64,000 bases of DNA from contig NC_087390.1 of assembly GCF_963675165.1 (NCBI RefSeq), positions 4,101,301 to 4,165,300 on the forward strand. The letters are read 5' to 3'. The DNA is from Halichondria panicea. Its lineage: Eukaryota > Porifera > Demospongiae > Suberitida > Halichondriidae. The notes beneath the pieces are model-generated. The model searched no databases and was not told the origin of the DNA. It worked only from the letters and a program-made list of their open reading frames with translations. Below, in pieces: positions 1 through 64,000 of this stretch; the stretch's first letter is position 1, and the number at the start of each line of letters is the position of its first letter. Position numbers and translations under genes: made by a program.

Positions 1-379
1 TTGCCCACGACACTATTAATTATTGCACCTTGGAATTATCTCTCCATGGTGGTAGCTCAGCCATGTCACTGTCTGGCAGAAGACTTGCAGATCCTGCCTG
101 GAAACACAATTATGTTATGTATATTGTTTCCAGGCAGGAATTAATATGTATATATAATTGTGTTTCCAGGCATCTGTACATATGGGCTAACATGGTTAAT
201 TATACCTTGTGTCATTGCTCCAGAGAACCACAGAGCGTCGCTGCTGCAAGGCCACACTGTAAAAACAAGTGGGTTGTTTCAACTGACACTCTCCAAATGA
301 CATGCTACACGTGTGTCAAATTGAAGGTGTGTCGTTGACCCACTTCTAGCGGGTCAGTTTCCAATTAATGCCATTTCAA

Positions 380-1250
380 TCTCATAAAATAACAAAAATA
401 AATAATGACGAGTCTATAGCATAATTATAACTGATAATGAAACAAGTGTTCAGAAGTGTTTGCAAAAATTGCGTAAAATAATGGTGAAAAAAATATTATA
501 AGTTGTGAACGCATTGTACATACCTATTTCGGACCAGTATTAAGATTCAGACAGCACTGTAAATGCCTTGACAACGACTAGAAAAAATAATCAGACCGCA
601 AAAATAAAAAGGATAGTCATGTAGAATAATAGCATACAAAATCCAATGTGTGTATGTGTTGTGGTGGTAAAACTGCTATAACAAATTAAATTGATAGGAA
701 ATGTACCTCAAATTTGTGCCGGCAGAATAATAATTCAGAATAATTATGCTGATGGCTAGAAAAAAGAATCAGACCGCACAAATAAAGCAGTTTGAGGATA
801 GCCTACATGTAACATTACAAATCCAATGTGTTGTGGCAAAAAATGTGGAAAAAAAATTATAACAAATTAAGGAAACGTTCATCAGGGGGACCAGTATTAA
901 GATTCAGACAGCTAGCTCACTTTGAGGGTGGTTAGGAAGGCCTACCTGCATGTGCCTGCATGTGTTGTGGCAAAAAATGTGGTACTTGTATGTACGGTTA
1001 TAATAATTATAACAAATTAAGGCCTCAAATTTGTGCCCTGACAGGGACCAGGGACCAGTATTAAGATTCAGACAGCTAGCTCACGGCCTACCTGCAGAAG
1101 AATAATTATGAGCTACAATAATAGTTATTTATTTATTAGTACTGTACCTTGACAACGGACAACGGTTAGTAAAAAGAATCAGACTGCACACATAAATGCC
1201 AGTGTATGTGTTGTGGCAAAAAATCTTAGCTATAACAATAGGAAACGTAT
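380..1250. repeat. degenerate AT-rich repeat block
   Basis: No gene is visible in 1-1490. The motif CCAGTATTAAGATTCAGAC recurs at about 534, 891 and 1054. Blocks reading ATCAGACCGCA (about 590, 770, 1178) and CAAAAAATGTGG (about 836, 970) recur around it. The spacing is irregular, so this looks like a decayed tandem or nested repeat, not a satellite with a fixed period. Confidence 0.55.
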
Positions 1251-1683
1251 CACAATCGAAGGAGTCTGCCATTGTTGAGGAAGGAGAATTACTGACTCAT
1301 CAGCCGTAGAGTCTATCAATTCTGCAATAATTACATATTAATAAACTGTAGTTTCAGAGTTGAGGGTGGTTCCAGCAGTTCAATTCTTTGAAGTGTCTTG
1401 ACTGTACTGTACTATACTTGGTTGGCTAGCTACCATTTAAACAGTCTCACTCGTTGCTATGTCACATTTGTTGCCAGGGACATAATTATGAAGTATGATT
1501 TTTACAAGTGATTGTGTGTTTAATGTACATTTATATGTAATGTACATAAGAAAGGACACATGTGTAATGTGTCGTTTTCATTCAGTGGGTCAAAACGACA
1601 TACTTTTAGCTGTGATAAACCTTTCTGGAGGGCAGCTTGGCACATGTGTAACACGCTACACGCGTGCACATCTCTTTTTACAG

Positions 1684-1910
1684 TGCAGGGCTCACAGACG
1701 TCACTGCAGCAAGAGAGGGGCCAGGGTTCACATACGTCGCTGCAACCAGGGTTCACAGACGTCACTGCTGCGCAAGAGAGGGGCCAGGGTTCACAGACGT
1801 CGCTGCAACAAGAAGGCCAGGGTGGGTCGCTAGAGGGGCCAGGGTTGACAGACGTCGCTGCAACAAGAAGCGTCGCTGCTGCAAGAGAGGGGAGGGGCCA
1901 GCCAGGGGTC
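1684..1910. repeat. GC-rich minisatellite
   Basis: Imperfect tandem units contain AGAGGGGCCAGGGTTCACAGA followed by CGTCGCTGCAACAAGA. Five or six partial units differ by small indels, and they stand out as GC-rich in an AT-rich setting. All reading frames stay open through it, which creates overlapping spurious ORFs on both strands. A related fragment with GCGTCGCTGCTGCAAG lies near 235-250. Confidence 0.75.
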
Positions 1911-2104
1911 ACATCACACAGATTAGATGGAACCTGAGTTAGATGGTGCAACAACAATGCATATATTATAGCAATGGCCACAATGCACACATCATAATTA
2001 TCATCATAATTATAGCTAAATTTTACTCGTGTGCCGATGAGGTTAACATGGTGCACAAGGCACAGCTCAACATAACTGTCATGAGACTGTTGAGACTGTG
2101 TTAT

Positions 2105-2400
2105 TTTTATGCCTAGAGGCGTAGCCGCACGAGGGATACGGTAAAGCTGACTGTGTGTGTGTGTCTGTTCCAGCTGTAACTGCTCAACGGTTGCAATGCG
2201 ACGAAAACTAACAGCTTCTATAGGCTTCTAGCCACGTTCTCTTGGATTTTGATTCGTGGATTAGCAAACTAAAGCTTCTTTCTCGAGTTATGGCTAGTTT
2301 GACTCACATTGAAGGCTGTTGCAGTCTCTTCAGAATCTTTCATAGCATCATCTGTCCGCACAAACTTTCTATTCAACATATGAGTTAGCCTTGCATTAAA
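2105..2400. mobile_element. partial copy of the 44.2 kb TIR element
   Basis: Begins with TATGCCTAGAGGCGTAGCCG and contains GCTTCTATAGGCTTCTAGCC, CTTGGATTTT and CTCGAGTTATGGCTAGTTT. The same blocks occur in the same order at 44.21-44.40 kb. Only the left part of the family is present and its terminus is mutated. The rest of 2400-3190 shows no gene, only AT-rich sequence with repeated GAGG(T/G)CCTGGTA phrases. Confidence 0.5.
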
Positions 2401-3191
2401 GCGCTAGCTTTTTGTTAGCTACAAGACTCAGAAAATACCTGTTAAAACAGCTAGCTAGCAGTAGCCATTTGTGAAATTGATCTCTTTGGACACACCCTTT
2501 AATTATTCCTATGGATGTAATGCGCATGCGCGCTCATTCCCCAGATCCAGATCCTCCTAGCAGAATCATAGTTTTCTTGAGGGTTCTTGAGGGCCTGGTA
2601 AGCCACAAAACACTACTATAGATAACAATATGTATGTACACAAGTCTTTTCTTCTTAAATATTATAATTATACACTGCATGAACTACAGATCCAATTTTC
2701 TTCTTTCTTGAGGTCCTGGTATTAAAGCCACATAATACAACAATAGATGCATGTAATAAGTCTTTTCTTCTCAGTGACTTTATATAGATAAGCTAACTTT
2801 ATGAAATAATTATGCACTTCCGCTTATAATTAATTGAAAACAAAATCTTCTTCTTTGTTGCTTCCTAGATCCTTGAGGTCCTGGTATAAGCAGCCACAAA
2901 ACACAACAATGATACCATAATTATACAATTGCAAGTCAGTTTTAGACAGATTATTTTATACACTTTTTCCTCTTCTATACTTTCTCTTCTATACTTTTGA
3001 GCGAAAGCAAATCATGGCGAGAGGCATTAGCACAGCGCCAGCTTGAACACTAGTTTATGAAATAGGTACAGACCACAGACCATAGAAGTGGCACACGGGG
3101 GAGGGGGAATACCCCAATTTGTATTTATACTAGTTGTATGATTGAGCATGATATCTAGCCAGTGCAGTGCATATAGCATGCCTGTCAGAGG

Positions 3192-3303
3192 TCGTGGAAG
3201 CAATCGCAAATCTGAAGAAGCGCTTTGTAATCCAGGTTGTAGTCGTTTGGAAACCCTGTGCAGAATGTCCTGGAGATGGCTGTACTTAGAGCAAATGCTG
3301 GGT
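3192..3303. repeat. dispersed repeat, copy 1
   Basis: About 110 bp nearly identical to 20803-20913. Both contain GAAGCAATCGCAAATCTGAA and end in AAATGCTGGG. Flanking text around TATAGCATGC is also shared with 20560-20590. The function is unknown; it may be part of a transposon or a duplicated gene fragment. Confidence 0.6.
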
Positions 3304-3427
3304 CAATGCTGGGTCCATGTATTCAACTACTACATGTATTGCAACTACTAATAACAGAGAACAGAGAATGAAAGAGAATCATAGATTGAAGAGCTTACAT
3401 AAATAAATAAAATAATAAATAACCTTA

Positions 3428-4021
3428 GAGTACAAGGGGGTATTATGAGACCTCTAAATGTGTCTGACCCCCCTGTCTTGCAGTAATCTTGAGGGAGCTA
3501 AATAGCCTGTTCACTAACTATTATGGTCAATATGCTTTGCATGTAAGCAAAAAAATTAGTGACAGTGCTTTGTTTGCAGCTAATGCTAGCATTTTAGTGT
3601 TCAAAGTGGTTTGGGTATTATGAGACAGGGGGGGTATTTACGAGACACCATTGCAATTAATTAATTTTAACGCTAATTGGCTGTTCTAACATATCTGGAA
3701 CTTTTTGATATTAAAATAATATAGTGATTATTTTGCCTATAAAAACAGTTACTCCTGTTTTAACTGATACCTAGTGAATTTTACTACAAACATTTGGCAC
3801 CCACTTAAATTTGGTCAATTAAAAATGTTTTTTCCAATTAAATTCTGTACTTAAACAAACTATTGTGGTATCTCTGTCAACACAAGCATACAACTCCAAA
3901 TTTCTTTTGGAAAAAATACTAGAGTGGTAGTGCTATTAACTGCAGACAGAATAGCTGAAGCACTCCCGTTTTAAACAGCTGTCTCATAATTGGTTTCATC
4001 TCATAATACCCTCTTCTACTC
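3428..4021. mobile_element. TA-flanked MITE, copy 1 (about 594 bp)
   Basis: Terminal inverted repeats read GAGTACAAGGGGGTATTATG at the left and the complement of CATAATACCCTCTTCTACTC at the right. TA lies on both sides, as expected for a Tc1/mariner-type TA target duplication. A second copy at 59388-59978 differs by only a handful of changes, including one 3-bp indel. No ORF of useful size is present, so it is non-autonomous. The high identity of the two copies implies recent movement. Confidence 0.85.
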
Positions 4022-5326
4022 TAAGTGTTAGTGCGACTGGTAGTATTGAATGACAATGTTCTGTGTTCCTCGTTGAAGTTTGGTGAAGTTTGGTGCTGCT
4101 GCAATAGCGTGCTGGTGCTTGGTGGTGCTTGGAGAACAGTGGTGCTTGGAGAACAAGCTGGTGGTGCTCTTGGTGCTCTTGTGTTGGTCGTTTGTACATT
4201 CGGACAGCATCTTGGCTTTGATGACCAGCTGTTCGCCAATTGTTCTCTGTTGCACAGCTTATCTGCAAAAGACCATCCTCTGGGATAAGTGACATGTAGT
4301 CTCTTCAAGTCATCAAGGCAACTCCTTCTACCACTCATAGGCTGGCACCAACCTGACAATGTGATTTCTGAGGTGTGATTTGTGATGGTGACTTAATAGC
4401 ACTAACAATTGCAGTAGCTGCATTAGTCAATACATCTGCTACATTAATAGACTTCTATTTCGATGGCAGTAATGAGAGGTATTTGAGGTGGGATAGTGTA
4501 GTTGTCGTGACGCCCTTTACAAATCATCTTAGCCCAAAGCCGTAGTTGTCGGATTTATACCCTTTAGCTTTTTTAAAAATTACATCAGTAGAATCCTCTT
4601 CATTAGATCGAGGTGTGGATTCAGTTTTCCTTTTTTTCGTAACAGGTGGCTCTAAAACTTAGCATCACACCACAGTGTTATCTTCGAAGATGAAATCTCT
4701 TTTTTCGGTTTCCTTCTAGGTAGCGTAAGCCATCAATTATATCAACTGGGGTTTGCGCGCTTCTAAAGCTTGTTTTAAGTTTCTACATGAAGGTCTACTC
4801 CTCCTCTACAAGTACAACTAGTTTTATAAACTTTCTCACCTTGAAAGGGAGTCCATGCAGTCGTCAATTAGTTTGGGACAGTGGGACAGCTGCATTATTT
4901 TAGTACATAAATTAATAATATTATAGCTATAGTAAAAAATCAAATAAAAAAGCAAGCTACTGACGCAAGTTTCTGGTTAATGCAAACGCTCAAACATTTT
5001 ATCATCATCATAGCTGACTTACTACTTACCTGGAAGTCGATGGCTCTTGATATGCGTATGCTTGAGTCGAGTATAGCTTCTTTACAAAACTGGCACAAGG
5101 GCGAAAGTACGGATTACCGTTACATTACTAGCCTAGTCGATAATTGATTGATGATTGGCCGATAATAGGTATAGGTCGATAATCGATGCTTTACGCTAAC
5201 CCACCAGAAAATCTGCAGTTGATGGCACATCATCGGGGAACGACTCATGCTAACGGTGACTTGAACATTCTGGATACCCCATGCCACATATGCACTAAAT
5301 AGTCACTTTTCTTCTTAGGATTATTA
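4022..5326. other. no gene seen; low-complexity patch
   Basis: The stretch 4070-4190 is a GTGGTGCTTGGAGAA-type low-complexity run that holds open several overlapping frames. The remainder to 5320 is AT-rich. It shows no splice-consistent coding segment, RNA gene or clear terminal repeat. Confidence 0.4.
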
Positions 5327-5568
5327 TTTTGAGATGATAGTATTTTGAGATGATAGTTGTAAGAAGAATTAGAGCCTGTTACACATTCATCACATTCATT
5401 ATCTTTATCGGCTGTAGGTGGTATCTCTTCAGCAGATGATGGATTGCTTTTGAGATGATAGTATTTTGAGATGATAGTTGTAAGAAGAATTAGAGCCTGT
5501 TACACATTCATCACATTCATTATCTTTATCGGCTGTAGGTGGTATCTCTTCAGCACATGATGGATTGC
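5327..5568. repeat. 121-bp tandem duplication
   Basis: Two adjacent copies (5327-5447 and 5448-5568) of a segment containing GAGCCTGTTACACATTCATC are almost identical. The unit length is not a multiple of three, so any coding frame across the junction is shifted. Confidence 0.85.
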
Positions 5569-5710
5569 CCACAGCCACCAGCTTGAGAAGAATCATTTGG
5601 TAGAGGACAACTGTAGGGTTGGAAAATGCACCACCATACCAGTTGAACTGGTCATTCGTTCTTGCAGGATCCATTAACACTTCAACACTGAAAGAACTAG
5701 TACTACAGGT
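5430..5710 (-). pseudogene. exon-like minus-strand fragment, unidentified
   Basis: An open minus-strand stretch follows a possible acceptor (CACCTGTAG at about 5711). It reads through plausible protein text, including FNWYGGAFSN and an acidic Cys-containing part (ADKDNECDEC). The distal part lies in the 121-bp tandem duplication, which breaks the frame in the second copy. I do not recognise the family. It may be a relic of a transposon or of a host gene exon. No partner exons were found nearby. Confidence 0.3.
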
Positions 5711-6487
5711 GTGCATAACTGCTTAAACTAATCTAATTTGTGGCCTAGCTGAGACTTCCTTGTTTGGAAGTTGCTCTGTGGTTGTATACCTAAAAACCCT
5801 GTATACACTTTTTCAATACAATTGTGGTTTTATACAATAATTATTGTGGCATTTATGTTATCTGTATTACAGAGTTATTGAGTACATTGCTAGTAAATAT
5901 TATGAACCTGAAGAGAAGAGAGCTAGAGTATGGAATGCTAGACTTTCAAGTCAAGACAAAGGAGACTGAACAAATCAATATCAATGTAGAGGATTAATCT
6001 AGATCTATATCTAATCTGTACCAACTAATTATTGGTGTATATATATACACGTGCTAATAATTCAGGATTGTTGTATATATAACTGGTACATGGTGTCTTC
6101 TATCCATGGTGCATGTGTTTGCTCTCAGTTTATCATAGAAATCGCTCTGGGTTGCAATTGCCAGGGTTCAAGGTGAGTTATGTAACAATCAAAATTATGA
6201 AACAATTCTTTTTATTATATAATTATTAGGAGTATTATATATTAGGAGTGCAGACATGTGTATATGTGCATGACAGCCGGCACTAACGAATTTCCTAGAA
6301 AATCAACTAACACTTAGTAGTGTCCGCCTGTCCAACAACAAGAGTCATGGCTTATTTCACCTCTTAGTTGGAGACTCTCTTAGTTGGAGACTCGCTGACA
6401 CTGACCAGCAAAAACTCAGACGGCATTAATTTTGGTAAGGCTTTGAAAAGAAGAAACTATCAAGGTTCCCAAAATCAAGGCAGGAGA

Positions 6488-6621
6488 CCCCTCGAAGTGA
6501 GATAGTGTGCATATCTGTAGTAGCATAAGGCCTGACTCGTGGAACGACATGGTGCAGTGTGATGGCTGCGACAGGTGGTACCCGTGTCCATTCAGTGACT
6601 GGCACTGTAAAGACTGCAAAT
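6488..6621 (+). pseudogene. PHD-finger-like fragment
   Basis: The short plus-strand frame ending at TAG 6619-6621 contains MVQCDGCDRWY and ends in DWHCKDCK. This is the CxxC(D)xW...WxCxxC pattern of PHD zinc fingers. The middle of the finger, where the H-x2-C ligand pair should lie, is shortened to YPCPFSD, and the frame is closed by a stop just upstream. It is best read as a truncated finger, perhaps the last exon of a decayed gene or transposon. The rest of 5720-7440 shows no gene. Confidence 0.5.
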
Positions 6622-7449
6622 AGAAATAGCTAGTTTTAAGAGGGGGCCCAAAATTTTAAAATTCTAGGCCCGGGGGGGGTGCCTAACATTTTATGACACC
6701 GGGCCTTGCTCAAAGGGATTTGGATGTAACGGGGTCACAGTGCGAACTCACTCATAAATCAAATTTGCATAATGATGTGATAATGATCACTAATGTACAA
6801 CGCTAGTAGGCATGCGCATTTTCTACTAGTTGCGGTTACGACAAGATTGCCCTGAATGCGTGGGAGAGTACTTTACGTCATGACTTGTAGTGAAAGCACC
6901 GCAGGTGCTGATGCGAGATGCCAAAGCTACAACTATACAGTGCCTAGGGAGTAGAATACAAACTTAAGAGTATCTTTGAGTTTGGAACATTTCTAAGCTG
7001 GTGAATGAATAAGCTACAAACATATTCAAAAATATTTCTCTAAAACATTGGATCATTTAGGTGAACGGGGATGATTGTATCTCTGGAAATAAAAGTTTCT
7101 AAAAAAATTGCTTCTACCACATGTGTAAAAAAAATAGACCTTAGCCGATTAAATCTCTCCCTAAGCACCCAAAAACACAGTACGAAACAGCGTGTGTACC
7201 GATTTTAATTCATGCATATGTTAGCTCACTGATGTTAAGTCACTATAATAATTTGTTGCTGTTGTAAAAACAACCACATACCCACCACTGCTTTATGTAC
7301 ATCAGTGCACACGGTATGCCTAGTCTCAATTAACTCATTCCATGAGTTTTGGACGCTTGGGTATGATGGTGCTGATATATTCCCACCTCCCTTCTTGCTT
7401 GCTTGTTGTGTTGATGTTGTGTTTCTTGGCAAATTCCTTTGCCGGCTGT

Positions 7450-9268
7450 GTGTGGGGTGTGGCTGTGTGGTGTGTGTGGTGTGTGCAAGCCGTGTGTGTG
7501 TGTGTGGGGGGGGTGTGCACGCCGTGTTTATGTGTGTGTAGTGTGTGTGTATGTGGGGGGGTGTGCACGCCGTGTGTGTGTGTGTGTTGTATATTTGGGG
7601 TGTGTGTGTGGTGTGTGTTGTGTGTGTGGGGGGGCCGTGTCTGTGAGGTGGGAGTGTGCACGCCGAGTGTGTGTGGTGTGTGAGTGTGTTGTGTTGTGTG
7701 CATGCGTGTGTTGTGTGGGTGAGAGTGTGTGTTTTGTAGTGTGTGAGTGTGAGTGTTGTGTGTGTATGCCCGTGTATGTGGTGGGGCCGTGTGTGTGTGG
7801 GGGTGTGCATGCCGTGTGTGTGGGGTGTGTGTGTAGGGGGCTGTCTGTGTGTGTTGTGTGTGTGTGGGGGGGAATGGAGGTGTGCACGCCGTGTGTTGTG
7901 TGGTGTGTGGCGGGGAGGGTCCATGTGTGTGTAGTGTGTGTGTGTGTATGCACGCCGTGATGGTATGTCGTGTGTGTAGTGTGCAAGTGTGTGTAGTGTG
8001 CAAGCCGTGTGTGTGTGGGGGGGTGTGCACGCTGTGTGTATGTGTGGAGGGGGCCGTGTGTGTGTGTGTGTGCGTGTGTGTGTGTGTAGTGTGTGCGTGT
8101 GTGTGTGTGGTGTGGTGGTTGTGCACGCTGTTTGTGTGTGTGTGGTATGTGTGTATGTGTATGTGGGGGGTGTGTGGTGTGTGTGAGTGTGTGTGAGGAG
8201 GGGGTGTGCAGTGTATGTGTGGTGTGTACGCCGTGTTTGTGTGTGTGTGTGTGGGGGGTGTGCACGCAAGTGTGGGTGTGTGTGTGTGGAGGGGTGTGCA
8301 TGCGAGTGTGGGTGTGTGTGTGGAGGGGGTGTGCACACTGTGTGTGTGTGTGTTTGTGGGGGGGTGTGTGTGCCGTGTCCGTGTGTGTGTGTGTGTGCAT
8401 GCCGTGTTTGTGTGTGTGGGACACCCCACACTGTGTGTGTGTGTGTTTGGTTTGCACGCCATGTTTATGTGTGTTGGAGGGGGTGTGGGGTGTGTGTGTG
8501 TGTGTGCACGCGGTGTGTACGCGTGTGTGGAGGGTGTGTGTGTGGGGGGGGTGTGCACGCCGTGTTTGTGTGGAGTGTGTGGAGTGTTGTGTGTGTGTGG
8601 TGTGCACGCCGTGTTTGTATGTGTGTGTGTGGGGGTGCACGCGGCCGTGTGTGTGGGGAGGGGCCGTTTGTTGTGTGCGTGTGTGTGGTGTGTGCATGTG
8701 TGTGTGGGGGGTGTGCACGCCGTGTTTATTTGTGTATGTGTGTGGTTTTTGTGTGTGTTGTGTGTGTGTGGGGGCCGTGTTTGTTTGTGTATGTGTGTGT
8801 GGTTTTTGTGTGTGGAGTGTGTGTGGAGTGAGTGTGTGTTGTGTGTGTATGGGGGGTGTGCACGCCGTGTTTGTTTGTGTATGTGTGTGGTTTTTGTGTG
8901 TGTGTGTGTTGTGTGTGTGGTGTGTTTGTGTGGTGTGTTGTGTGTGTGTGTATGGGGGGGTTGTGCACGCCTGTGTGTGTGTGGTGTGCGTGCCGTGTGT
9001 TGTGTGTGTGTGTAGGGGGGGTTGTGCACGCCGCATGTGTGTTGTGTGTGTGTCTGTATGTGTGTGTGTCTGTATGTGTGTGTGGTGTGTGTGTGGTGTG
9101 TGTGTAGGGGGGGTTGTGCACGCCGCGTGTGTGTGGTGCGTTGTGTGGGTGTGTGGTGTGTGTGTGCGTGTGTGTGTGTTGGGGGGGTGTGCACGCTGCC
9201 TGTGTTTGTGTGTGTGCGTGGTTTTTGTGTGTGTAGAGTGTGTGTTTGGTGTGTGTGTTGTGTGTGGA
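7450..9268. repeat. GT-rich satellite with GTGCACGCCGTG punctuation
   Basis: About 1.8 kb of (GT)n on the plus strand is interrupted about two dozen times by a G-run followed by TGTGCACGCCGTG or close variants. The spacing is irregular, about 35-140 bp. The strand asymmetry is extreme: G and T on one strand, C and A on the other. Every frame is open, so long His/Thr/Pro or Cys/Val ORFs appear; these are artefacts of composition. Confidence 0.9.
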
Positions 9269-9305
9269 AAATGAATAGCATAGTCTTACGTCTTATAGTA
9301 TAGTA

Positions 9306-9533
9306 TACCGTATAGCTCGAAATGTTCGAGGGGCTTAATTTTCGCGGATTTCGTGGGTAGCAATCCTACACGAAAATTAAGTCCACGAAAATTGAATTAC
9401 CTGCTAAAACGTGCAAAGATTTAAAGGCATGGCTTCCGGTAAACAGTCATTCCGCGAACATTGTGCAACGAAAATACTTTTAGAGGCTAATCCACGAAAT
9501 ATAAGTGCCTCGAAAATTTCGCGCTATACGGTA
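9306..9533. mobile_element. TACCGTATAGC-family MITE
   Basis: The ends are TACCGTATAGCTCGAAA and its inverse (TTTCGCGCTATACGGTA). Between them lie text runs such as GAAAATTAAGTCCACGAAAA. The same ends are seen at 27.5, 50.5, 51.0, 55.2 and 55.9 kb. It is non-coding. Confidence 0.7.
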
Positions 9534-10224
9534 GTTATCACTTTTTATTATCACTTTTTGTACTCATTATAATTATAATTGCATGTACATGGTTTTTATC
9601 ATTTAGTATTCAGTAATTTATGTACTCAGTAACTCAGTAGTTTTGCTCACCTATGAAAAAAAGAACTTAGGAAGCTTGAGAACGAGATGACAACCCGACC
9701 ATTCACAGGACTCGAGTCTGTCGTCACGTGTGGTACACACCAAACACCAACGCCCGAGGTCACTCCGTATGCGTTGTAACTCGCTAAATACCTTGGCATC
9801 ACCCAAATGAATTACCTGCTAAAACGTGCAAAGATTTAAAGGCATGGCTTCCGGTAAACAGTCATTCCGCGAACATTGTGCAACGAAAATACTTTTAGAG
9901 GCTAATCCACGAAATATAAGTGCCTCGAAAATTTCGCGCTATACGGTAGTTATCACTTTTTATTATCACTTTTTGTACTCATTATAATTATAATTGCATG
10001 TACATGGTTTTTATCATTTAGTATTCAGTAATTTATGTACTCAGTAACTCAGTAGTTTTGCTCACCTATGAAAAAAAGAACTTAGGAAGCTTGAGAACGA
10101 GATGACAACCCGACCATTCACAGGACTCGAGTCTGTCGTCACGTGTGGTACACACCAAACACCAACGCCCGAGGTCACTCCGTATGCGTTGTAACTCGCT
10201 AAATACCTTGGCATCACCCAAATG
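9394..10224. repeat. 415-bp tandem duplication
   Basis: The segment starting GAATTACCTGCTAAAACGTG (9394) repeats without visible change from 9809, and both copies end in GCATCACCCAAATG. The first copy includes the right end of the 9306 MITE, so the duplication arose after that insertion. An assembly artefact is an alternative, because the copies look identical. Confidence 0.85.
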
Positions 10225-10229
10225 TCCTG

Positions 10230-11540
10230 CCTCAATGTACCAACATGGTACAACACATCGTCTTCCAGCATGTACTGGGTCCGAGTTAAAAGTAACGTCT
10301 TGGACGTCGTCGGGTAGTATCCGTGCAGCACTAATTTTATTCATTGCCATGTAGATGATGTAGATATGTAGATGTTTCATAATGTTTATTAATGTTCATA
10401 AGGTCAATGTATTTTGCTGCTAGAACTATCTTTGGCAACAAATACGGCGGACTTAAACAAGGCCCTCAAAAGAAACTATTTTGTGTATCTCAAGAATACA
10501 ATAACTCTTACTCTTCCCATCAAGGATACTAGTACCTAGCTATGAGATGTTCATCTAGCCTTGTTTGGCAGTTCACTGTGGTCCGGGGATTCATCGTTAC
10601 AAGGCATCTGCGTTGTATGTCCAGCACGATGGGATGTCCAACTCTTGTATGGCCATCCCTGTGTTCAGTAGGGACTTCAGGGGATGGCCATACAGGTAGG
10701 CCCTAATCGGCAACATTTGGAATAAAACGTCGGATATGAGGGAGCGTTTTCACAGTGGCTGGACTGCGATCAGTTTACGTCTTCCAGTTGGGCAAACTTG
10801 CACTTCTTCGGCTTGAGCCAGCATGTCGGAGTCGGTCGAAGACTTGGATTATATTTTTCCGATGTTCCTCCAGGTCTGGTCTCTACACCAAAACAGTTCT
10901 TTCCCACTCAAAACTATTTCCCTATTTCCATTATGTTTCTGAATTCGTACAGACCAGAGTAAGACCTGCAGAAGCACGAGCTCAAGTCAACACAGAATCG
11001 AAGGTCTCTAGCTCGCAGGATTACACTTCGCACTGGCTTTCTGAGGGCAAATGGTGTTCTGCTGCCAAACGGGAGGTATGATGTGCGACAACATTGGTGG
11101 TCGCTGTGAGGAAAACAACCAATCCTTCCCCGTGAGTACATCTTGATCGGCAACTCTGGTTGTCTGTTGGACGGTGTACTTTTGTCTGCTTCCAGTAACA
11201 GTAGAGAAGTCACTTCCTCCGTGTTTGTTTCGTTGGTTCAATCTTGAGTAGGCCTGCCTCTGTGTTTGTTTCCTTGATAGTCGGCCTGTTTCTAGCAATG
11301 GTAGAGAAGTTACTTGTTGTTTGTCGGCCTGTTTCAAGCAATGGTAGAGAAGTTATTTCGTAGAGAAGGTAGAGAAGTTACCTCCTCTCCTTGTGATTGG
11401 GGATCACTAAGTATACCTTCTGGTATAGCAACAATAATAGCTTGGGTTGGCCTAATAGCACCTGGTGTGGGGCATCCTTCTGCACCCTCCTTGGGAGACT
11501 CTGAACTGAGCCTGTGATCCCTGTCTATGGCCCCTCAAGC
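10230..11540. other. no supported gene
   Basis: Both strands hold short overlapping ORFs with no consistent family signal. The stretch 11180-11380 repeats the phrase GTAGAGAAGTTA several times. It could be flanking debris of the retroelement at 11.5-11.9 kb. Confidence 0.35.
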
Positions 11541-11544
11541 TTAC

Positions 11545-11905
11545 GATGAATACGATTGGAGGTCATTCCTCAACACTTGCATGGCGAAGAAAGCGATATA
11601 ATGCGAGCCTGTGTCAATCAGGGCTTCAGTATTGACTCCGTTCACCCCCAACATGGCGGTTCATTCTCTCTCGGCTGCATGTACTTCAGTTCGGTCACCT
11701 TCTCCTGAAGTGATTGATCTTCACTCTTGTCTTTTTTTGGTTGTCTTGCCACAATTGTAACAGGTTCGATTTTCCCCAGATGGAGGGGGTGGTTGAGTGG
11801 AGCATGGGTCAGCAGGCTTCGGATATGGGCTTTGCATAACATTGCATACCAATGTCCCCACAATTTTCTCAGCCAGTTTTAGTAGTTTCATTCCAAATTC
11901 TTGTC
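11545..11905 (-). mobile_element. retrotransposon gag-tail and protease remnant
   Basis: On the minus strand a Pro-rich stretch is followed by RTCYNCGK, the start of a CCHC zinc knuckle. Downstream, in a different frame, is ALIDTGSHYI, the DTG active-site motif of a retropepsin. In-frame stops and a frame change separate the two. The gag-knuckle then protease order fits an LTR element read on the minus strand. The element is inactive and incomplete. Confidence 0.6.
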
Positions 11906-12265
11906 CACAAACATAAAGTGACATAAAGTGAAGAAGTGAGGGTGTGTGCTAACAAAGGTACGACTACAAAGAGATGAATAAAGTAGTAGCGCATTGTATT
12001 GATATAATAACGGAAAACTGACTAATAAAGTAAAGTGTGTACCCGACGTAGTGGGGGAAACAGTGGGTGGTGACGTGTTCAAATTAGCGGTTGGTGTGTA
12101 CATAACGTAGTAGTATTGGTATTGTTTGTTGAGGATCGAATTCGATGTGGGCTGTTTTGAGGCGGTCGATGGAGACAGAAATGTTCATCAGTTCGTTTGA
12201 TAATACGGAATGGTCGAGTGATTGCATCATGGCGAACAAACACGTGTGTGGCTGACGCTAGTCCG

Positions 12266-12978
12266 TCAGGAATTAGACTCGCAAGCCACTCCCTTTTCTC
12301 TGATTGGAGGACTGGTGACTCTGGGCTACAGCTTGTGTAAATCAGGAATGCTATTAAATATTAATGTCACGTGCAAATTATTCAATTTATTCTGATGTTA
12401 AAGACACACAGAAGACAAGTATACAGATCTATCTAGCCAGCCTTTTGATATTATAGATCCTTGTACCAGTGTCGTTGTGCCACAACTTGTGGGTTAGCAT
12501 GGAACAGCTGATGAACGTAGAAATCTTGGCAGTCCTTCTTTGAACCGAGGAGTGGCAGCGATTTAAGACAGCTTGTACAAGTCTGACTACTCTCAATTCA
12601 ACTGCCATTATCTGTCTTGTATTGTACAGGTTATTAAAAGCTTTAGGCAACCAATGACTTTCGGCTGCCAGTTCTCATTACATAAAAGCTAATCTCTGCT
12701 GGTGTCTTAGATGACTATATCCTAGCTGAATGCCTGATGTCGTTATTACTCCATCATCTTCTCTTTTCTAGCACTAGCATCCATTTTCAAACTGTAGCTA
12801 AGAAGCCCACAATCACTTTTGCAGGCTACGCAATTCTACTTATCACATGGAAAAATCAATGAATAATCTTTACCCAAATTCTGGTAGAGACACAAAATGT
12901 AGCCCAGAGTCACCAGTCCCTTTTCTCCCGCCCCCGTCCAATCAGAGAAAAGGGAGTGGCTTGCGAGTCTAGTCAGGA
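12266..12978. repeat. inverted pair of 75-bp arms
   Basis: The segment 12266-12333, with AGACTCGCAAGCCACTCCC and CTGATTGGAGGACTGGTGAC, is found as the reverse complement at 12896-12978. The arms differ by a small insertion. They may be two oppositely oriented pieces of the same long terminal repeat or part of an older foldback. No gene is visible between them. Confidence 0.6.
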
Positions 12979-13169
12979 ATGTGAGAGTTTCTATTGGTGG
13001 AACGGGTAGGTATTGGTTGTAGATTCTGGTGGAGGGGTGAGTGGCCTGGCAGAAATTCACCGGGCTCAGCTGTGGTGGCGGAGATATAGTGCAGTCCGAA
13101 TACCTAGAAGTATGAGAGGTAGAGTATCTATCCGTTGAGGGATTGAGGGTGGTAGGAGGTGTTTCGAGA

Positions 13170-14255
13170 GCGTTTCGAGAGCGTTTGGAACCAAGTTACT
13201 CGTGGTCTGTCACAATGGTGGATGGTACCCCGAATCGCGAGATCCAACCACGGAATGCCATCGAGTAAATCGATCAACGCGGTCCATGGGATGGCGGGAG
13301 TGGTCCAACCAGGTCAATGTGGATGACATTTGGAAAGGGGCTCGTTGACACTGTACACAGGAGCGGGTCGAACATCTGAGTTTATGCCTGGCCAAACAAA
13401 TCGAGCAGTAATTAGTTTCTGAGTGGCACGACAGTTCGTCACCATGGTTGCGGAACCAGGGGTCTTTGGGTGCCAATGGAAGTATCGCGGGTCGGTTGAG
13501 TCCGGTAGGGCTACCATGAGAGTTGAGGATGGTGAGGATTGGAGTGCACGGACAGTGGCGCCATGGCCACCTGAGGGGATTGGCCAGAGAGGAGGCGTTC
13601 GTTTCAATTCGAGACAGGGCGTCAGCACTGTGACGCCCTGACGTGCCTGATAGTCGAGGTGAACTGAGCGATGTGTCGTGCTGCGAATTCGAACGTTCAG
13701 TGCGTGGGTTTGTGGCTTCGAGAAAATGGCGAAACTGTTTGATGGAGAGGAGGTAAACACCGAGCTGTCAAAGGCGGGATTCAGCTGGAGTCATCTTCCT
13801 GGAGAAAAACGAGATGGGATTCCATTTGCCGTTAATGTTCTGTTGTAGAACTGCAGTGTCGGATGCGTCGGTCATGAGACAGGTGGGGGCATCCGGTTGA
13901 GGGTAAGAGAGGAGCATCCTTAGTTGCGTCTGAATTGTTCCATGTGAGTGTTTGGGTTTTGGTGTGTTTGGGTTTTGCGGGCACAGTGAGGTAGAAAACG
14001 ATGGTAAAAGTTCACAAGTCCAATGAAGCGCCGGAGTTGGCGTGAGGTTGTCCCGAACAGCTTGCACTTGCACTTTGTCGGGTGATACCGTGTTGGTCAA
14101 TGTGGTGTCCAAGGAAATCCAGGCATGTGTTGGGGAACACCGTTGGCAGAGAGGCGTTCGAAAACAGTTTGCATCGTGGGTGGGGCTGGCTGGTACCCCA
14201 CGGAGAACTTGGTCCATAAATCGTTTGGGCAGAGGCAGGTTCAAACAGGTACATC
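13170..14255 (-). mobile_element. decayed Ty3/gypsy-like pol (RT, RNase H, integrase)
   Basis: Read on the minus strand from high to low coordinates, the parts come in pol order. There is an RT tail (LDFLGHHIDQHG), then an RNase H start (CLMTDASDTAV and ISFFSRKMTPAESRL), then an integrase with FVWPGI and CVQCQRA of the HHCC region and a degraded core. The pieces sit in different frames with several stops and deletions, so this is a pseudogene of a gypsy-class element. Its position relative to the gag/protease piece at 11.5 kb is wrong for one intact element. Two insertions or a rearrangement are more likely. Confidence 0.75.
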
Positions 14256-14299
14256 CTCGAAATTACAGTCTGTCAACGGACAATATCCGGTCATTATGC

Positions 14300-14680
14300 A
14301 ATGTTTAGTCTGACAGACAGTTCTACTGTACCGCCTAGTTCTAGTGTAAGTGCTAGTTCAAGTTCTAGAAAGAGACCTACTAGAGCAGTGTGGATAACTG
14401 GATAACTGAATATGACAAAGAACTTGAGACTTCCACATGGCTCAAATACGATGTTGTCGATCGAGTCCATATAGACTGCTTGAAATGTTCTGTCTGCTTC
14501 AAATTCAATGATAAGTTGGGAACTATAACAGTGCATTTGTGGATGGCTCGAAAAATCTTAGAACATCAAGCTTCAAAGACCATGCTGCTAGTACAATGCA
14601 TAAAAGAGGGGTTGACCTTGTTGAGTATTCCCCAATTGAAAATGCTCTCTCAACTTTGGATGAAGGCTCAAGGCAGGTAG
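14300..14680 (+). pseudogene. TTF/BED-type zinc finger of a domesticated-hAT-like protein, frameshifted
   Basis: A Ser-rich lead and RKRPTRA are followed by a stop, then WLKYDVVDRVH, CLKCSVC (C-x2-C) and, after a frame change near 14520, FVDGSKNLRTSSFKDHAAST with the His pair of DHAASTMH. This layout matches the N-terminal TTF-type finger of hAT-derived proteins such as ZNF862 and KIAA1586 (family knowledge). A possible donor (GGCAG|GTAGTG) follows at about 14680. One stop and one frameshift mark it as non-functional here. Confidence 0.6.
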
Positions 14681-14689
14681 TGAGGTAGT

Positions 14690-16030
14690 AGCATACATGA
14701 TTGCTAAAGAAAAATTACCTTTTATTAAAATGAAGCCTTTTTGTATGCTTGAACAACACCATGGCTCGGTCATGAATACATGATCATGCATGTGCTGATC
14801 CTGAATCATCTTTTTCTTGAGGGCCTACCAAATATGCATGTACACTAGATATTGTACATAATGATTCTAAAATTTTATTGAGCGTTAAATTTTTCAGCAT
14901 TCAGTCAGACAGATGGTACAACTGATGCTGGAACGACGAATTAATTAATGTTTTTTTATGGTATGCATGTCTCATGATCTCATGTTATGTCTGAAAATAT
15001 AAAATGTACAAAATTGTAATAATTGTGATGTCAGGATGATCTGACAATTAGACTGGCATTGCTAGAGAGGAAGAAAAATCATGGATGTGGGGGACAGGAA
15101 CCACAGGGGCGCCAGTCACCAGGAGTCTTCTTAGGAACCATGTGGAGTGGGGAGGGGGGAGGTCTAGGCACTAGCAGAAGGTCTGATGATGCCCACTGGA
15201 CTCTTTGCGACACAGAGACAGTCTGGGGCGAGACGTCTGGGATGGGCTGAGGTTGGTGATCCTGTAGGCATCAGAGACAGCAACCTGTGTGAGTGAGGGG
15301 TACAGTGTTGCGCTCAGAGGTTTGTGTGTGTGTCTACAAGTTTTCTGTGGGACATGTCAGAGGAAGTCAGATGGTTTCTGAACATCGAGCGTCGGAGTCC
15401 GAGGATGGGTGTGTCCACGAGAGTGAGGGAATCTCAGGAGAACGTCAACCTGTATCAACTAAAAATTGTGTATTAGTGTGTGCATCACTTACACTTGTCG
15501 GGTCCGGCCTGAGAGTTTCCCCAGCTGCATGGTTCTGTCGTTTTACATGTAAAACATAGGGCCCCGTGGTGTTTTTAATTAGTGACCTGGCATTCCTCCT
15601 CTGATCAGGACAATAACTGAGCCTTAAAAGTATTAGAGAATAGGTAAATAATGAAATTTTTTAACTGTTTCATCCTGATCGTCTTAAATGGCAAACAGTG
15701 GGAGTAAACATTTGTCAAAGGTACAATTCAATCACAGAATTAAATCAATTAATTATTAATGGCCTGCAAACCCTTGTCAAATGCACAGTAGTACAGTATA
15801 TTAATACTGAGAACCTTGTGTACGCGTGTATCTAGACTTATCTATTGTTATCTAGTTTATGTGGCTAACCGAAAAAGAAGTAAGTTGATTCTATACGCCC
15901 TGATAAATTATGTTTTTTTTCACCCATTATTCTATTCTTGCCTATTATTCTCATAAAAAATTATTCTTTGATTATTCCCAAAAAATGTGACATACAAAAT
16001 TAAGACGTAGACTACACACAACTGATTATC
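14690..16030. other. no gene seen
   Basis: AT-rich on both sides of a moderately GC-rich stretch (15060-15560) that carries short open frames with no recognisable motif. No terminal repeats or RNA gene were noticed. Confidence 0.35.
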
Positions 16031-16034
16031 CTGA

Positions 16035-17090
16035 AGTTTGGTTTGCACAAGTGGAAGCACAGCCACCACTCAGAAGAACCATGTGATCAGCCCCGAATTT
16101 GCTACTAAAGTCCGTGATCTACCTCCCACAGACAACCCCTACAACACACTCAAGGCAGAACTCATCAAGAGGACAGCTGCTTCTGCCCTCCTCCGCAGAA
16201 TGCAGGGTGATCAACTGGGTGCTGACGCAGACACTTCCTCAAGGAACTGTTCCTGCAAAAAGACTCCCTGCGAATGTAATAGCTGTCACCACAGACCTAG
16301 CAGACAAGGTACTTGAAGTTGCCTCTGCAATACGACACTCGCCAAACACGGATGAGGTCAAGGAGGACCTTGTGGCCACTCACTCACCTCGACTCACAGC
16401 TCAACAAGCCCCGGACAAACCCCTCTGCTGCCTTCATTTCACTTTAATAAAGCCAAGTCTCTCCTATACATCCTGGCTGACGCTGATGATTCTGTCAACC
16501 CACTCCCCCCTCGCTGCCCCGTCGGGCCCCCCGCCATGTAGATACCGCACAAGATACTTTCTAGGGTGGAGCAGTCGAAATCATGAGTTGACGTGGCAAC
16601 ACGAGCGTAGTAGAGTGGTTTGTGCTGCTTGGAGGAGTAAGCTTTTTTGGAATCATCTCTTTGCTCTGCTCCTCTGATTGAAGGTCTGCTTGGCCGCCCC
16701 CCTCCCTCCTCGGCCCTCTTGATTGAAACAGTGGCCTCTTCCTCCGCTCGCCCAGACTTGGGTGCCCTCTCCGCTGCCATTGACAGCTCTGCTTTTGAAT
16801 GCTTGTTATCTTCAGCTCCCACAACGAGATCGAGAGCTCTGGACCCCACGACTGGTTGAATGTGATCCCCTCTCTCGTTTCGTTCCTACTGGATTGGGGT
16901 CCCATTGCACAACAACTGTCGCTGTGTTGCTGACCCGGGATGCTTCAAGGCTGCTCAATCTGGCCCCTCCATTGAAACTCCAGGCAGAGTCTAGTGCTCA
17001 TCCACTCCACGTCATCTCTCCTCTCCAGCCCCTCACACTGTCAGTAGCTGCGCATACCCAGGGCCACACTCTCCAAGTGGGAGTCTAGCG
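16035..17090 (+). mobile_element. decayed gag polyprotein (DUF7041-like) retroelement
   Basis: The plus-strand frame at 16038 reads SPEFATKVRDL, NPYNTLKAELIKRTAAS and LLRRMQGDQLGADAD. These are the hallmark phrases of the DUF7041 gag domain common in invertebrate LTR elements (family recognised from memory). The frame then shifts. At 16900-17090 a GC-rich stretch with SRLLNLAPPLKLQAE resembles the region near the protease. Several frame changes and missing residues show decay. It runs opposite to the gypsy-like remnant at 13-14 kb. Confidence 0.6.
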
Positions 17091-17094
17091 CAAG

Positions 17095-18160
17095 CTGGCT
17101 TCTAACCCAGGTCTGACAGTCATCGGCCGATCGATTCGTCTCCGATCAGGTGCCGACCGAGATACGGACACAACTAAATATACGGACACAACTAAACACC
17201 GATCAGCTTGGCTTTGTGGCAGGGCAATGAGCCCCTACTCTGCTCACTTAGTCGTTTTTAATCTTAATTTTAATTTATCCATTATTTTGTCATCACATGT
17301 TTCATCATCCAAAAAAAAGACCCAGCTCGGTTTTTGGCTTGCCTCGCCAAAACGCGGCCAATACAATACAGCTCCATATCGCACAATCACAGTAGTTCCA
17401 TCACTTTAGTTTGCATCTGAGCAGGGTGGATAGGTTGGGGAACGGAATTTATGATGCTTACTTGTGGGGAGTCTTGGATGTTTGGGTGAAGAGTGCCACC
17501 TTTCTCCCCATTGTTTGATAGCAGATCCTTTATTTTCCGGCATTAGCTTGATTTTGTCGCCACCCCCAATCATAGATAGTAGCTATGCTATGGCTTAGTA
17601 GAGATGGTCAATGGATGTGCACAAACTGCACTCTGGTCAACTAAGCACTATTGTAGTGCTTGTGTCCACTTGTGAAGTGTGGTAGGATAAGGTTAGGGTA
17701 CCATCTGAACGGATTACGAGTGCCTGTATACGCAATGGCTTGCTCCTTCCTCTTTGAAAATATTCTATGGCTACCAAGATAGTCCAGAGAGTCTACCAAT
17801 AGATACTACTCACCGTTATAAAAGCGAAAACAGTTATAAAAGCGAAAACTCGGCCTGGGATCGAGGATCGAGGCTAGTCGTATGAAAAGATTAGGTAATG
17901 TTAGCCTACGCCATGTGCCAGTATTACAGGCCAAAAAACTGCTGTAATGAAACACACTCTATAGTTGTCGCAAGACAAAAATAATGTTGTTGCATGACAC
18001 AAAAGAATAATAATGTGCTATAATTATTCAAAACATGTTATTTGTACACTGTGATTACTTCTCCAATGGCTTGACGGTCCAGGGCACAAATACTGATGCG
18101 GGAAACACACTCCGTACAGAATGCCTGTAACAAGAAGAACAATTATTGTACACTATTATG
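17095..18160. other. no gene seen
   Basis: Contains short direct repeats (GATACGGACACAACTAAA twice near 17160-17200, and TTATAAAAGCGAAAAC twice near 17815-17850). It also contains a GGATCGAGGATCGAGGCTAG phrase related to dispersed repeats elsewhere. No coding segment with splice signals was found. Confidence 0.35.
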
Positions 18161-18167
18161 TCGCACA

Positions 18168-18168
18168 G

Positions 18169-18202
<34 letters not shown>

Positions 18203-18247
18203 GTGCGCGTGCGGGTGTGTGCGTGTGCGGGTGCGTGTGGGTGTGCG
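18168..18247. repeat. (GT)n microsatellite
   Basis: An uninterrupted GT run with GTGCGGGTGTGTGCG variants at its right end. Confidence 0.9.
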
Positions 18248-18742
18248 AGCAGTAACTTCACAGTTGCAAACTAACAGTAGCATGTTCTTTTAGATTTGTA
18301 AACTAGATACAGTTACTTTTGCGAGCCAGACACACCGAATATTTAGACATGTATGCATGCACACTTTATGAATTTTGCTGTCAGGGAAACTCAAATGATT
18401 GACTTGCTAAAAAGGATCGATGTAGTGTGTAGCGATACCAATAGCTAGTGCAGAGGTAACTACTAAGTAGAGTACCAACACTCTGCGGACAAGTTTTGCT
18501 TTTGCAATAACACCTTAATGTTACTATTATAAACGGCTATAATTTTAGCGAATTTGCAACACTAAATTGAGTCTGCGCTAATAATAAAACGCGAAAAAAC
18601 TAGCCCTTTTTTCATCTGTATCTGACTCCAACAACCTTAAAACTCATACTAATTTAAAACTCACCCTATTAAATACATTTTTGACAAATTAATATTGTGC
18701 TGATAAATAATTTACTGCTATAATAGACCCTTTATACGCCAC

Positions 18743-18977
18743 GGATCATATGCCCCACAGCGGTACTGTTGATTTCACTTCCCTTTGAATGTCAGTAGGT
18801 ACTTCTCGATTTAAAACTTCAGGAGACAACACAAACCAGGCACTTGCATGCATAATAGCTGAAAATCCTCTAGGTAACTGGTATATATAATTGGTACATT
18901 CTTCTGATAACCCAACATGAACTCTTGTTCCATTCACCATGCATGTGCCGGAAGTACTCGAGGATGCTGGAATAGAG
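18743..18977 (-). CDS. orphan terminal exon, unidentified protein
   Basis: Minus strand: a pyrimidine-rich acceptor (CCTCTATTCCAG) at about 18978 opens a frame of about 75 codons. The frame ends at TGA 18743-18748 after VPLWGI. Protein text includes NGTRVHVGLSEECTNYIYQL and HASAWFVLSPEVLNRE, with normal-looking composition. It enters in phase 1. I recognise no family. It could be the 3' exon of an unlinked minus-strand gene or, less likely, the far end of the FHA-ANK-RING gene. No matching donor was identified. Confidence 0.4.
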
Positions 18978-19748
18978 GAAACCTACTATATCTGACAACA
19001 GATGACCCGTCAAAGTATTATTCAATCAGCTTTTGACAACATCACATGGATAAGGGAATGTTCTTGCTCAGAGGAGGGTCGACAGGGTCACTAATAAATC
19101 ATCACGTGAGCTTATGTTTTGTGCAGTAAATTTACAAGTTTGACTGCACATCGTGATAAAGTAGCCCCTTCATGTTACTGCTGCTGCAAATTAGTTAACT
19201 TTTAGCCCTCTAGAGAAATCGTGCAGTGCCTAAAAGGGGTGACCTCTCACAAAGGTCGTAGTTTTGTCATGTCAAACTGACCTCTAACCTTTATAAAGTA
19301 GGAGCTACCGTGCTGTAGAGTAAATGTAAAGCTCAGCTATATTATCATTATCTAAGTATACTCTTGTTTCCAGAATGAAAAGGTGGCCTTGCTGGAGCTT
19401 GATAAACAAGGTATTTAATAAAGACTATGTCATTATTAGCTTTTTGGCTTCGTGACCAACCTCCTCTGGTTCTTGCTTATACTCACTCCATCAGCTTGTG
19501 CCATTTCTCAAGCTGATCAATGCATTCAGACCTCGTTTGGCAGGTGATAGTCCGTCCTTGAGGATCCTTTCTTCAACTTTGATTGGCGCTTGTCTGGAGG
19601 CTCGTCATTATTATGTTTATTTAGCTGAATCATTTGAGCCCAGGCTGGAAGTTGCTCAGGGCTAAACCGTCCAGAAGTGTCAACTTCAGCCATTTTTGAC
19701 AAGTGGTAGCTTCTTCAGGTATTTGAGTGCTTTTATCATCGCCCAAAA

Positions 19749-19977
19749 TTATTTTATAGGGGTTGTAAGAGCCATTGCCACATCAGCATCACTATCAACA
19801 GTTGAAACCATGACCAGGCCCAAACTGGCTTCCAAAGCACACATTATTTTCTCCTCCAACTCTTGTTTGCTACACTTGCTGAGAACCGTTCCACGGCACC
19901 ACCTGAATACTCCAAGAAATCCGACGAGAGCATAACTCCAATCCGTTACAACGTCAATCACATGGTTGTTTTCCCGG
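19749..19977 (-). CDS. orphan terminal exon with a second partial copy
   Basis: Minus strand, after a possible acceptor (TTATTAG) at 19978. The text includes DVVTDWSYALVGFLGVFRWC and KCSKQELEEKIMCALEAS, and it ends at a stop at 19749. The first part (GACGTTGTAACGGATTGGAG and following bases) reappears on the opposite strand at 20258-20304, where it is joined to unrelated sequence. The family is not recognised. The duplicated piece suggests that local inversion or a transposon captured a gene exon. Confidence 0.4.
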
Positions 19978-20257
19978 CTAATAATTATATAAATACGCAA
20001 TTTTTACTGGTGGGGTGATGACCAATCCTTTTATTATACATCCATTTTGGAATGTGCGCATAAATTATAATCATAATGATTTGTGATGAATTGATGTTCC
20101 TAATACATGCAGTGTTGGGCACAGGTACACACAGTCCATCCATGCGTAGTAACATGCACGGACCGTACTGGTGACCTGCATGGAATGATGTGGTGGATGG
20201 AAGCTGGTAGAGATGGATCTGGAACACAGTCTATAATACTATGTATTGTACATGTTC

Positions 20258-20378
20258 ATGACGTTGTAACGGATTGGAGTTATGCTCTCGTCGGATTTCT
20301 TGTTTCCACGCTTTTTTGTGGTTCCCCTGGCCAATCCTAGCAATTTTTCACATTGCAAATGTTTTTCTAGTCGGATTC
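20258..20378 (+). repeat. inverted exon fragment fused to a dispersed repeat
   Basis: The start (20258-20304) is the reverse-complement twin of part of the exon at 19749-19977. From 20302 it continues with GTTTCCACGCTTTTTTGTGG, which recurs at 21717-21792 together with its downstream CCTGGCCAATCCTAGCAA. The breakpoint lies within GGATTTCTTG. Confidence 0.6.
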
Positions 20379-20729
20379 CCTTTCTTTTTCAATACAAGTG
20401 GAACGTCAAGAGGCAGTACAGAAGTTCAAGAAGAGAAGACAGGACTAATCAGATATCTTCTCGAATATCTCTGGACTAATAATTATAGTAATATTGCTTG
20501 ATATGTTGAATTTGTGAATCAGTATTAAATGACAGCCATTTTAAGAGCATGATATATATAGCCAGTGCATATAGCATGCTTGTCAGAGAAAGGGAGCTAG
20601 AGCTGAACAGTGTGAAGAAAAGCAACACCTCCAGGCTAGCACTGCACTGATTTTAGGCTCACGGTTTCTTAGCAACGTCTATCTATTATTTGGCCACAAC
20701 GCAATTGCTGAGTCATTAAAGATGGCGGA

Positions 20730-20913
20730 ATTGTCTAGGTAAGAGAAATAGAGACTGAGAGGCCTGAATTGTCTAGGTAAGAGAAATAGAGACTGAGAGG
20801 CCTCGTGGAAGCAATCGCAAATCTGAAGAAGCGCTTTGTAATCCAGGTTGTAGTCGTTTGGAAACCCTGTGCAGAATGTCCTGGAGAGGGCTGTACTTGG
20901 AGTAAATGCTGGG
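20730..20913. repeat. 38-bp tandem pair plus dispersed repeat copy 2
   Basis: The phrase GAATTGTCTAGGTAAGAGAA with its downstream GAGGCCT occurs twice in tandem (20729 and 20766). It is followed by the 110-bp repeat that matches 3192-3303. Confidence 0.7.
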
Positions 20914-21224
20914 CAAGAAACTTACTCACTTACTTACTCACTTACTTAGTCAGTCAGACAAAGAGAGGTGAAACGTCGAAATAGTGCAAGTTTTAAAATG
21001 ACAATATTCATACATTTAAAACGTTCATGGATTATGAAATGAGAGATACAAAGAGAGAAAAGGCTAAATAAACTATCTGTCCATTCAGTTTCTTGATGTG
21101 GCCTTTCCCTGCAGAGATAGAACAGTTTGAACATGAGTCAAAATAATTGAAATATTGCTAAACACGGCCAAACCCACTGCCAATCCTATGTAAAACCTAC
21201 TGGTTTTACTAATAGAAGCACTTT

Positions 21225-21539
21225 TTAACAAGGAATCCAATGAACCTGAAACTTGAAGTATGACAAACCAAGGTCAAACTCAACACAAATAGACTTTATA
21301 GTTTCCTTCGAATGTGCGTATGCGTAGTAGTATGCGTCAGTACCGTCGCGTGCTTGCCGTCTACCATTTTTTGTACTTGAATGAGATGAATCATTGGGAC
21401 AGATCATAGGGACATCCATTGCAGAACAGATGGCCCTCAAGGCAGAATTGAACATCGTGAAGACTGAGTCTAGTACCTCTGGTGTGCTCAAAAGTGCAGT
21501 AGTGGGACTGACATCACTCAAGTCCAGAGATTGGACAAA
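21225..21539 (-). CDS. orphan exon, unidentified protein
   Basis: Minus strand: acceptor ACTCAG at 21540, then an open frame of about 104 codons with natural-looking text (FVQSLDLSDVSPTTALLSTP, FTMFNSALRAICSAMDVP, DAYYYAYAHSKETIKSIC) to a stop at 21225. A CAG|GTTCAT junction at 21246 could instead be a weak donor. I do not recognise the family. With the pieces at 19.7 and 18.7 kb it may mark one minus-strand gene, but I could not join them with confidence. Confidence 0.45.
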   Translation of the reverse strand, partial: FVQSLDLSDVSPTTALLSTPEVLDSVFTMFNSALRAICSAMDVPMICPNDSSHSSTKNGRRQARDGTDAYYYAYAHSKETIKSICVEFDLGLSYFKFQVHWIPC

Positions 21540-22484
21540 CTGAGTTCATACAGGTACCTAACACACACTTGCTCAATACTTTGCTAACAGTATGTGACCA
21601 TAATTATTCATACTGTCACAATAATTATTATGTGACACGTAGTATTATAGATTTTCATTCAACCCTTGTATTAGGTGGTATTGTTTTATTACAGAGTGAG
21701 CATGGAAGTTTAAGTGTTGTTTCCACGCTTTTTTGTGGTTCCCCTGGCCAATCCTAGCAACTTTTCACATTGCAAATGTTTTTCTAGTCGGATATATAAT
21801 TATGCTGTAGAGCTGGTAAGCAGCTAAAAGTTTGCATTTTCCATGTAGAAGTCCTAGCCATGTAGAAGTCCTAGGCATACTTGTCCACCACATAAAGCAT
21901 AAAATAAATTAAGCCATAATTGACCACATAACTTCGAATTCAACGCAAATAGATAAATCTGTTAAAAATATTTACCTTGCAGCCAGAGACTCATCATTCT
22001 GTAGCTAAGGCATTTCATGTACAGCACATTGTGCAATTTGTTATTGCATAGTCAGTAGCGGGTGAGGCTACAGGAATTTTGCAAAACTAGCAAAAACTCG
22101 CATCGTGGACTAAAATCCTATGCTGATAATTATAGCTAATAGTAGCTACCTATAGATAACAAGTCTTCAGGAAACCCTGTGAAGACATAGACACACTGCA
22201 AAATAAAGCATTGTTTTACTGTTAGGTACCCTAGTACATGGATCAATGCTTCTGAAATGCTCTTGTTGAGGCTAAGATATCCTACTTTAACTCTTCATCA
22301 CTACTCTGATTTGACACCCACTATTTTCTTTTACACATGAAATGTAATGTAGACACTACTAGATGTTATTGAAGTGTAAATGGATCTCAAGTCTTACCAA
22401 TAATAAAGGGTTAAGGTAAAGCAAAGTGTGCCAATATCTGGATATTGGCATATTAGTTAGATACTGGCACAGTAAGGCTGAAGT

Positions 22485-22812
22485 CAGAGGAGGTCCGGCA
22501 AAAATTAATGATTAAGGTACAGCAAAACTACATGTATAGGTATAGCTCGCCATATGGCACAGTTCACCATCTGAATATTGGCATAGCGGTTAGATGTACT
22601 GGGCTGAAGTCAGGGGAGGTCCGGCAAAAATATGGTTAAGCCATAACTCACATTGTTGCATTTTTACCTCTGAGATCAAAGGACAGTGTGCCCAGTTTAC
22701 ATGGTGAACTGGTCAGTATCTGGATATTGGCATAGCGGAGGTCCTACAACCGTAATAATTAGCAACTATTAATGAATGCTATAGGCACATGGTTGTTGTC
22801 GGACCTCCTCAG
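22485..22812. mobile_element. degenerate CAGAGGAGG-family element
   Basis: The left end is CAGAGGAGGTCCGGC and the right end is TCGGACCTCCTCAG. The flanks are GGCTGAAGT (22476-22484) and GGCTGAATT (22813-22821), an 8/9 match consistent with a 9-bp target duplication. Inside, the left end is duplicated (near 22605) along with GATATTGGCATA phrases. Older than the 48970 and 58862 members. Confidence 0.6.
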
Positions 22813-23191
22813 GGCTGAATTAACCTAAAGCCCAACCTACCGTAACATTAATGTTTGTTGATTCAGCAAATAATAATTAATGCTACAGAGGAGCACTCAG
22901 GTTTACCATGTGCATGTATTAAAATCCACGAAGAGAAAACATACGCATTCATCTTTGAGAGGCTATAGCAGTCTACACAGACACACACACACACTACCGT
23001 ATACGCATGCGCACCGAGGCATATACTTACACCAACGCACACAGGGTGGGTATTCTTCCAGAGCATTTTATTTATACATCCAGGGTGTATTACTTTTGCA
23101 TGGCAATTGCTACTCAATAATAAACTAACATAAACATTTTATACAATATAATTAAGAGTTGAGTCAATCAAACACTGCACTTTTTTCCTAC

Positions 23192-26100
23192 CTGATGTCC
23201 ACAAGGTAGGATTATTGTGTTGATGACATTGTCCATGCAAATCATACACTTCTTTAAACCAGAGCTGTTGCCTTGATCAAGTATGATAGGTGGGGCTCGA
23301 AGTGTTCTTGCTTCCACGAGTACCTTCCTCATTTGATTAGTATAAGCGACTTCAAATGGGACCTGCATGCAAAACAATGATTTTTTGTCCGTGTGCACAC
23401 ACACAAACTTGCAATACAGTGTGGTGTGATAATTGACCTACACCAATTGAACAGAAAATGGAACACTGATATGAAGAGTATGCATTAGAAAAATACACGT
23501 ACACTCTTGTAAATGAAAGCACCGCAGGTGCTGATACCTCGGTGGAGATACCCAAAGCTACATACATAAAGCTACTAATACACATGATAAACAATATTTT
23601 GCTACATGCAAAAACATGACTGTTGTTAAAAAACGATCGATGCCAAGTCTAAAATTAATGGCTGCATTAGCAGAGCCTTGTAGCTCACTCTTGCAGCTAC
23701 CAATAGCTAGCGTTCTAGTGCAGAGCTAACTACTAAGTAGAGTAGCAACATTCGGTAAACAAGTTTGGCTATGTGCTCTTCAGAAAAGGCTGCAATGGCA
23801 AGCAAAACTATTAGCAAAACTCAAGAACGAAGCATTATTTAGCAAATCCACAAATTAAAATCCAAGGAAACATGACTAGAAGCTTATAGAAACTCCTACT
23901 TGCACTTGATTCATCCTGGAGCAGCTGTATCAGTCTACACGCACGCACGCCATGCGCACCGAGGCATAATAAGTTGTGTCGATATACAATCAAACCCTTG
24001 CCATCGATTTTTCACAAGGTTCTTTGTTTGGAGTCAGCTCCAAACAAAGAATAGGTATACCTAGTCCCACAAAAACATTTGCATGTGAAAAGTTGGGAAA
24101 CACCATTGACCAAAAAAAGCACCTTGGAAGAAACAAGAAATCAGGCCACAACGTTATTAACATGTACATTTTTCACCAAATATTCAAGGGACAGAAACTT
24201 TAGTTCGGCCTCTACCGTAAATGTTTTACCTTTCCATCGCTATCTTTCAGATCTAGTTTGGCACCAGCTTGCAAAAGAATTTTAGCAATATCAATGAAGT
24301 TGTTTCGACTAGTGATGTGTAATGGAGATAACAGAGACACATGGGTCTGTAGGTGAGAGTAGAATTAATATTCTAGTTTCAAGGCACCCCATACACAGGT
24401 ACCTGTTTGTTAACATTGGCATCCATATCTAAAAGAAGTTTCACAGTGGACAAGTGCCCAGCATCACATGCTTCATGAAGGGAAGTTAGACCTAGCTTGA
24501 ATTCCTGGGATGCTGCAATCTTTTCCTCCACAACCAAACGATTAACTTCGTTGTCATCCCCAATCGATGCTGCTATTAACAGTCGATTGGCTCCAGATGC
24601 TAGCATTCTGCACATTTCATACAATTTTACAATTTTATACATTACCTGAAACCCAGCCATTGTAATATACCTCCTGATTTCTACAGCTGATGAGCAGTCA
24701 AAAGACGTTTCCCCACTGTTGTTAGTAGCGTCGATATCCACTCCTTTAATGGATAGCAAGTACTCCACTGTATCCAGACTATTAGAGCGTGCTGCCTCAT
24801 GAAGAACAGTGGTCGCAGTATCCACACTCTGAAACATGCAGAAACGATATACGTACACGTACACGTACGTATGTAATAGAGACTGAGTGCCTGTGCTATA
24901 TTATTACCTGAGGCCGTGCCGGGGCCAGCGTTTTGTTACCCAAGGCCGTGCCGTGGCTAGCGGGTATAATAGTCGTCTGGTTTCTTTGTCTGTTTGTGAC
25001 ACATGAGTCTGGTTTACCTGGATTTTATAGCGTTGTGTTTACTTAAATTTTAAGTGGCATACTCAGATGCTAAAGTGCTTCGTTGTTGAACTTACGCGTT
25101 GGAACAAAATTATATAGCTATACGTATTTATCCGTACCCAGGAACAATGGAACAGGGGTCACTAAAGTAGAAAGTGGTGCTTCTTTTCTTATCCTGATCC
25201 TAGCATTTATATACCACAGCAGCCATATTTTTAGCTTCTTTCATGACTTTGCTGTGATCCTAGTTCACAATGAATGTCTCATACACTACTAAGTTTTCAA
25301 AAGTTTCACATCTTTATTCTTCATGTCAACATCCGAGTGCTAGCATTTCAGTGCTGTAGTTACCCGAGCGCGTGAGCGGCCACAGGTATATAGTAGTCGT
25401 TTGGTTTGTTTGTCTATTGACATGTGAGTCTGTTCACCTGGATGCCACGTGTGGAGTACTCCGCACAACAGTACTCCACACAACAAGTTATTAGTTTTAG
25501 AAGTGTCAATGTTAAAGCTTCGTTGTCATATAAAAGCAAGCGAAGCGAACTTGCACTGACGTTGCCTAGCTCTACTAAAAAGCACCTGTTTGTTGCTGTT
25601 ATAATTACGTAATCATTTGTGTTACTCCCATCACTTGTAGGACGAGTCAAACGTTGCCATGAGGAAGATTATTATCTCCAAGCAAGTCACCAAGAAGGGG
25701 AAAAAACAGAGGAGGAAAATACAACACTATACACGCAACCTTATTCGAGGTGGATCTAAATAATTATTTGCAGCTGAAGTGATCCTTACCGGTCTCTATT
25801 AAAAGTACTGTTTTACTCCTCTGGATTCTATTTCTTCATGTCAACAGCCGAGGGTTAGCAGCTCATAGCACTGCGTTTACAGCATGGATAGCTCCACACA
25901 ACAAGTGACAGATTTCGGTCGTTTCTCCATGTAACCAGAGGAGTGTTCCGTTACATTCTACTTTTAATAGAAACCGGTAAAGGATCACTTAAACGTATAT
26001 ATCTACCTCGAATAAAGGTCGCGTGTAGAGCTAGCTTTTATACAAAGATTTAAGTTAACATCGAAATCTGGGTTGTTTCTCCATGCATGTAACCAATCCT

Positions 26101-29100
26101 AGATTACATCATCTATACATTTTATTAATGACGTCATAGTAGCTGGTAGGTGTATAATAGCAGCAGTATATGCTGCACTAGTAGCACCAGTAGCAGCAGT
26201 AACACTGGTAGCACTGGTAGAAGCAGCAGCACTGGTAACACGGGTAACACGGGTAGCACCGATAGCGCTGGTAGCAGCAGTAGCACTGGTAGCGCTGGTA
26301 GCAGCAGTAGCACTAGTACCACTGGTAGCACTGGTAGCAGCAGTAGCACTGGTAGAAGCAGTAAAGTAAACAACCGATTATCAAACACGTGCTATTTTCG
26401 AACGCTTGTTCTTGAGGACAGCAGCCCAGAGCACTAAGCTGATAATACCTAGGTATAGACAAGTCTATTCAAGTCCAAACTCACGGCCAACAAAAAGCTT
26501 CTTCGGCAGAGTGACAGGGCCAAATACTCAACTACATGTATTGGAACAGTTTTGTTCGAATATATACATAGCCACGATTTCCGTATCAACAGAAGCTCTA
26601 AGCAGCTAGCTACAATGCATGACTGTAATCTACGACTAGTAAGCTATGTACAGCTCTGGTTTCGAGGTTTGACTGCAAACCGTTAGATAATGGTGGCCTC
26701 TTGAAAATGTCCAGTATTACCATCAAAATCAATACCTTTTTATTCATAATCTCCATTTTTTGCCTAAAGTTGCAGTCTTACGTCATGGCTACACTGGAGA
26801 TTATAAAGAAAAAGGTTCGGATTTTGATGGCAATACTGCACTTTTTCAAGAGGCCACCATTGTCTAACGGCTTGCAGTCAGACCTCGACCAGCAGCTGTA
26901 CATGGTTTACTAGTTGTAGAATACGGTCATGCATTGTAGCTAGCTGCTTAGAGCCTTCTGTCGATACGAGGGAGAGAGTTCAAAGAATCGTGGCTATGTT
27001 CGAACTAAATGCGCACTATCACCCATGCCAGGCCATGTTTTAATCGGCCTGGAATCGAGGCTACACTGAGACCAGTTGTGATGATAATGATGATAATGAG
27101 TTGATTTACGTAACACACCTTCATTTCAACGTTAGCTCCACTTTCAACTAGTAGCTGAACAATATCAGCTCTCCCTGCCCTGGCTGCAGCATGAAGAGGA
27201 ATTTGATCAGCAGTGCCTTCTACGTTAATCTGCACACGCCATCATCATTAAAGCAGCAACATAAAAGTATACAACTGCATGATCAATTCATCGCTCACAT
27301 TAGCTCCTTTTTCCACTAATGCCCTCACAAACTCCAACAGGCCATCCTCGCACACTCTCACAATCGCAGAGCAAGGACAGTATTTATCGACTTGGGTGTT
27401 TGGATCAACAGCAAGTGAGTTTAGTAGTTCTCTAAGGAGCAAATTAACAACACTCAAACAACACTATAAACAAAAAAATATTTTGCATCTTTTTGTGGTA
27501 CTGCGACAAGAAAAATACTGTATAGCAGGTAATTTTTGTTGGTGCAAATTTTCAAATATTTTGTATTAATTTTGTTCAGGATATTGATGTTGAATCTATT
27601 GCGGTAGAATAATTTCGTCGTTTTAACTTTCGTATGATGTTCTTCAATACGAAAGAACCCGCTATACGGTATGTAATTTGCACCAGGGGAACCATGCAGA
27701 CCCAGTTCAACAAAATAATTGGACTGGAAACGGGGCTAATTAACTTTGCTTGCAAAGATGGCGGGCTATACACAACCACAGAATACCTCTACGTTTAGTG
27801 GGTTGACTGCTTACTGGAAGCCACGCCTTTAATCAATAGCAGTGCATTAAAGAATAATTGTGCGGTATATATACTCGATCACAGAAAACCAGGAGAGATT
27901 TGTGGGATGCTGCTTGAAGCTACTGGAGAGGGTAGAATTCCTTAGAAACAGAGGAGGCTGGACACGCGTCATCTGTAGTCATCATTAATCACATGAATAC
28001 GCTTAAAACCGAGCCTTTCCTTCGATCTCAGGTAAGTTAAGGACTGGGACCAGCAATTATTGCTGAATCAGCTAAAACGCAGCCACGCCCACAATTTTTA
28101 ATGTTTTATGTGTAAAAATTCAGTTTACCGTAAGACCTCGATTTAAGGCGACCCTCCAAATATGCGACACCCAGGAGCTTCAGCAATTTTCTGACCTCTA
28201 AAAGTAGCGACAGCTGCGTTGACAATTATTTTTTAATGTCGCGTTCTAAATAGAGGTAAATGTAGCCACCCCCTAGCCTCGATTGTAGCCCACTGGAAAT
28301 CAGTGTTTTTAAGCGGCCTGAAATCGAGGTAAGTAGACTCTGTAAAGTTACCTCCAATTAGATGCGACCCTCTAAATATGCAACACCAGGACTTCAATAT
28401 AATTTTTCAACCTCCAAAAGATGCGACCTCTGGCTTCGTAATTACTAAAAAGTGTCGCTTTAAATCGAGATTTTACGGTAGCTACTTATCTTTTTTAGCT
28501 GATGTCTAAACGTTCCTTTTAGCTCTAAATTGTTAGTGTAGTAGGTAGTTTGAAGGTTTGTGCAGACATTTCAATCGGAGGGAGCTGTTCCTTCAGCCAA
28601 AGGTGAGATTTTAAAAAACCTAGTTTTCTAGCTGTTAACTTTACATGTAAAAGCTAACTTACTTTTCATAGAGTACAATGCTCCCTCCCGACGAGAATGG
28701 CTACATCCGCATTTAGAGCTAAAAAAGAGAAGTAGCTAAACTGATTTTTTACACACAAAACATATTAAAAATCGTGGGCGTGGCTGCATTTTAGCTGATT
28801 CAGCAATAATTGTTGGTCCCAGTCCTTAACTTACCTGATATCTAGCTGAGTCAGCATTTTACCCAACTCTTCCTCGTCTATCTCTCATTGAAACAGAGGA
28901 GGCTGGACACGCGCCATCTGTAGTCATCATTATAATCACATGAATACGCTTAAAACTGAGCATTTCCTTCGATCCAGCTGAGTCAGCATCTCTCTTGTAT
29001 TGTATATCTGTCTTGTATTATATCTCCTATTAGTTCAGGAGTCGTAGTAGTTTAACACTATGATCGTTATATACATGTACCTACTACATCCAGACACGAG

Positions 29101-32100
29101 TAAAAAAAACGAAGGCAAGTGCAGCAACAACTCAATGTTTGTGTTTTCTGGCTCATTGCTTCTAGTATGACTATGCTACTCATGCAGTTTCTAGTTCACT
29201 GAGTATTTTTAGCATCATTTATTACTAGTATGGAGTGCTATAATCGTTTGCAGTCTTTTGGCTTAGCTGGATTGCTACTGTTCTCTGCAGGTTTCCGTAT
29301 ATCTCTCCATGCACACACATTTCCTCCAACATTATGACGCGTGTCCAATGAACCTCCTCTGCTGTGGTAACGAATAGTCCCGAAACTTAAAAACCAAAAT
29401 GCAGGTTGAATCTGCGCATGCGGACATGTGGTTGCTTTGTCAACCAGAAGGATGCATAGCAACAAAATTGGTTTTTTCCCAGTTGAAAAGGAAGAGGACG
29501 GCAGACTCTAAAACACCAGGAGAGCTTGCAGAAGGCTACTTAAAGATTTGTAGAGAGCAGATAGGAACAAATTCAAGAAAACGTTGACAACCAGCAACCC
29601 ATTTTTAAACTGTATGGATAGTTTTGAAGGCTAAACAGCGGGTGCTTGCTTTCTATTATGCTCTAGTGTATCAGAAGAAGAGACAGTCTGCCCCGCTATA
29701 TAGCAGAAGAGAAGCGTGACAACCGTTTTGAAGCCAAAATGATTACAAGAGCCTGAACAGGCTAAATAGTGGTACTTCTACATGTGCAATATTCCGCTCA
29801 AAATAAATTCCTACAAAGAAAAATAATAATCATACAGTACATGTAATAGTTGTACCATGGATATCAAGGGTGTATTGACTACCGAGGGAATACATACAAC
29901 TGCAAGAGGTAGTACAATAACAATACACATGCAGATAGATATCCATGGTACAGTGGATTTCAGTTGCGTTCGAATGTTGCGTTGACATATGGACTTCCGT
30001 GTTGCGCTATATGATAGGAAAAACGCGGTTACATTGTCACATGAGCTTCCACGTGAATCTCAGATTATTCACAGTGCTAGTGCTAGTGTTCAATGACATG
30101 GCTGACTCGTACGTGTCTGACAGTAACAGGGACTCTGGCTGGCCTGGTTACAAGGAGAATTGTGCAGTCCACTCACTGAAGTCTATCTCTATGGGTCGTT
30201 GTTGGCAACGCCAAAGTAGAGTGGAAATTTCGGCAGCTTCGAAGTAGAAGTAAGTAAGCTAACACGTTTTCCATGTAATACCCTTTGTGTATACAGTGTA
30301 AAACAGCACGGGTTAGGGTTTCCCCTTCAAAATTATCACTACGTATATTCGGTAAAGGTAGTCAACCCAGTACGCAAGTCCGAATACACTGTCAGAAAGC
30401 TTAGTGCTTATGATCCTCATTTGATGAACTAACAGAACAGTTGAAAAAGTGTTTGGACAAAATATAACCCAGCCAAATTGGCTACATTGAGCCAGGGCAT
30501 GGATTAAGGGAAGCAGAGGTGGCTGTATACATGCAGATGAAGATGTGGATACTATGTATGACATTTACAAGAGAAAGACTGAGATTTTGCTCTGGTGCTT
30601 TCTAAAAGATCTGAGATTACTACATGCAGTAAATCGAAAAAAGCAGAGACAAGCTCCAAATCTAAGAAGGAAGCACTTGCTTCGAAAATTAGCGAAGTTG
30701 AGTGCATCGTGAAGAAACTTCAAGATAAGCATGGCAACCAATATTCAGTAAAAAAGTGTAATGCTTGGGCATATTTGATTCATGTGGGAAAACACGATTC
30801 ACACGATGATCCTCCAGATTGACCCTACTTCCGAGGAACAATGAAACGAAAATTGCAGACTGCTAGTGAAGGACGCGAGAATTCTCCACCTTAACCTCAA
30901 GCTGCCTCTAAGTCTTCACCATCAATTATTACTTCTCCCAGTAAAAGGGCTGGCCTCCGGAGTGAGCAGTTAGTTAAATGGCACTCACTGCTTGAGAAAG
31001 GTGCCATTTCTCAACTGCAGTATGATGAAATGCAAAAGGCAATCATGGAGGAAATTAAATCCAACTATTGATTGTTGTAACATTGCTAAATTCGAGAGTA
31101 CATGAATGTCACACTAGCAGGGTACATGGGATTTGTACCCTAGAGTATCGTGAGAGTTTCAATGGATATTCCTTAGTGTCAGAGCATATCATGGTACAAG
31201 TGAAGAAAGAATAGGAATTCTAGTATATATACAGCTTAGCCTTAGTTTAGGCCACGCCAACATAATTGTTGCTATGTAGCTATAGTGCGTTCTAATTAGA
31301 AGCTTCATATCGGCCACCACCGTACGAATGTTAATTGCACTAACCTGAAGTCCGACAAGTTTTTTGTTTCGATGGCCTTCAGCAGTCTGTCCGGTCCAGA
31401 TGTCAACAATTGTGACACAAGTTTCAGCTGCTGGAAACGTGTAGACAACCAGGTGTTCTCGCTCTCAGGGGAACAAGATGAAGCACTCTCCTGCAGATAT
31501 GAGATACCCCATGCATACTTGAAATAATGATTATGCTCTATGTAGGCAGGCTAAGCATTCTACCAAAGTCATGCATGAGAAAAACTACAATACAGACTGT
31601 CTTTAACTATGTCTATAGTTATAGGCAAGCTAACAAAGATGAAGCACCCTCCGGAATGCATTAGACTACAATTATACATACTGGAAGAATTTAAACGGGC
31701 TGCGGTAGGCACGCTATGAAAACACAAAACGGCTCTATAGGTACATGTTAGTACCCAACAGGAATGATACCTACCTGTCTAATCATTGTCGTGGGATCAG
31801 CAACCTGAATATATGGAGAATCTACCACTGACACCAAACGACCACTCTTATCAAGTTTCGTCAGTCTTTCAGCTGTTTTCTCCATGGAATTTTCCACACA
31901 ATGTTGCATACTTTTCCCATCCGTATCTAGTATCTGTACAGGAATAATTATAGGCAGGCAGTTCAACAATCCCTGTATGGTCACCCGAAACACTTTGGGT
32001 GTCAATTTGTGGAATTTCAGGCTTATTCTTGATTTTGCCCCAAAAGTATCTATACCTAATATGATTCCTACAGTATTTCCGTGTACAGTTGAGCCTCGAC

Positions 32101-35100
32101 CTAAATCGCTCGTCGCTTAGTTTTTTTTTACGATGGGCTGCAAAGATTGTCTAGGCTTATCACGACTTTTAGGCACGATCTTAATCATTTTAGGCACGAT
32201 AACCAAAAATGCTGTACGAAACACATTGTTTTTAAAACCGCGCGCGCATCCCTGCAGCAAATTTTGACTCGAAAAAGGCATTTTGTTATGAAGTAACTGT
32301 CATGGACAGATCTAACATTAAACAGTGCGTGACTATCTTTCCTACCGCAACACAGTTTATTTATTATTTACTCAACTAGCAACTATTCACCCGCGTGCAC
32401 AATAACGATCAAAAGTGCGGCTTTAACTTCATTGCAATGTACGTACCTCTGTACTTGACCCAACAGAAAGAAGGAACTCGACGATCTGTTCATGACCTGC
32501 ACAAAGCAATTAGCATACATGTGTCTACTAATCATACTCATGTATTACTTTATTAACCCGAGGACGTGTCGCAGCCAGTGGGTTAACTTATAGGAGTCCG
32601 TTGGTTAGTTAACCCGCGGCGCGTGGGCGGCCACGATTATTAATAGTACTGGGGCCGTGCCACGGCCAGAGCGTTATAATAGGAGTCCGTTGGTTAGTGA
32701 ACCTGAGGTGCGTGGGCAGCCACTTGTTATAGTAGTTGATACCCGACGCCATGCCGTACCCAGCGTGTAGTCTGTTGGTTTGTTACCCGAGGCACGCATG
32801 GGCGGCCGATGTTAAAGCTTCGTTGTCAAATAAAAGCGAGCAAAAGCTACATGTAAGAAGGCAGCCCAGAGAAGGCTGGAACCACTTGACCTTAGCTAAT
32901 TAAGGTCACTAATAATTGGATTTCTTCAAATTTCTCTTGCAGACTACTTCAAGCCTAGTTTTTAAGTTATTTTGCAGGGGGGGTCAAATTTTATTCTCAC
33001 CAATTTTGCTCAAAAGCAGAGATACAATCAAAAGTCAGTGCTCTTGTACTAGCCTTGATATCATGAGCGGCTTGTTCTCGAGGTCAACACACAGCTAGCA
33101 TTGAGACTGCTTCTGAGCAAAATTGACAATGATACATTTGTGGTTCCTGTGGGAAATTTACTAGACAGCATATGCATTGTTTCAATGCGCGCGATGAAAG
33201 ATTCTGACGTCCTCGCTTAGCTTTAATATTGGCGGTTATAAATTTGGTGACCTTTGGTAAAATTCGCCAAATTACCAGTCATACAGTATAACCAATAACC
33301 CTTACCTGCCATTGCTGCATAAAACAGTGGGGTCCAGCCATTAGATCCACCAGGAAGGTTGAGGTTAGCACCATGAGAGACCAAAATTCGAACCATGGCT
33401 CTGTTTGGGGTCAGAGATGTTCAAATTCACAATGCCAACTGCATGAATACATAAGTTTCCAAAACACTTCGCAAAAACTGCTGGACATGTTTTCGTAAGT
33501 TTACAGTTATTCATAGTGATATAATTATGGTGATGTTCAGAAACTATTAATAACCATGGCTGCAGCTATTATTACTACTTTACTTCTCGATCCTACTTGC
33601 ATACACATGCAACAGCTTTTGCTCTTGGCCCACAGTCAAAGCTTTCTAGTCAAGGCTGTGGCTAAGAGATAGTGTCACAATTAAGTAGTGTTTGTTTACA
33701 TTGATAGACTAGACTACGCAATGCAGAGCAGAGCCTGAGCAAACGGCAGCTTCTGATTTGGTGAGCAGTTATTGTCAAAGCCTATAGCGCATATAATTAT
33801 ATATTCTGAGGCAAAAGAGGTTGAACGTGAGAGCAAGCATGACTGTATCCATTCATGTATCAGGTATTGGCTGGTTTCCCAGTAATTATGGATTCGGTGA
33901 CAGGCTCTGGGAAAAGGGCCCATTTGGCGCAAGCTACAAATGTATGATTATCGGCATCTACATGTGTTGAGCTCTTATCTTGGTGTAGAGGGATTCTAGA
34001 CAGGCTAGACAAATTAGCTAGAGACAGGATCCTAGCTATAAGTAACAACAACTAGTTATAGACAAATTGACTTCACAGTGTAGCTTAACCAAATTCTTAG
34101 ATCGAGGAGCAAAACATCAACTGACAATACAGGTAAGGTGAGAGTAAAACGAAGTTAAAGTGAAGTGAGGCAAAAAAGGTAAAACAAAACCTTAAATATG
34201 TGGAGCGGGGCCCCAGAGGCTCGCACAACAACAAAGGGAGGAAGTGGAGCACTAACAATGAGAATTGTTAGAAAAGAGTATGATATCAACATCAAACATC
34301 AAATCATGGTTAAGGTAGTAGTAAATATTACATAACGTGAGGTGTTAATAAGGTTCTAATAAATGTTAATTTAAAGTAAGGTACATTGAGCGTGAACAAC
34401 ATGTATACATACCAGCCGAAGCCATTAGCACTTGCAAACTTTGCGTATATGTTTGATGCTTGCAAAACAGGAATGAACATTCGATCCCACCAAGTAACTA
34501 CATGTATACGACTATTTCATGACTACTGTATATGCTTGATCAGAGGCCGCAGCTACTAAATGTTTCATTTTGCTGGCAGAGGAGGCTACAATTCGAAATA
34601 GGCCATTGTTCAAGAGAGATTCAAAAACGTTTAGTTAATTGTCACCAAAAGTCATTTTCACCTGCATAAACTCGTGAGAAAGTCTTTATGAAGCACTAAC
34701 AAGCTGCTAACTACAGCTGCTTATGCCACGTACAGAAATGCTAGAGTCAAAGTTACTGAGGCTACTATGTGAGAGCGGCCCCTGATCAAGCATATACGGT
34801 ATAATTATGTATATCAATCTGGTATAATTAATGATTACATAATGGAACGTACAAATTTCCTGCTGTGCAAGCAAGGTGCAATGGTGCATGGGACTGCTGG
34901 TTGCGTTGATCCACCAGTCTCTCCTGGTCATCATTCCCAGCTTGCTCCTCACAATTGGCCAGGATGTGACACACACTCTCAATATCTCCACTTTGAACAG
35001 CCAGGCATAATGAGAGCGGCTCCTAAGCGGATAGATAATAAATTATAAATATACACGTAGTACATGTTACTATAGTCTATTTAGAGTGAAATCGAGTTGT

Positions 35101-38100
35101 GGATATTTAAAAGAAACAGGTATTTAACGAGGATTTGTAAAACGAGGAGGATACTTAGAAGGAGCCTGTGAGATAGGTTCGGGCTGTATCTCGACACGCT
35201 ATGAAACGGTCTACTGCGTATACTAGTCCGTGAAAAATAAAGTAGTAGTACTAATTAGTGTCATTTCCTGTTTCACAGAACATAGGAATAATTTCGGCAG
35301 CGGGCGAGAAGCCTTAAAAACGTGTCGCTACAGAGTACATGTACCGAGAAATTAAAGCATAAATATACATTTAAACTCAGCAACGAAAAATCTGTATCTA
35401 TAACTGCATGTGTGCTATAATTATGACATACAAAAATGTTCACGGCAGCAAGTATACAGTAGAACCTCGATTATCAGGACACGAACCATCCAACAAAGAC
35501 TCTAGGAGGAAGAAACCAGTCTATGTTGTATCACTCTGCAAGCTAACAACACAGTGCAGATAGAGTATGTGAAGCCTCAAACAACTCAAGAGAACTGGTG
35601 AAGAGTACCCTGTACTTCAGACAAGATTATAGCTGAACTGGCACATCACTCAGGATCAGAGACTCCAACCAAAGAACTACTATACCGGCTGGCCGCGGCA
35701 TGGCCTCGGGTAATAAAGGTCAGTATACATCGTTATCCAAAGACCCCAGATACCAGGGTGAGAATTAATAGTGCATGCGCAAGCTGTTGTTATACCATGT
35801 ACGTCTCAGAAAAAGTGCGACCTGGGATCGAGGCTAACGTACAATCATAAATTTGACAGGACAAAAAAATATCATGTGTAAAATGTTCAAAAAATGGGAA
35901 ATCTCATGTGATTGATTGAGCCATTAAAAGTAACACGTTTTTTTTCCAGTGATAAAAAGTTTATAGGACAGGGCTGCATCCAGGATTTTGGATCAGGGGG
36001 GGGGGGCGAATTGGGCAAATTAAAAATGTAGGAGGGGCGAAGTCATCAGAATTATGGCAGTACAAATGAATCTGCCAGATCCTGGGGGGGGGGGGGGGGC
36101 GAAACAGTGCCCAGGGGGAGGGGAGAATTACCCCCCTCACCCCCCCTCAATGCAGCCCTGTAGGATATGGCTAAGAGATTGAGTACGTCAGGTGAGAGCG
36201 CTCAAGAGGCAAGTTACTGTTACAGCCTGGACATTTAAATTTCTTGACTGAGCATTTGGTGCTATAATTATATTGTATATGATCTGCAGTTGAAAAATGT
36301 TATAGTCCCCGGGAATGCAGTACCCAAGAATGTTCTACTGCTATTAGTTGACCTTTTGACCCTGTCGAACCTCCTCTGCTTCCAACTCATGCTGCTCACG
36401 ATCAAACTATCTATAGTTAGCTCATGACAAGATACCATAATAATGTTTGAATTTAAAACTCAAAGAGGGGGAAAACCAAATCCAAGGGCTCTATTACATG
36501 CATGTATACCTTTTACCCTGGCAGTCATGTACAATGTGATCATGTAGCATACAATAATAATTATAAGAGTATATAATATACAAATGTTATATTCATGTTA
36601 ATGTTAACCTTGTGTAACAGTTTGCACATCTCCCCTCCCATCGAAAGGTTGAGTGGTGTGTAGCCGTAGGCATCACGAGCAAACTCATTAGCACCTGCTT
36701 CCAACAGTATGGATGACACCTCCACATGATTGTTGAGACTCGCATAATGTAAGGGTGTACGTTGCCGAGTGCCACCTTTATTGTTCACACCAGCCTACAT
36801 GTACGTACATGTACATAAAAAGTACTAGAATTATTAGGCTACTCTCCAAAACTATTAAAACATAATTATTATTACTAGTGACTGACTATGTTTATGAAAA
36901 CACCAGAAGTGTTGATGCCTCACAAGTCTGAAGGTGCTGATACAGTATCACTACGTGGACATTAATTACATGTACTAATGGGCTAATTGCAACTATAGAT
37001 AGACTAGGTGCTCCCGTATAAAATAACAGCCGAATTACTACAATTGCAAAGACTGACCAGGGAAAGCACCAAAAACAATGGAAACAAGCAAATAAACACT
37101 CACCCCATTAAGAAGGAGAAACTTTGCAACAACTTTATGACCTTTGGCAGAGGCCAGATGCAGTGCACTCTTGTGGCGCAGTCCCCGACCATTTGGACTG
37201 ATGTACGTTGTGCTCACTAGCCTTACAACCTCATCTATGTCTCCTGTGTCACTAGCTGCACACAGTAGCATTGTTCCCAACAACAACCGCCTGCATTGTG
37301 TAATACACGTGTACACATAACATCAAAGCTATCATTTCAACGTGTTTAACACATATGCACTAGCTATCATGCAACAAGGTACGTACTACTTGACAGTTAG
37401 ATTAATTAGTACCAACCTGATGTTGTAACTAGAAGTGAGTGCTAGTGGCTGCAACTGCTTGGCATCTCTGATCTCAATATCTCCGCCATATCTAAGCAGT
37501 TCCACCATGATCTCATCTAGGTTCAACAACGCAGCCAGATGCAGTGCATTTTGGTTGAACTCTCCAGAACACTGGTTTACCTGGAGGGGAGAGCTAGAGA
37601 ACATTAAATACTTAACTTGATCTTAATGATTAAAATAGTTTCCTTTTGTGCACTGTAATAAAAATATGTAGCTTAACACATGCATGTGTACGTACACGTA
37701 TCGCTATAATTACCTGAGGCGCGCGTGGGCGGCCACAGGTATAGTAGTCCGTTGGTTTGTTTGTTTGTTTGTTTGTCAGATCTGAGTCTATACTCACCTG
37801 GATGCCACAGCACTTGGTTTACAGCATGGATAGTCTTCACACAACAAGTTATTAGTGGCAGATTTTGATGTTAAACCTTCGTTAATTGTCAAATAAAAAC
37901 GAAGAAGCTTGTGACTGGGTCTGATTACATGGATGCTATAGCAGGTTGCCTCCACACAACAAGTTAGTATAGTGGCAGCTTTCTATGTTAAGCAGCTTTT
38001 TATGTTAAAGCCAGCGAGCAAAAGCTATTCAGTTAAGAAACTTGAATTTGCACGTTGGCCTCTACTAGCATACATGCGTCCTTTATTCGAGGTCGGTACG

Positions 38101-40130
38101 TATTTACAGCTGAAGTGATCCTGTACCAAGAACAATGGAAAAGGGTCGCTAAAAGTAGAAAGCTAGAATTATGATTCTTGCTTCTTTGCCCCTAGCCCTA
38201 GCACCAGAAGATACCAGGAGCCACATTTCTCTAAGACTAGGCTTCTTTGCTGTGATCATAGTCCACAGTACATCCATACCAAATCTCCATTTTCAAAAGT
38301 TTCAGCATGCCTCTAGAGTCTGTAGAATTTCTTTGCTCATGTTACTTGCTACTTAGCCAGCTTCCATGCTTCATACCATACATACAACTCCGTACAACTG
38401 CATTCATGTAAACAGCCGAGGGTTAGCACTTCAGTGCTCTAGTTATAACAAGATTCTACGTGTGATTAAAGTGTGTACGTATATACGTATAGTGTACGTA
38501 TAAACGTATAATATTATTATATACGCACATAATTACATGTGTTCATGTAAACTTACATCAGCGTCTTTCTCCAGCAAGAACCTCACCATGGCCACATCTC
38601 TCTTCTCAATGGCTACATGAAGCAACAAGCGATGGGGCTGTCTCTCCTGCTTGATTTGAGGCATTGGAGACATAGGAGAGACTGGAACAGCCAGTCGTTG
38701 TACAAGCTCCGACGTTCGTCGTCGCCCACTACTGTACGAAAATATAGACTCATCATCGTACACAGGCAATTGGTACTCGATATTGACATTCAGGCCTTCT
38801 TCTGTCATTACCGCGATAGTGGAATAGCTATGGTGGTCAGTATCTATAGTGGGTGTTACCATAATGTGGGGTGACATGATACCACCTGATACGCTTTCGT
38901 CAAAAATCAATTTTAACAGAGACAAATCTCCTTTTCTGGCTGCTGTGAAGGCTCGGATCAAGCGAAGTTGATTGAGTGGTAATGCAGTGATAGTGAATTC
39001 AAGTTGACCGGCAGTGAATGTTACACCATGACTGATTCGAACACTCTGAGCATGATTTAATGTCGCTAAAGGGCTCATGCTAATGTCCTCATCGTCTGAA
39101 ACAGATTGAGAGTGTTCAAGGATAGATGTTTGAGAAGGCCCTCCAGGCTGCACAAAAAATGAATCGTCAATTTCACTGTTGGATAAAACGAAATGACCAT
39201 CGACTAAGGTGGGCTTGGGCTGATTTTCTGTTATGACAGAATTGACTTCTTCAGCTGAATGGATAAAAGAACATGTGCATCCATGGCAAAGCCAACATTT
39301 ACTTACATACCAGGAATCCACTTGATGCTAACATGACTGGCCAAAATTCTAGCCTCGCTAGGTAGACGGATAGTAGACGTTGGACCAGAACCGATGATAG
39401 CACCCTCAGGCCCAATATGATACTCGCGCGATACGAGACGTCTCAGAATGAATGGAATATGACAATTACCAGTGTCTAGGACACGAGCAATCTTCAGCTG
39501 GATGTGCTCTTTCAATGGCTGACCAAAAATATTTCCTGCACATGACAAGTAAAAAAACACTTTTGGGATTAATGGTGTATACACGGGAACTATAGACTGC
39601 ATGGAATTAAAAATCAGGTTATCTAGAAGTATAATTAATACTGTACTACATGTAGTAGCAAAGCCGTTGTATGTACTGAACTGGGGAGCTATGAATGATA
39701 GACCGCTTTATTGGCAGGGTGGCTTGAGGCAAAACAAGGATCAACAGACATGCAAAAACACCCAAATGAATGTGTGCACGTCCTCCGTTTCTAATCCCCC
39801 TCCTTCTTTATATCTACATGTACGTATGATGTACGTACTTAGTACGTACTATCTTAATATTATTGACCTATCAAACATACCAGCTTCACTGTCCTCAGGA
39901 TTCTCTTCCGTGCTGCTAAGGCTATGCATACGAAGCAAGTCATGAGTAAGCCCTACTCTTCTTCTAGATGCAGTTGTGGGTGGTGGTCGAGATTCACTCC
40001 TCTCTAATCGGGTGACAGCTGTATGGAATTGACGCTCCCTCTCTCTAATGAAATCCTCGAGGGCTGTGATTTTTGACTGGGCTTGTCCCAGTTTACTCAG
40101 CACTGAGAAACGCCTTCTTTCAGAAGACAT
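23192..40130 (-). CDS. FHA-like / ankyrin-repeat / RING protein, 3' end unresolved
   Basis: Coding segments on the minus strand: 40130-39881, 39535-39311, 39254-38557, 37580-37417, 37290-37104, 36794-36609, 35022-34853, 33400-33306, 32496-32447, 31933-31775, 31490-31345, 27431-27299, 27229-27119, 24828-24403, 24346-24230 and 23362-23192. Every junction is GT-AG and keeps the frame, including codons split across introns. The product is about 1,080-1,096 aa up to the last exon found. Domains in order are a charged helical N-terminus (about 10-50), an FHA-like domain (about 100-195, IIGSGPTSTIRL and ILASHVSIKW) and about nine ankyrin repeats (365-680). After a linker come about six more repeats (780-1020) and a RING start, CMICMDNVINTIILPCGHQ. 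The remaining RING cysteines must lie in a further exon I could not find. By family logic it is a scaffold-type ubiquitin ligase. A phosphothreonine-reader role is doubtful because usual FHA contact residues are changed. Confidence 0.85.
23515..23975. mobile_element. partial member of the TGCCTCGGTGCGCATGCG family
   Basis: Shares AGAGCCTTG(T/C)AGCTC, CCAATAGCTAGCGTTCTAGT, AACTACTAAGTAGAGTAGCA and CGAGAACGAAGC-type blocks with 44.85-45.20 kb. It ends in CATGCGCACCGAGGCATAAT. Located downstream of the last recognised exon of the FHA-ANK-RING gene or within its next intron. Confidence 0.55.
25364..26060. repeat. GGCGCGTGGGCGGCCAC dispersed repeat (intronic copies)
   Basis: Carries the marker phrases of the family also seen at 32.6, 37.7, 51.6 and 62.7 kb: a GC-rich CCCGAG(C)GCG...GGCGGCCAC head, TAGTAGTCGTTTGGTTTG, GTTAAAGCTTCGTTGTC, then CTGAAGTGATCC and a region around GGTCACTAAAGTAGAAAG. 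A partial head is also present at about 24905-24970. It sits in an intron of the FHA-ANK-RING gene. Confidence 0.55.
26145..26372. repeat. trinucleotide minisatellite (AGCAGTAGCACTGGT)n
   Basis: Imperfect repeats of AGCAGCAGTAGCACTGGT create a Ser/Thr/Gly-rich ORF on plus and a Leu/Pro-rich ORF on minus. These frames are repeat artefacts inside the intron between 27119 and 24828. Confidence 0.85.
26553..27004. mobile_element. long foldback (palindromic) element
   Basis: Arms of about 220 bp run from TTCGAATATATACATAGCC at the left to the complement of GGCTATGTTCGAA at the right. They match through GCAGCTAGCTACAATGCATG, CCGTTAGA(T/C)AATGGTGGCC and CATCAAAATC, with a short centre. Mismatches and small indels show it is not recent. 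Intronic in the FHA-ANK-RING gene. Confidence 0.8.
27515..27671. mobile_element. TACCGTATAGC-family MITE (degenerate)
   Basis: Left end TACTGTATAGCAGGTAATTT and right end AACCCGCTATACGGTA. It lies just upstream of the exon at 27431-27299, in the same intron. Confidence 0.6.
27949..29361. mobile_element. composite CAGAGGAGG-ended element with internal inverted repeats
   Basis: CAGAGGAGGCTGGACACGCG begins at 27949 and recurs in direct orientation at 28894 with about 90 bp of shared flank. An inverse end (GACGCGTGTCCA...CCTCCTCTG) closes at 29361. Between them, 28030-28130 is repeated as the reverse complement at 28740-28840. A further block near 28140-28460 repeats GCGACCCTC(C/T)AAATATGC. No 9-bp target duplication fits the outer ends, so two or more insertions may overlap. 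Confidence 0.55.
29851..29952. mobile_element. 102-bp element with 15-bp inverted ends
   Basis: The ends are TGTACCATGGATATC and its exact inverse. The interior is unique to the window as far as I can see. It may be a very small MITE or a simple hairpin. Confidence 0.45.
30595..31071 (+). pseudogene. recently disabled ORF, unknown sponge-type family
   Basis: A single plus-strand frame runs from 30595 to the TGA at 31069-31071. It is interrupted only by TGA at 30820-30822 and TAA near 30893. The text before, between and after is continuous and gene-like: a Lys/Ser-rich basic start, KISEVECIVKKLQDKHGNQY, YFRGTMKRKLQTASEGREN, and a C-terminus with KWHSLLEKGAISQLQYDEMQ. Both stops could come from single transitions. 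It lies antisense in the large intron (31345-27431) of the FHA-ANK-RING gene. No introns are seen, so it may be a retrocopy. I do not know its function. Confidence 0.55.
32563..32850. repeat. GGCGCGTGGGCGGCCAC dispersed repeat, clustered heads
   Basis: Four consecutive degenerate versions of the GC-rich head (each ending near GGCGGCC, GGCCAG or GGCAGCC, followed by a TAGGAGTCCGTTGGTTAGT-like phrase) are stacked before one GTTAAAGCTTCGTTGTCAAA tail. Confidence 0.55.
35731..35838. repeat. 105-bp dispersed repeat
   Basis: Begins GTTATCCAAAGACCCCAGAT, contains GCATGCGCAAGC and ends CCTGGGATCGAGGCTAA. The same order is found at 45557-45658, inside the third CREB intron. The terminal phrase, in variants of GGCCTGGAATCGAGGCTA, is scattered at 27.05, 48.18, 60.14 and 63.51 kb. 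It could be a SINE-like or MITE end; the type is unresolved. Confidence 0.5.
37711..38165. repeat. GGCGCGTGGGCGGCCAC dispersed repeat
   Basis: A near full-length member with the head ACCTGAGGCGCGCGTGGGCG, a (GTTT)n stretch, CACCTGGATGCCACAGCACT, AAGCTTGTGACTGGGTCTG and a tail near GGGTCGCTAAAAGTAGAAAG. It is closely related to 62742-63245. It lies in the intron between the exons at 38557 and 37580. Confidence 0.65.
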
Positions 40131-40360
40131 CTGATGGTTTACCTTGTTGGTCTATCCGGCTGCAATCTAACTCTTCAATCTATGCTGCAATCGAATATCT
40201 AGTCTTGATCTCTTGGGTATAACTTTACTCGATCAAGGAGATGAGAGGCTAATATCAGCCATAATTATTATCAAGAGTATTATGATATAATTATCTCTAT
40301 CGTAAACTCTTATGGATAGTCTTTAGTTGGGCGTGGCCTGACCGTCCCGAGATAGATAGT

Positions 40361-40420
40361 AGTCTCATGAATCAGCCGCCGTTCTTTGGAACCAAAGAAC
40401 GGCGGCTGATTCATGAGACT
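40361..40420. repeat. 60-bp near-perfect palindrome flanked by 9-bp direct repeats
   Basis: Arms of 29 bp (AGTCTCATGAATCAGCC... and its exact inverse) are separated by only AA. GATAGATAG stands one base outside each arm (40351-40359 and 40422-40430). It lies about 230 bp upstream of the FHA-ANK-RING start codon, in the spacer after the 41.06 kb gene. The exact symmetry implies a recent origin or selection. The 9-bp flanks resemble the target duplications of the CAGAGGAGG elements, though the ends differ. Confidence 0.9.
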
Positions 40421-40975
40421 TGATAGATAGGGCATCACTCGCGCATGATCCGAATAAGAACCATCAGTGACCATTGTCTAGCTTATGAGCAGAATGCTTG
40501 AGCTTGAAAAAGGGCCTTCTGAGCTGTAGAATGGAGCTCAAAAGTGTCTTCAGTACAATCACTAACAGTAACACGTCCTCCAACTTTTGAAGTCGAACCG
40601 TAAGGCGTTACAGTCTGCAGCAACCAGAGCCAGTAGGCCTAGTTCGATTGAGCAGTGTTCACTGTCGTCCTCCCTTTTTTTTCTCTGCCAAAACCTCAAC
40701 ATTACCCGATTAGAGTCGCTTCACTCGGAAGGTCACAATATAAACGTATCTCCTTTATGCAGTAAATCTATGGTCAATCTTATAATTATTTATATGGTAA
40801 TTGCTTTGCGCAGAGACTGCGTGACTCCACATGATGCAGCTATAGATCTAGCTATTTACACTTCCTGTATTATTTTATAAGCAAAGGTTTGGTCCCGCTA
40901 TAATACTAATAGCCAGAACTACCCAGAATCATTATCGATAGTAGAGGTCCTCTACCTATGCAGAACTACCAGTTT

Positions 40976-40981
40976 TTTATT
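40976..40981 (-). terminator. candidate poly(A) signal AATAAA
   Basis: AATAAA on the minus strand, 75 bp past the stop codon of the 255-aa gene. It is the canonical signal at a plausible distance. Confidence 0.45.
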
Positions 40982-41055
40982 TAGCACATTCAGTGACACA
41001 CACGCATAAGTATAATTATATAACAAGATTATATCAATACATGCAAAACTATAAT

Positions 41056-42044
41056 TTAAGCCACTGGCCCAGTTGCTAGTTCTCTGTGTTGTGGTGCAGC
41101 TCTGGGGATTGCAGATACCGCTCTTCTACCTCCTGGTGGTGCTCTGTATATGCTAGCAGACTTCAATCTCATTAGTCGAACAGTGGCTGGAGCCGACTGC
41201 GTACGAAGTCTACGGTTTAGAGGTTTGGGATCATCAAACGGATCTGTTGAGTTGTTTAGTTGTTAATTATAATAGGGTTATTTTTAGCTGTGCTACGTGC
41301 ATGATTGTATAATTATGCGCTTGCTTACCTTCATAGTCAAAGGCAGATCTTTTTTTTCGAAGGTCAAAAGTATTTCGACGGTAACCCTCATCACCATGAT
41401 ATCCAACAACTGAAGGAGTTGTGGGGATGGAGAGGTGACCACCATATAGTTTGCGTGTGTAACCTGCAATTAAGGATTAATTGTCTATCTTGCTTATACA
41501 TCTTCAAACATGACATGTGATAATGATTCTTACCAGCTCCCAGCGCCTCCCTTTCCTGTAGGTAATGTTTTGTAGAGCTATTACGTATGAACTTGTCGAA
41601 CACTTGTCCCATCATCGAAGCACTCAGCTCACTACTACTTCCGGTAGATACCACTTGCTTGGCCTCTTGAACAGTTTTTGGCAGAGATTTACTTTTAAAA
41701 TACTTCTTGCAGTGCTTATCATGAAGAGCGTTGTACTGTGGTATTCCAAGATTCAAAGAAGGCTGTGTTCTGTCTACCTCATCATTCGCTTGTTTACTGA
41801 GAGTAATCCCATCCAGTACGAATGACTTCTCCAGCTCCTTTAGCCTGTATTATAACAATGTTTTTGATACACAATTGGACACAATTGGACACATGCATAG
41901 AGTAACTCACTTTTCTGGAGATTCATATTTGAAACGTCTGTAGTGTGGAAAATTTGTATTTGCACTTTTAGCTCTCTTTGGCTTTATTGGAGGTAGCACT
42001 ACACTTCGGCTAGTTTCAAGATTATGTGCATCACCTTCAGCCAT
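41056..42044 (-). CDS. uncharacterised 255-aa basic protein
   Basis: Four minus-strand exons, 42044-41911, 41844-41534, 41463-41329 and 41243-41056, join with matching phases and GT-AG junctions to give 255 codons plus TAA. The sequence is basic and rich in Arg, Lys and Ser. It has no membrane segment or signal peptide. A central stretch, PQYNALHDKHCKKYF, recalls the YN-x-L-x-DKH...YF start of ERICH3-type ciliary proteins (weak, from memory). The C-terminal part carries two Arg/Lys-Ser-Ala-type phrases (RTQSAPATVRL and LKSASIYRAPPGG). It shares a divergent promoter interval with the CREB gene. A cilium-linked role is a guess; the gene structure itself is solid. Confidence 0.85.
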
Positions 42045-42683
42045 GGCGTTACTTTTGCAACAAGATAGTGCAGCAGCAACCAACGGTGGCTTAATCCTCA
42101 GCTAGATAATCAGGTTTCTGCTGTATGAGATTTCTACAACTATAGATAGCTCAACAATAAATAATTATGTTATCAAGTTTAAAACTGCATACAGATCTTA
42201 GATTTGTTTACCAGCTACGCCCACATTAGTGATGTGGTAGAAAAATCACCACGCCCTTCCGCGCATGTGCGCTGGTCCTTTGTGACTCAGCATTAACTGA
42301 CGCCATAACGCTTCGATGTGACGGTTCTTAGAACTGTTTCTTTATCAAGACGACATCGACACTGGGTGACGTTCTGTGACACACAGGTTTGTCAACTTTT
42401 GTTTTTGAAGCTCGTGTTTGGTCGTTTGACCCTGTTGTTTAGACAATGTTTAGCTCTGTCATAAGGATCTGTGCCTAAATTATCATGTTATGGCTCGGTT
42501 ATACCGCCATTTTTGTCATACCAACTGTGTTTGAGGCCTCTCTGATTTTTGGGTGTTACCACATTGATTGATGATGGGTACGGGTTGTAGGTTAGAGGAG
42601 CTCTATGTACATGTACGTATAAATGTGTGTCCATGGTTTTAAACATTAATTTTGTGTGTAGATCTAGGTACGCATATTGAGAA
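42045..42683. promoter_or_regulatory. divergent promoter with CRE half-sites and a TRE
   Basis: The 640-bp gap between the 255-aa gene (minus) and CREB (plus) holds TGACTCAGC at 42283-42291 (AP-1/MARE-type). It also holds three TGACG half-sites at 42298, 42319 and 42367, the last reading TGACGTTC. No TATA box is obvious. A noncoding first CREB exon is likely, with a donor near 42388 (ACACAG|GTTTGT) and an acceptor at about 42660 (GTGTGTAG). CREB autoregulation through TGACG sites is known for animal CREB/CREM genes, so feedback is plausible but inferred. Confidence 0.5.
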
Positions 42684-45600
42684 ATGTCTACGCTGAAACC
42701 TGTACAACAGATCGGACTGACAGTAGAAGGTGCGCTAGCTGTGTTGTGGTTGTCCCATTACGGTTTAAATCTGTACAATCTAGTATTAATCTTGAAGTCT
42801 AGGCCAGACAAAGTAATTAAATTTGGTTTTCTGACCTTTTCATCAAATTAGGTGAGGGGAAGCGGCCTTTTTGTATGGCATTTAGTGCAGCGTACATTAA
42901 AAAGGTCACGTAATTTAATGTTGTCTGTCATGTCATGCTAAAAAGGTTTTAGGCCAGTTGTTTTGACGATCGTTACAATCCATTGCAATAATAAAGAAGC
43001 AAGTGATGTACGTCAAACCAAAGCAGGCGGGCCTGAGAACCAAATATTTTTCTTTATGGCATGCATGTGGTTGCATAGAGGAAGTACGGTTGCTGCACGT
43101 ACAATGTACATGTTTGTAACGATTGAGGTATTTTATGAAATTTGATCTCACACACTTGTTCTACCTCCATAGGGGCCGGGGGGGGATTTTTAATCGCATT
43201 AGTACAAGCGTGTACCTTTTTGTAGAACAATGTTTCTTTGTGTGTAGTGTAGCTACAAGCACGACATGATTGTGATTATAGGTGATTATATGATGCCATG
43301 GTGCCTATTATAGTTGTAATGCTACCTTGTGTGTAGGCCCTCCAGATGACCACACTACTAGGGCCTCCTCAGTTACACACAATCCTCCAGTGGACAACGG
43401 CGATGATGATGATGACGACGAGCCCTCAGTACTTGAGGCTCTCTCTGATGATCAACTAGCCAGGAGGCCGTCTTTCAAGTGTGTGACCATATAATTATGT
43501 AAAAACCACTTACAGACTACTAGTTTCCGAAAAAACAGTTACCTTTTTTTTGCCAAAAAATTTTAGGCTTGAAAAGAAACTAGGAGTATTTTTGCAAACG
43601 CATGGTTTAACTCGAAATATACCCAATGCACCTTAGTATTGGGTTGTCGCGTTGAGCAGTTACAGCTCGAACAGACAGACACACACAAATTTTTCTATTG
43701 GATTGTGGCACTAAAATAGCGCCATAAACAAACATCAATTTATTTATTTTTACGTGAATATCAATATCAAGTCACAGCCTACATGACATGTACATGTACA
43801 GACATTGTACATGTACGTGTATTGTATTTTCTGTGTTGCTGTTTGACAATTTCTTTATCTTCTTGCATCCTGTTGTTAATCACCCATAGGAAGATATTGG
43901 ACGACCTGTCATCAGCAGGAGCTACTTTACAGAAGGCTAATGTGTCTGCTGACCCCCTTAATGCTGCTGCAGTGGCCACTCTACAAGCACAGGTAATTGA
44001 CTTTACGTTAATTGTATCGGTCAAAATAAGGTTCCCATTCAATTTACGTACTACAGTGTACGTGCATATAATATCACTGCCTGAAGTCCAAATCTCTGTA
44101 GTAAAACCAATAAATTATCTGTAGATCTATCTTCATTTTTTTTGTACATGTAAAGCCTATAAGGCCACCCCTGTTGCTGTTTTAACCTGGCATACATATA
44201 CCTGTAGTCAATTTTTTATGCCTCGGTGCGCATGCGAAAGCGAGGTATACATGCAGTAGTGTGTCTGTGTGCGTGCGTATACTGCTACAGCTACTCAAGA
44301 CTTTCTATAGGCTTCTAGTCATGTTTTCTTGGATTTTAATTAGTGGATTTGCCAAAATAACGCTTCGTTCTCGAGTTATGCCTAGTTTTGCTTACTTTGG
44401 AATGCCATATTGCAGAAGTGTGCGTAGCAAAACTTGTTCATGGAGTGTTGCTACTCTACTTAGTAGTTAGCTCTGTACTAGAACGCTAGCTATTGGTACA
44501 CAATGTAGCTGCAGGAGTGAGAAGAGAGCTGTAAGTCTGCTGATAGCAGCCATTCGACTTGAACTTTTGGCCTCGATCAATTTAACAATAATCATGGTCG
44601 ATCATTACCCACTCGTTGAGTTTCTCTGTGATTCTGATTCTGTAAAATTCTGCAGTAAAATTTGTAAGTTTATAAGTAGAGGTGCCAAAGCTACATAACA
44701 TAAAGCTCTACTAATAGCGTTTCTACACACATTATGTCTTAAATTTTGCTGCATGCATGCAGGCAGAATCCAGAATCACAGGGAAACTCAAGGAGTGGGT
44801 ATAATGATCGAAAATTATTGTTATTAAAAACAATCGATGCCAAAAGTTAAAGCTTAAGATTAATGGCTGCATCAGTAGAGCCTTGCAGCTCTCTTATCAA
44901 TGTTGCAGCTACCAATAGCTAGCGTTCTAGTGCAGAGCTAACTACTAAGTAGAGTAGCAACACTCCATGCACAAGTTACACTACGCACTCTTCTGAAAGG
45001 GCTGCAATAGCATTCCAAATATTCTAAGCAAAAAACTCGAGAACGAAGCATTATTTTACAAATCCACGAATTAAAATCCAAGTAAACATGACTAGAAGCC
45101 TATAGAAACTCTTACTTGCACTTGACTGATCCTTTAGCAGTCTACAAACACACTACCGTATACATGTACCTTGCTTGCGCATGCGCACGGAGGCATAAAA
45201 TCATACACATGCAAAGCTATATAGCTAGCTAGCTAGAGACAGAGCTGTAGGTTTGTACTGCTATTTTCTTTCTGATAGTGTCAGTAGCAGTAGTATAGTA
45301 GACTTTCACCAAAGTTAGTGTTAGATGGGCATGGCCTGTCCATGTCATGTAGGCTCTTGTCAGCTTTTACTCCGTTCTGGCGATTGTCATCCACACTGTT
45401 GCAGGCTGTGAGTCTTTTGTTAACATAGCAGGCTAAGGGTAGCTATCAGAGAATGCTATCCGATGTGCTAGAAACTTTCAATCGAACTTTGTATCTACTT
45501 CTTTCAATCCCCTTCCGTTTGTTGTGATGTCATTGTTTTACTGAGCATATGCGATGTTATCCAAAGCCCCAGATACCGGGGGGATATTAGCGCATGCGCA

Positions 45601-48600
45601 AGCAGTCGATACCAGGCCCACTTCCCTGATGTGAAGTGTGGCCTGGAATCGAGGCTAATAGATCTATACATGTATACCGTATAATCTAGTTAGTAAGCGC
45701 ATGCGCCTATATAGGGAAAAGAGCAGGCCTCTATGCGCCTATTGTCCGGATGCGTATAGAGATTAACCACGCCCATGACGTGTCAATGAAGAAAATCTCC
45801 ATTAGCTAGATCAATCGTTTGTCTGCAAGAGGTCTATAGTCATATATCTGACAGCAGTAGGTAGTGAAAGAGACTATATATAAAGAAGTGTGGAGACCAG
45901 TTGTTGGGCAGAGAACTGTGCAGACAACCATGCGCCTTCTATCAAGGCTCTTGGTCTGCTAACGTACCAGTATGCACCTATTAGTTGGTGTGCGCTTATT
46001 AACCAGATTATATGGTAGTCTACAGAATCTTACGTGAGTCAAAATGTGAACTTTGTCCCTTGCTCTATTAATAGTGTTTTGGTTTACTTATGGTTTTTGC
46101 GATTTACTATTTGCCTAAGAATCATTCTAGAACCATAATTCTTTTACATACACTGTGTAAGCACCATTTCCAGTTAGAACGATTACGTTAAGCTTGCCTG
46201 AAGAGCATCGATCCATTTTGTCACGAAAATGGATATCACTCCAAATTAATTTTGTTTGCGTCACAAGGTTTTCATGTAACAACGCTTGGAACTATGGAAC
46301 AGTAGGATGCTTAGAACCATGGAAAACAGTGGATACCATGTACAATCATTATAGAGAAGAGCCAACTCAGCATTATCATATTTATTATAGCTCAGTGTGC
46401 AATGAATGTAGCCAGATACAAAACTGGTTGTAATATTTTCAAGCTGTACACATGGCAGTCTGTACGAGGCTAAAGCATGGGACAGCACTAGAACACTCCT
46501 AGCCAAGATCACATGTTTTTAATACTGGTGTAACCGGATGGGCTCTCGGTTACACTCGGCTTCGCCTCGACACCGTAAGTAAGTGTCGGTCGTGCCTCTC
46601 AGTCAATCTAGCATTCGTTGACTTCTTTTCTAGCGAATAAGAAGTTTCCTGTGTGTTCCAAATGATCGATTTTTCCTTGAAATGCAGACTTCTAATTCCT
46701 GTGCACACATGCAGGCTGCTCTCCAACAAGCTGCCTCGTCTGGTGGCATGACCAACCCGGCTGTGTTCTCTGGAATTTTTCAAGGGATTCATGCTAACCA
46801 GGGTGAAGGGACGCCTACTTCTTCTGCAACCAATGGAGATTCACAACCACAGCTTTCAATGTTGTTACCGACACAACAACAAGTAAGAGTGTCATTCACC
46901 CACCAGTCATTTGACTAATACCAGGAGTACGTACACTGTATTATATTACATGTAGACATTTTATTGTATGCATGCCCTCCCTTTTTATTAAGTTTCTAGC
47001 TCTGTGTGTGCACTCATGTCATACTCTGATTTGCAGTTGCAGACTGCGATACTAAATGCTTCTTCTGGAGTTGTCCAATCACTAGCTAACCAAGCGAACA
47101 TTCCAGCAAGCCTACTGTCTTCTGCCCTCATTAATGCCAACATGGCTGCCACACTAAGCGCAACTGGTGGCGTCATGAATCCTGGTATGTATAGAGAATT
47201 AGAGTGTGATAAAATGCATTGTAGCGTAATTAAATAGGGCCACTATTATAATAATTATGGTTTGCGCTGTAGACAATAAGATAAGCCAAGGCACAAGTTG
47301 TTTAAACAAAGAAACAGCTAGCTATAGAGCTTATAGCCTCGATTCCAGGCCCTTTAGTGAAAAGAGGGTCTATAGTATCCACTGTTTGCGCGCGGGTGAA
47401 TTCAATAGTAAATTTGTTAGTGAAACTCTTTGTTTTGTACTATGGATTAGTGTCGAGAGAGAGAAATCGCCATCACAACACTAAGCTCATACGAGGAGCA
47501 CTGATCCTACTGAAATGGCATCAAACAAGAAAGGCAGCGTCTGGAAGCCAGTAGACTTGACAGACGGTAACAGACAGAAAACACCCACCACTCTACCACA
47601 GTACAAAAGAAGACAAAACCTGACTTTTCAACACTAGAGAGAGCGTGAGCAAGAGCAGAAAGGAGAAAGACAGCCAGCTAAATTGCCCCAAGAATTTTGG
47701 GAGTCGAGATATCTTAGTCAGTATACTTATATTAATTTTTACAGTGATGTCATTGCACAAATTATAGAATCAGTAACACAGGTACTATTATCACATTTAT
47801 GGCTTCGAATAGTGACTAGTTCTGTTGTGATGGATTCTACTTCTCTTCTGCTCTTGCTCTCTTCAGTGTTGAAAAGTCAGGTACTGTACTGTAGTGGTGT
47901 GGTGGGTGTTTTTCTGTCGGTACCGACCGCCTCTGACAATTAGTCTATTTGTTTCAGATGCTGCCTCTTTTGTTTGATGCCAATCTCAGTATATAGGATC
48001 AGTGCTCCTCATCTGAGCCTATAGATTTGTGATAAGGATTTCTCTGTCTTGGCCACTAATAGAGTTTATAATCAACCACATGGGTGACCATAGTACAAAA
48101 AGTAATTGAAGAGTTTTACTACTATTGAATCCACCCACATGCAAAACAGTGGATACCAGGCCCTCTTTTCACCAAAGGGCCTGGTAATGAGGCTAGATGT
48201 AACTATTACGTCTAGCAAGGATCGTGCGATTTGAAGTGAGCAAACTTCGCATAATAATTGTTTGATGCATTTTACATGTAGTAGTACGGTAATATGTGTG
48301 CCAGTAAGCTACAAGTAGAGTCATGAACTACAGTTGTGTAAGGTGCTAGCAATACAATTGAACGCGGTTACCGTAGCACATTGTAATAATTGCATGTATT
48401 TAGGGTCTACTACAATGTTGAGTTCACTAACAACTGCTGCACGTCAAAATACCCCTGTCATAGTTCAAGATGAGGGCATCAAGAAGAGAGATGTCAGACT
48501 CATGAAAAATAGGTCAGTTTAAGGTTGTAATTATTTTACTCACATGCATGTAGAAATTAATTATAATCGATGTATTTTTCATTCACAGAGAAGCTGCTCG

Positions 48601-48736
48601 TGAATGCCGTCGAAAGAAGAAGGAATATGTACGCTGTCTTGAAAACAGAGTTGCTGTCCTGGAAAGTCAGAATCAAGCTTTGATCGGTGAACTAAGGGCG
48701 TTGAAAGAGTTGTATTTGCCAAAGAGTCAAGACTAA
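42684..48736 (+). CDS. CREB: CREB/ATF1/CREM-family bZIP transcription factor
   Basis: Seven coding exons (42684-42729, 43337-43478, 43890-43992, 46715-46882, 47037-47184, 48404-48512, 48589-48736) join in phase to 287 codons plus TAA. An acidic Asp run precedes a kinase-inducible domain, LARRPSFKKILDDLSS. Its Ser61 corresponds to the PKA-phosphorylated serine of vertebrate CREB, followed by Phe where CREB has Tyr. Gln- and Ala-rich transactivation segments come next (exons 4-5). The C-terminus is a canonical CREB basic region and zipper (REAARECRRKKKEYV then LENRVAVLESQNQALIGEL), residues 239-287. It should bind CRE sites as a dimer in the nucleus and recruit CBP when phosphorylated. Introns 3 and 5 contain transposons. 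Confidence 0.96.
44214..45200. mobile_element. about 985-bp element with TGCCTCGGTGCGCATGCG ends
   Basis: Left end TATGCCTCGGTGCGCATGCG and right end CGCATGCGCACGGAGGCATA are inverse. Subterminal blocks are also inverted: CGAAAGCGAGGTATAC against the right-hand TACCTTGCTTG, and TTCTATAGGCTTCTAGTCAT against the right-hand ATGACTAGAAGCC-type phrase. No transposase ORF is seen. Partial relatives are at 2.1, 18.4, 22.98-23.03, 23.5-23.97 and 52.5 kb. It sits in CREB intron 3. Confidence 0.75.
45557..45658. repeat. 105-bp dispersed repeat, second copy
   Basis: Same order of phrases as 35731-35838: GTTATCCAAAGCCCCAGATA, GCGCATGCGCAAGC, then GGCCTGGAATCGAGGCTAAT. Intronic in CREB. Confidence 0.5.
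47334..48195. mobile_element. 860-bp foldback element in CREB intron 5
   Basis: TAGCCTCGATTCCAGGCCC at the left is mirrored by GGGCCTGGTAATGAGGCTA at the right. The arms extend over about 200 bp or more (AAAAGAGGG, TATCCACTGTTT, TTGTACTATGG). An inner pair (ACAGACAGAAAACACCCACC against GGTGGGTGTTTTTCTGTC) continues towards the centre. It contains only overlapping short ORFs. It fills most of the intron between 47184 and 48404 without touching the splice sites. Confidence 0.8.
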
Positions 48737-48869
48737 AAAAACGTTCATGGGCATAATTGATTGTTACCCCGCTTTCTCTGTTAATGTTCATGCATGCATG
48801 TATACATGATTAGCATTTTTAGTCACGTTGTTATAATAGTCTCATTATCTTTTTCAAGTTTTGCTTCAC

Positions 48870-48875
48870 AATAAA
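48870..48875 (+). terminator. candidate CREB poly(A) signal AATAAA
   Basis: AATAAA 134 bp beyond the CREB stop codon. Confidence 0.55.
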
Positions 48876-48969
48876 TTAATAGTTATGGTGTGAATAAGTA
48901 CATATACCATTTAAAATTACTGCACCACTCTGTAATTAACCTCAAGAGTGAGGGGACATCACATTGATA

Positions 48970-49110
48970 CAGAGGAGGTCCAACATGCTTGCACGAATCA
49001 CAATAAGTTCAGTGCGTTGTGGTCATTGCGGTCAAGCTAGTGATAATTATGTCCAGGCGAATAGCACTGGCACTTGTAGTGATTCGTGCACACATGTCGG
49101 ACCTCCTCTG
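48970..49110. mobile_element. 141-bp CAGAGGAGG MITE with perfect 9-bp target duplication
   Basis: TIRs of about 32 bp start CAGAGGAGGTCC(A/G)ACATG and continue TGCACGAATCAC on each side. ACATTGATA occurs immediately on both sides (48961-48969 and 49111-49119). The 9-bp duplication points to a Mutator-like transposase acting in trans (family knowledge). It lies between the converging CREB and BARD1 3' ends. Confidence 0.9.
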
Positions 49111-49519
49111 ACATTGATAGGATTATTGATGATCATACGATTACAGATAATTATGAGGTGTTACAATTAATGTTATGGTGTTGCACATAGGTGAAGATAC
49201 TGCCCTGTACTCAAAATCATCATAATTATACAGGTATGCAATGCCTAAAAGAGAAGATCTTCCATCAATGTAACTTACTATTAATAAATTATAGCTACAC
49301 ATGCATAATCATCAACATTTCGATATGTAGCTGTCTCTGTCATTTTATACGCATGCATGGGTATAATTAAATTAGGCGGTAAAAAATTAATAAGAACGCC
49401 TATATTAAAGCAAAACTTAATTGGATTGTGATGAACACCCAACTACCCACGCATGCAGAGCGCTTAATTGTTGTGCCACAATCATGAACTTTAAAATGTC
49501 TGAAACACAGAAAATGGCT

Positions 49520-49525
49520 TTTATT
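49520..49525 (-). terminator. candidate BARD1 poly(A) signal AATAAA
   Basis: AATAAA on the minus strand, about 80 bp past the BARD1 stop codon at 49606-49608. Confidence 0.5.
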
Positions 49526-49605
49526 TGTGGCCGCGGAGTAAACAATGTAATATTAAACATAAAAAATCTAAAAACTTAGTAACTGTGCACATGTACAGTA
49601 TGAAA

Positions 49606-51846
49606 TTATTGCTGACAAGGAATTATTTCAAAGCATGATAGACAATCCAAAAGCCATGAAGCAGGAACTATTTTGACGTTCGTTCGTCTACTAGAAACCA
49701 CATACTTGTCCCTTTGCTCACAAAAAGGATCACAGACTACAAAAGTAGAGCATGGCTTAGACTTGGAGCCTTGCTTCATATGATAGGGGTGGGTTGTATG
49801 TGGCAAATATATGGGCTCCCTTGCAAGTAGCTGTCCATCAGCAAGTTTAATCAGTTTGCCAAGCTCATCTTTGGATGCTTGAGGTGGAGCAAAGAGTCCA
49901 CTCAGAAAGATCTCACATCCGTCAAACAACCCAGGGAGCTACACAATGGCATATATTTATATGGCATAACAATTTTACCTGTGTAATTATGCTAAAATTA
50001 ATACCTTCATTATCGCATTCTCTCTTCCTTTCTTTGGAGCATCACTAACTAGATTGGAATCTCCCACAGTAACACCCTTTATCTCATAGTTTATTTCATT
50101 TGTCCAACTTTTTGCTTCGAGAGAATCCGTTACCCCTGACAAGTTAAAGTTGACACATGTATATAAGAAGCCCGGGAAATTCGTAATTAATTTATACACT
50201 GCATGTAGGTGAAACAGCTAACACACATTGGAAGCTGACTATCCATTTTCCTTTTGCAACTCCACAAAGGAACTTTAGTGTTCGAGAGCAGCACTTGGAC
50301 GAGTTGCAATTTGTCACGATGTGGGACACTACATAATTATAATTATCGCATAAAGAAATTATGAAATTGAATTAATTACCATTAGTTGAAAAAGAATTAA
50401 CCACCCTAACTCCCAGAAGACTTGCAAGTTCCTCCACTCGGTTCTGAGTGGCAAAAAACAGACAATATCACATACCAGCAAGTACCTTACAAGTAAGCAC
50501 TTAAGATGTACGTATTATTTATTATACATACATGTATATAATTACCATATAGCGGCGAGGGTATAAATGTTTGTGGTTTTCGCAGATTAGGCATGTATCG
50601 CGAACATACATGCCTAATCCATTATGCGAAAACCTTTCTAAAGGCATTTTCGTGAAAGTTTACACCCTCGAAATATACCCGCCATACGGTATACATAATA
50701 ATTATGTTCAAGCTAGGTTACTGTATTACTAGAATATTTTACGAGTGAAAAACCTTTGCGAATGAGCCAAATCAGCAGAAAAGTTGACCCTTTACGATCT
50801 TAACTATTGCGTTCTGGAAAGGATCATGTGTATTTACTTAGGTTTGCGGATTTAATTGTTGCGAATTGATCAACCCTTGAAAAGTTCGCAAATGTTTGAT
50901 GCTCAAAACATTCCAGTAATACGGTATAGGAAAACTCATTTACGAATATTTAGAAGAAAAAGTTATTGAGTTCCACATTTTATATACCGTATAGCAGGTA
51001 ATTTTCGTGGGGTAAAAATTCGTTCAACTCGAGAAACAGTGGTTTTCGTGAGTAAAATCTCGTTGCCTGCACTGCATTCCTATGTTTCGGTAAGCCACGC
51101 CTAACGTTAAAATTTCGTGGAGGTCAGCTTGCCCACGAAAATAACGAATATTTTACCCCACGAAAATTACCCGCTATACGGTAGTACCGTAATCTTCTAA
51201 TTTATCGAACAGCAAAAAATAATTATTTTGGAAATTGTCCGGGTATAATTGGAACAGATTTTTATAGAGCATGCGAAGTGTCCGGAATAATTAGAACAAG
51301 CAAATAACTGATTCAACTAGAGCACTAAAGTGCAAACCCTCGACCGGCTGGTGACATGATTAAGAAACCAGAAGATCGAGTGATATAATGCAGTGCATGT
51401 AGTGATGTATGACTGAGCTGTCTAGCATGCACAGCAACTCAGGAGCAGTAAAACTAAACCAGATGCTGAGTTTTAGTGGTACAGATATACATGTATGCAC
51501 TGTGGATCACAGCAAAGAAGCTTGGAGTCTCAGAGAAGTATGGCACCTGGAGTAGGACCTAGCAGAGACAGCAAGCCAGACACAATTCTAGCTTTCTAGT
51601 TTAGCGCTCCTCCATTGTTTCTGGTACGGGATCACTTCAGCTGTAAATACGCAGGGTGCCTCGAATAAAGGTCGTGTGTAGTTAGCTAGCTGCCAACGTG
51701 TATTAAAGTTCAAGATGTTTAGCTTTTGCTCGCTTTTATTCGACAAGGAAGCTTTAACATCATTTAAAACTACCACTTTGTTGTGTTGAGGCTATCCATG
51801 GCATAAACACAGTGCTATCGCATCCAGGTGAGTAGACTCAGAATAC

Positions 51847-51896
<50 letters not shown>

Positions 51897-54800
51897 TGAC
51901 TGACTACTATAACCCGTGGCGCCGCGGCGCGCCTCAGGTTAACAAAGCAAGTTAGAGTGCACCTAGCACTCCTCCACATACAATGTACAATGTAACTGAG
52001 GTAAACAAACATGCATCCATGTTTATAGTGACGTAATAGTCATGTAACCCACTTACTTTCTGATATAATTTGAGCCCTGTGCACAATATCACCACTTGGT
52101 TTGAACCACCACTTTGCTCTGGTGAGGTCTGTATATATAAGTACATTAAATCATTGGCAATAATGCATGGTACAATTAAAGAAGTTATGCACCTTTGCCA
52201 GGCACAATGACATGTGCTAAGCAATGTGTCACATGTATGAGCACTCACATGTGGACTGACGATGGCGTTCGGGGAAATCTGAACACTAGACGATGCAGAA
52301 TGTTGAGAAAACACTTTTTTCATCTCATCAGAACAGGCGAAGTCCAAGGCAATTAAACCTTGACGGTTTCTAAGGAACAGCGCAAAAAACATAGTAAAAA
52401 AAGAACCCAAGAATGTCATTAATCCCTCAGGCTAAAGATAACGTTGAAAATATAAAACAGTCTTGATCACTACCTTCTAATTCAGGTTCACGTGTGCTTG
52501 TGCCTCGGTGTGCGCATTCGAAAGCAAGGTATACGGTAAGTGTGCCTGTTTGTAGACTGCTATTAGAGCTGCTCGATGATCAGTTCCTACATGTACATGT
52601 AAGAGCAGCTTCTACAGACTTTCATTTGTGGATTTGCAAATTAATGCTTCGTTCTACTATGTGTGTTTGCATACAGCTGACTATCAGGAACTATCGACGC
52701 ACTGATACAGTATATGACTATCAATTTTACTAACAGTAAGTGTCCAGCAATGAGAAACAAAGTACGTACAGCACAGAAGTCTGCACTAAAACCTCTGGGG
52801 CAGCTAATAACAACGTTACGTAATGTACATGCAATTATTTACTGACTTGATATTGAGGATGGCTCCTCTCCTCAGCAACAATCTGGCAATGTCAACGTGT
52901 CCATTGGCCACGGCATCATGAAGGGGTGTGTCATTGTCAAATCCTGGTACATTGATCAGGGCATTGTTGTTCAGCAAAACTGTGACAACAGCAGTGTGAC
53001 CATGGTTGCACGCCTCATGCTGGAGATGACAATAGTGTGCATGTATTGCAAACCATGTGAAACAGGATGTTAGACACGCATACAAAATGTATGTATGCCT
53101 GTGACACAACCACTAAATACCGTATTTGCTACTAAAATGCTGCTGGGAAAAGAGGCTACAATTCGAGAGAGGCGTTCATTACTCACACCTAAAAGAAGTA
53201 CGGACGTGATGCATAATGAGCCAGTACTGACTGAGCAATTACAGAATACAGAACCAAGATTCTTGCCATCGTCTAGTATAGACTAGTGACATCTTGGAAA
53301 CATCTCAGCAACATTTGGTCACAACACAACAGCTATTGTGCACAGGGAGCATGCATTGTGCCAACCATTGTACTGCACTAGAGGCGTGATCGACAGCGTC
53401 ATACATATAATGTACGAGTCATATACAAATAGCATAATGAACTTCCAGTGCATATACTAACCACTAAATATTAGACATACTGTAGCCACAACCAAATGAA
53501 CAAGTACTAATCAAGTAACACACCAATGAGGTCCACCCAGCGTTATCTTTAACATTGGGATCTGCTCCTTGCTTCAGCAGAGAGATCACTTCATCGGCAT
53601 CACCCTGCATATATTATAATTATATCCCGTTGCTATTTGTTGACAAGTGCAGCATTTGACTGACATAATGAAAAAAACATAATAACATGCAGGACACTGT
53701 ATGTTCAGCACTGCTGGAATTTCTTCTTCGCAACCATGCATGGACGTTTTAACTGTGTTCCTTGTTGATGCATGGCTTGTAGGTAAGCCCTTCAATTCAA
53801 CTTTGCACTAAGCATCTAGAAGCGGCTCTTTTTGCTGGGGGCTTGAGCTGTGTAGAGGTGAGCTTCTTTGGCTGCGCTTTGTTGTGAGGTAGACCGGCGG
53901 AGCAGCAGTGATAGGTGGAGCTATTTTTGCAGCAGCAGTATTGTGGGATGGGGTGGGGGGGGGGGCTGTTTTGCAGTAACAATTTGTGTCAAGCCATTCG
54001 TTGGTCCATGCCAATCTTATACACTGGCACATTATCGTCTAGAAGAAAGGAAGAGATAGAGCTCTGTCTAGGATTAATTGTCTCTGTCATTTGGTGCAGT
54101 TCTGTGTTACTAAGATAGTGTTACTAAGATAATGTTATGTTGCTATGCCCTCGGGATATAAATAGTTATTACACGTGCACTCGGAATGCATGGCATCGAG
54201 GCTTACACCCTCGTGCTTTAGTGCAATATATACCATACACCCCTCATGCCCATGTTTTATAACTATAACGTATACACTTGGTCAGTGCTCTTTACCAGGT
54301 CACAGATACCATATACATTCTAATTACCGCACCACAAAAAAATAATTCAATTTTACACTTGGTGCTCATTTAGTAATTCCGAGGTTGGTGCTTCAATTAG
54401 AGCGGTGCATAGCAAAAGAGCGAGTTTGGACAATTTCTAAAAATGGGTGTGGTAGTTTAGTAGAGAAGCGACGATCTGTAGGTACAGCTTTAATTATATA
54501 TATACATGTATGGCTACTGCTATCAGCGTTACCAGGTTCTTGCATCATCCCCAGTTGTTTATATTCATTGTATGTATGACTGCATGCAATCCATATATCT
54601 TGGTATATTATTGTTGCCTCCTCTATTTACCTCATGGTCATTTTAATTAGTAAGAGACTGGAACATTGTGTGTGTGTTGATCGTTTTGTATTTGTTAGGT
54701 AGATGTATTTACCTTATGTTTAATTTTTGTGACGTAATGCGAGCTAAGGCTGAATTGCAGAGAGTTTTGTGAGAAACCTCGTGTAGAACTGGACTCGGTG

Positions 54801-57800
54801 TGTCTGTATTTTGTGTGTTGTGTCGATGATTCAAAGCTCAAGCTACGGTAACCTTGAATAGCTAGTCCTAACTAGAGTGTTGGATCCAGTCGGTGACACT
54901 ATAAGCACCAGAAAAAATTCAATTTTACACTTGGTGCTCAATTGGAACAGTATATTTCGAGATTGGTGCTAGTATTAGAGCGGTGCGGTAATTAGAAGGT
55001 ATACGGTAGGGTACTGTGGTACAGTTACCAATCATCACCACAGTACAAAACATCCAGGTGATACACTGTGTATTAAAGTAGACGTATTGATACTTTGTGT
55101 ACTGACCTTTATGGACGCAATGTGTAGTGGCGTTTCCCCTCTTATGTTCCGACGCATTGTTTTGGCTTGCTGTGAAGTGAGCCGGGCTGGGGAGGCTGCA
55201 TGTACATGTACCTCTTGATATTATATGGCAATCAATACCGTATAGCGAGTAATTATCATGGGATAAAAAATTCGTTCAACTCGAACAGAGAGGGTAAAAA
55301 TTTCGTTTGACTTTATTGCCTGCACTGCATTGCATGCGTTCAGGTAAGCCACGCCTACGATTTCGGTCAGCTTACCCACGAAAATAACAAAAATTACCCG
55401 CTATACGGTACTATAACTAACATCTGGAAGTACAAAATTGATAGAGAGTACATTTGTAGCTGAGCACAGTACACAGTAAGACACAATATATTATACTGTG
55501 TGTGAGGACTTTCGTCCATTGTATGTATAACCCGTGGCCGCCTATGCACCTCGAGTTACTGAGTGGAGAAGATTCAAATGATAGGCTGTCCGATTGTAAA
55601 TTGCGAGTTTTCGCCTAGAACGCAAACAAACACACGCAAAGAGTGAACATACATGTAAACGCATGCAATTCGCGATAGTTAGAAACGCAATAGCAGGGAT
55701 ATACCCACACTGGTTGATGGTGGTTTGGTTCTATATAACCACCACCGGCCTAAACAAAAATAAGCACCTAGCTTACTACAAAAATTTGTGGGTGTTGCTT
55801 TGAGATGAGGATCGAAAAAACAGTTGCAATAGGGGTTGTACGGTGACATAGTGTAATTCACAAATGATTAACTACGCATTCAAAACCTGATACAAGGTAC
55901 CGTAGAGCGCTTTATTTTCGAGAGGCTACATTTTCTTTGAAATGAATAAATGACCATACCCCTGCAGTGGAGAGGTCTTTGGATTTTAGCTCCTCGAAAA
56001 TAAGGCGCTATACCGTATAACATTGAGGGCCACCTGACAATTCCTACTTTTGTTCTCTTTCTTGCTCTCATCTAAATAGTGTGATAACTGCTTGGAGTTA
56101 CTTTTTGTGACAGCGTTACTCCCATAGCCAGCTTGTTGTAGTCGGTGCAGCTTGGCAGATTTGTCTAGCTTTGAATAGTTTCTCGTCTTTGTGACCATTG
56201 GGGAGAACGGAAATTCACCATTTGATGATATAGAATCAGCAACTTCATCAAGGACAAATGAGGGTCGCTTTCGAGGTCGGGATGGTTTATCATATGATCT
56301 GAAGACACTGTGCCTACGTTTATGGACAATAGTATCTATATTGCTTCTGGTAGAGTCAATAGTTGTGGTTAATGAATCACATGATTTTTGAACGGACAGT
56401 AAAGGAGATTGTATCGAGGGACAGTGAGAAAAATTTGAATCGAGGAATGGTCTTTCGGTTCGCTCAAGGTTGGTAACAGGACATGGTACATGTACATGTG
56501 TGTGGTAGCCTATTGCTCGCTTTCGAAAAAGGCGAGGTTTCTTGAAGACTCCATCATCATAATTCCTTCTTTCATTGTTAATGCTGGCTATAGAAGTGTT
56601 GGAAATGGTCGCTGGCTCACTGGTCATTTTGGCACTGCCGTACGTACTCGGTTTAGAGAAGTTACAAGATTGTGACAGTAGATCTCTGATATCGGATACA
56701 AGCTTAATCAGGTTTTCTATTTGCCTGTTGGTTTTGAGGTCTCTGATCCAGACAGGAAGACCGCACACAGGACAGTTCATGGTCTCTTGCATGGCATGGC
56801 TGATACATAACCTAGGAAATGGAATTGAAAAGTAAAAGCAAACGGGATAATTATTAATATACAGTAGTTTCGAACAGCAATTGTTCATGTACATGTGTAT
56901 ATAATTATACTCAGAACTCTACGAATTGTTTAGAAAAAATACCTGCAGAAGTGATGATCACAGCCTCCTAGGGTGTGTGGATCATCCATTACCTTGTCAC
57001 TGCAAAAGAATCACACAATCTTCAAATAAAACATGTACATAATAATATATATAGTACATGTATGTACATGTACATGTATGCATGTCGCCACAGGGTACTG
57101 AATGCCAATGGTAATGGTCTCTTGACGTCACCTTCGCTATCAAAACAGCACCCAACCATAACTCTAGCCTCCTGCGCAGGCTCTACCTTTGTCACAGGGT
57201 GAGGTGATTAAGATAAAATACGGGAGGAAATTGAAGAACAAATAACTGGCCCACTCTAACTACCTCATGGCTGGACTTTAATTTCTACTGTCTACATGTA
57301 GCAATTTGGGACTAGTCCAATCACAGTGACGTCCTCGTGCAGAATCAACCTTAAATAGGCGAGCGTGCCTCACCAAGTCGCGTTATAATGAACGTGGGCA
57401 TTCAGATCAATACAAATCAAGCCACAGCATGCCTACATATTCACTTATCATGAGTGTGCATTGTCCAGATCGACTGGCATAATTATACAGCTCCGGATGT
57501 GGGTGTACCAAGGTTAAGGGTGACGAGAGATAGCTGTAATTGTTAAAGATGATAGGGCGTTTCCACATCCGGTGCCGTACACACTACCGGAGTTTGTGTA
57601 AAATACAGCACCAGAAAGTTTTTAATTTGTGCTATAAAACATAAATATTTATTATGGAGTGGCGCTGTAATTACATCACTACGGTATGTAACTTTGCTAC
57701 CTAGACCCCCAGGCCTACAAGCTTATTAATAATAGTACCCCAGAGAAGCTCCCACTGAACTCAACACTTTTCATGTAACACGAGACTGCCCTAAGGCATC

Positions 57801-58640
57801 ACATGGCATAGTAATGACGTGGCAGCCCTAAGGCCCACGCCACAATAACAATAACTCATAAATGGTTACAGGTATACAGGTATAGGCCACTCCAAGTAAT
57901 ACTCTGGTTTCTGGTCCTGAAGTTTCTCTAATTGCATGCGGGCGGGCGGCTTTTGTCGTGCTAGTTTCACCTTATGAATATCATTAAACACACCAACACG
58001 GTAGTATATATTATACAGTCTCGCAAGTCCAGCCCCTTCACTCATTCAGGGTCTGACAACAGTGTGCATGTGGAGTTGTCCCCTGCGCAAGGATCTTGGC
58101 GCTGCCAATCAGATTGTAGATTTGTTAAATATCATCATCAACCCACTCATAATATCATAAAACCACACCCACATGATATCATAGATTAGCATGCTGATAG
58201 GCTGAGCAACTAAGCTGTCACGCCCAAGTATAGAGTGAGCGCTGAAGAGTAAATACTAAATTAAATTCCACTGAGACAACTCCACATGCACACTGTTACC
58301 AGACCCTGTCAAAGTGAAGGGGCTGGACTTGCGAGACTAGTATATATATAGTAGAAATAATAGACATTCAAGAATAAATCTGACGCTGGTGGACCAAAAA
58401 TAAGAGTGTCACTTGGAGTGGCCTAATACAATTTATGGTATAATCATGATTCTCTGATTGTCAAAGGCGGACAGCCACCCAAGGCAAGGATAAGACGTCT
58501 GGCCGAATATTTGGGGGGGGGTGGGGGCACAAACACTTAAATAATTATACTCACCATACGAAACATGTCAGAAGATGCTCAAGCTTGACTACAGCTTTCT
58601 GACATTGCATCCAACATCCACCATTGACCAGTTGTGCCAT
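49606..58640 (-). CDS. BARD1: BARD1 orthologue (RING, ankyrin, tandem BRCT)
   Basis: Twelve minus-strand exons (58640-58555, 56999-56943, 56811-56034, 55169-55107, 53604-53524, 53019-52847, 52369-52249, 52128-52057, 50443-50380, 50328-50227, 50135-50005, 49938-49606) join in phase to 686 codons plus stop. The RING is complete: C26, C29, C42, H44, C47, C50, C61 and C64. It is followed by VWIRDLKTNRQIENLI, matching the helix that pairs with BRCA1. A basic linker (about 90-307) precedes ankyrin repeats (314-425; RGETPLHIASIK, HEACNHGHTAVVTVLL, DTPLHDAVANGHVDIARLLL). BRCT1 (about 463-545) and BRCT2 (577-686, FDGCEIFLSG and WLLDCLSCFEIIP) follow. BARD1 forms the BRCA1 heterodimeric E3 ligase in homologous-recombination repair. 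Slightly shorter than the human protein, mostly in the linker. Introns carry many MITEs. Confidence 0.96.
50543..50692. mobile_element. TACCGTATAGC-family MITE
   Basis: Left end TACCATATAGCGGCGAGGGT and right end ACCCTCGAAATATACCCGCC...ACGGTA, with inner inverted text (ATTAGGCATGTATCGCGAAC against GAACATACATGCCTAAT). In the BARD1 intron between 52057 and 50443. Confidence 0.7.
50985..51183. mobile_element. TACCGTATAGC-family MITE
   Basis: Ends TACCGTATAGCAGGTAATTT and AAATTACCCGCTATACGGTA are near-perfect inverses, with TTTTCGTGGGGTAAAA mirrored inside. This is the cleanest member of the family here. BARD1 intron 8. Confidence 0.8.
51584..51930. repeat. GGCGCGTGGGCGGCCAC dispersed repeat, reverse copy
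   Basis: Reverse orientation of the 62742 type: GGTACGGGATCACTTCAGCT, TCGAATAAAGGTCG and GACAAGGAAGCTTTAACAT, ending at a GC-rich GGCGCCGCGGCGCGCCTCAG head. A (GACA)n run interrupts it at 51850-51896. Confidence 0.6.
51850..51896. repeat. (ACAG)n microsatellite
   Basis: About eleven uninterrupted ACAG units. Confidence 0.9.
54307..55008. mobile_element. 700-bp TIR element in a BARD1 intron
   Basis: Left end TACCATATACATTCTAATTACCG and right end CGGTAATTAGAAGGTATACGGTA are inverse. Subterminally, a block AATTCAATTTTACACTTGGT plus GAG(G/A)TTGGTGCT and TAGAGCGGTGC occurs as a direct repeat at both ends (54350 and 54925). No transposase ORF. The shared TACCGTATA start suggests a link to the TACCGTATAGC family. 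Confidence 0.65.
55236..55410. mobile_element. TACCGTATAGC-family MITE
   Basis: Left TACCGTATAGCGAGTAATTA, right AAAATTACCCGCTATACGGTA (shown in part), with GCCACGCCTA inside as in the 50985 copy. Between BARD1 exons 3 and 4. Confidence 0.7.
55898..56018. mobile_element. TACCGTA(G/T)AGCGC MITE next to BARD1 exon 3
   Basis: Left TACCGTAGAGCGCTTTATTT, right AAATAAGGCGCTATACCGTA, with CGAGAGGCTACATTTT and CTCGAAAATAAGG inside. It ends about 16 bp from the exon 3 donor at 56034, so it supplies the intron sequence just downstream of that splice site. Confidence 0.6.
57883..58426. mobile_element. TIR element with a second TIR element nested inside
   Basis: Outer ends read TAGGCCACTCCAAGT and its inverse. 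The inner element spans about 58016-58338, with long TIRs (CAGTCTCGCAAGTCCAGCCC, then CAGTGTGCATGTGGAGTTGTC on each side). Located in the first BARD1 intron. Confidence 0.75.
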
Positions 58641-59039
58641 ATTGCGTTTTATAAGTGTAGCAGGATCCCCTCATAGACTAGATCTCTACTAGTATTATAC
58701 TATACTATACTGCACTAGTACTGTACTTCAGTAGATATATCTATGAGTCAGAGTCTGTCTATGAGTTTGAGCATAGATAGTAGAGGTTTGAGTAGCGCCA
58801 AAATTGTTTGAGCAGGTCAATTTAGTTGGGCGTGGCTCGACCATTCATAATTATGTGAACTCAGAGGAGGGAGGACACGATTAACCTTAGCTCTAATTAG
58901 CTAATAAAATATTATCTGACCTTTTAATTACATTCTTTGAACGATTCATCTTTTCTTTCTTTATAACCTCTACATATTGGACACAAGAGCTAGAGCCTTT
59001 TCTCCAACTGGAGGTACCCCTATGGCCAAGTTGTCAGGA

Positions 59040-59250
59040 CCTAAAGGTAATAGGACCTATAAGAAGCACCTCAAGTGCTCCTATCTCTAAAATCCCTGTG
59101 AGAAGCATCCCAGGCACTCTGATTTTGTCTCTGTGAGAAGCACTCTTGATCCTGGAGACAGGATCCCTATGAGGAGCACCCCAGGCACTCCTGTCTCCAA
59201 GATCCCTGTGAGAAGCACCCCAGGCACTCCTGTCTCTGTGATAAAGCTGC
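59040..59250. repeat. 30-50 bp tandem repeats inside the foldback
   Basis: Units built from CCCTGTGAGAAGCACCCCAG and GCACTCCTGTCTC(C/T)AAGAT recur four to five times with substitutions and length changes. Confidence 0.75.
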
Positions 59251-59387
59251 AACATGGAATTGTTTAGTTCAGAGTGTCTCCAACATGAAGAAAATCAATG
59301 AGACTGTTAGTCTCAGCTTCTAGCACCCCTTTATTTGTATGGTTTGCTCTGTGCCTGCAAGAATTGCCTGTCACTCATACTACAGTA

Positions 59388-59978
59388 GAGTACAAGGGGG
59401 TATTATGAGACCTCTAAATGTGTCTGACCCCCCTGTTTTGCAGTAATCTTGAGGGAGCTAAATAGCCTGTTCACTAACTATTATGGTCAATATGCTTTGC
59501 ATGTAAGCAAAAAAATTAGTGACAGTGCTTTGTTTGCAGCTAATGCTAGCATTTTAGTGTTCAAAGTGGTTTAGGTATTATGAGACAGGGGGGGTATTTA
59601 CGAGACACCATTGCAATTAATTAATTTTAACGCTAATTGGCTGTTCTAACATATCTGGAACTTTTTGATATTAAAATATAGTGATTATTTTGCCTATAAA
59701 AACAGTTACTCCTGTTTTAACTGATACCTAGTGAATTTTACTACAAACATTTGGCACCCACTTAAATTTGGTCAATTAAAAATGTTTTTTCCAATTAAAT
59801 TCTGTACTTAAACAAACTATTGTGGTATCTCTGTCAACACAAGCATACAACTCCAAATTTCTTTTGGAAAAAATACTAGAGTGGTAGTGCTATTAACTGC
59901 AGACAGAATAGCTGAAGCACTCCCGTTTTAAACAGCTGTCTCATAATTGGTTCCATCTCATAATACCCTCTTCTACTC
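59388..59978. mobile_element. TA-flanked MITE, copy 2 (591 bp)
   Basis: Same ends and interior as 3428-4021, again with TA on both sides. It interrupts the foldback element, so it is the younger insertion. Confidence 0.88.
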
Positions 59979-60294
59979 TACTGTTCTGTGTGCCCCAATA
60001 TGTAGAGGTTATAAAGAAAGAAAAGATGAATCGTTCAAAGAATGTAATTAAAGGTCGCGATAATTAGCTAATTAGAGCTAAGGTTAATTGTGTCCTCCCT
60101 CCTCTGATGTGAACTTTGTGACAAATACGTATTTAATCGGCCTTGAATCGAGGCTAGAACGCTTGTATCTCGGCCCGCCCCTGAGCTGCATGCAAAATAC
60201 ATAAACTAGGCTTAATTAGTACTTTATAGTTGAATTACTGTGACCTTAGATCTATTAAACTGCACTGCTGAAAACACGTACATATACTACAAGG

Positions 60295-62337
60295 ATGGGA
60301 AAAGTAAGCCTATTCACTCTGGATGGCTGTCCTGTGTGCAAGAAAGCAATTGATCTCTTTTCTGCCAAAAATGTCGATGTTGAAATTGTATCTCTAACAA
60401 AATCTCCTGAGTGGAAACAAGTACTCTTTCTTATGACTGGAGGTAAGATTATTGTGCTTACCAACCATGCACCCTGGCCCATACATTACGATTCTTAGTG
60501 TGCAGGATCAAACAATCTAATTTGTTTTGCTGTAGGTATTCAGACGGTTCCCCAAGTGTTCTTAAATGACAAATGTATTGGAGGGTTTCAGCAGCTAGAG
60601 GAACTAGACAAGCAAGGGAAACTGGATGCAATGATAAAAGAGTGCTTGGCGAGTGTGGACTCCCCCTTGGTGCTAAGGACGCCACTAGTCACCGATTTCA
60701 TTGAGGTATAAAACAAGTGCAGTGATTTTTACTGTTGCTCAAAATAAACAAGGGGATGTCCTAGTTAATGCTATGCCAGGAACTACTCCTAGCACTCTTC
60801 TGTCTGATCTCGATCCTATTTCACTGTTATTTTGATGTACGTATATATAATTATAATAACCACCATCTCGATCAGTACTCTCAGTGTGCAACTGTATGTG
60901 ATGTTCTTACACTATAACGACTAGACATAACTGTATGTGATGTTTGTTTACTATATCAACTAGACAAGTATTATAATTATTATTGACAATGTACTGATGT
61001 GTAACCATGCATGTGCACAATGTTATGCACAATAATTATTACATTATACAATGCATATTGTTATGTAGGTAGTTCCCAAGGTGTTGCGTGAAAAGTGGCA
61101 AAAAGAGTTGTACTCTGAGCTGGATTCAAAGTTAGGTGGCACTGCAGAGAGACCCATCACTGGCATTTTGATCCTTTTGGACACTCCTGGCCCAGATATG
61201 GTTGTTGTCTGCAGTATAGGTAAAAATAACTTATTCATTGCAAGATTTTAGGTGCTTCAAACGTACATACATGCAGTACCGTACCCTAAATATGCCCACC
61301 CTTATTTACAAGAATTGTTATGCTTGTCAGTTGAGAGGGGGCACTCACTGCGTGTATTTTTGCGAGCAGCGAGCTTTTTTACTCCCACCAAATAACCACA
61401 GCTTAGTATTGAGGGTTATATGATCACATGCAGGCCATAAGTATATAATGTACCCGTGTAAGTTTGTGCTGAACATCTTGGTACCTGTTTTTTCGCTTCA
61501 CAAACCTAACACGTGGTGTTACTGTTACCAATTCTATCAGGACCACACATGCAGTTTGATATGCTATGATTGTCATGACAGGAAAGGCCTGGCAATGTTT
61601 ATACAAGATGAATAATAATGGTGTGTCTAATCACAGGTGAGATTGCCGTATCGTTTCCACCTGGTTCAAGTGGACCAAAGGGAAAGGATGGCACTGAAGA
61701 AAAGTTTTATTGCCAGGTATGCACTCAGCTCAGACATAGAATTAACTTAGCTGCCTGTATATGAATTATAAGTATAAGTATAATCAACCAACTATGAAAG
61801 GTCAGGATTATTCCCTTGCTGTACCTTTGCATTCATAAACAGGATGTACCTGAATGAATTCACACACACAAGGTCCATCATTCCACGTGTTAGTTAATTT
61901 CCTGCTACAGTGCAGGCCTTATAATGTGCACATTTCCTGAAAATGTCAGGAGTCCTGCAGGTGTCCTAAAACTTACTTACAAAGCAAAATTTCCTGTACA
62001 GTTTTCCTTTACCAATCCTGAAGAAGTTTAGGACATAAAATTGTAGGAAACATAATATTATAGGAAAGTCTATAGGAAATGTTGCACTATCGATCCAGAT
62101 AGTACAGATTTTTTCCCTGTGGTAGGTGTTACAAGTAGTATAATTAACACTATTATAGCTGAACTAGACATGCGGGTAAATATGTTTTTATGTAATAGGT
62201 TGCTATTGAAAAAAAAACTACCTTGTTCCTGGACGGGCCCTCCACCTTTCTGGAAGGCATGAAGGAAAACTATGACCACGTTCAGCTTGGGTTGAGTTGG
62301 TACCTAGGAGCACCATGGCAAGTCAGGGACATAAAAG
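60295..62337 (+). CDS. glutaredoxin-domain protein, 5' part (runs off window)
   Basis: Five exons (60295-60442, 60536-60705, 61069-61219, 61637-61716, 62199-62337) join in phase for 229 codons and end in an open phase-1 donor, so more exons lie beyond. Residues 1-100 form a glutaredoxin fold: the dithiol site C12-P-V-C15, the TVP loop (53-55) and the GG of NDKCIGGFQQLEEL. After a helical linker (VLREKWQKELYSEL) the text runs through ITGILILLDTPGPDMVVVC, EIAVSFPPGSS and LGLSWYLGAPWQVRDI. The last motif resembles the YxGAPL strand of GAF domains, so a Grx-GAF fusion is possible but not proven. Such a protein could couple glutathione redox state to a sensor. It diverges from BARD1. Confidence 0.85.
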
Positions 62338-62741
62338 GTGTTTGAGATTTTGATATTATGTTTACCGTCCTGTTTTCTGTATACATACTCAATGGGGTAT
62401 CCCTTTATGGCTCACCAAACGGCAAGGTGTAATCCTGGTTGAGACAATAGGCGCGGGGCAATCTAGGTTTGCATAATACTTAGTACATTTGAGCCTCGCG
62501 CGCGATTATCCAGATGAAGATTAATGGTTAATTTTCATAGCAAACGCACATGCTCATTAAGTGCCACGTACATAGTCGAAAGCTTTTTGTGTTGCTGATT
62601 AGCAGAAGCAGCTAAACGCTTCTAACAGTACAGCTTGCTACCTTGTTCTGTCCACTGATGCAATATGGCCAGTACATGCATTTAATTTGTAAGAGCTCTG
62701 AACATCATTAATTAACTGATTTTGAATGTAGAGCACTATAA

Positions 62742-63245
62742 TTAACCCGAGGCGCGTGGGCGGCCACGGGTTATAGTAGTCGTTTGGTTTGTTTGTTTGT
62801 TTGTTTGTTTGTTTGTTTGTGACAGGTGAATCTACTCACCTGGATGCCACAGCACTGCGTTTACAGCATGGATAGCCTTCATACAACAAGTTATTAATTT
62901 TAATAGTGGCAGAATTTCATGTTAAACCTTCGTTGTCAAATAAAAACGAGTAAAAGCTAAGAAGCTTGTGACTGGGTCTGCTTACCTGGATGCTCTAGCA
63001 CTGCGTTTACAGCATGGGTAGCCTCCACACAACAAGTCAGTACTTCTAATAGTGGCAGCTTTCGGTGTTAAAGCTTCGTTGTCTAATAAAAGCGAGCAAA
63101 ATGTAGCTTGAACAGAACTTGCACATGCGTTACTTATAACTGAAGTGATCCTGTACCAGGTCCAGAAACAATGGAACAGGGTCACTAAAGTAGAAAGCTG
63201 TATATACCAGGAACAATATTGGAACAGGGTCACTAAAGCAGAAAG
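62742..63245. repeat. GGCGCGTGGGCGGCCAC dispersed repeat, longest copy
   Basis: Head ACCCGAGGCGCGTGGGCGGC, then (GTTT)n, then two successive modules with GTTTACAGCATGG(A/G)TAGCC, CACAACAAGT and GTTAAA(C/G)CTTCGTTGTC, then GAAGTGATCCTGTACCAG and a duplicated GGTCACTAAAG(T/C)AGAAAGC. Five or more relatives occur in this window. Confidence 0.7.
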
Positions 63246-63344
63246 CTTGCTTTAGCTGACTGGGATCCATGCAGGACCTGTATGGAACGCCGTTTGCGAC
63301 AAAATTCAGGCAGAATCTGATAGGCGTGTGCATCCAATATAAAA

Positions 63345-63490
63345 TCGATCTGATAATCGATTATTAAAATTCGATTTTTAATAATGGATTTTTGAAATTC
63401 GATTTTTGAAATCGATTTTTGATAATCGATTTTTGATAATCGATTATTGAAATTCGATTTTTAATAATCAATTTTTGAAAATCTATTGCA
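63345..63490. repeat. AT-rich tandem repeat of ATCGATTTTTGATA units
   Basis: About ten variants of (A)ATCGATTTTTGATA or TTCGATTTTTGAAA in tandem. Local palindromic ATCGAT steps are frequent. A single related phrase (CGAATTTCAATAATCG) ends the window. Confidence 0.8.
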
Positions 63491-64000
63491 ATTGATTGAT
63501 ACTAGCCTCGAATCCAGGCCGATTAAAATGGATTCAAGGCTACAGTTAGGCCGCCCTTGAAACTCAGAACATGCACAATTAGTACAAACTCCTTCTCCAT
63601 GGCCTGGAATCAAAGCTTGGCTTGGTTAGCTATCTCACATGATAGACTATAACGCAAAAGCGAAACATTATTGTTTTTTTGGAACCATTAAAAAGGAGGG
63701 CCATAAGTCACAATAAAAATCATTAATTTTAGAACTGTTCTGTTGGTGCTAATCTTATTTAGTTCCTTCGTGCACGCATTTTTGTATGTTTTCTTGCCAG
63801 CACTGTTTTATTTGGCCATCTTGTGTGTGCTTAGAGAAAGAGCTGAGAAAGAGTTTGGTGATTCCAGATAGAATAGAAGTCATGAATAGTGGGTTCTTCA
63901 ATGCAAAATTTCTCTAAGGATAGTCTCACGTGATACAGCTTTAGACAGGGACCCCCCCAGCCCCCTTCAGAGCAGTTCTAAAATCGAATTTCAATAATCG

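What the first reader, a model, noticed from the sequence alone, without database searches (positions are those of the whole stretch)
23192..40130. FHA-like + ankyrin + RING in one gene
Sixteen or seventeen segments join without a single phase conflict. They place a coiled-coil start, an FHA-like domain, about 15 ankyrin repeats and a C-terminal RING start in one polypeptide of about 1,090 aa. I know ankyrin-RING ligases (MIB, ANKIB1 type) and FHA-RING ligases (RNF8, CHFR), but not this three-way order in a well-studied animal. It would be a new ligase architecture, possibly lineage-restricted.
Basis: partly seen in the sequence, partly recalled or inferred. Interest (0 to 1): 0.75.

Follow-up and report, generated by a model that had tools for sequence, protein, structure and literature searches.

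The report
Ankyrin-RING ligase gene, FHA unproven

Summary
The gene is real and longer than reported. Sixteen minus-strand exons (40130-23192) join by GT-AG introns without phase conflict into 1,096 codons. A 17th exon at 18124-18038, 5 kb beyond the reported end, completes the RING and brings a stop: 1,124 aa. Pfam zf-C3HC4_3 rises from 28.8 to 47.7 bits, cut-off 27; the eighth zinc ligand is Asp. Ankyrin repeats are certain (Ank_2 E 3.2e-77). One Ank_2 match spans the doubted junction 31345/27431, so two genes are unlikely, though that acceptor is weak.

A much diverged FHA is not excluded.

Best reading: an ankyrin-RING E3 ligase (RING closest to CGRRF1 and IAPs) with an unassigned N-terminus: a new member of a known kind. 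No transcript or other animal genome could be tested.

The parts
39881..40130 (-). exon 1, start codon at 40130; N-terminal region, residues 1-83
   Evidence: in-frame stop 7 codons before the ATG (ORF 39849-40151)
39311..39535 (-). exon 2, residues 84-158, first half of the FHA-like stretch (unassigned)
   Evidence: no Pfam match of this piece
38557..39254 (-). exon 3, residues 159-391, second half of the FHA-like stretch, linker, start of ankyrin module A in the same open frame
37417..37580 (-). exon 4, ankyrin module A
37104..37290 (-). exon 5, ankyrin module B
36609..36794 (-). exon 6, ankyrin module B
34853..35022 (-). exon 7, ankyrin module C
33306..33400 (-). exon 8, ankyrin module C
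32447..32496 (-). exon 9, ankyrin module C
31775..31933 (-). exon 10, end of module C and linker
31345..31490 (-). exon 11, linker and start of ankyrin module D
27299..27431 (-). exon 12, ankyrin module D, after a 3,913-base intron
   Evidence: Ank_2 match across the junction
27119..27229 (-). exon 13, ankyrin module D
24403..24828 (-). exon 14, end of module D and start of module E in one open frame
24230..24346 (-). exon 15, ankyrin module E
23192..23362 (-). exon 16, end of module E, linker, RING ligands 1-4

Best explanation
A single-copy gene encodes a 1,124-aa single-chain RING E3 ubiquitin ligase. The ankyrin modules bind the substrate; the C-terminal RING, of the IAP/CGRRF1 class with a short hydrophobic tail, recruits a ubiquitin-charged E2 and probably works as a dimer through that tail. 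The N-terminal 360 residues are of unassigned fold. Shown: gene model by splice sites and phase, ankyrin repeats, RING match over its cut-off. Inferred: ligase activity, dimerisation, substrate binding by ankyrins. That Asp at the eighth position still holds zinc is inferred from other RINGs with Asp ligands (RBX1, recalled; plant RING-D class, passages of PMC6118397).
For: Gene model. Ank_2 E 3.2e-77 over 1,096 aa. RING zf-C3HC4_3 47.7 bits against a cut-off of 27, profile 3-48 of 49, with exon 17 added; 28.8 without it. Nearest solved RINGs: CGRRF1 E 2.3e-7, BIRC2 3.7e-7, BIRC3 8.2e-7. Strict second-half RING spacing after an AG: 1 of 8,035 AG sites of both strands, 0 of 234,424 in shuffled sequence (spacing fixed after the exon was seen). 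Broader pattern: 8 of 8,035, only 18124 downstream of exon 16; 14 of 234,424 shuffled. Donor 23192 and acceptor 18124 at the 98.9th and 97.5th percentile. Ank_2 match across 31345/27431.
Against: No transcript seen. The intron before exon 17 is the longest (5,067 bases). The eighth ligand is Asp and the usual Pro of C-P-x-C is Ala, so the RING could be weak or inactive. Four acceptors score low in a leave-one-out matrix, those of introns 2, 6, 7 and 11 (1.9, 1.5, -1.9, -1.3). An unspliced end of exon 16 (stop at 23169) also stays above the Pfam cut-off, 30.3 bits.
Confidence: 0.72

Rival explanations
1. The three-way reading: residues about 92-258 are a diverged FHA domain (of the kinesin/afadin kind, without the phosphothreonine-binding residues), split by an acidic loop, giving FHA-ankyrin-RING.
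For: By eye only: a G-x-I-G-S...I-R-L-P...H-V-S-I stretch in exon 2 and V-R-I-S-H-G...F-T-I in exon 3 stand in FHA order. In the kinesin/afadin model it scores 3.5 bits, reached by 16 of 1,000 shuffles.
Against: No Pfam FHA at E up to 10; not in 30 own-genome matches; other models 33 and 393 of 1,000 shuffles as good; hhalign 106 of 150 shuffles as good. By eye the Arg of G-R, the Ser of S-x-x-H and the Asn are absent. Limit: the hhalign profile gave under 20% probability to 3 of 14 FHA rows left out in turn.
Confidence: 0.3
2. Two neighbouring genes (N-terminal ankyrin gene ending near 31.3 kb, ankyrin-RING gene starting near 27.4 kb).
For: 3,913-base intron and a weak acceptor at 27431 (-1.3).
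Against: Donor and phase fit and one Ank_2 match crosses the junction.
Confidence: 0.07
3. The gene ends unspliced after exon 16 with half a RING (stop at 23169), so it is no ligase or is decaying.
For: Open to a stop; 30.3 bits for zf-C3HC4_3.
Against: Lacks ligands 6-8; exon 17 adds 18.9 bits with good splice sites.
Confidence: 0.1

Closest known systems
Mind bomb (MIB1/MIB2) ankyrin-RING ligases
   Same: Ankyrin repeats followed by a C-terminal RING; MIB1 RING3 is among the 39 solved chains matched (E 0.0053).
   Different: No MIB/HERC2 or ZZ domain and only one RING in the Pfam lists; N-terminus unassigned.
Plant XB3/XBAT ankyrin-RING ligases
   Same: Ankyrin repeats, then one RING (architecture recalled).
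   Different: RING_XB3-XBAT31 20.9 bits, cut-off 50.
IAP, CGRRF1, MUL1 C-terminal RINGs
   Same: Closest RING sequences, same ligand spacing, RING at the C-terminus.
   Different: No BIR domain listed; eighth ligand Asp.
RNF8 / CHFR FHA-RING ligases
   Same: RING.
   Different: No FHA match; ankyrins instead. The same genome has an FHA-plus-RING locus on C15, found by the same searches.

Membership tests
Ankyrin-repeat protein | Ankyrin repeats over the Pfam cut-off | tested here: met
   PF12796 255.6 bits, cut-off 27.3; PF00023 208.6, cut-off 21.1
C3HC4 RING finger | Pfam RING over its cut-off | tested here: met
   PF13920 47.7 bits, cut-off 27, exons 16+17
C3HC4 RING finger | Eight Cys/His zinc ligands | tested here: not met
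   Seven of eight; the eighth is Asp (sequence). Asp occurs in some RINGs (passages)
FHA domain | Profile match to PF00498 | tested here: not met
   No match at E up to 10
FHA domain | FHA beta-sandwich fold | tested here: inconclusive
   Exons 2 and 3 folded singly, mean pLDDT 41.3 and 31.3; the spliced protein is not accepted by the tool
RNF8/CHFR ligases | FHA plus RING | tested here: not met
   RING met, FHA not
Mind bomb | MIB/HERC2 and ZZ domains, several RINGs | tested here: not met
   Not among 13 families listed at E up to 10 for the 1,096 aa; the 1,124-aa protein was not scanned in one piece
ANKIB1 (RBR) | RING-IBR-RING | tested here: not met
   No IBR listed
XB3/XBAT31 | Its RING model over cut-off | tested here: not met
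   20.9 bits, cut-off 50
E3 ubiquitin ligase | E2 binding and ubiquitin transfer | not testable with these tools
   needs an assay

The most novel reading that the evidence does not exclude
The N-terminal region is a real but strongly diverged FHA domain, so this is an FHA-ankyrin-RING ligase: a single-chain E3 with a phosphopeptide-binding fold turned to another use, five ankyrin modules, and an Asp-ligand RING, possibly restricted to its lineage.
Probability: 0.28. Interest if true: 0.45.

Novelty: new member of a known kind. Interest (0 to 1): 0.2.

Why it matters
It corrects a gene model (a missed RING exon 5 kb downstream) and turns a half RING into a complete one, which makes ligase function testable. 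If the FHA reading held, it would add a new domain order to single-chain E3 ligases; on present evidence the ankyrin-RING order is known and only the N-terminus is unexplained.

Tried and rejected
RING second half: a first pattern with H-x2-C spacing gave nothing fitting; a looser scan printed 16 candidate exons, and 18124 was picked by eye for its IAP-like spacing. The candidate at 16160 was dropped: no second Cys pair at that spacing. Search for relatives: genome contigs 42 pattern matches, none confirmed (bacteria and archaea only, so no test of animals); viral contigs one hit, L021, 33% over 83 aligned positions, which falls in a phage ORF sharing one short identical stretch: judged chance. 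Own genome: no second copy of exon 16 (E up to 0.001) or exons 2-3 (E up to 1). Structure: two single-exon predictions with pLDDT 41.3 and 31.3, too poor for a fold search; none was run. Papers: searches found no paper with all terms; some searches were read as listings; passages were read from PMC13061254 (the words ankyrin and FHA do not occur in its held main text) and PMC6118397. No paper describing an FHA-ankyrin-RING protein was seen in these eight searches, which is weak evidence of absence. The module similarity has no control against unrelated ankyrin modules, so a block duplication is not shown. The FHA rows used are few and partly fragments.

Full report
Observation. On the minus strand, 16 exons from 40130 to 23192 join by GT-AG introns with consistent phase into 1,096 codons. 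An in-frame stop lies seven codons before the ATG (ORF 39849-40151). I placed the sites by hand, so phase agreement is not independent proof. In a leave-one-out splice matrix most sites score well, but the acceptors of introns 2, 6, 7 and 11 are weak: 1.9, 1.5, -1.9 and -1.3.

One gene or two. The doubted junction 31345/27431 sits inside an ankyrin repeat. In a 128-aa joined piece Ank_2 gives 66.0 bits from residue 23, the junction being after residue 34; the 34 aa before it alone match nothing at E up to 10 and the 44 aa after it alone give Ank_2 12.9 bits. This favours one gene, against the weak acceptor and the 3,913-base intron.

The RING. Exon 16 has only four of eight ligands. A scan of AG sites downstream of it for a Cys pair within the first codons in the right phase printed 16 candidates, of which 18124 fits. 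Joined, the RING reads C-x2-C-x11-C-x-H-x3-C-x2-C-x6-C-x2-D and ends 14 residues later at a TAA. Pfam zf-C3HC4_3 goes from 28.8 bits (exon 16 alone) to 47.7 (cut-off 27); an unspliced end gives 30.3. Control: the strict spacing occurs at 1 of 8,035 AG sites on both strands and at 0 of 234,424 in shuffled sequence; I set that spacing after seeing the exon. A broader pattern occurs at 8 of 8,035, of which only 18124 lies downstream of exon 16 on its strand, and at 14 of 234,424 shuffled; 1,352 AG sites lie downstream. The donor and acceptor rank at the 98.9th and 97.5th percentile. Nearest solved RINGs are CGRRF1, BIRC2 and BIRC3 (E 2.3e-7 to 8.2e-7), 39 chains in all at E up to 0.1. The eighth ligand is Asp; plant RINGs with Cys-to-Asp ligand changes are a described class (passages of PMC6118397), and RBX1 is another case (recalled).

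The ankyrins. Pfam gives Ank_2 255.6 bits and 11 Ank stretches. By eye they form five modules A-E, each beginning with a cap-like repeat and most ending in a D-x-x-G-x-x-P type cap. BLASTP of the modules finds B and E closest (36% over 114, E 2e-17 in this five-sequence set), with A and D hardly alike (E 1e-4 one way, 0.59 the other). Ankyrins resemble each other anyway and no control was run.

The FHA claim. Pfam lists no FHA at E up to 10 for the 1,096-aa protein or for five N-terminal pieces; NCBIfam lists nothing for the piece; the PDB search of 296 aa gives two weak unrelated chains. A PF00498 search of the own genome at E up to 10 gives 30 matches (29 candidates scored), none in the window, though FHA exons of ordinary kind are found, among them an FHA pair next to a RING on C15. 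hhalign against 14 FHA rows: score 9.8, reached by 106 of 150 shuffles; but left out in turn, 3 of the 14 rows also got under 20% probability. hmmsearch with filters off: kinesin/afadin model 3.5 bits (16 of 1,000 shuffles as good), own-genome model A1 1.9 bits (33 of 1,000), 14-row model -0.9 (393 of 1,000). KIF1A and afadin FHA, not members of the last two models, score 11.5 and 15.7, and 8.9 and 13.1, above every shuffle (maxima 5.6 and 7.8). The A1 profile finds 66 PDB sequences at E up to 1, RNF8 and CHFR among the 60 shown, so it has reach. The result is a clear lack of support, not proof of absence. Structure prediction could not settle it: the two exons folded apart gave pLDDT 41.3 and 31.3.

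Copy number and context. Exon 16 and exons 2-3 match only themselves in the genome. Exon 14 matches itself and 17 places on C12 at E up to 1e-5, 150 of 697 candidates scored. Neighbours on the same strand are an SPMAP1-like gene (88.1 bits) and a BARD1-like gene (RING 27.9 bits, below its cut-off of 35; BRCT 23.0, over its cut-off), so the genome is animal-like; the species was not identified.

Mechanism. Most likely a single-chain E3: ankyrin modules hold the substrate, the C-terminal RING brings the charged E2, probably as a dimer as in IAPs (recalled). Ligase activity, dimerisation and the zinc-holding Asp are inferred. The residue after the eighth ligand is Arg, the place of the linchpin Arg in active RINGs (recalled), which favours activity.

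Verdict. Ankyrin-RING ligases are known; this is a new member with an unexplained N-terminus. Interest is low unless the FHA reading is rescued by orthologues or a structure.

Noticed in passing
window 49609-49938 and 55989-56918, minus strand: BARD1-like gene: BARD1-type RING (27.9 bits, below cut-off 35) and BRCT (23.0 bits, over cut-off).
   Followed up: partly
window 41394-41849, minus strand: SPMAP1-like (sperm microtubule associated protein 1) open frame, 88.1 bits.
   Followed up: partly
G000 C12:1111893-1691748: Run of stop-free ankyrin frames of 1,697 to 4,555 aa, 17 matches to exon 14: a large array of intronless ankyrin genes.
   Followed up: no
G000 C11:942617-1295680 and C3 several stretches: Many zf-C3HC4_3 RING frames of about 720-780 aa in tandem (150 of 474 candidates scored).
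   Followed up: no
L005-L010 (G000 C6, C14, C2 twice, C11, C7): Nearly the same FHA exon at six places, by eye; may be a dispersed gene copy or mobile element.
   Followed up: no
window 13213-13767, minus strand: Open frame that looks by eye like a piece of a retroelement; Pfam gave no match at E up to 0.1.
   Followed up: partly
window 30583-31071, plus strand: Two open frames on the opposite strand inside intron 11, no Pfam match over a cut-off.
   Followed up: partly
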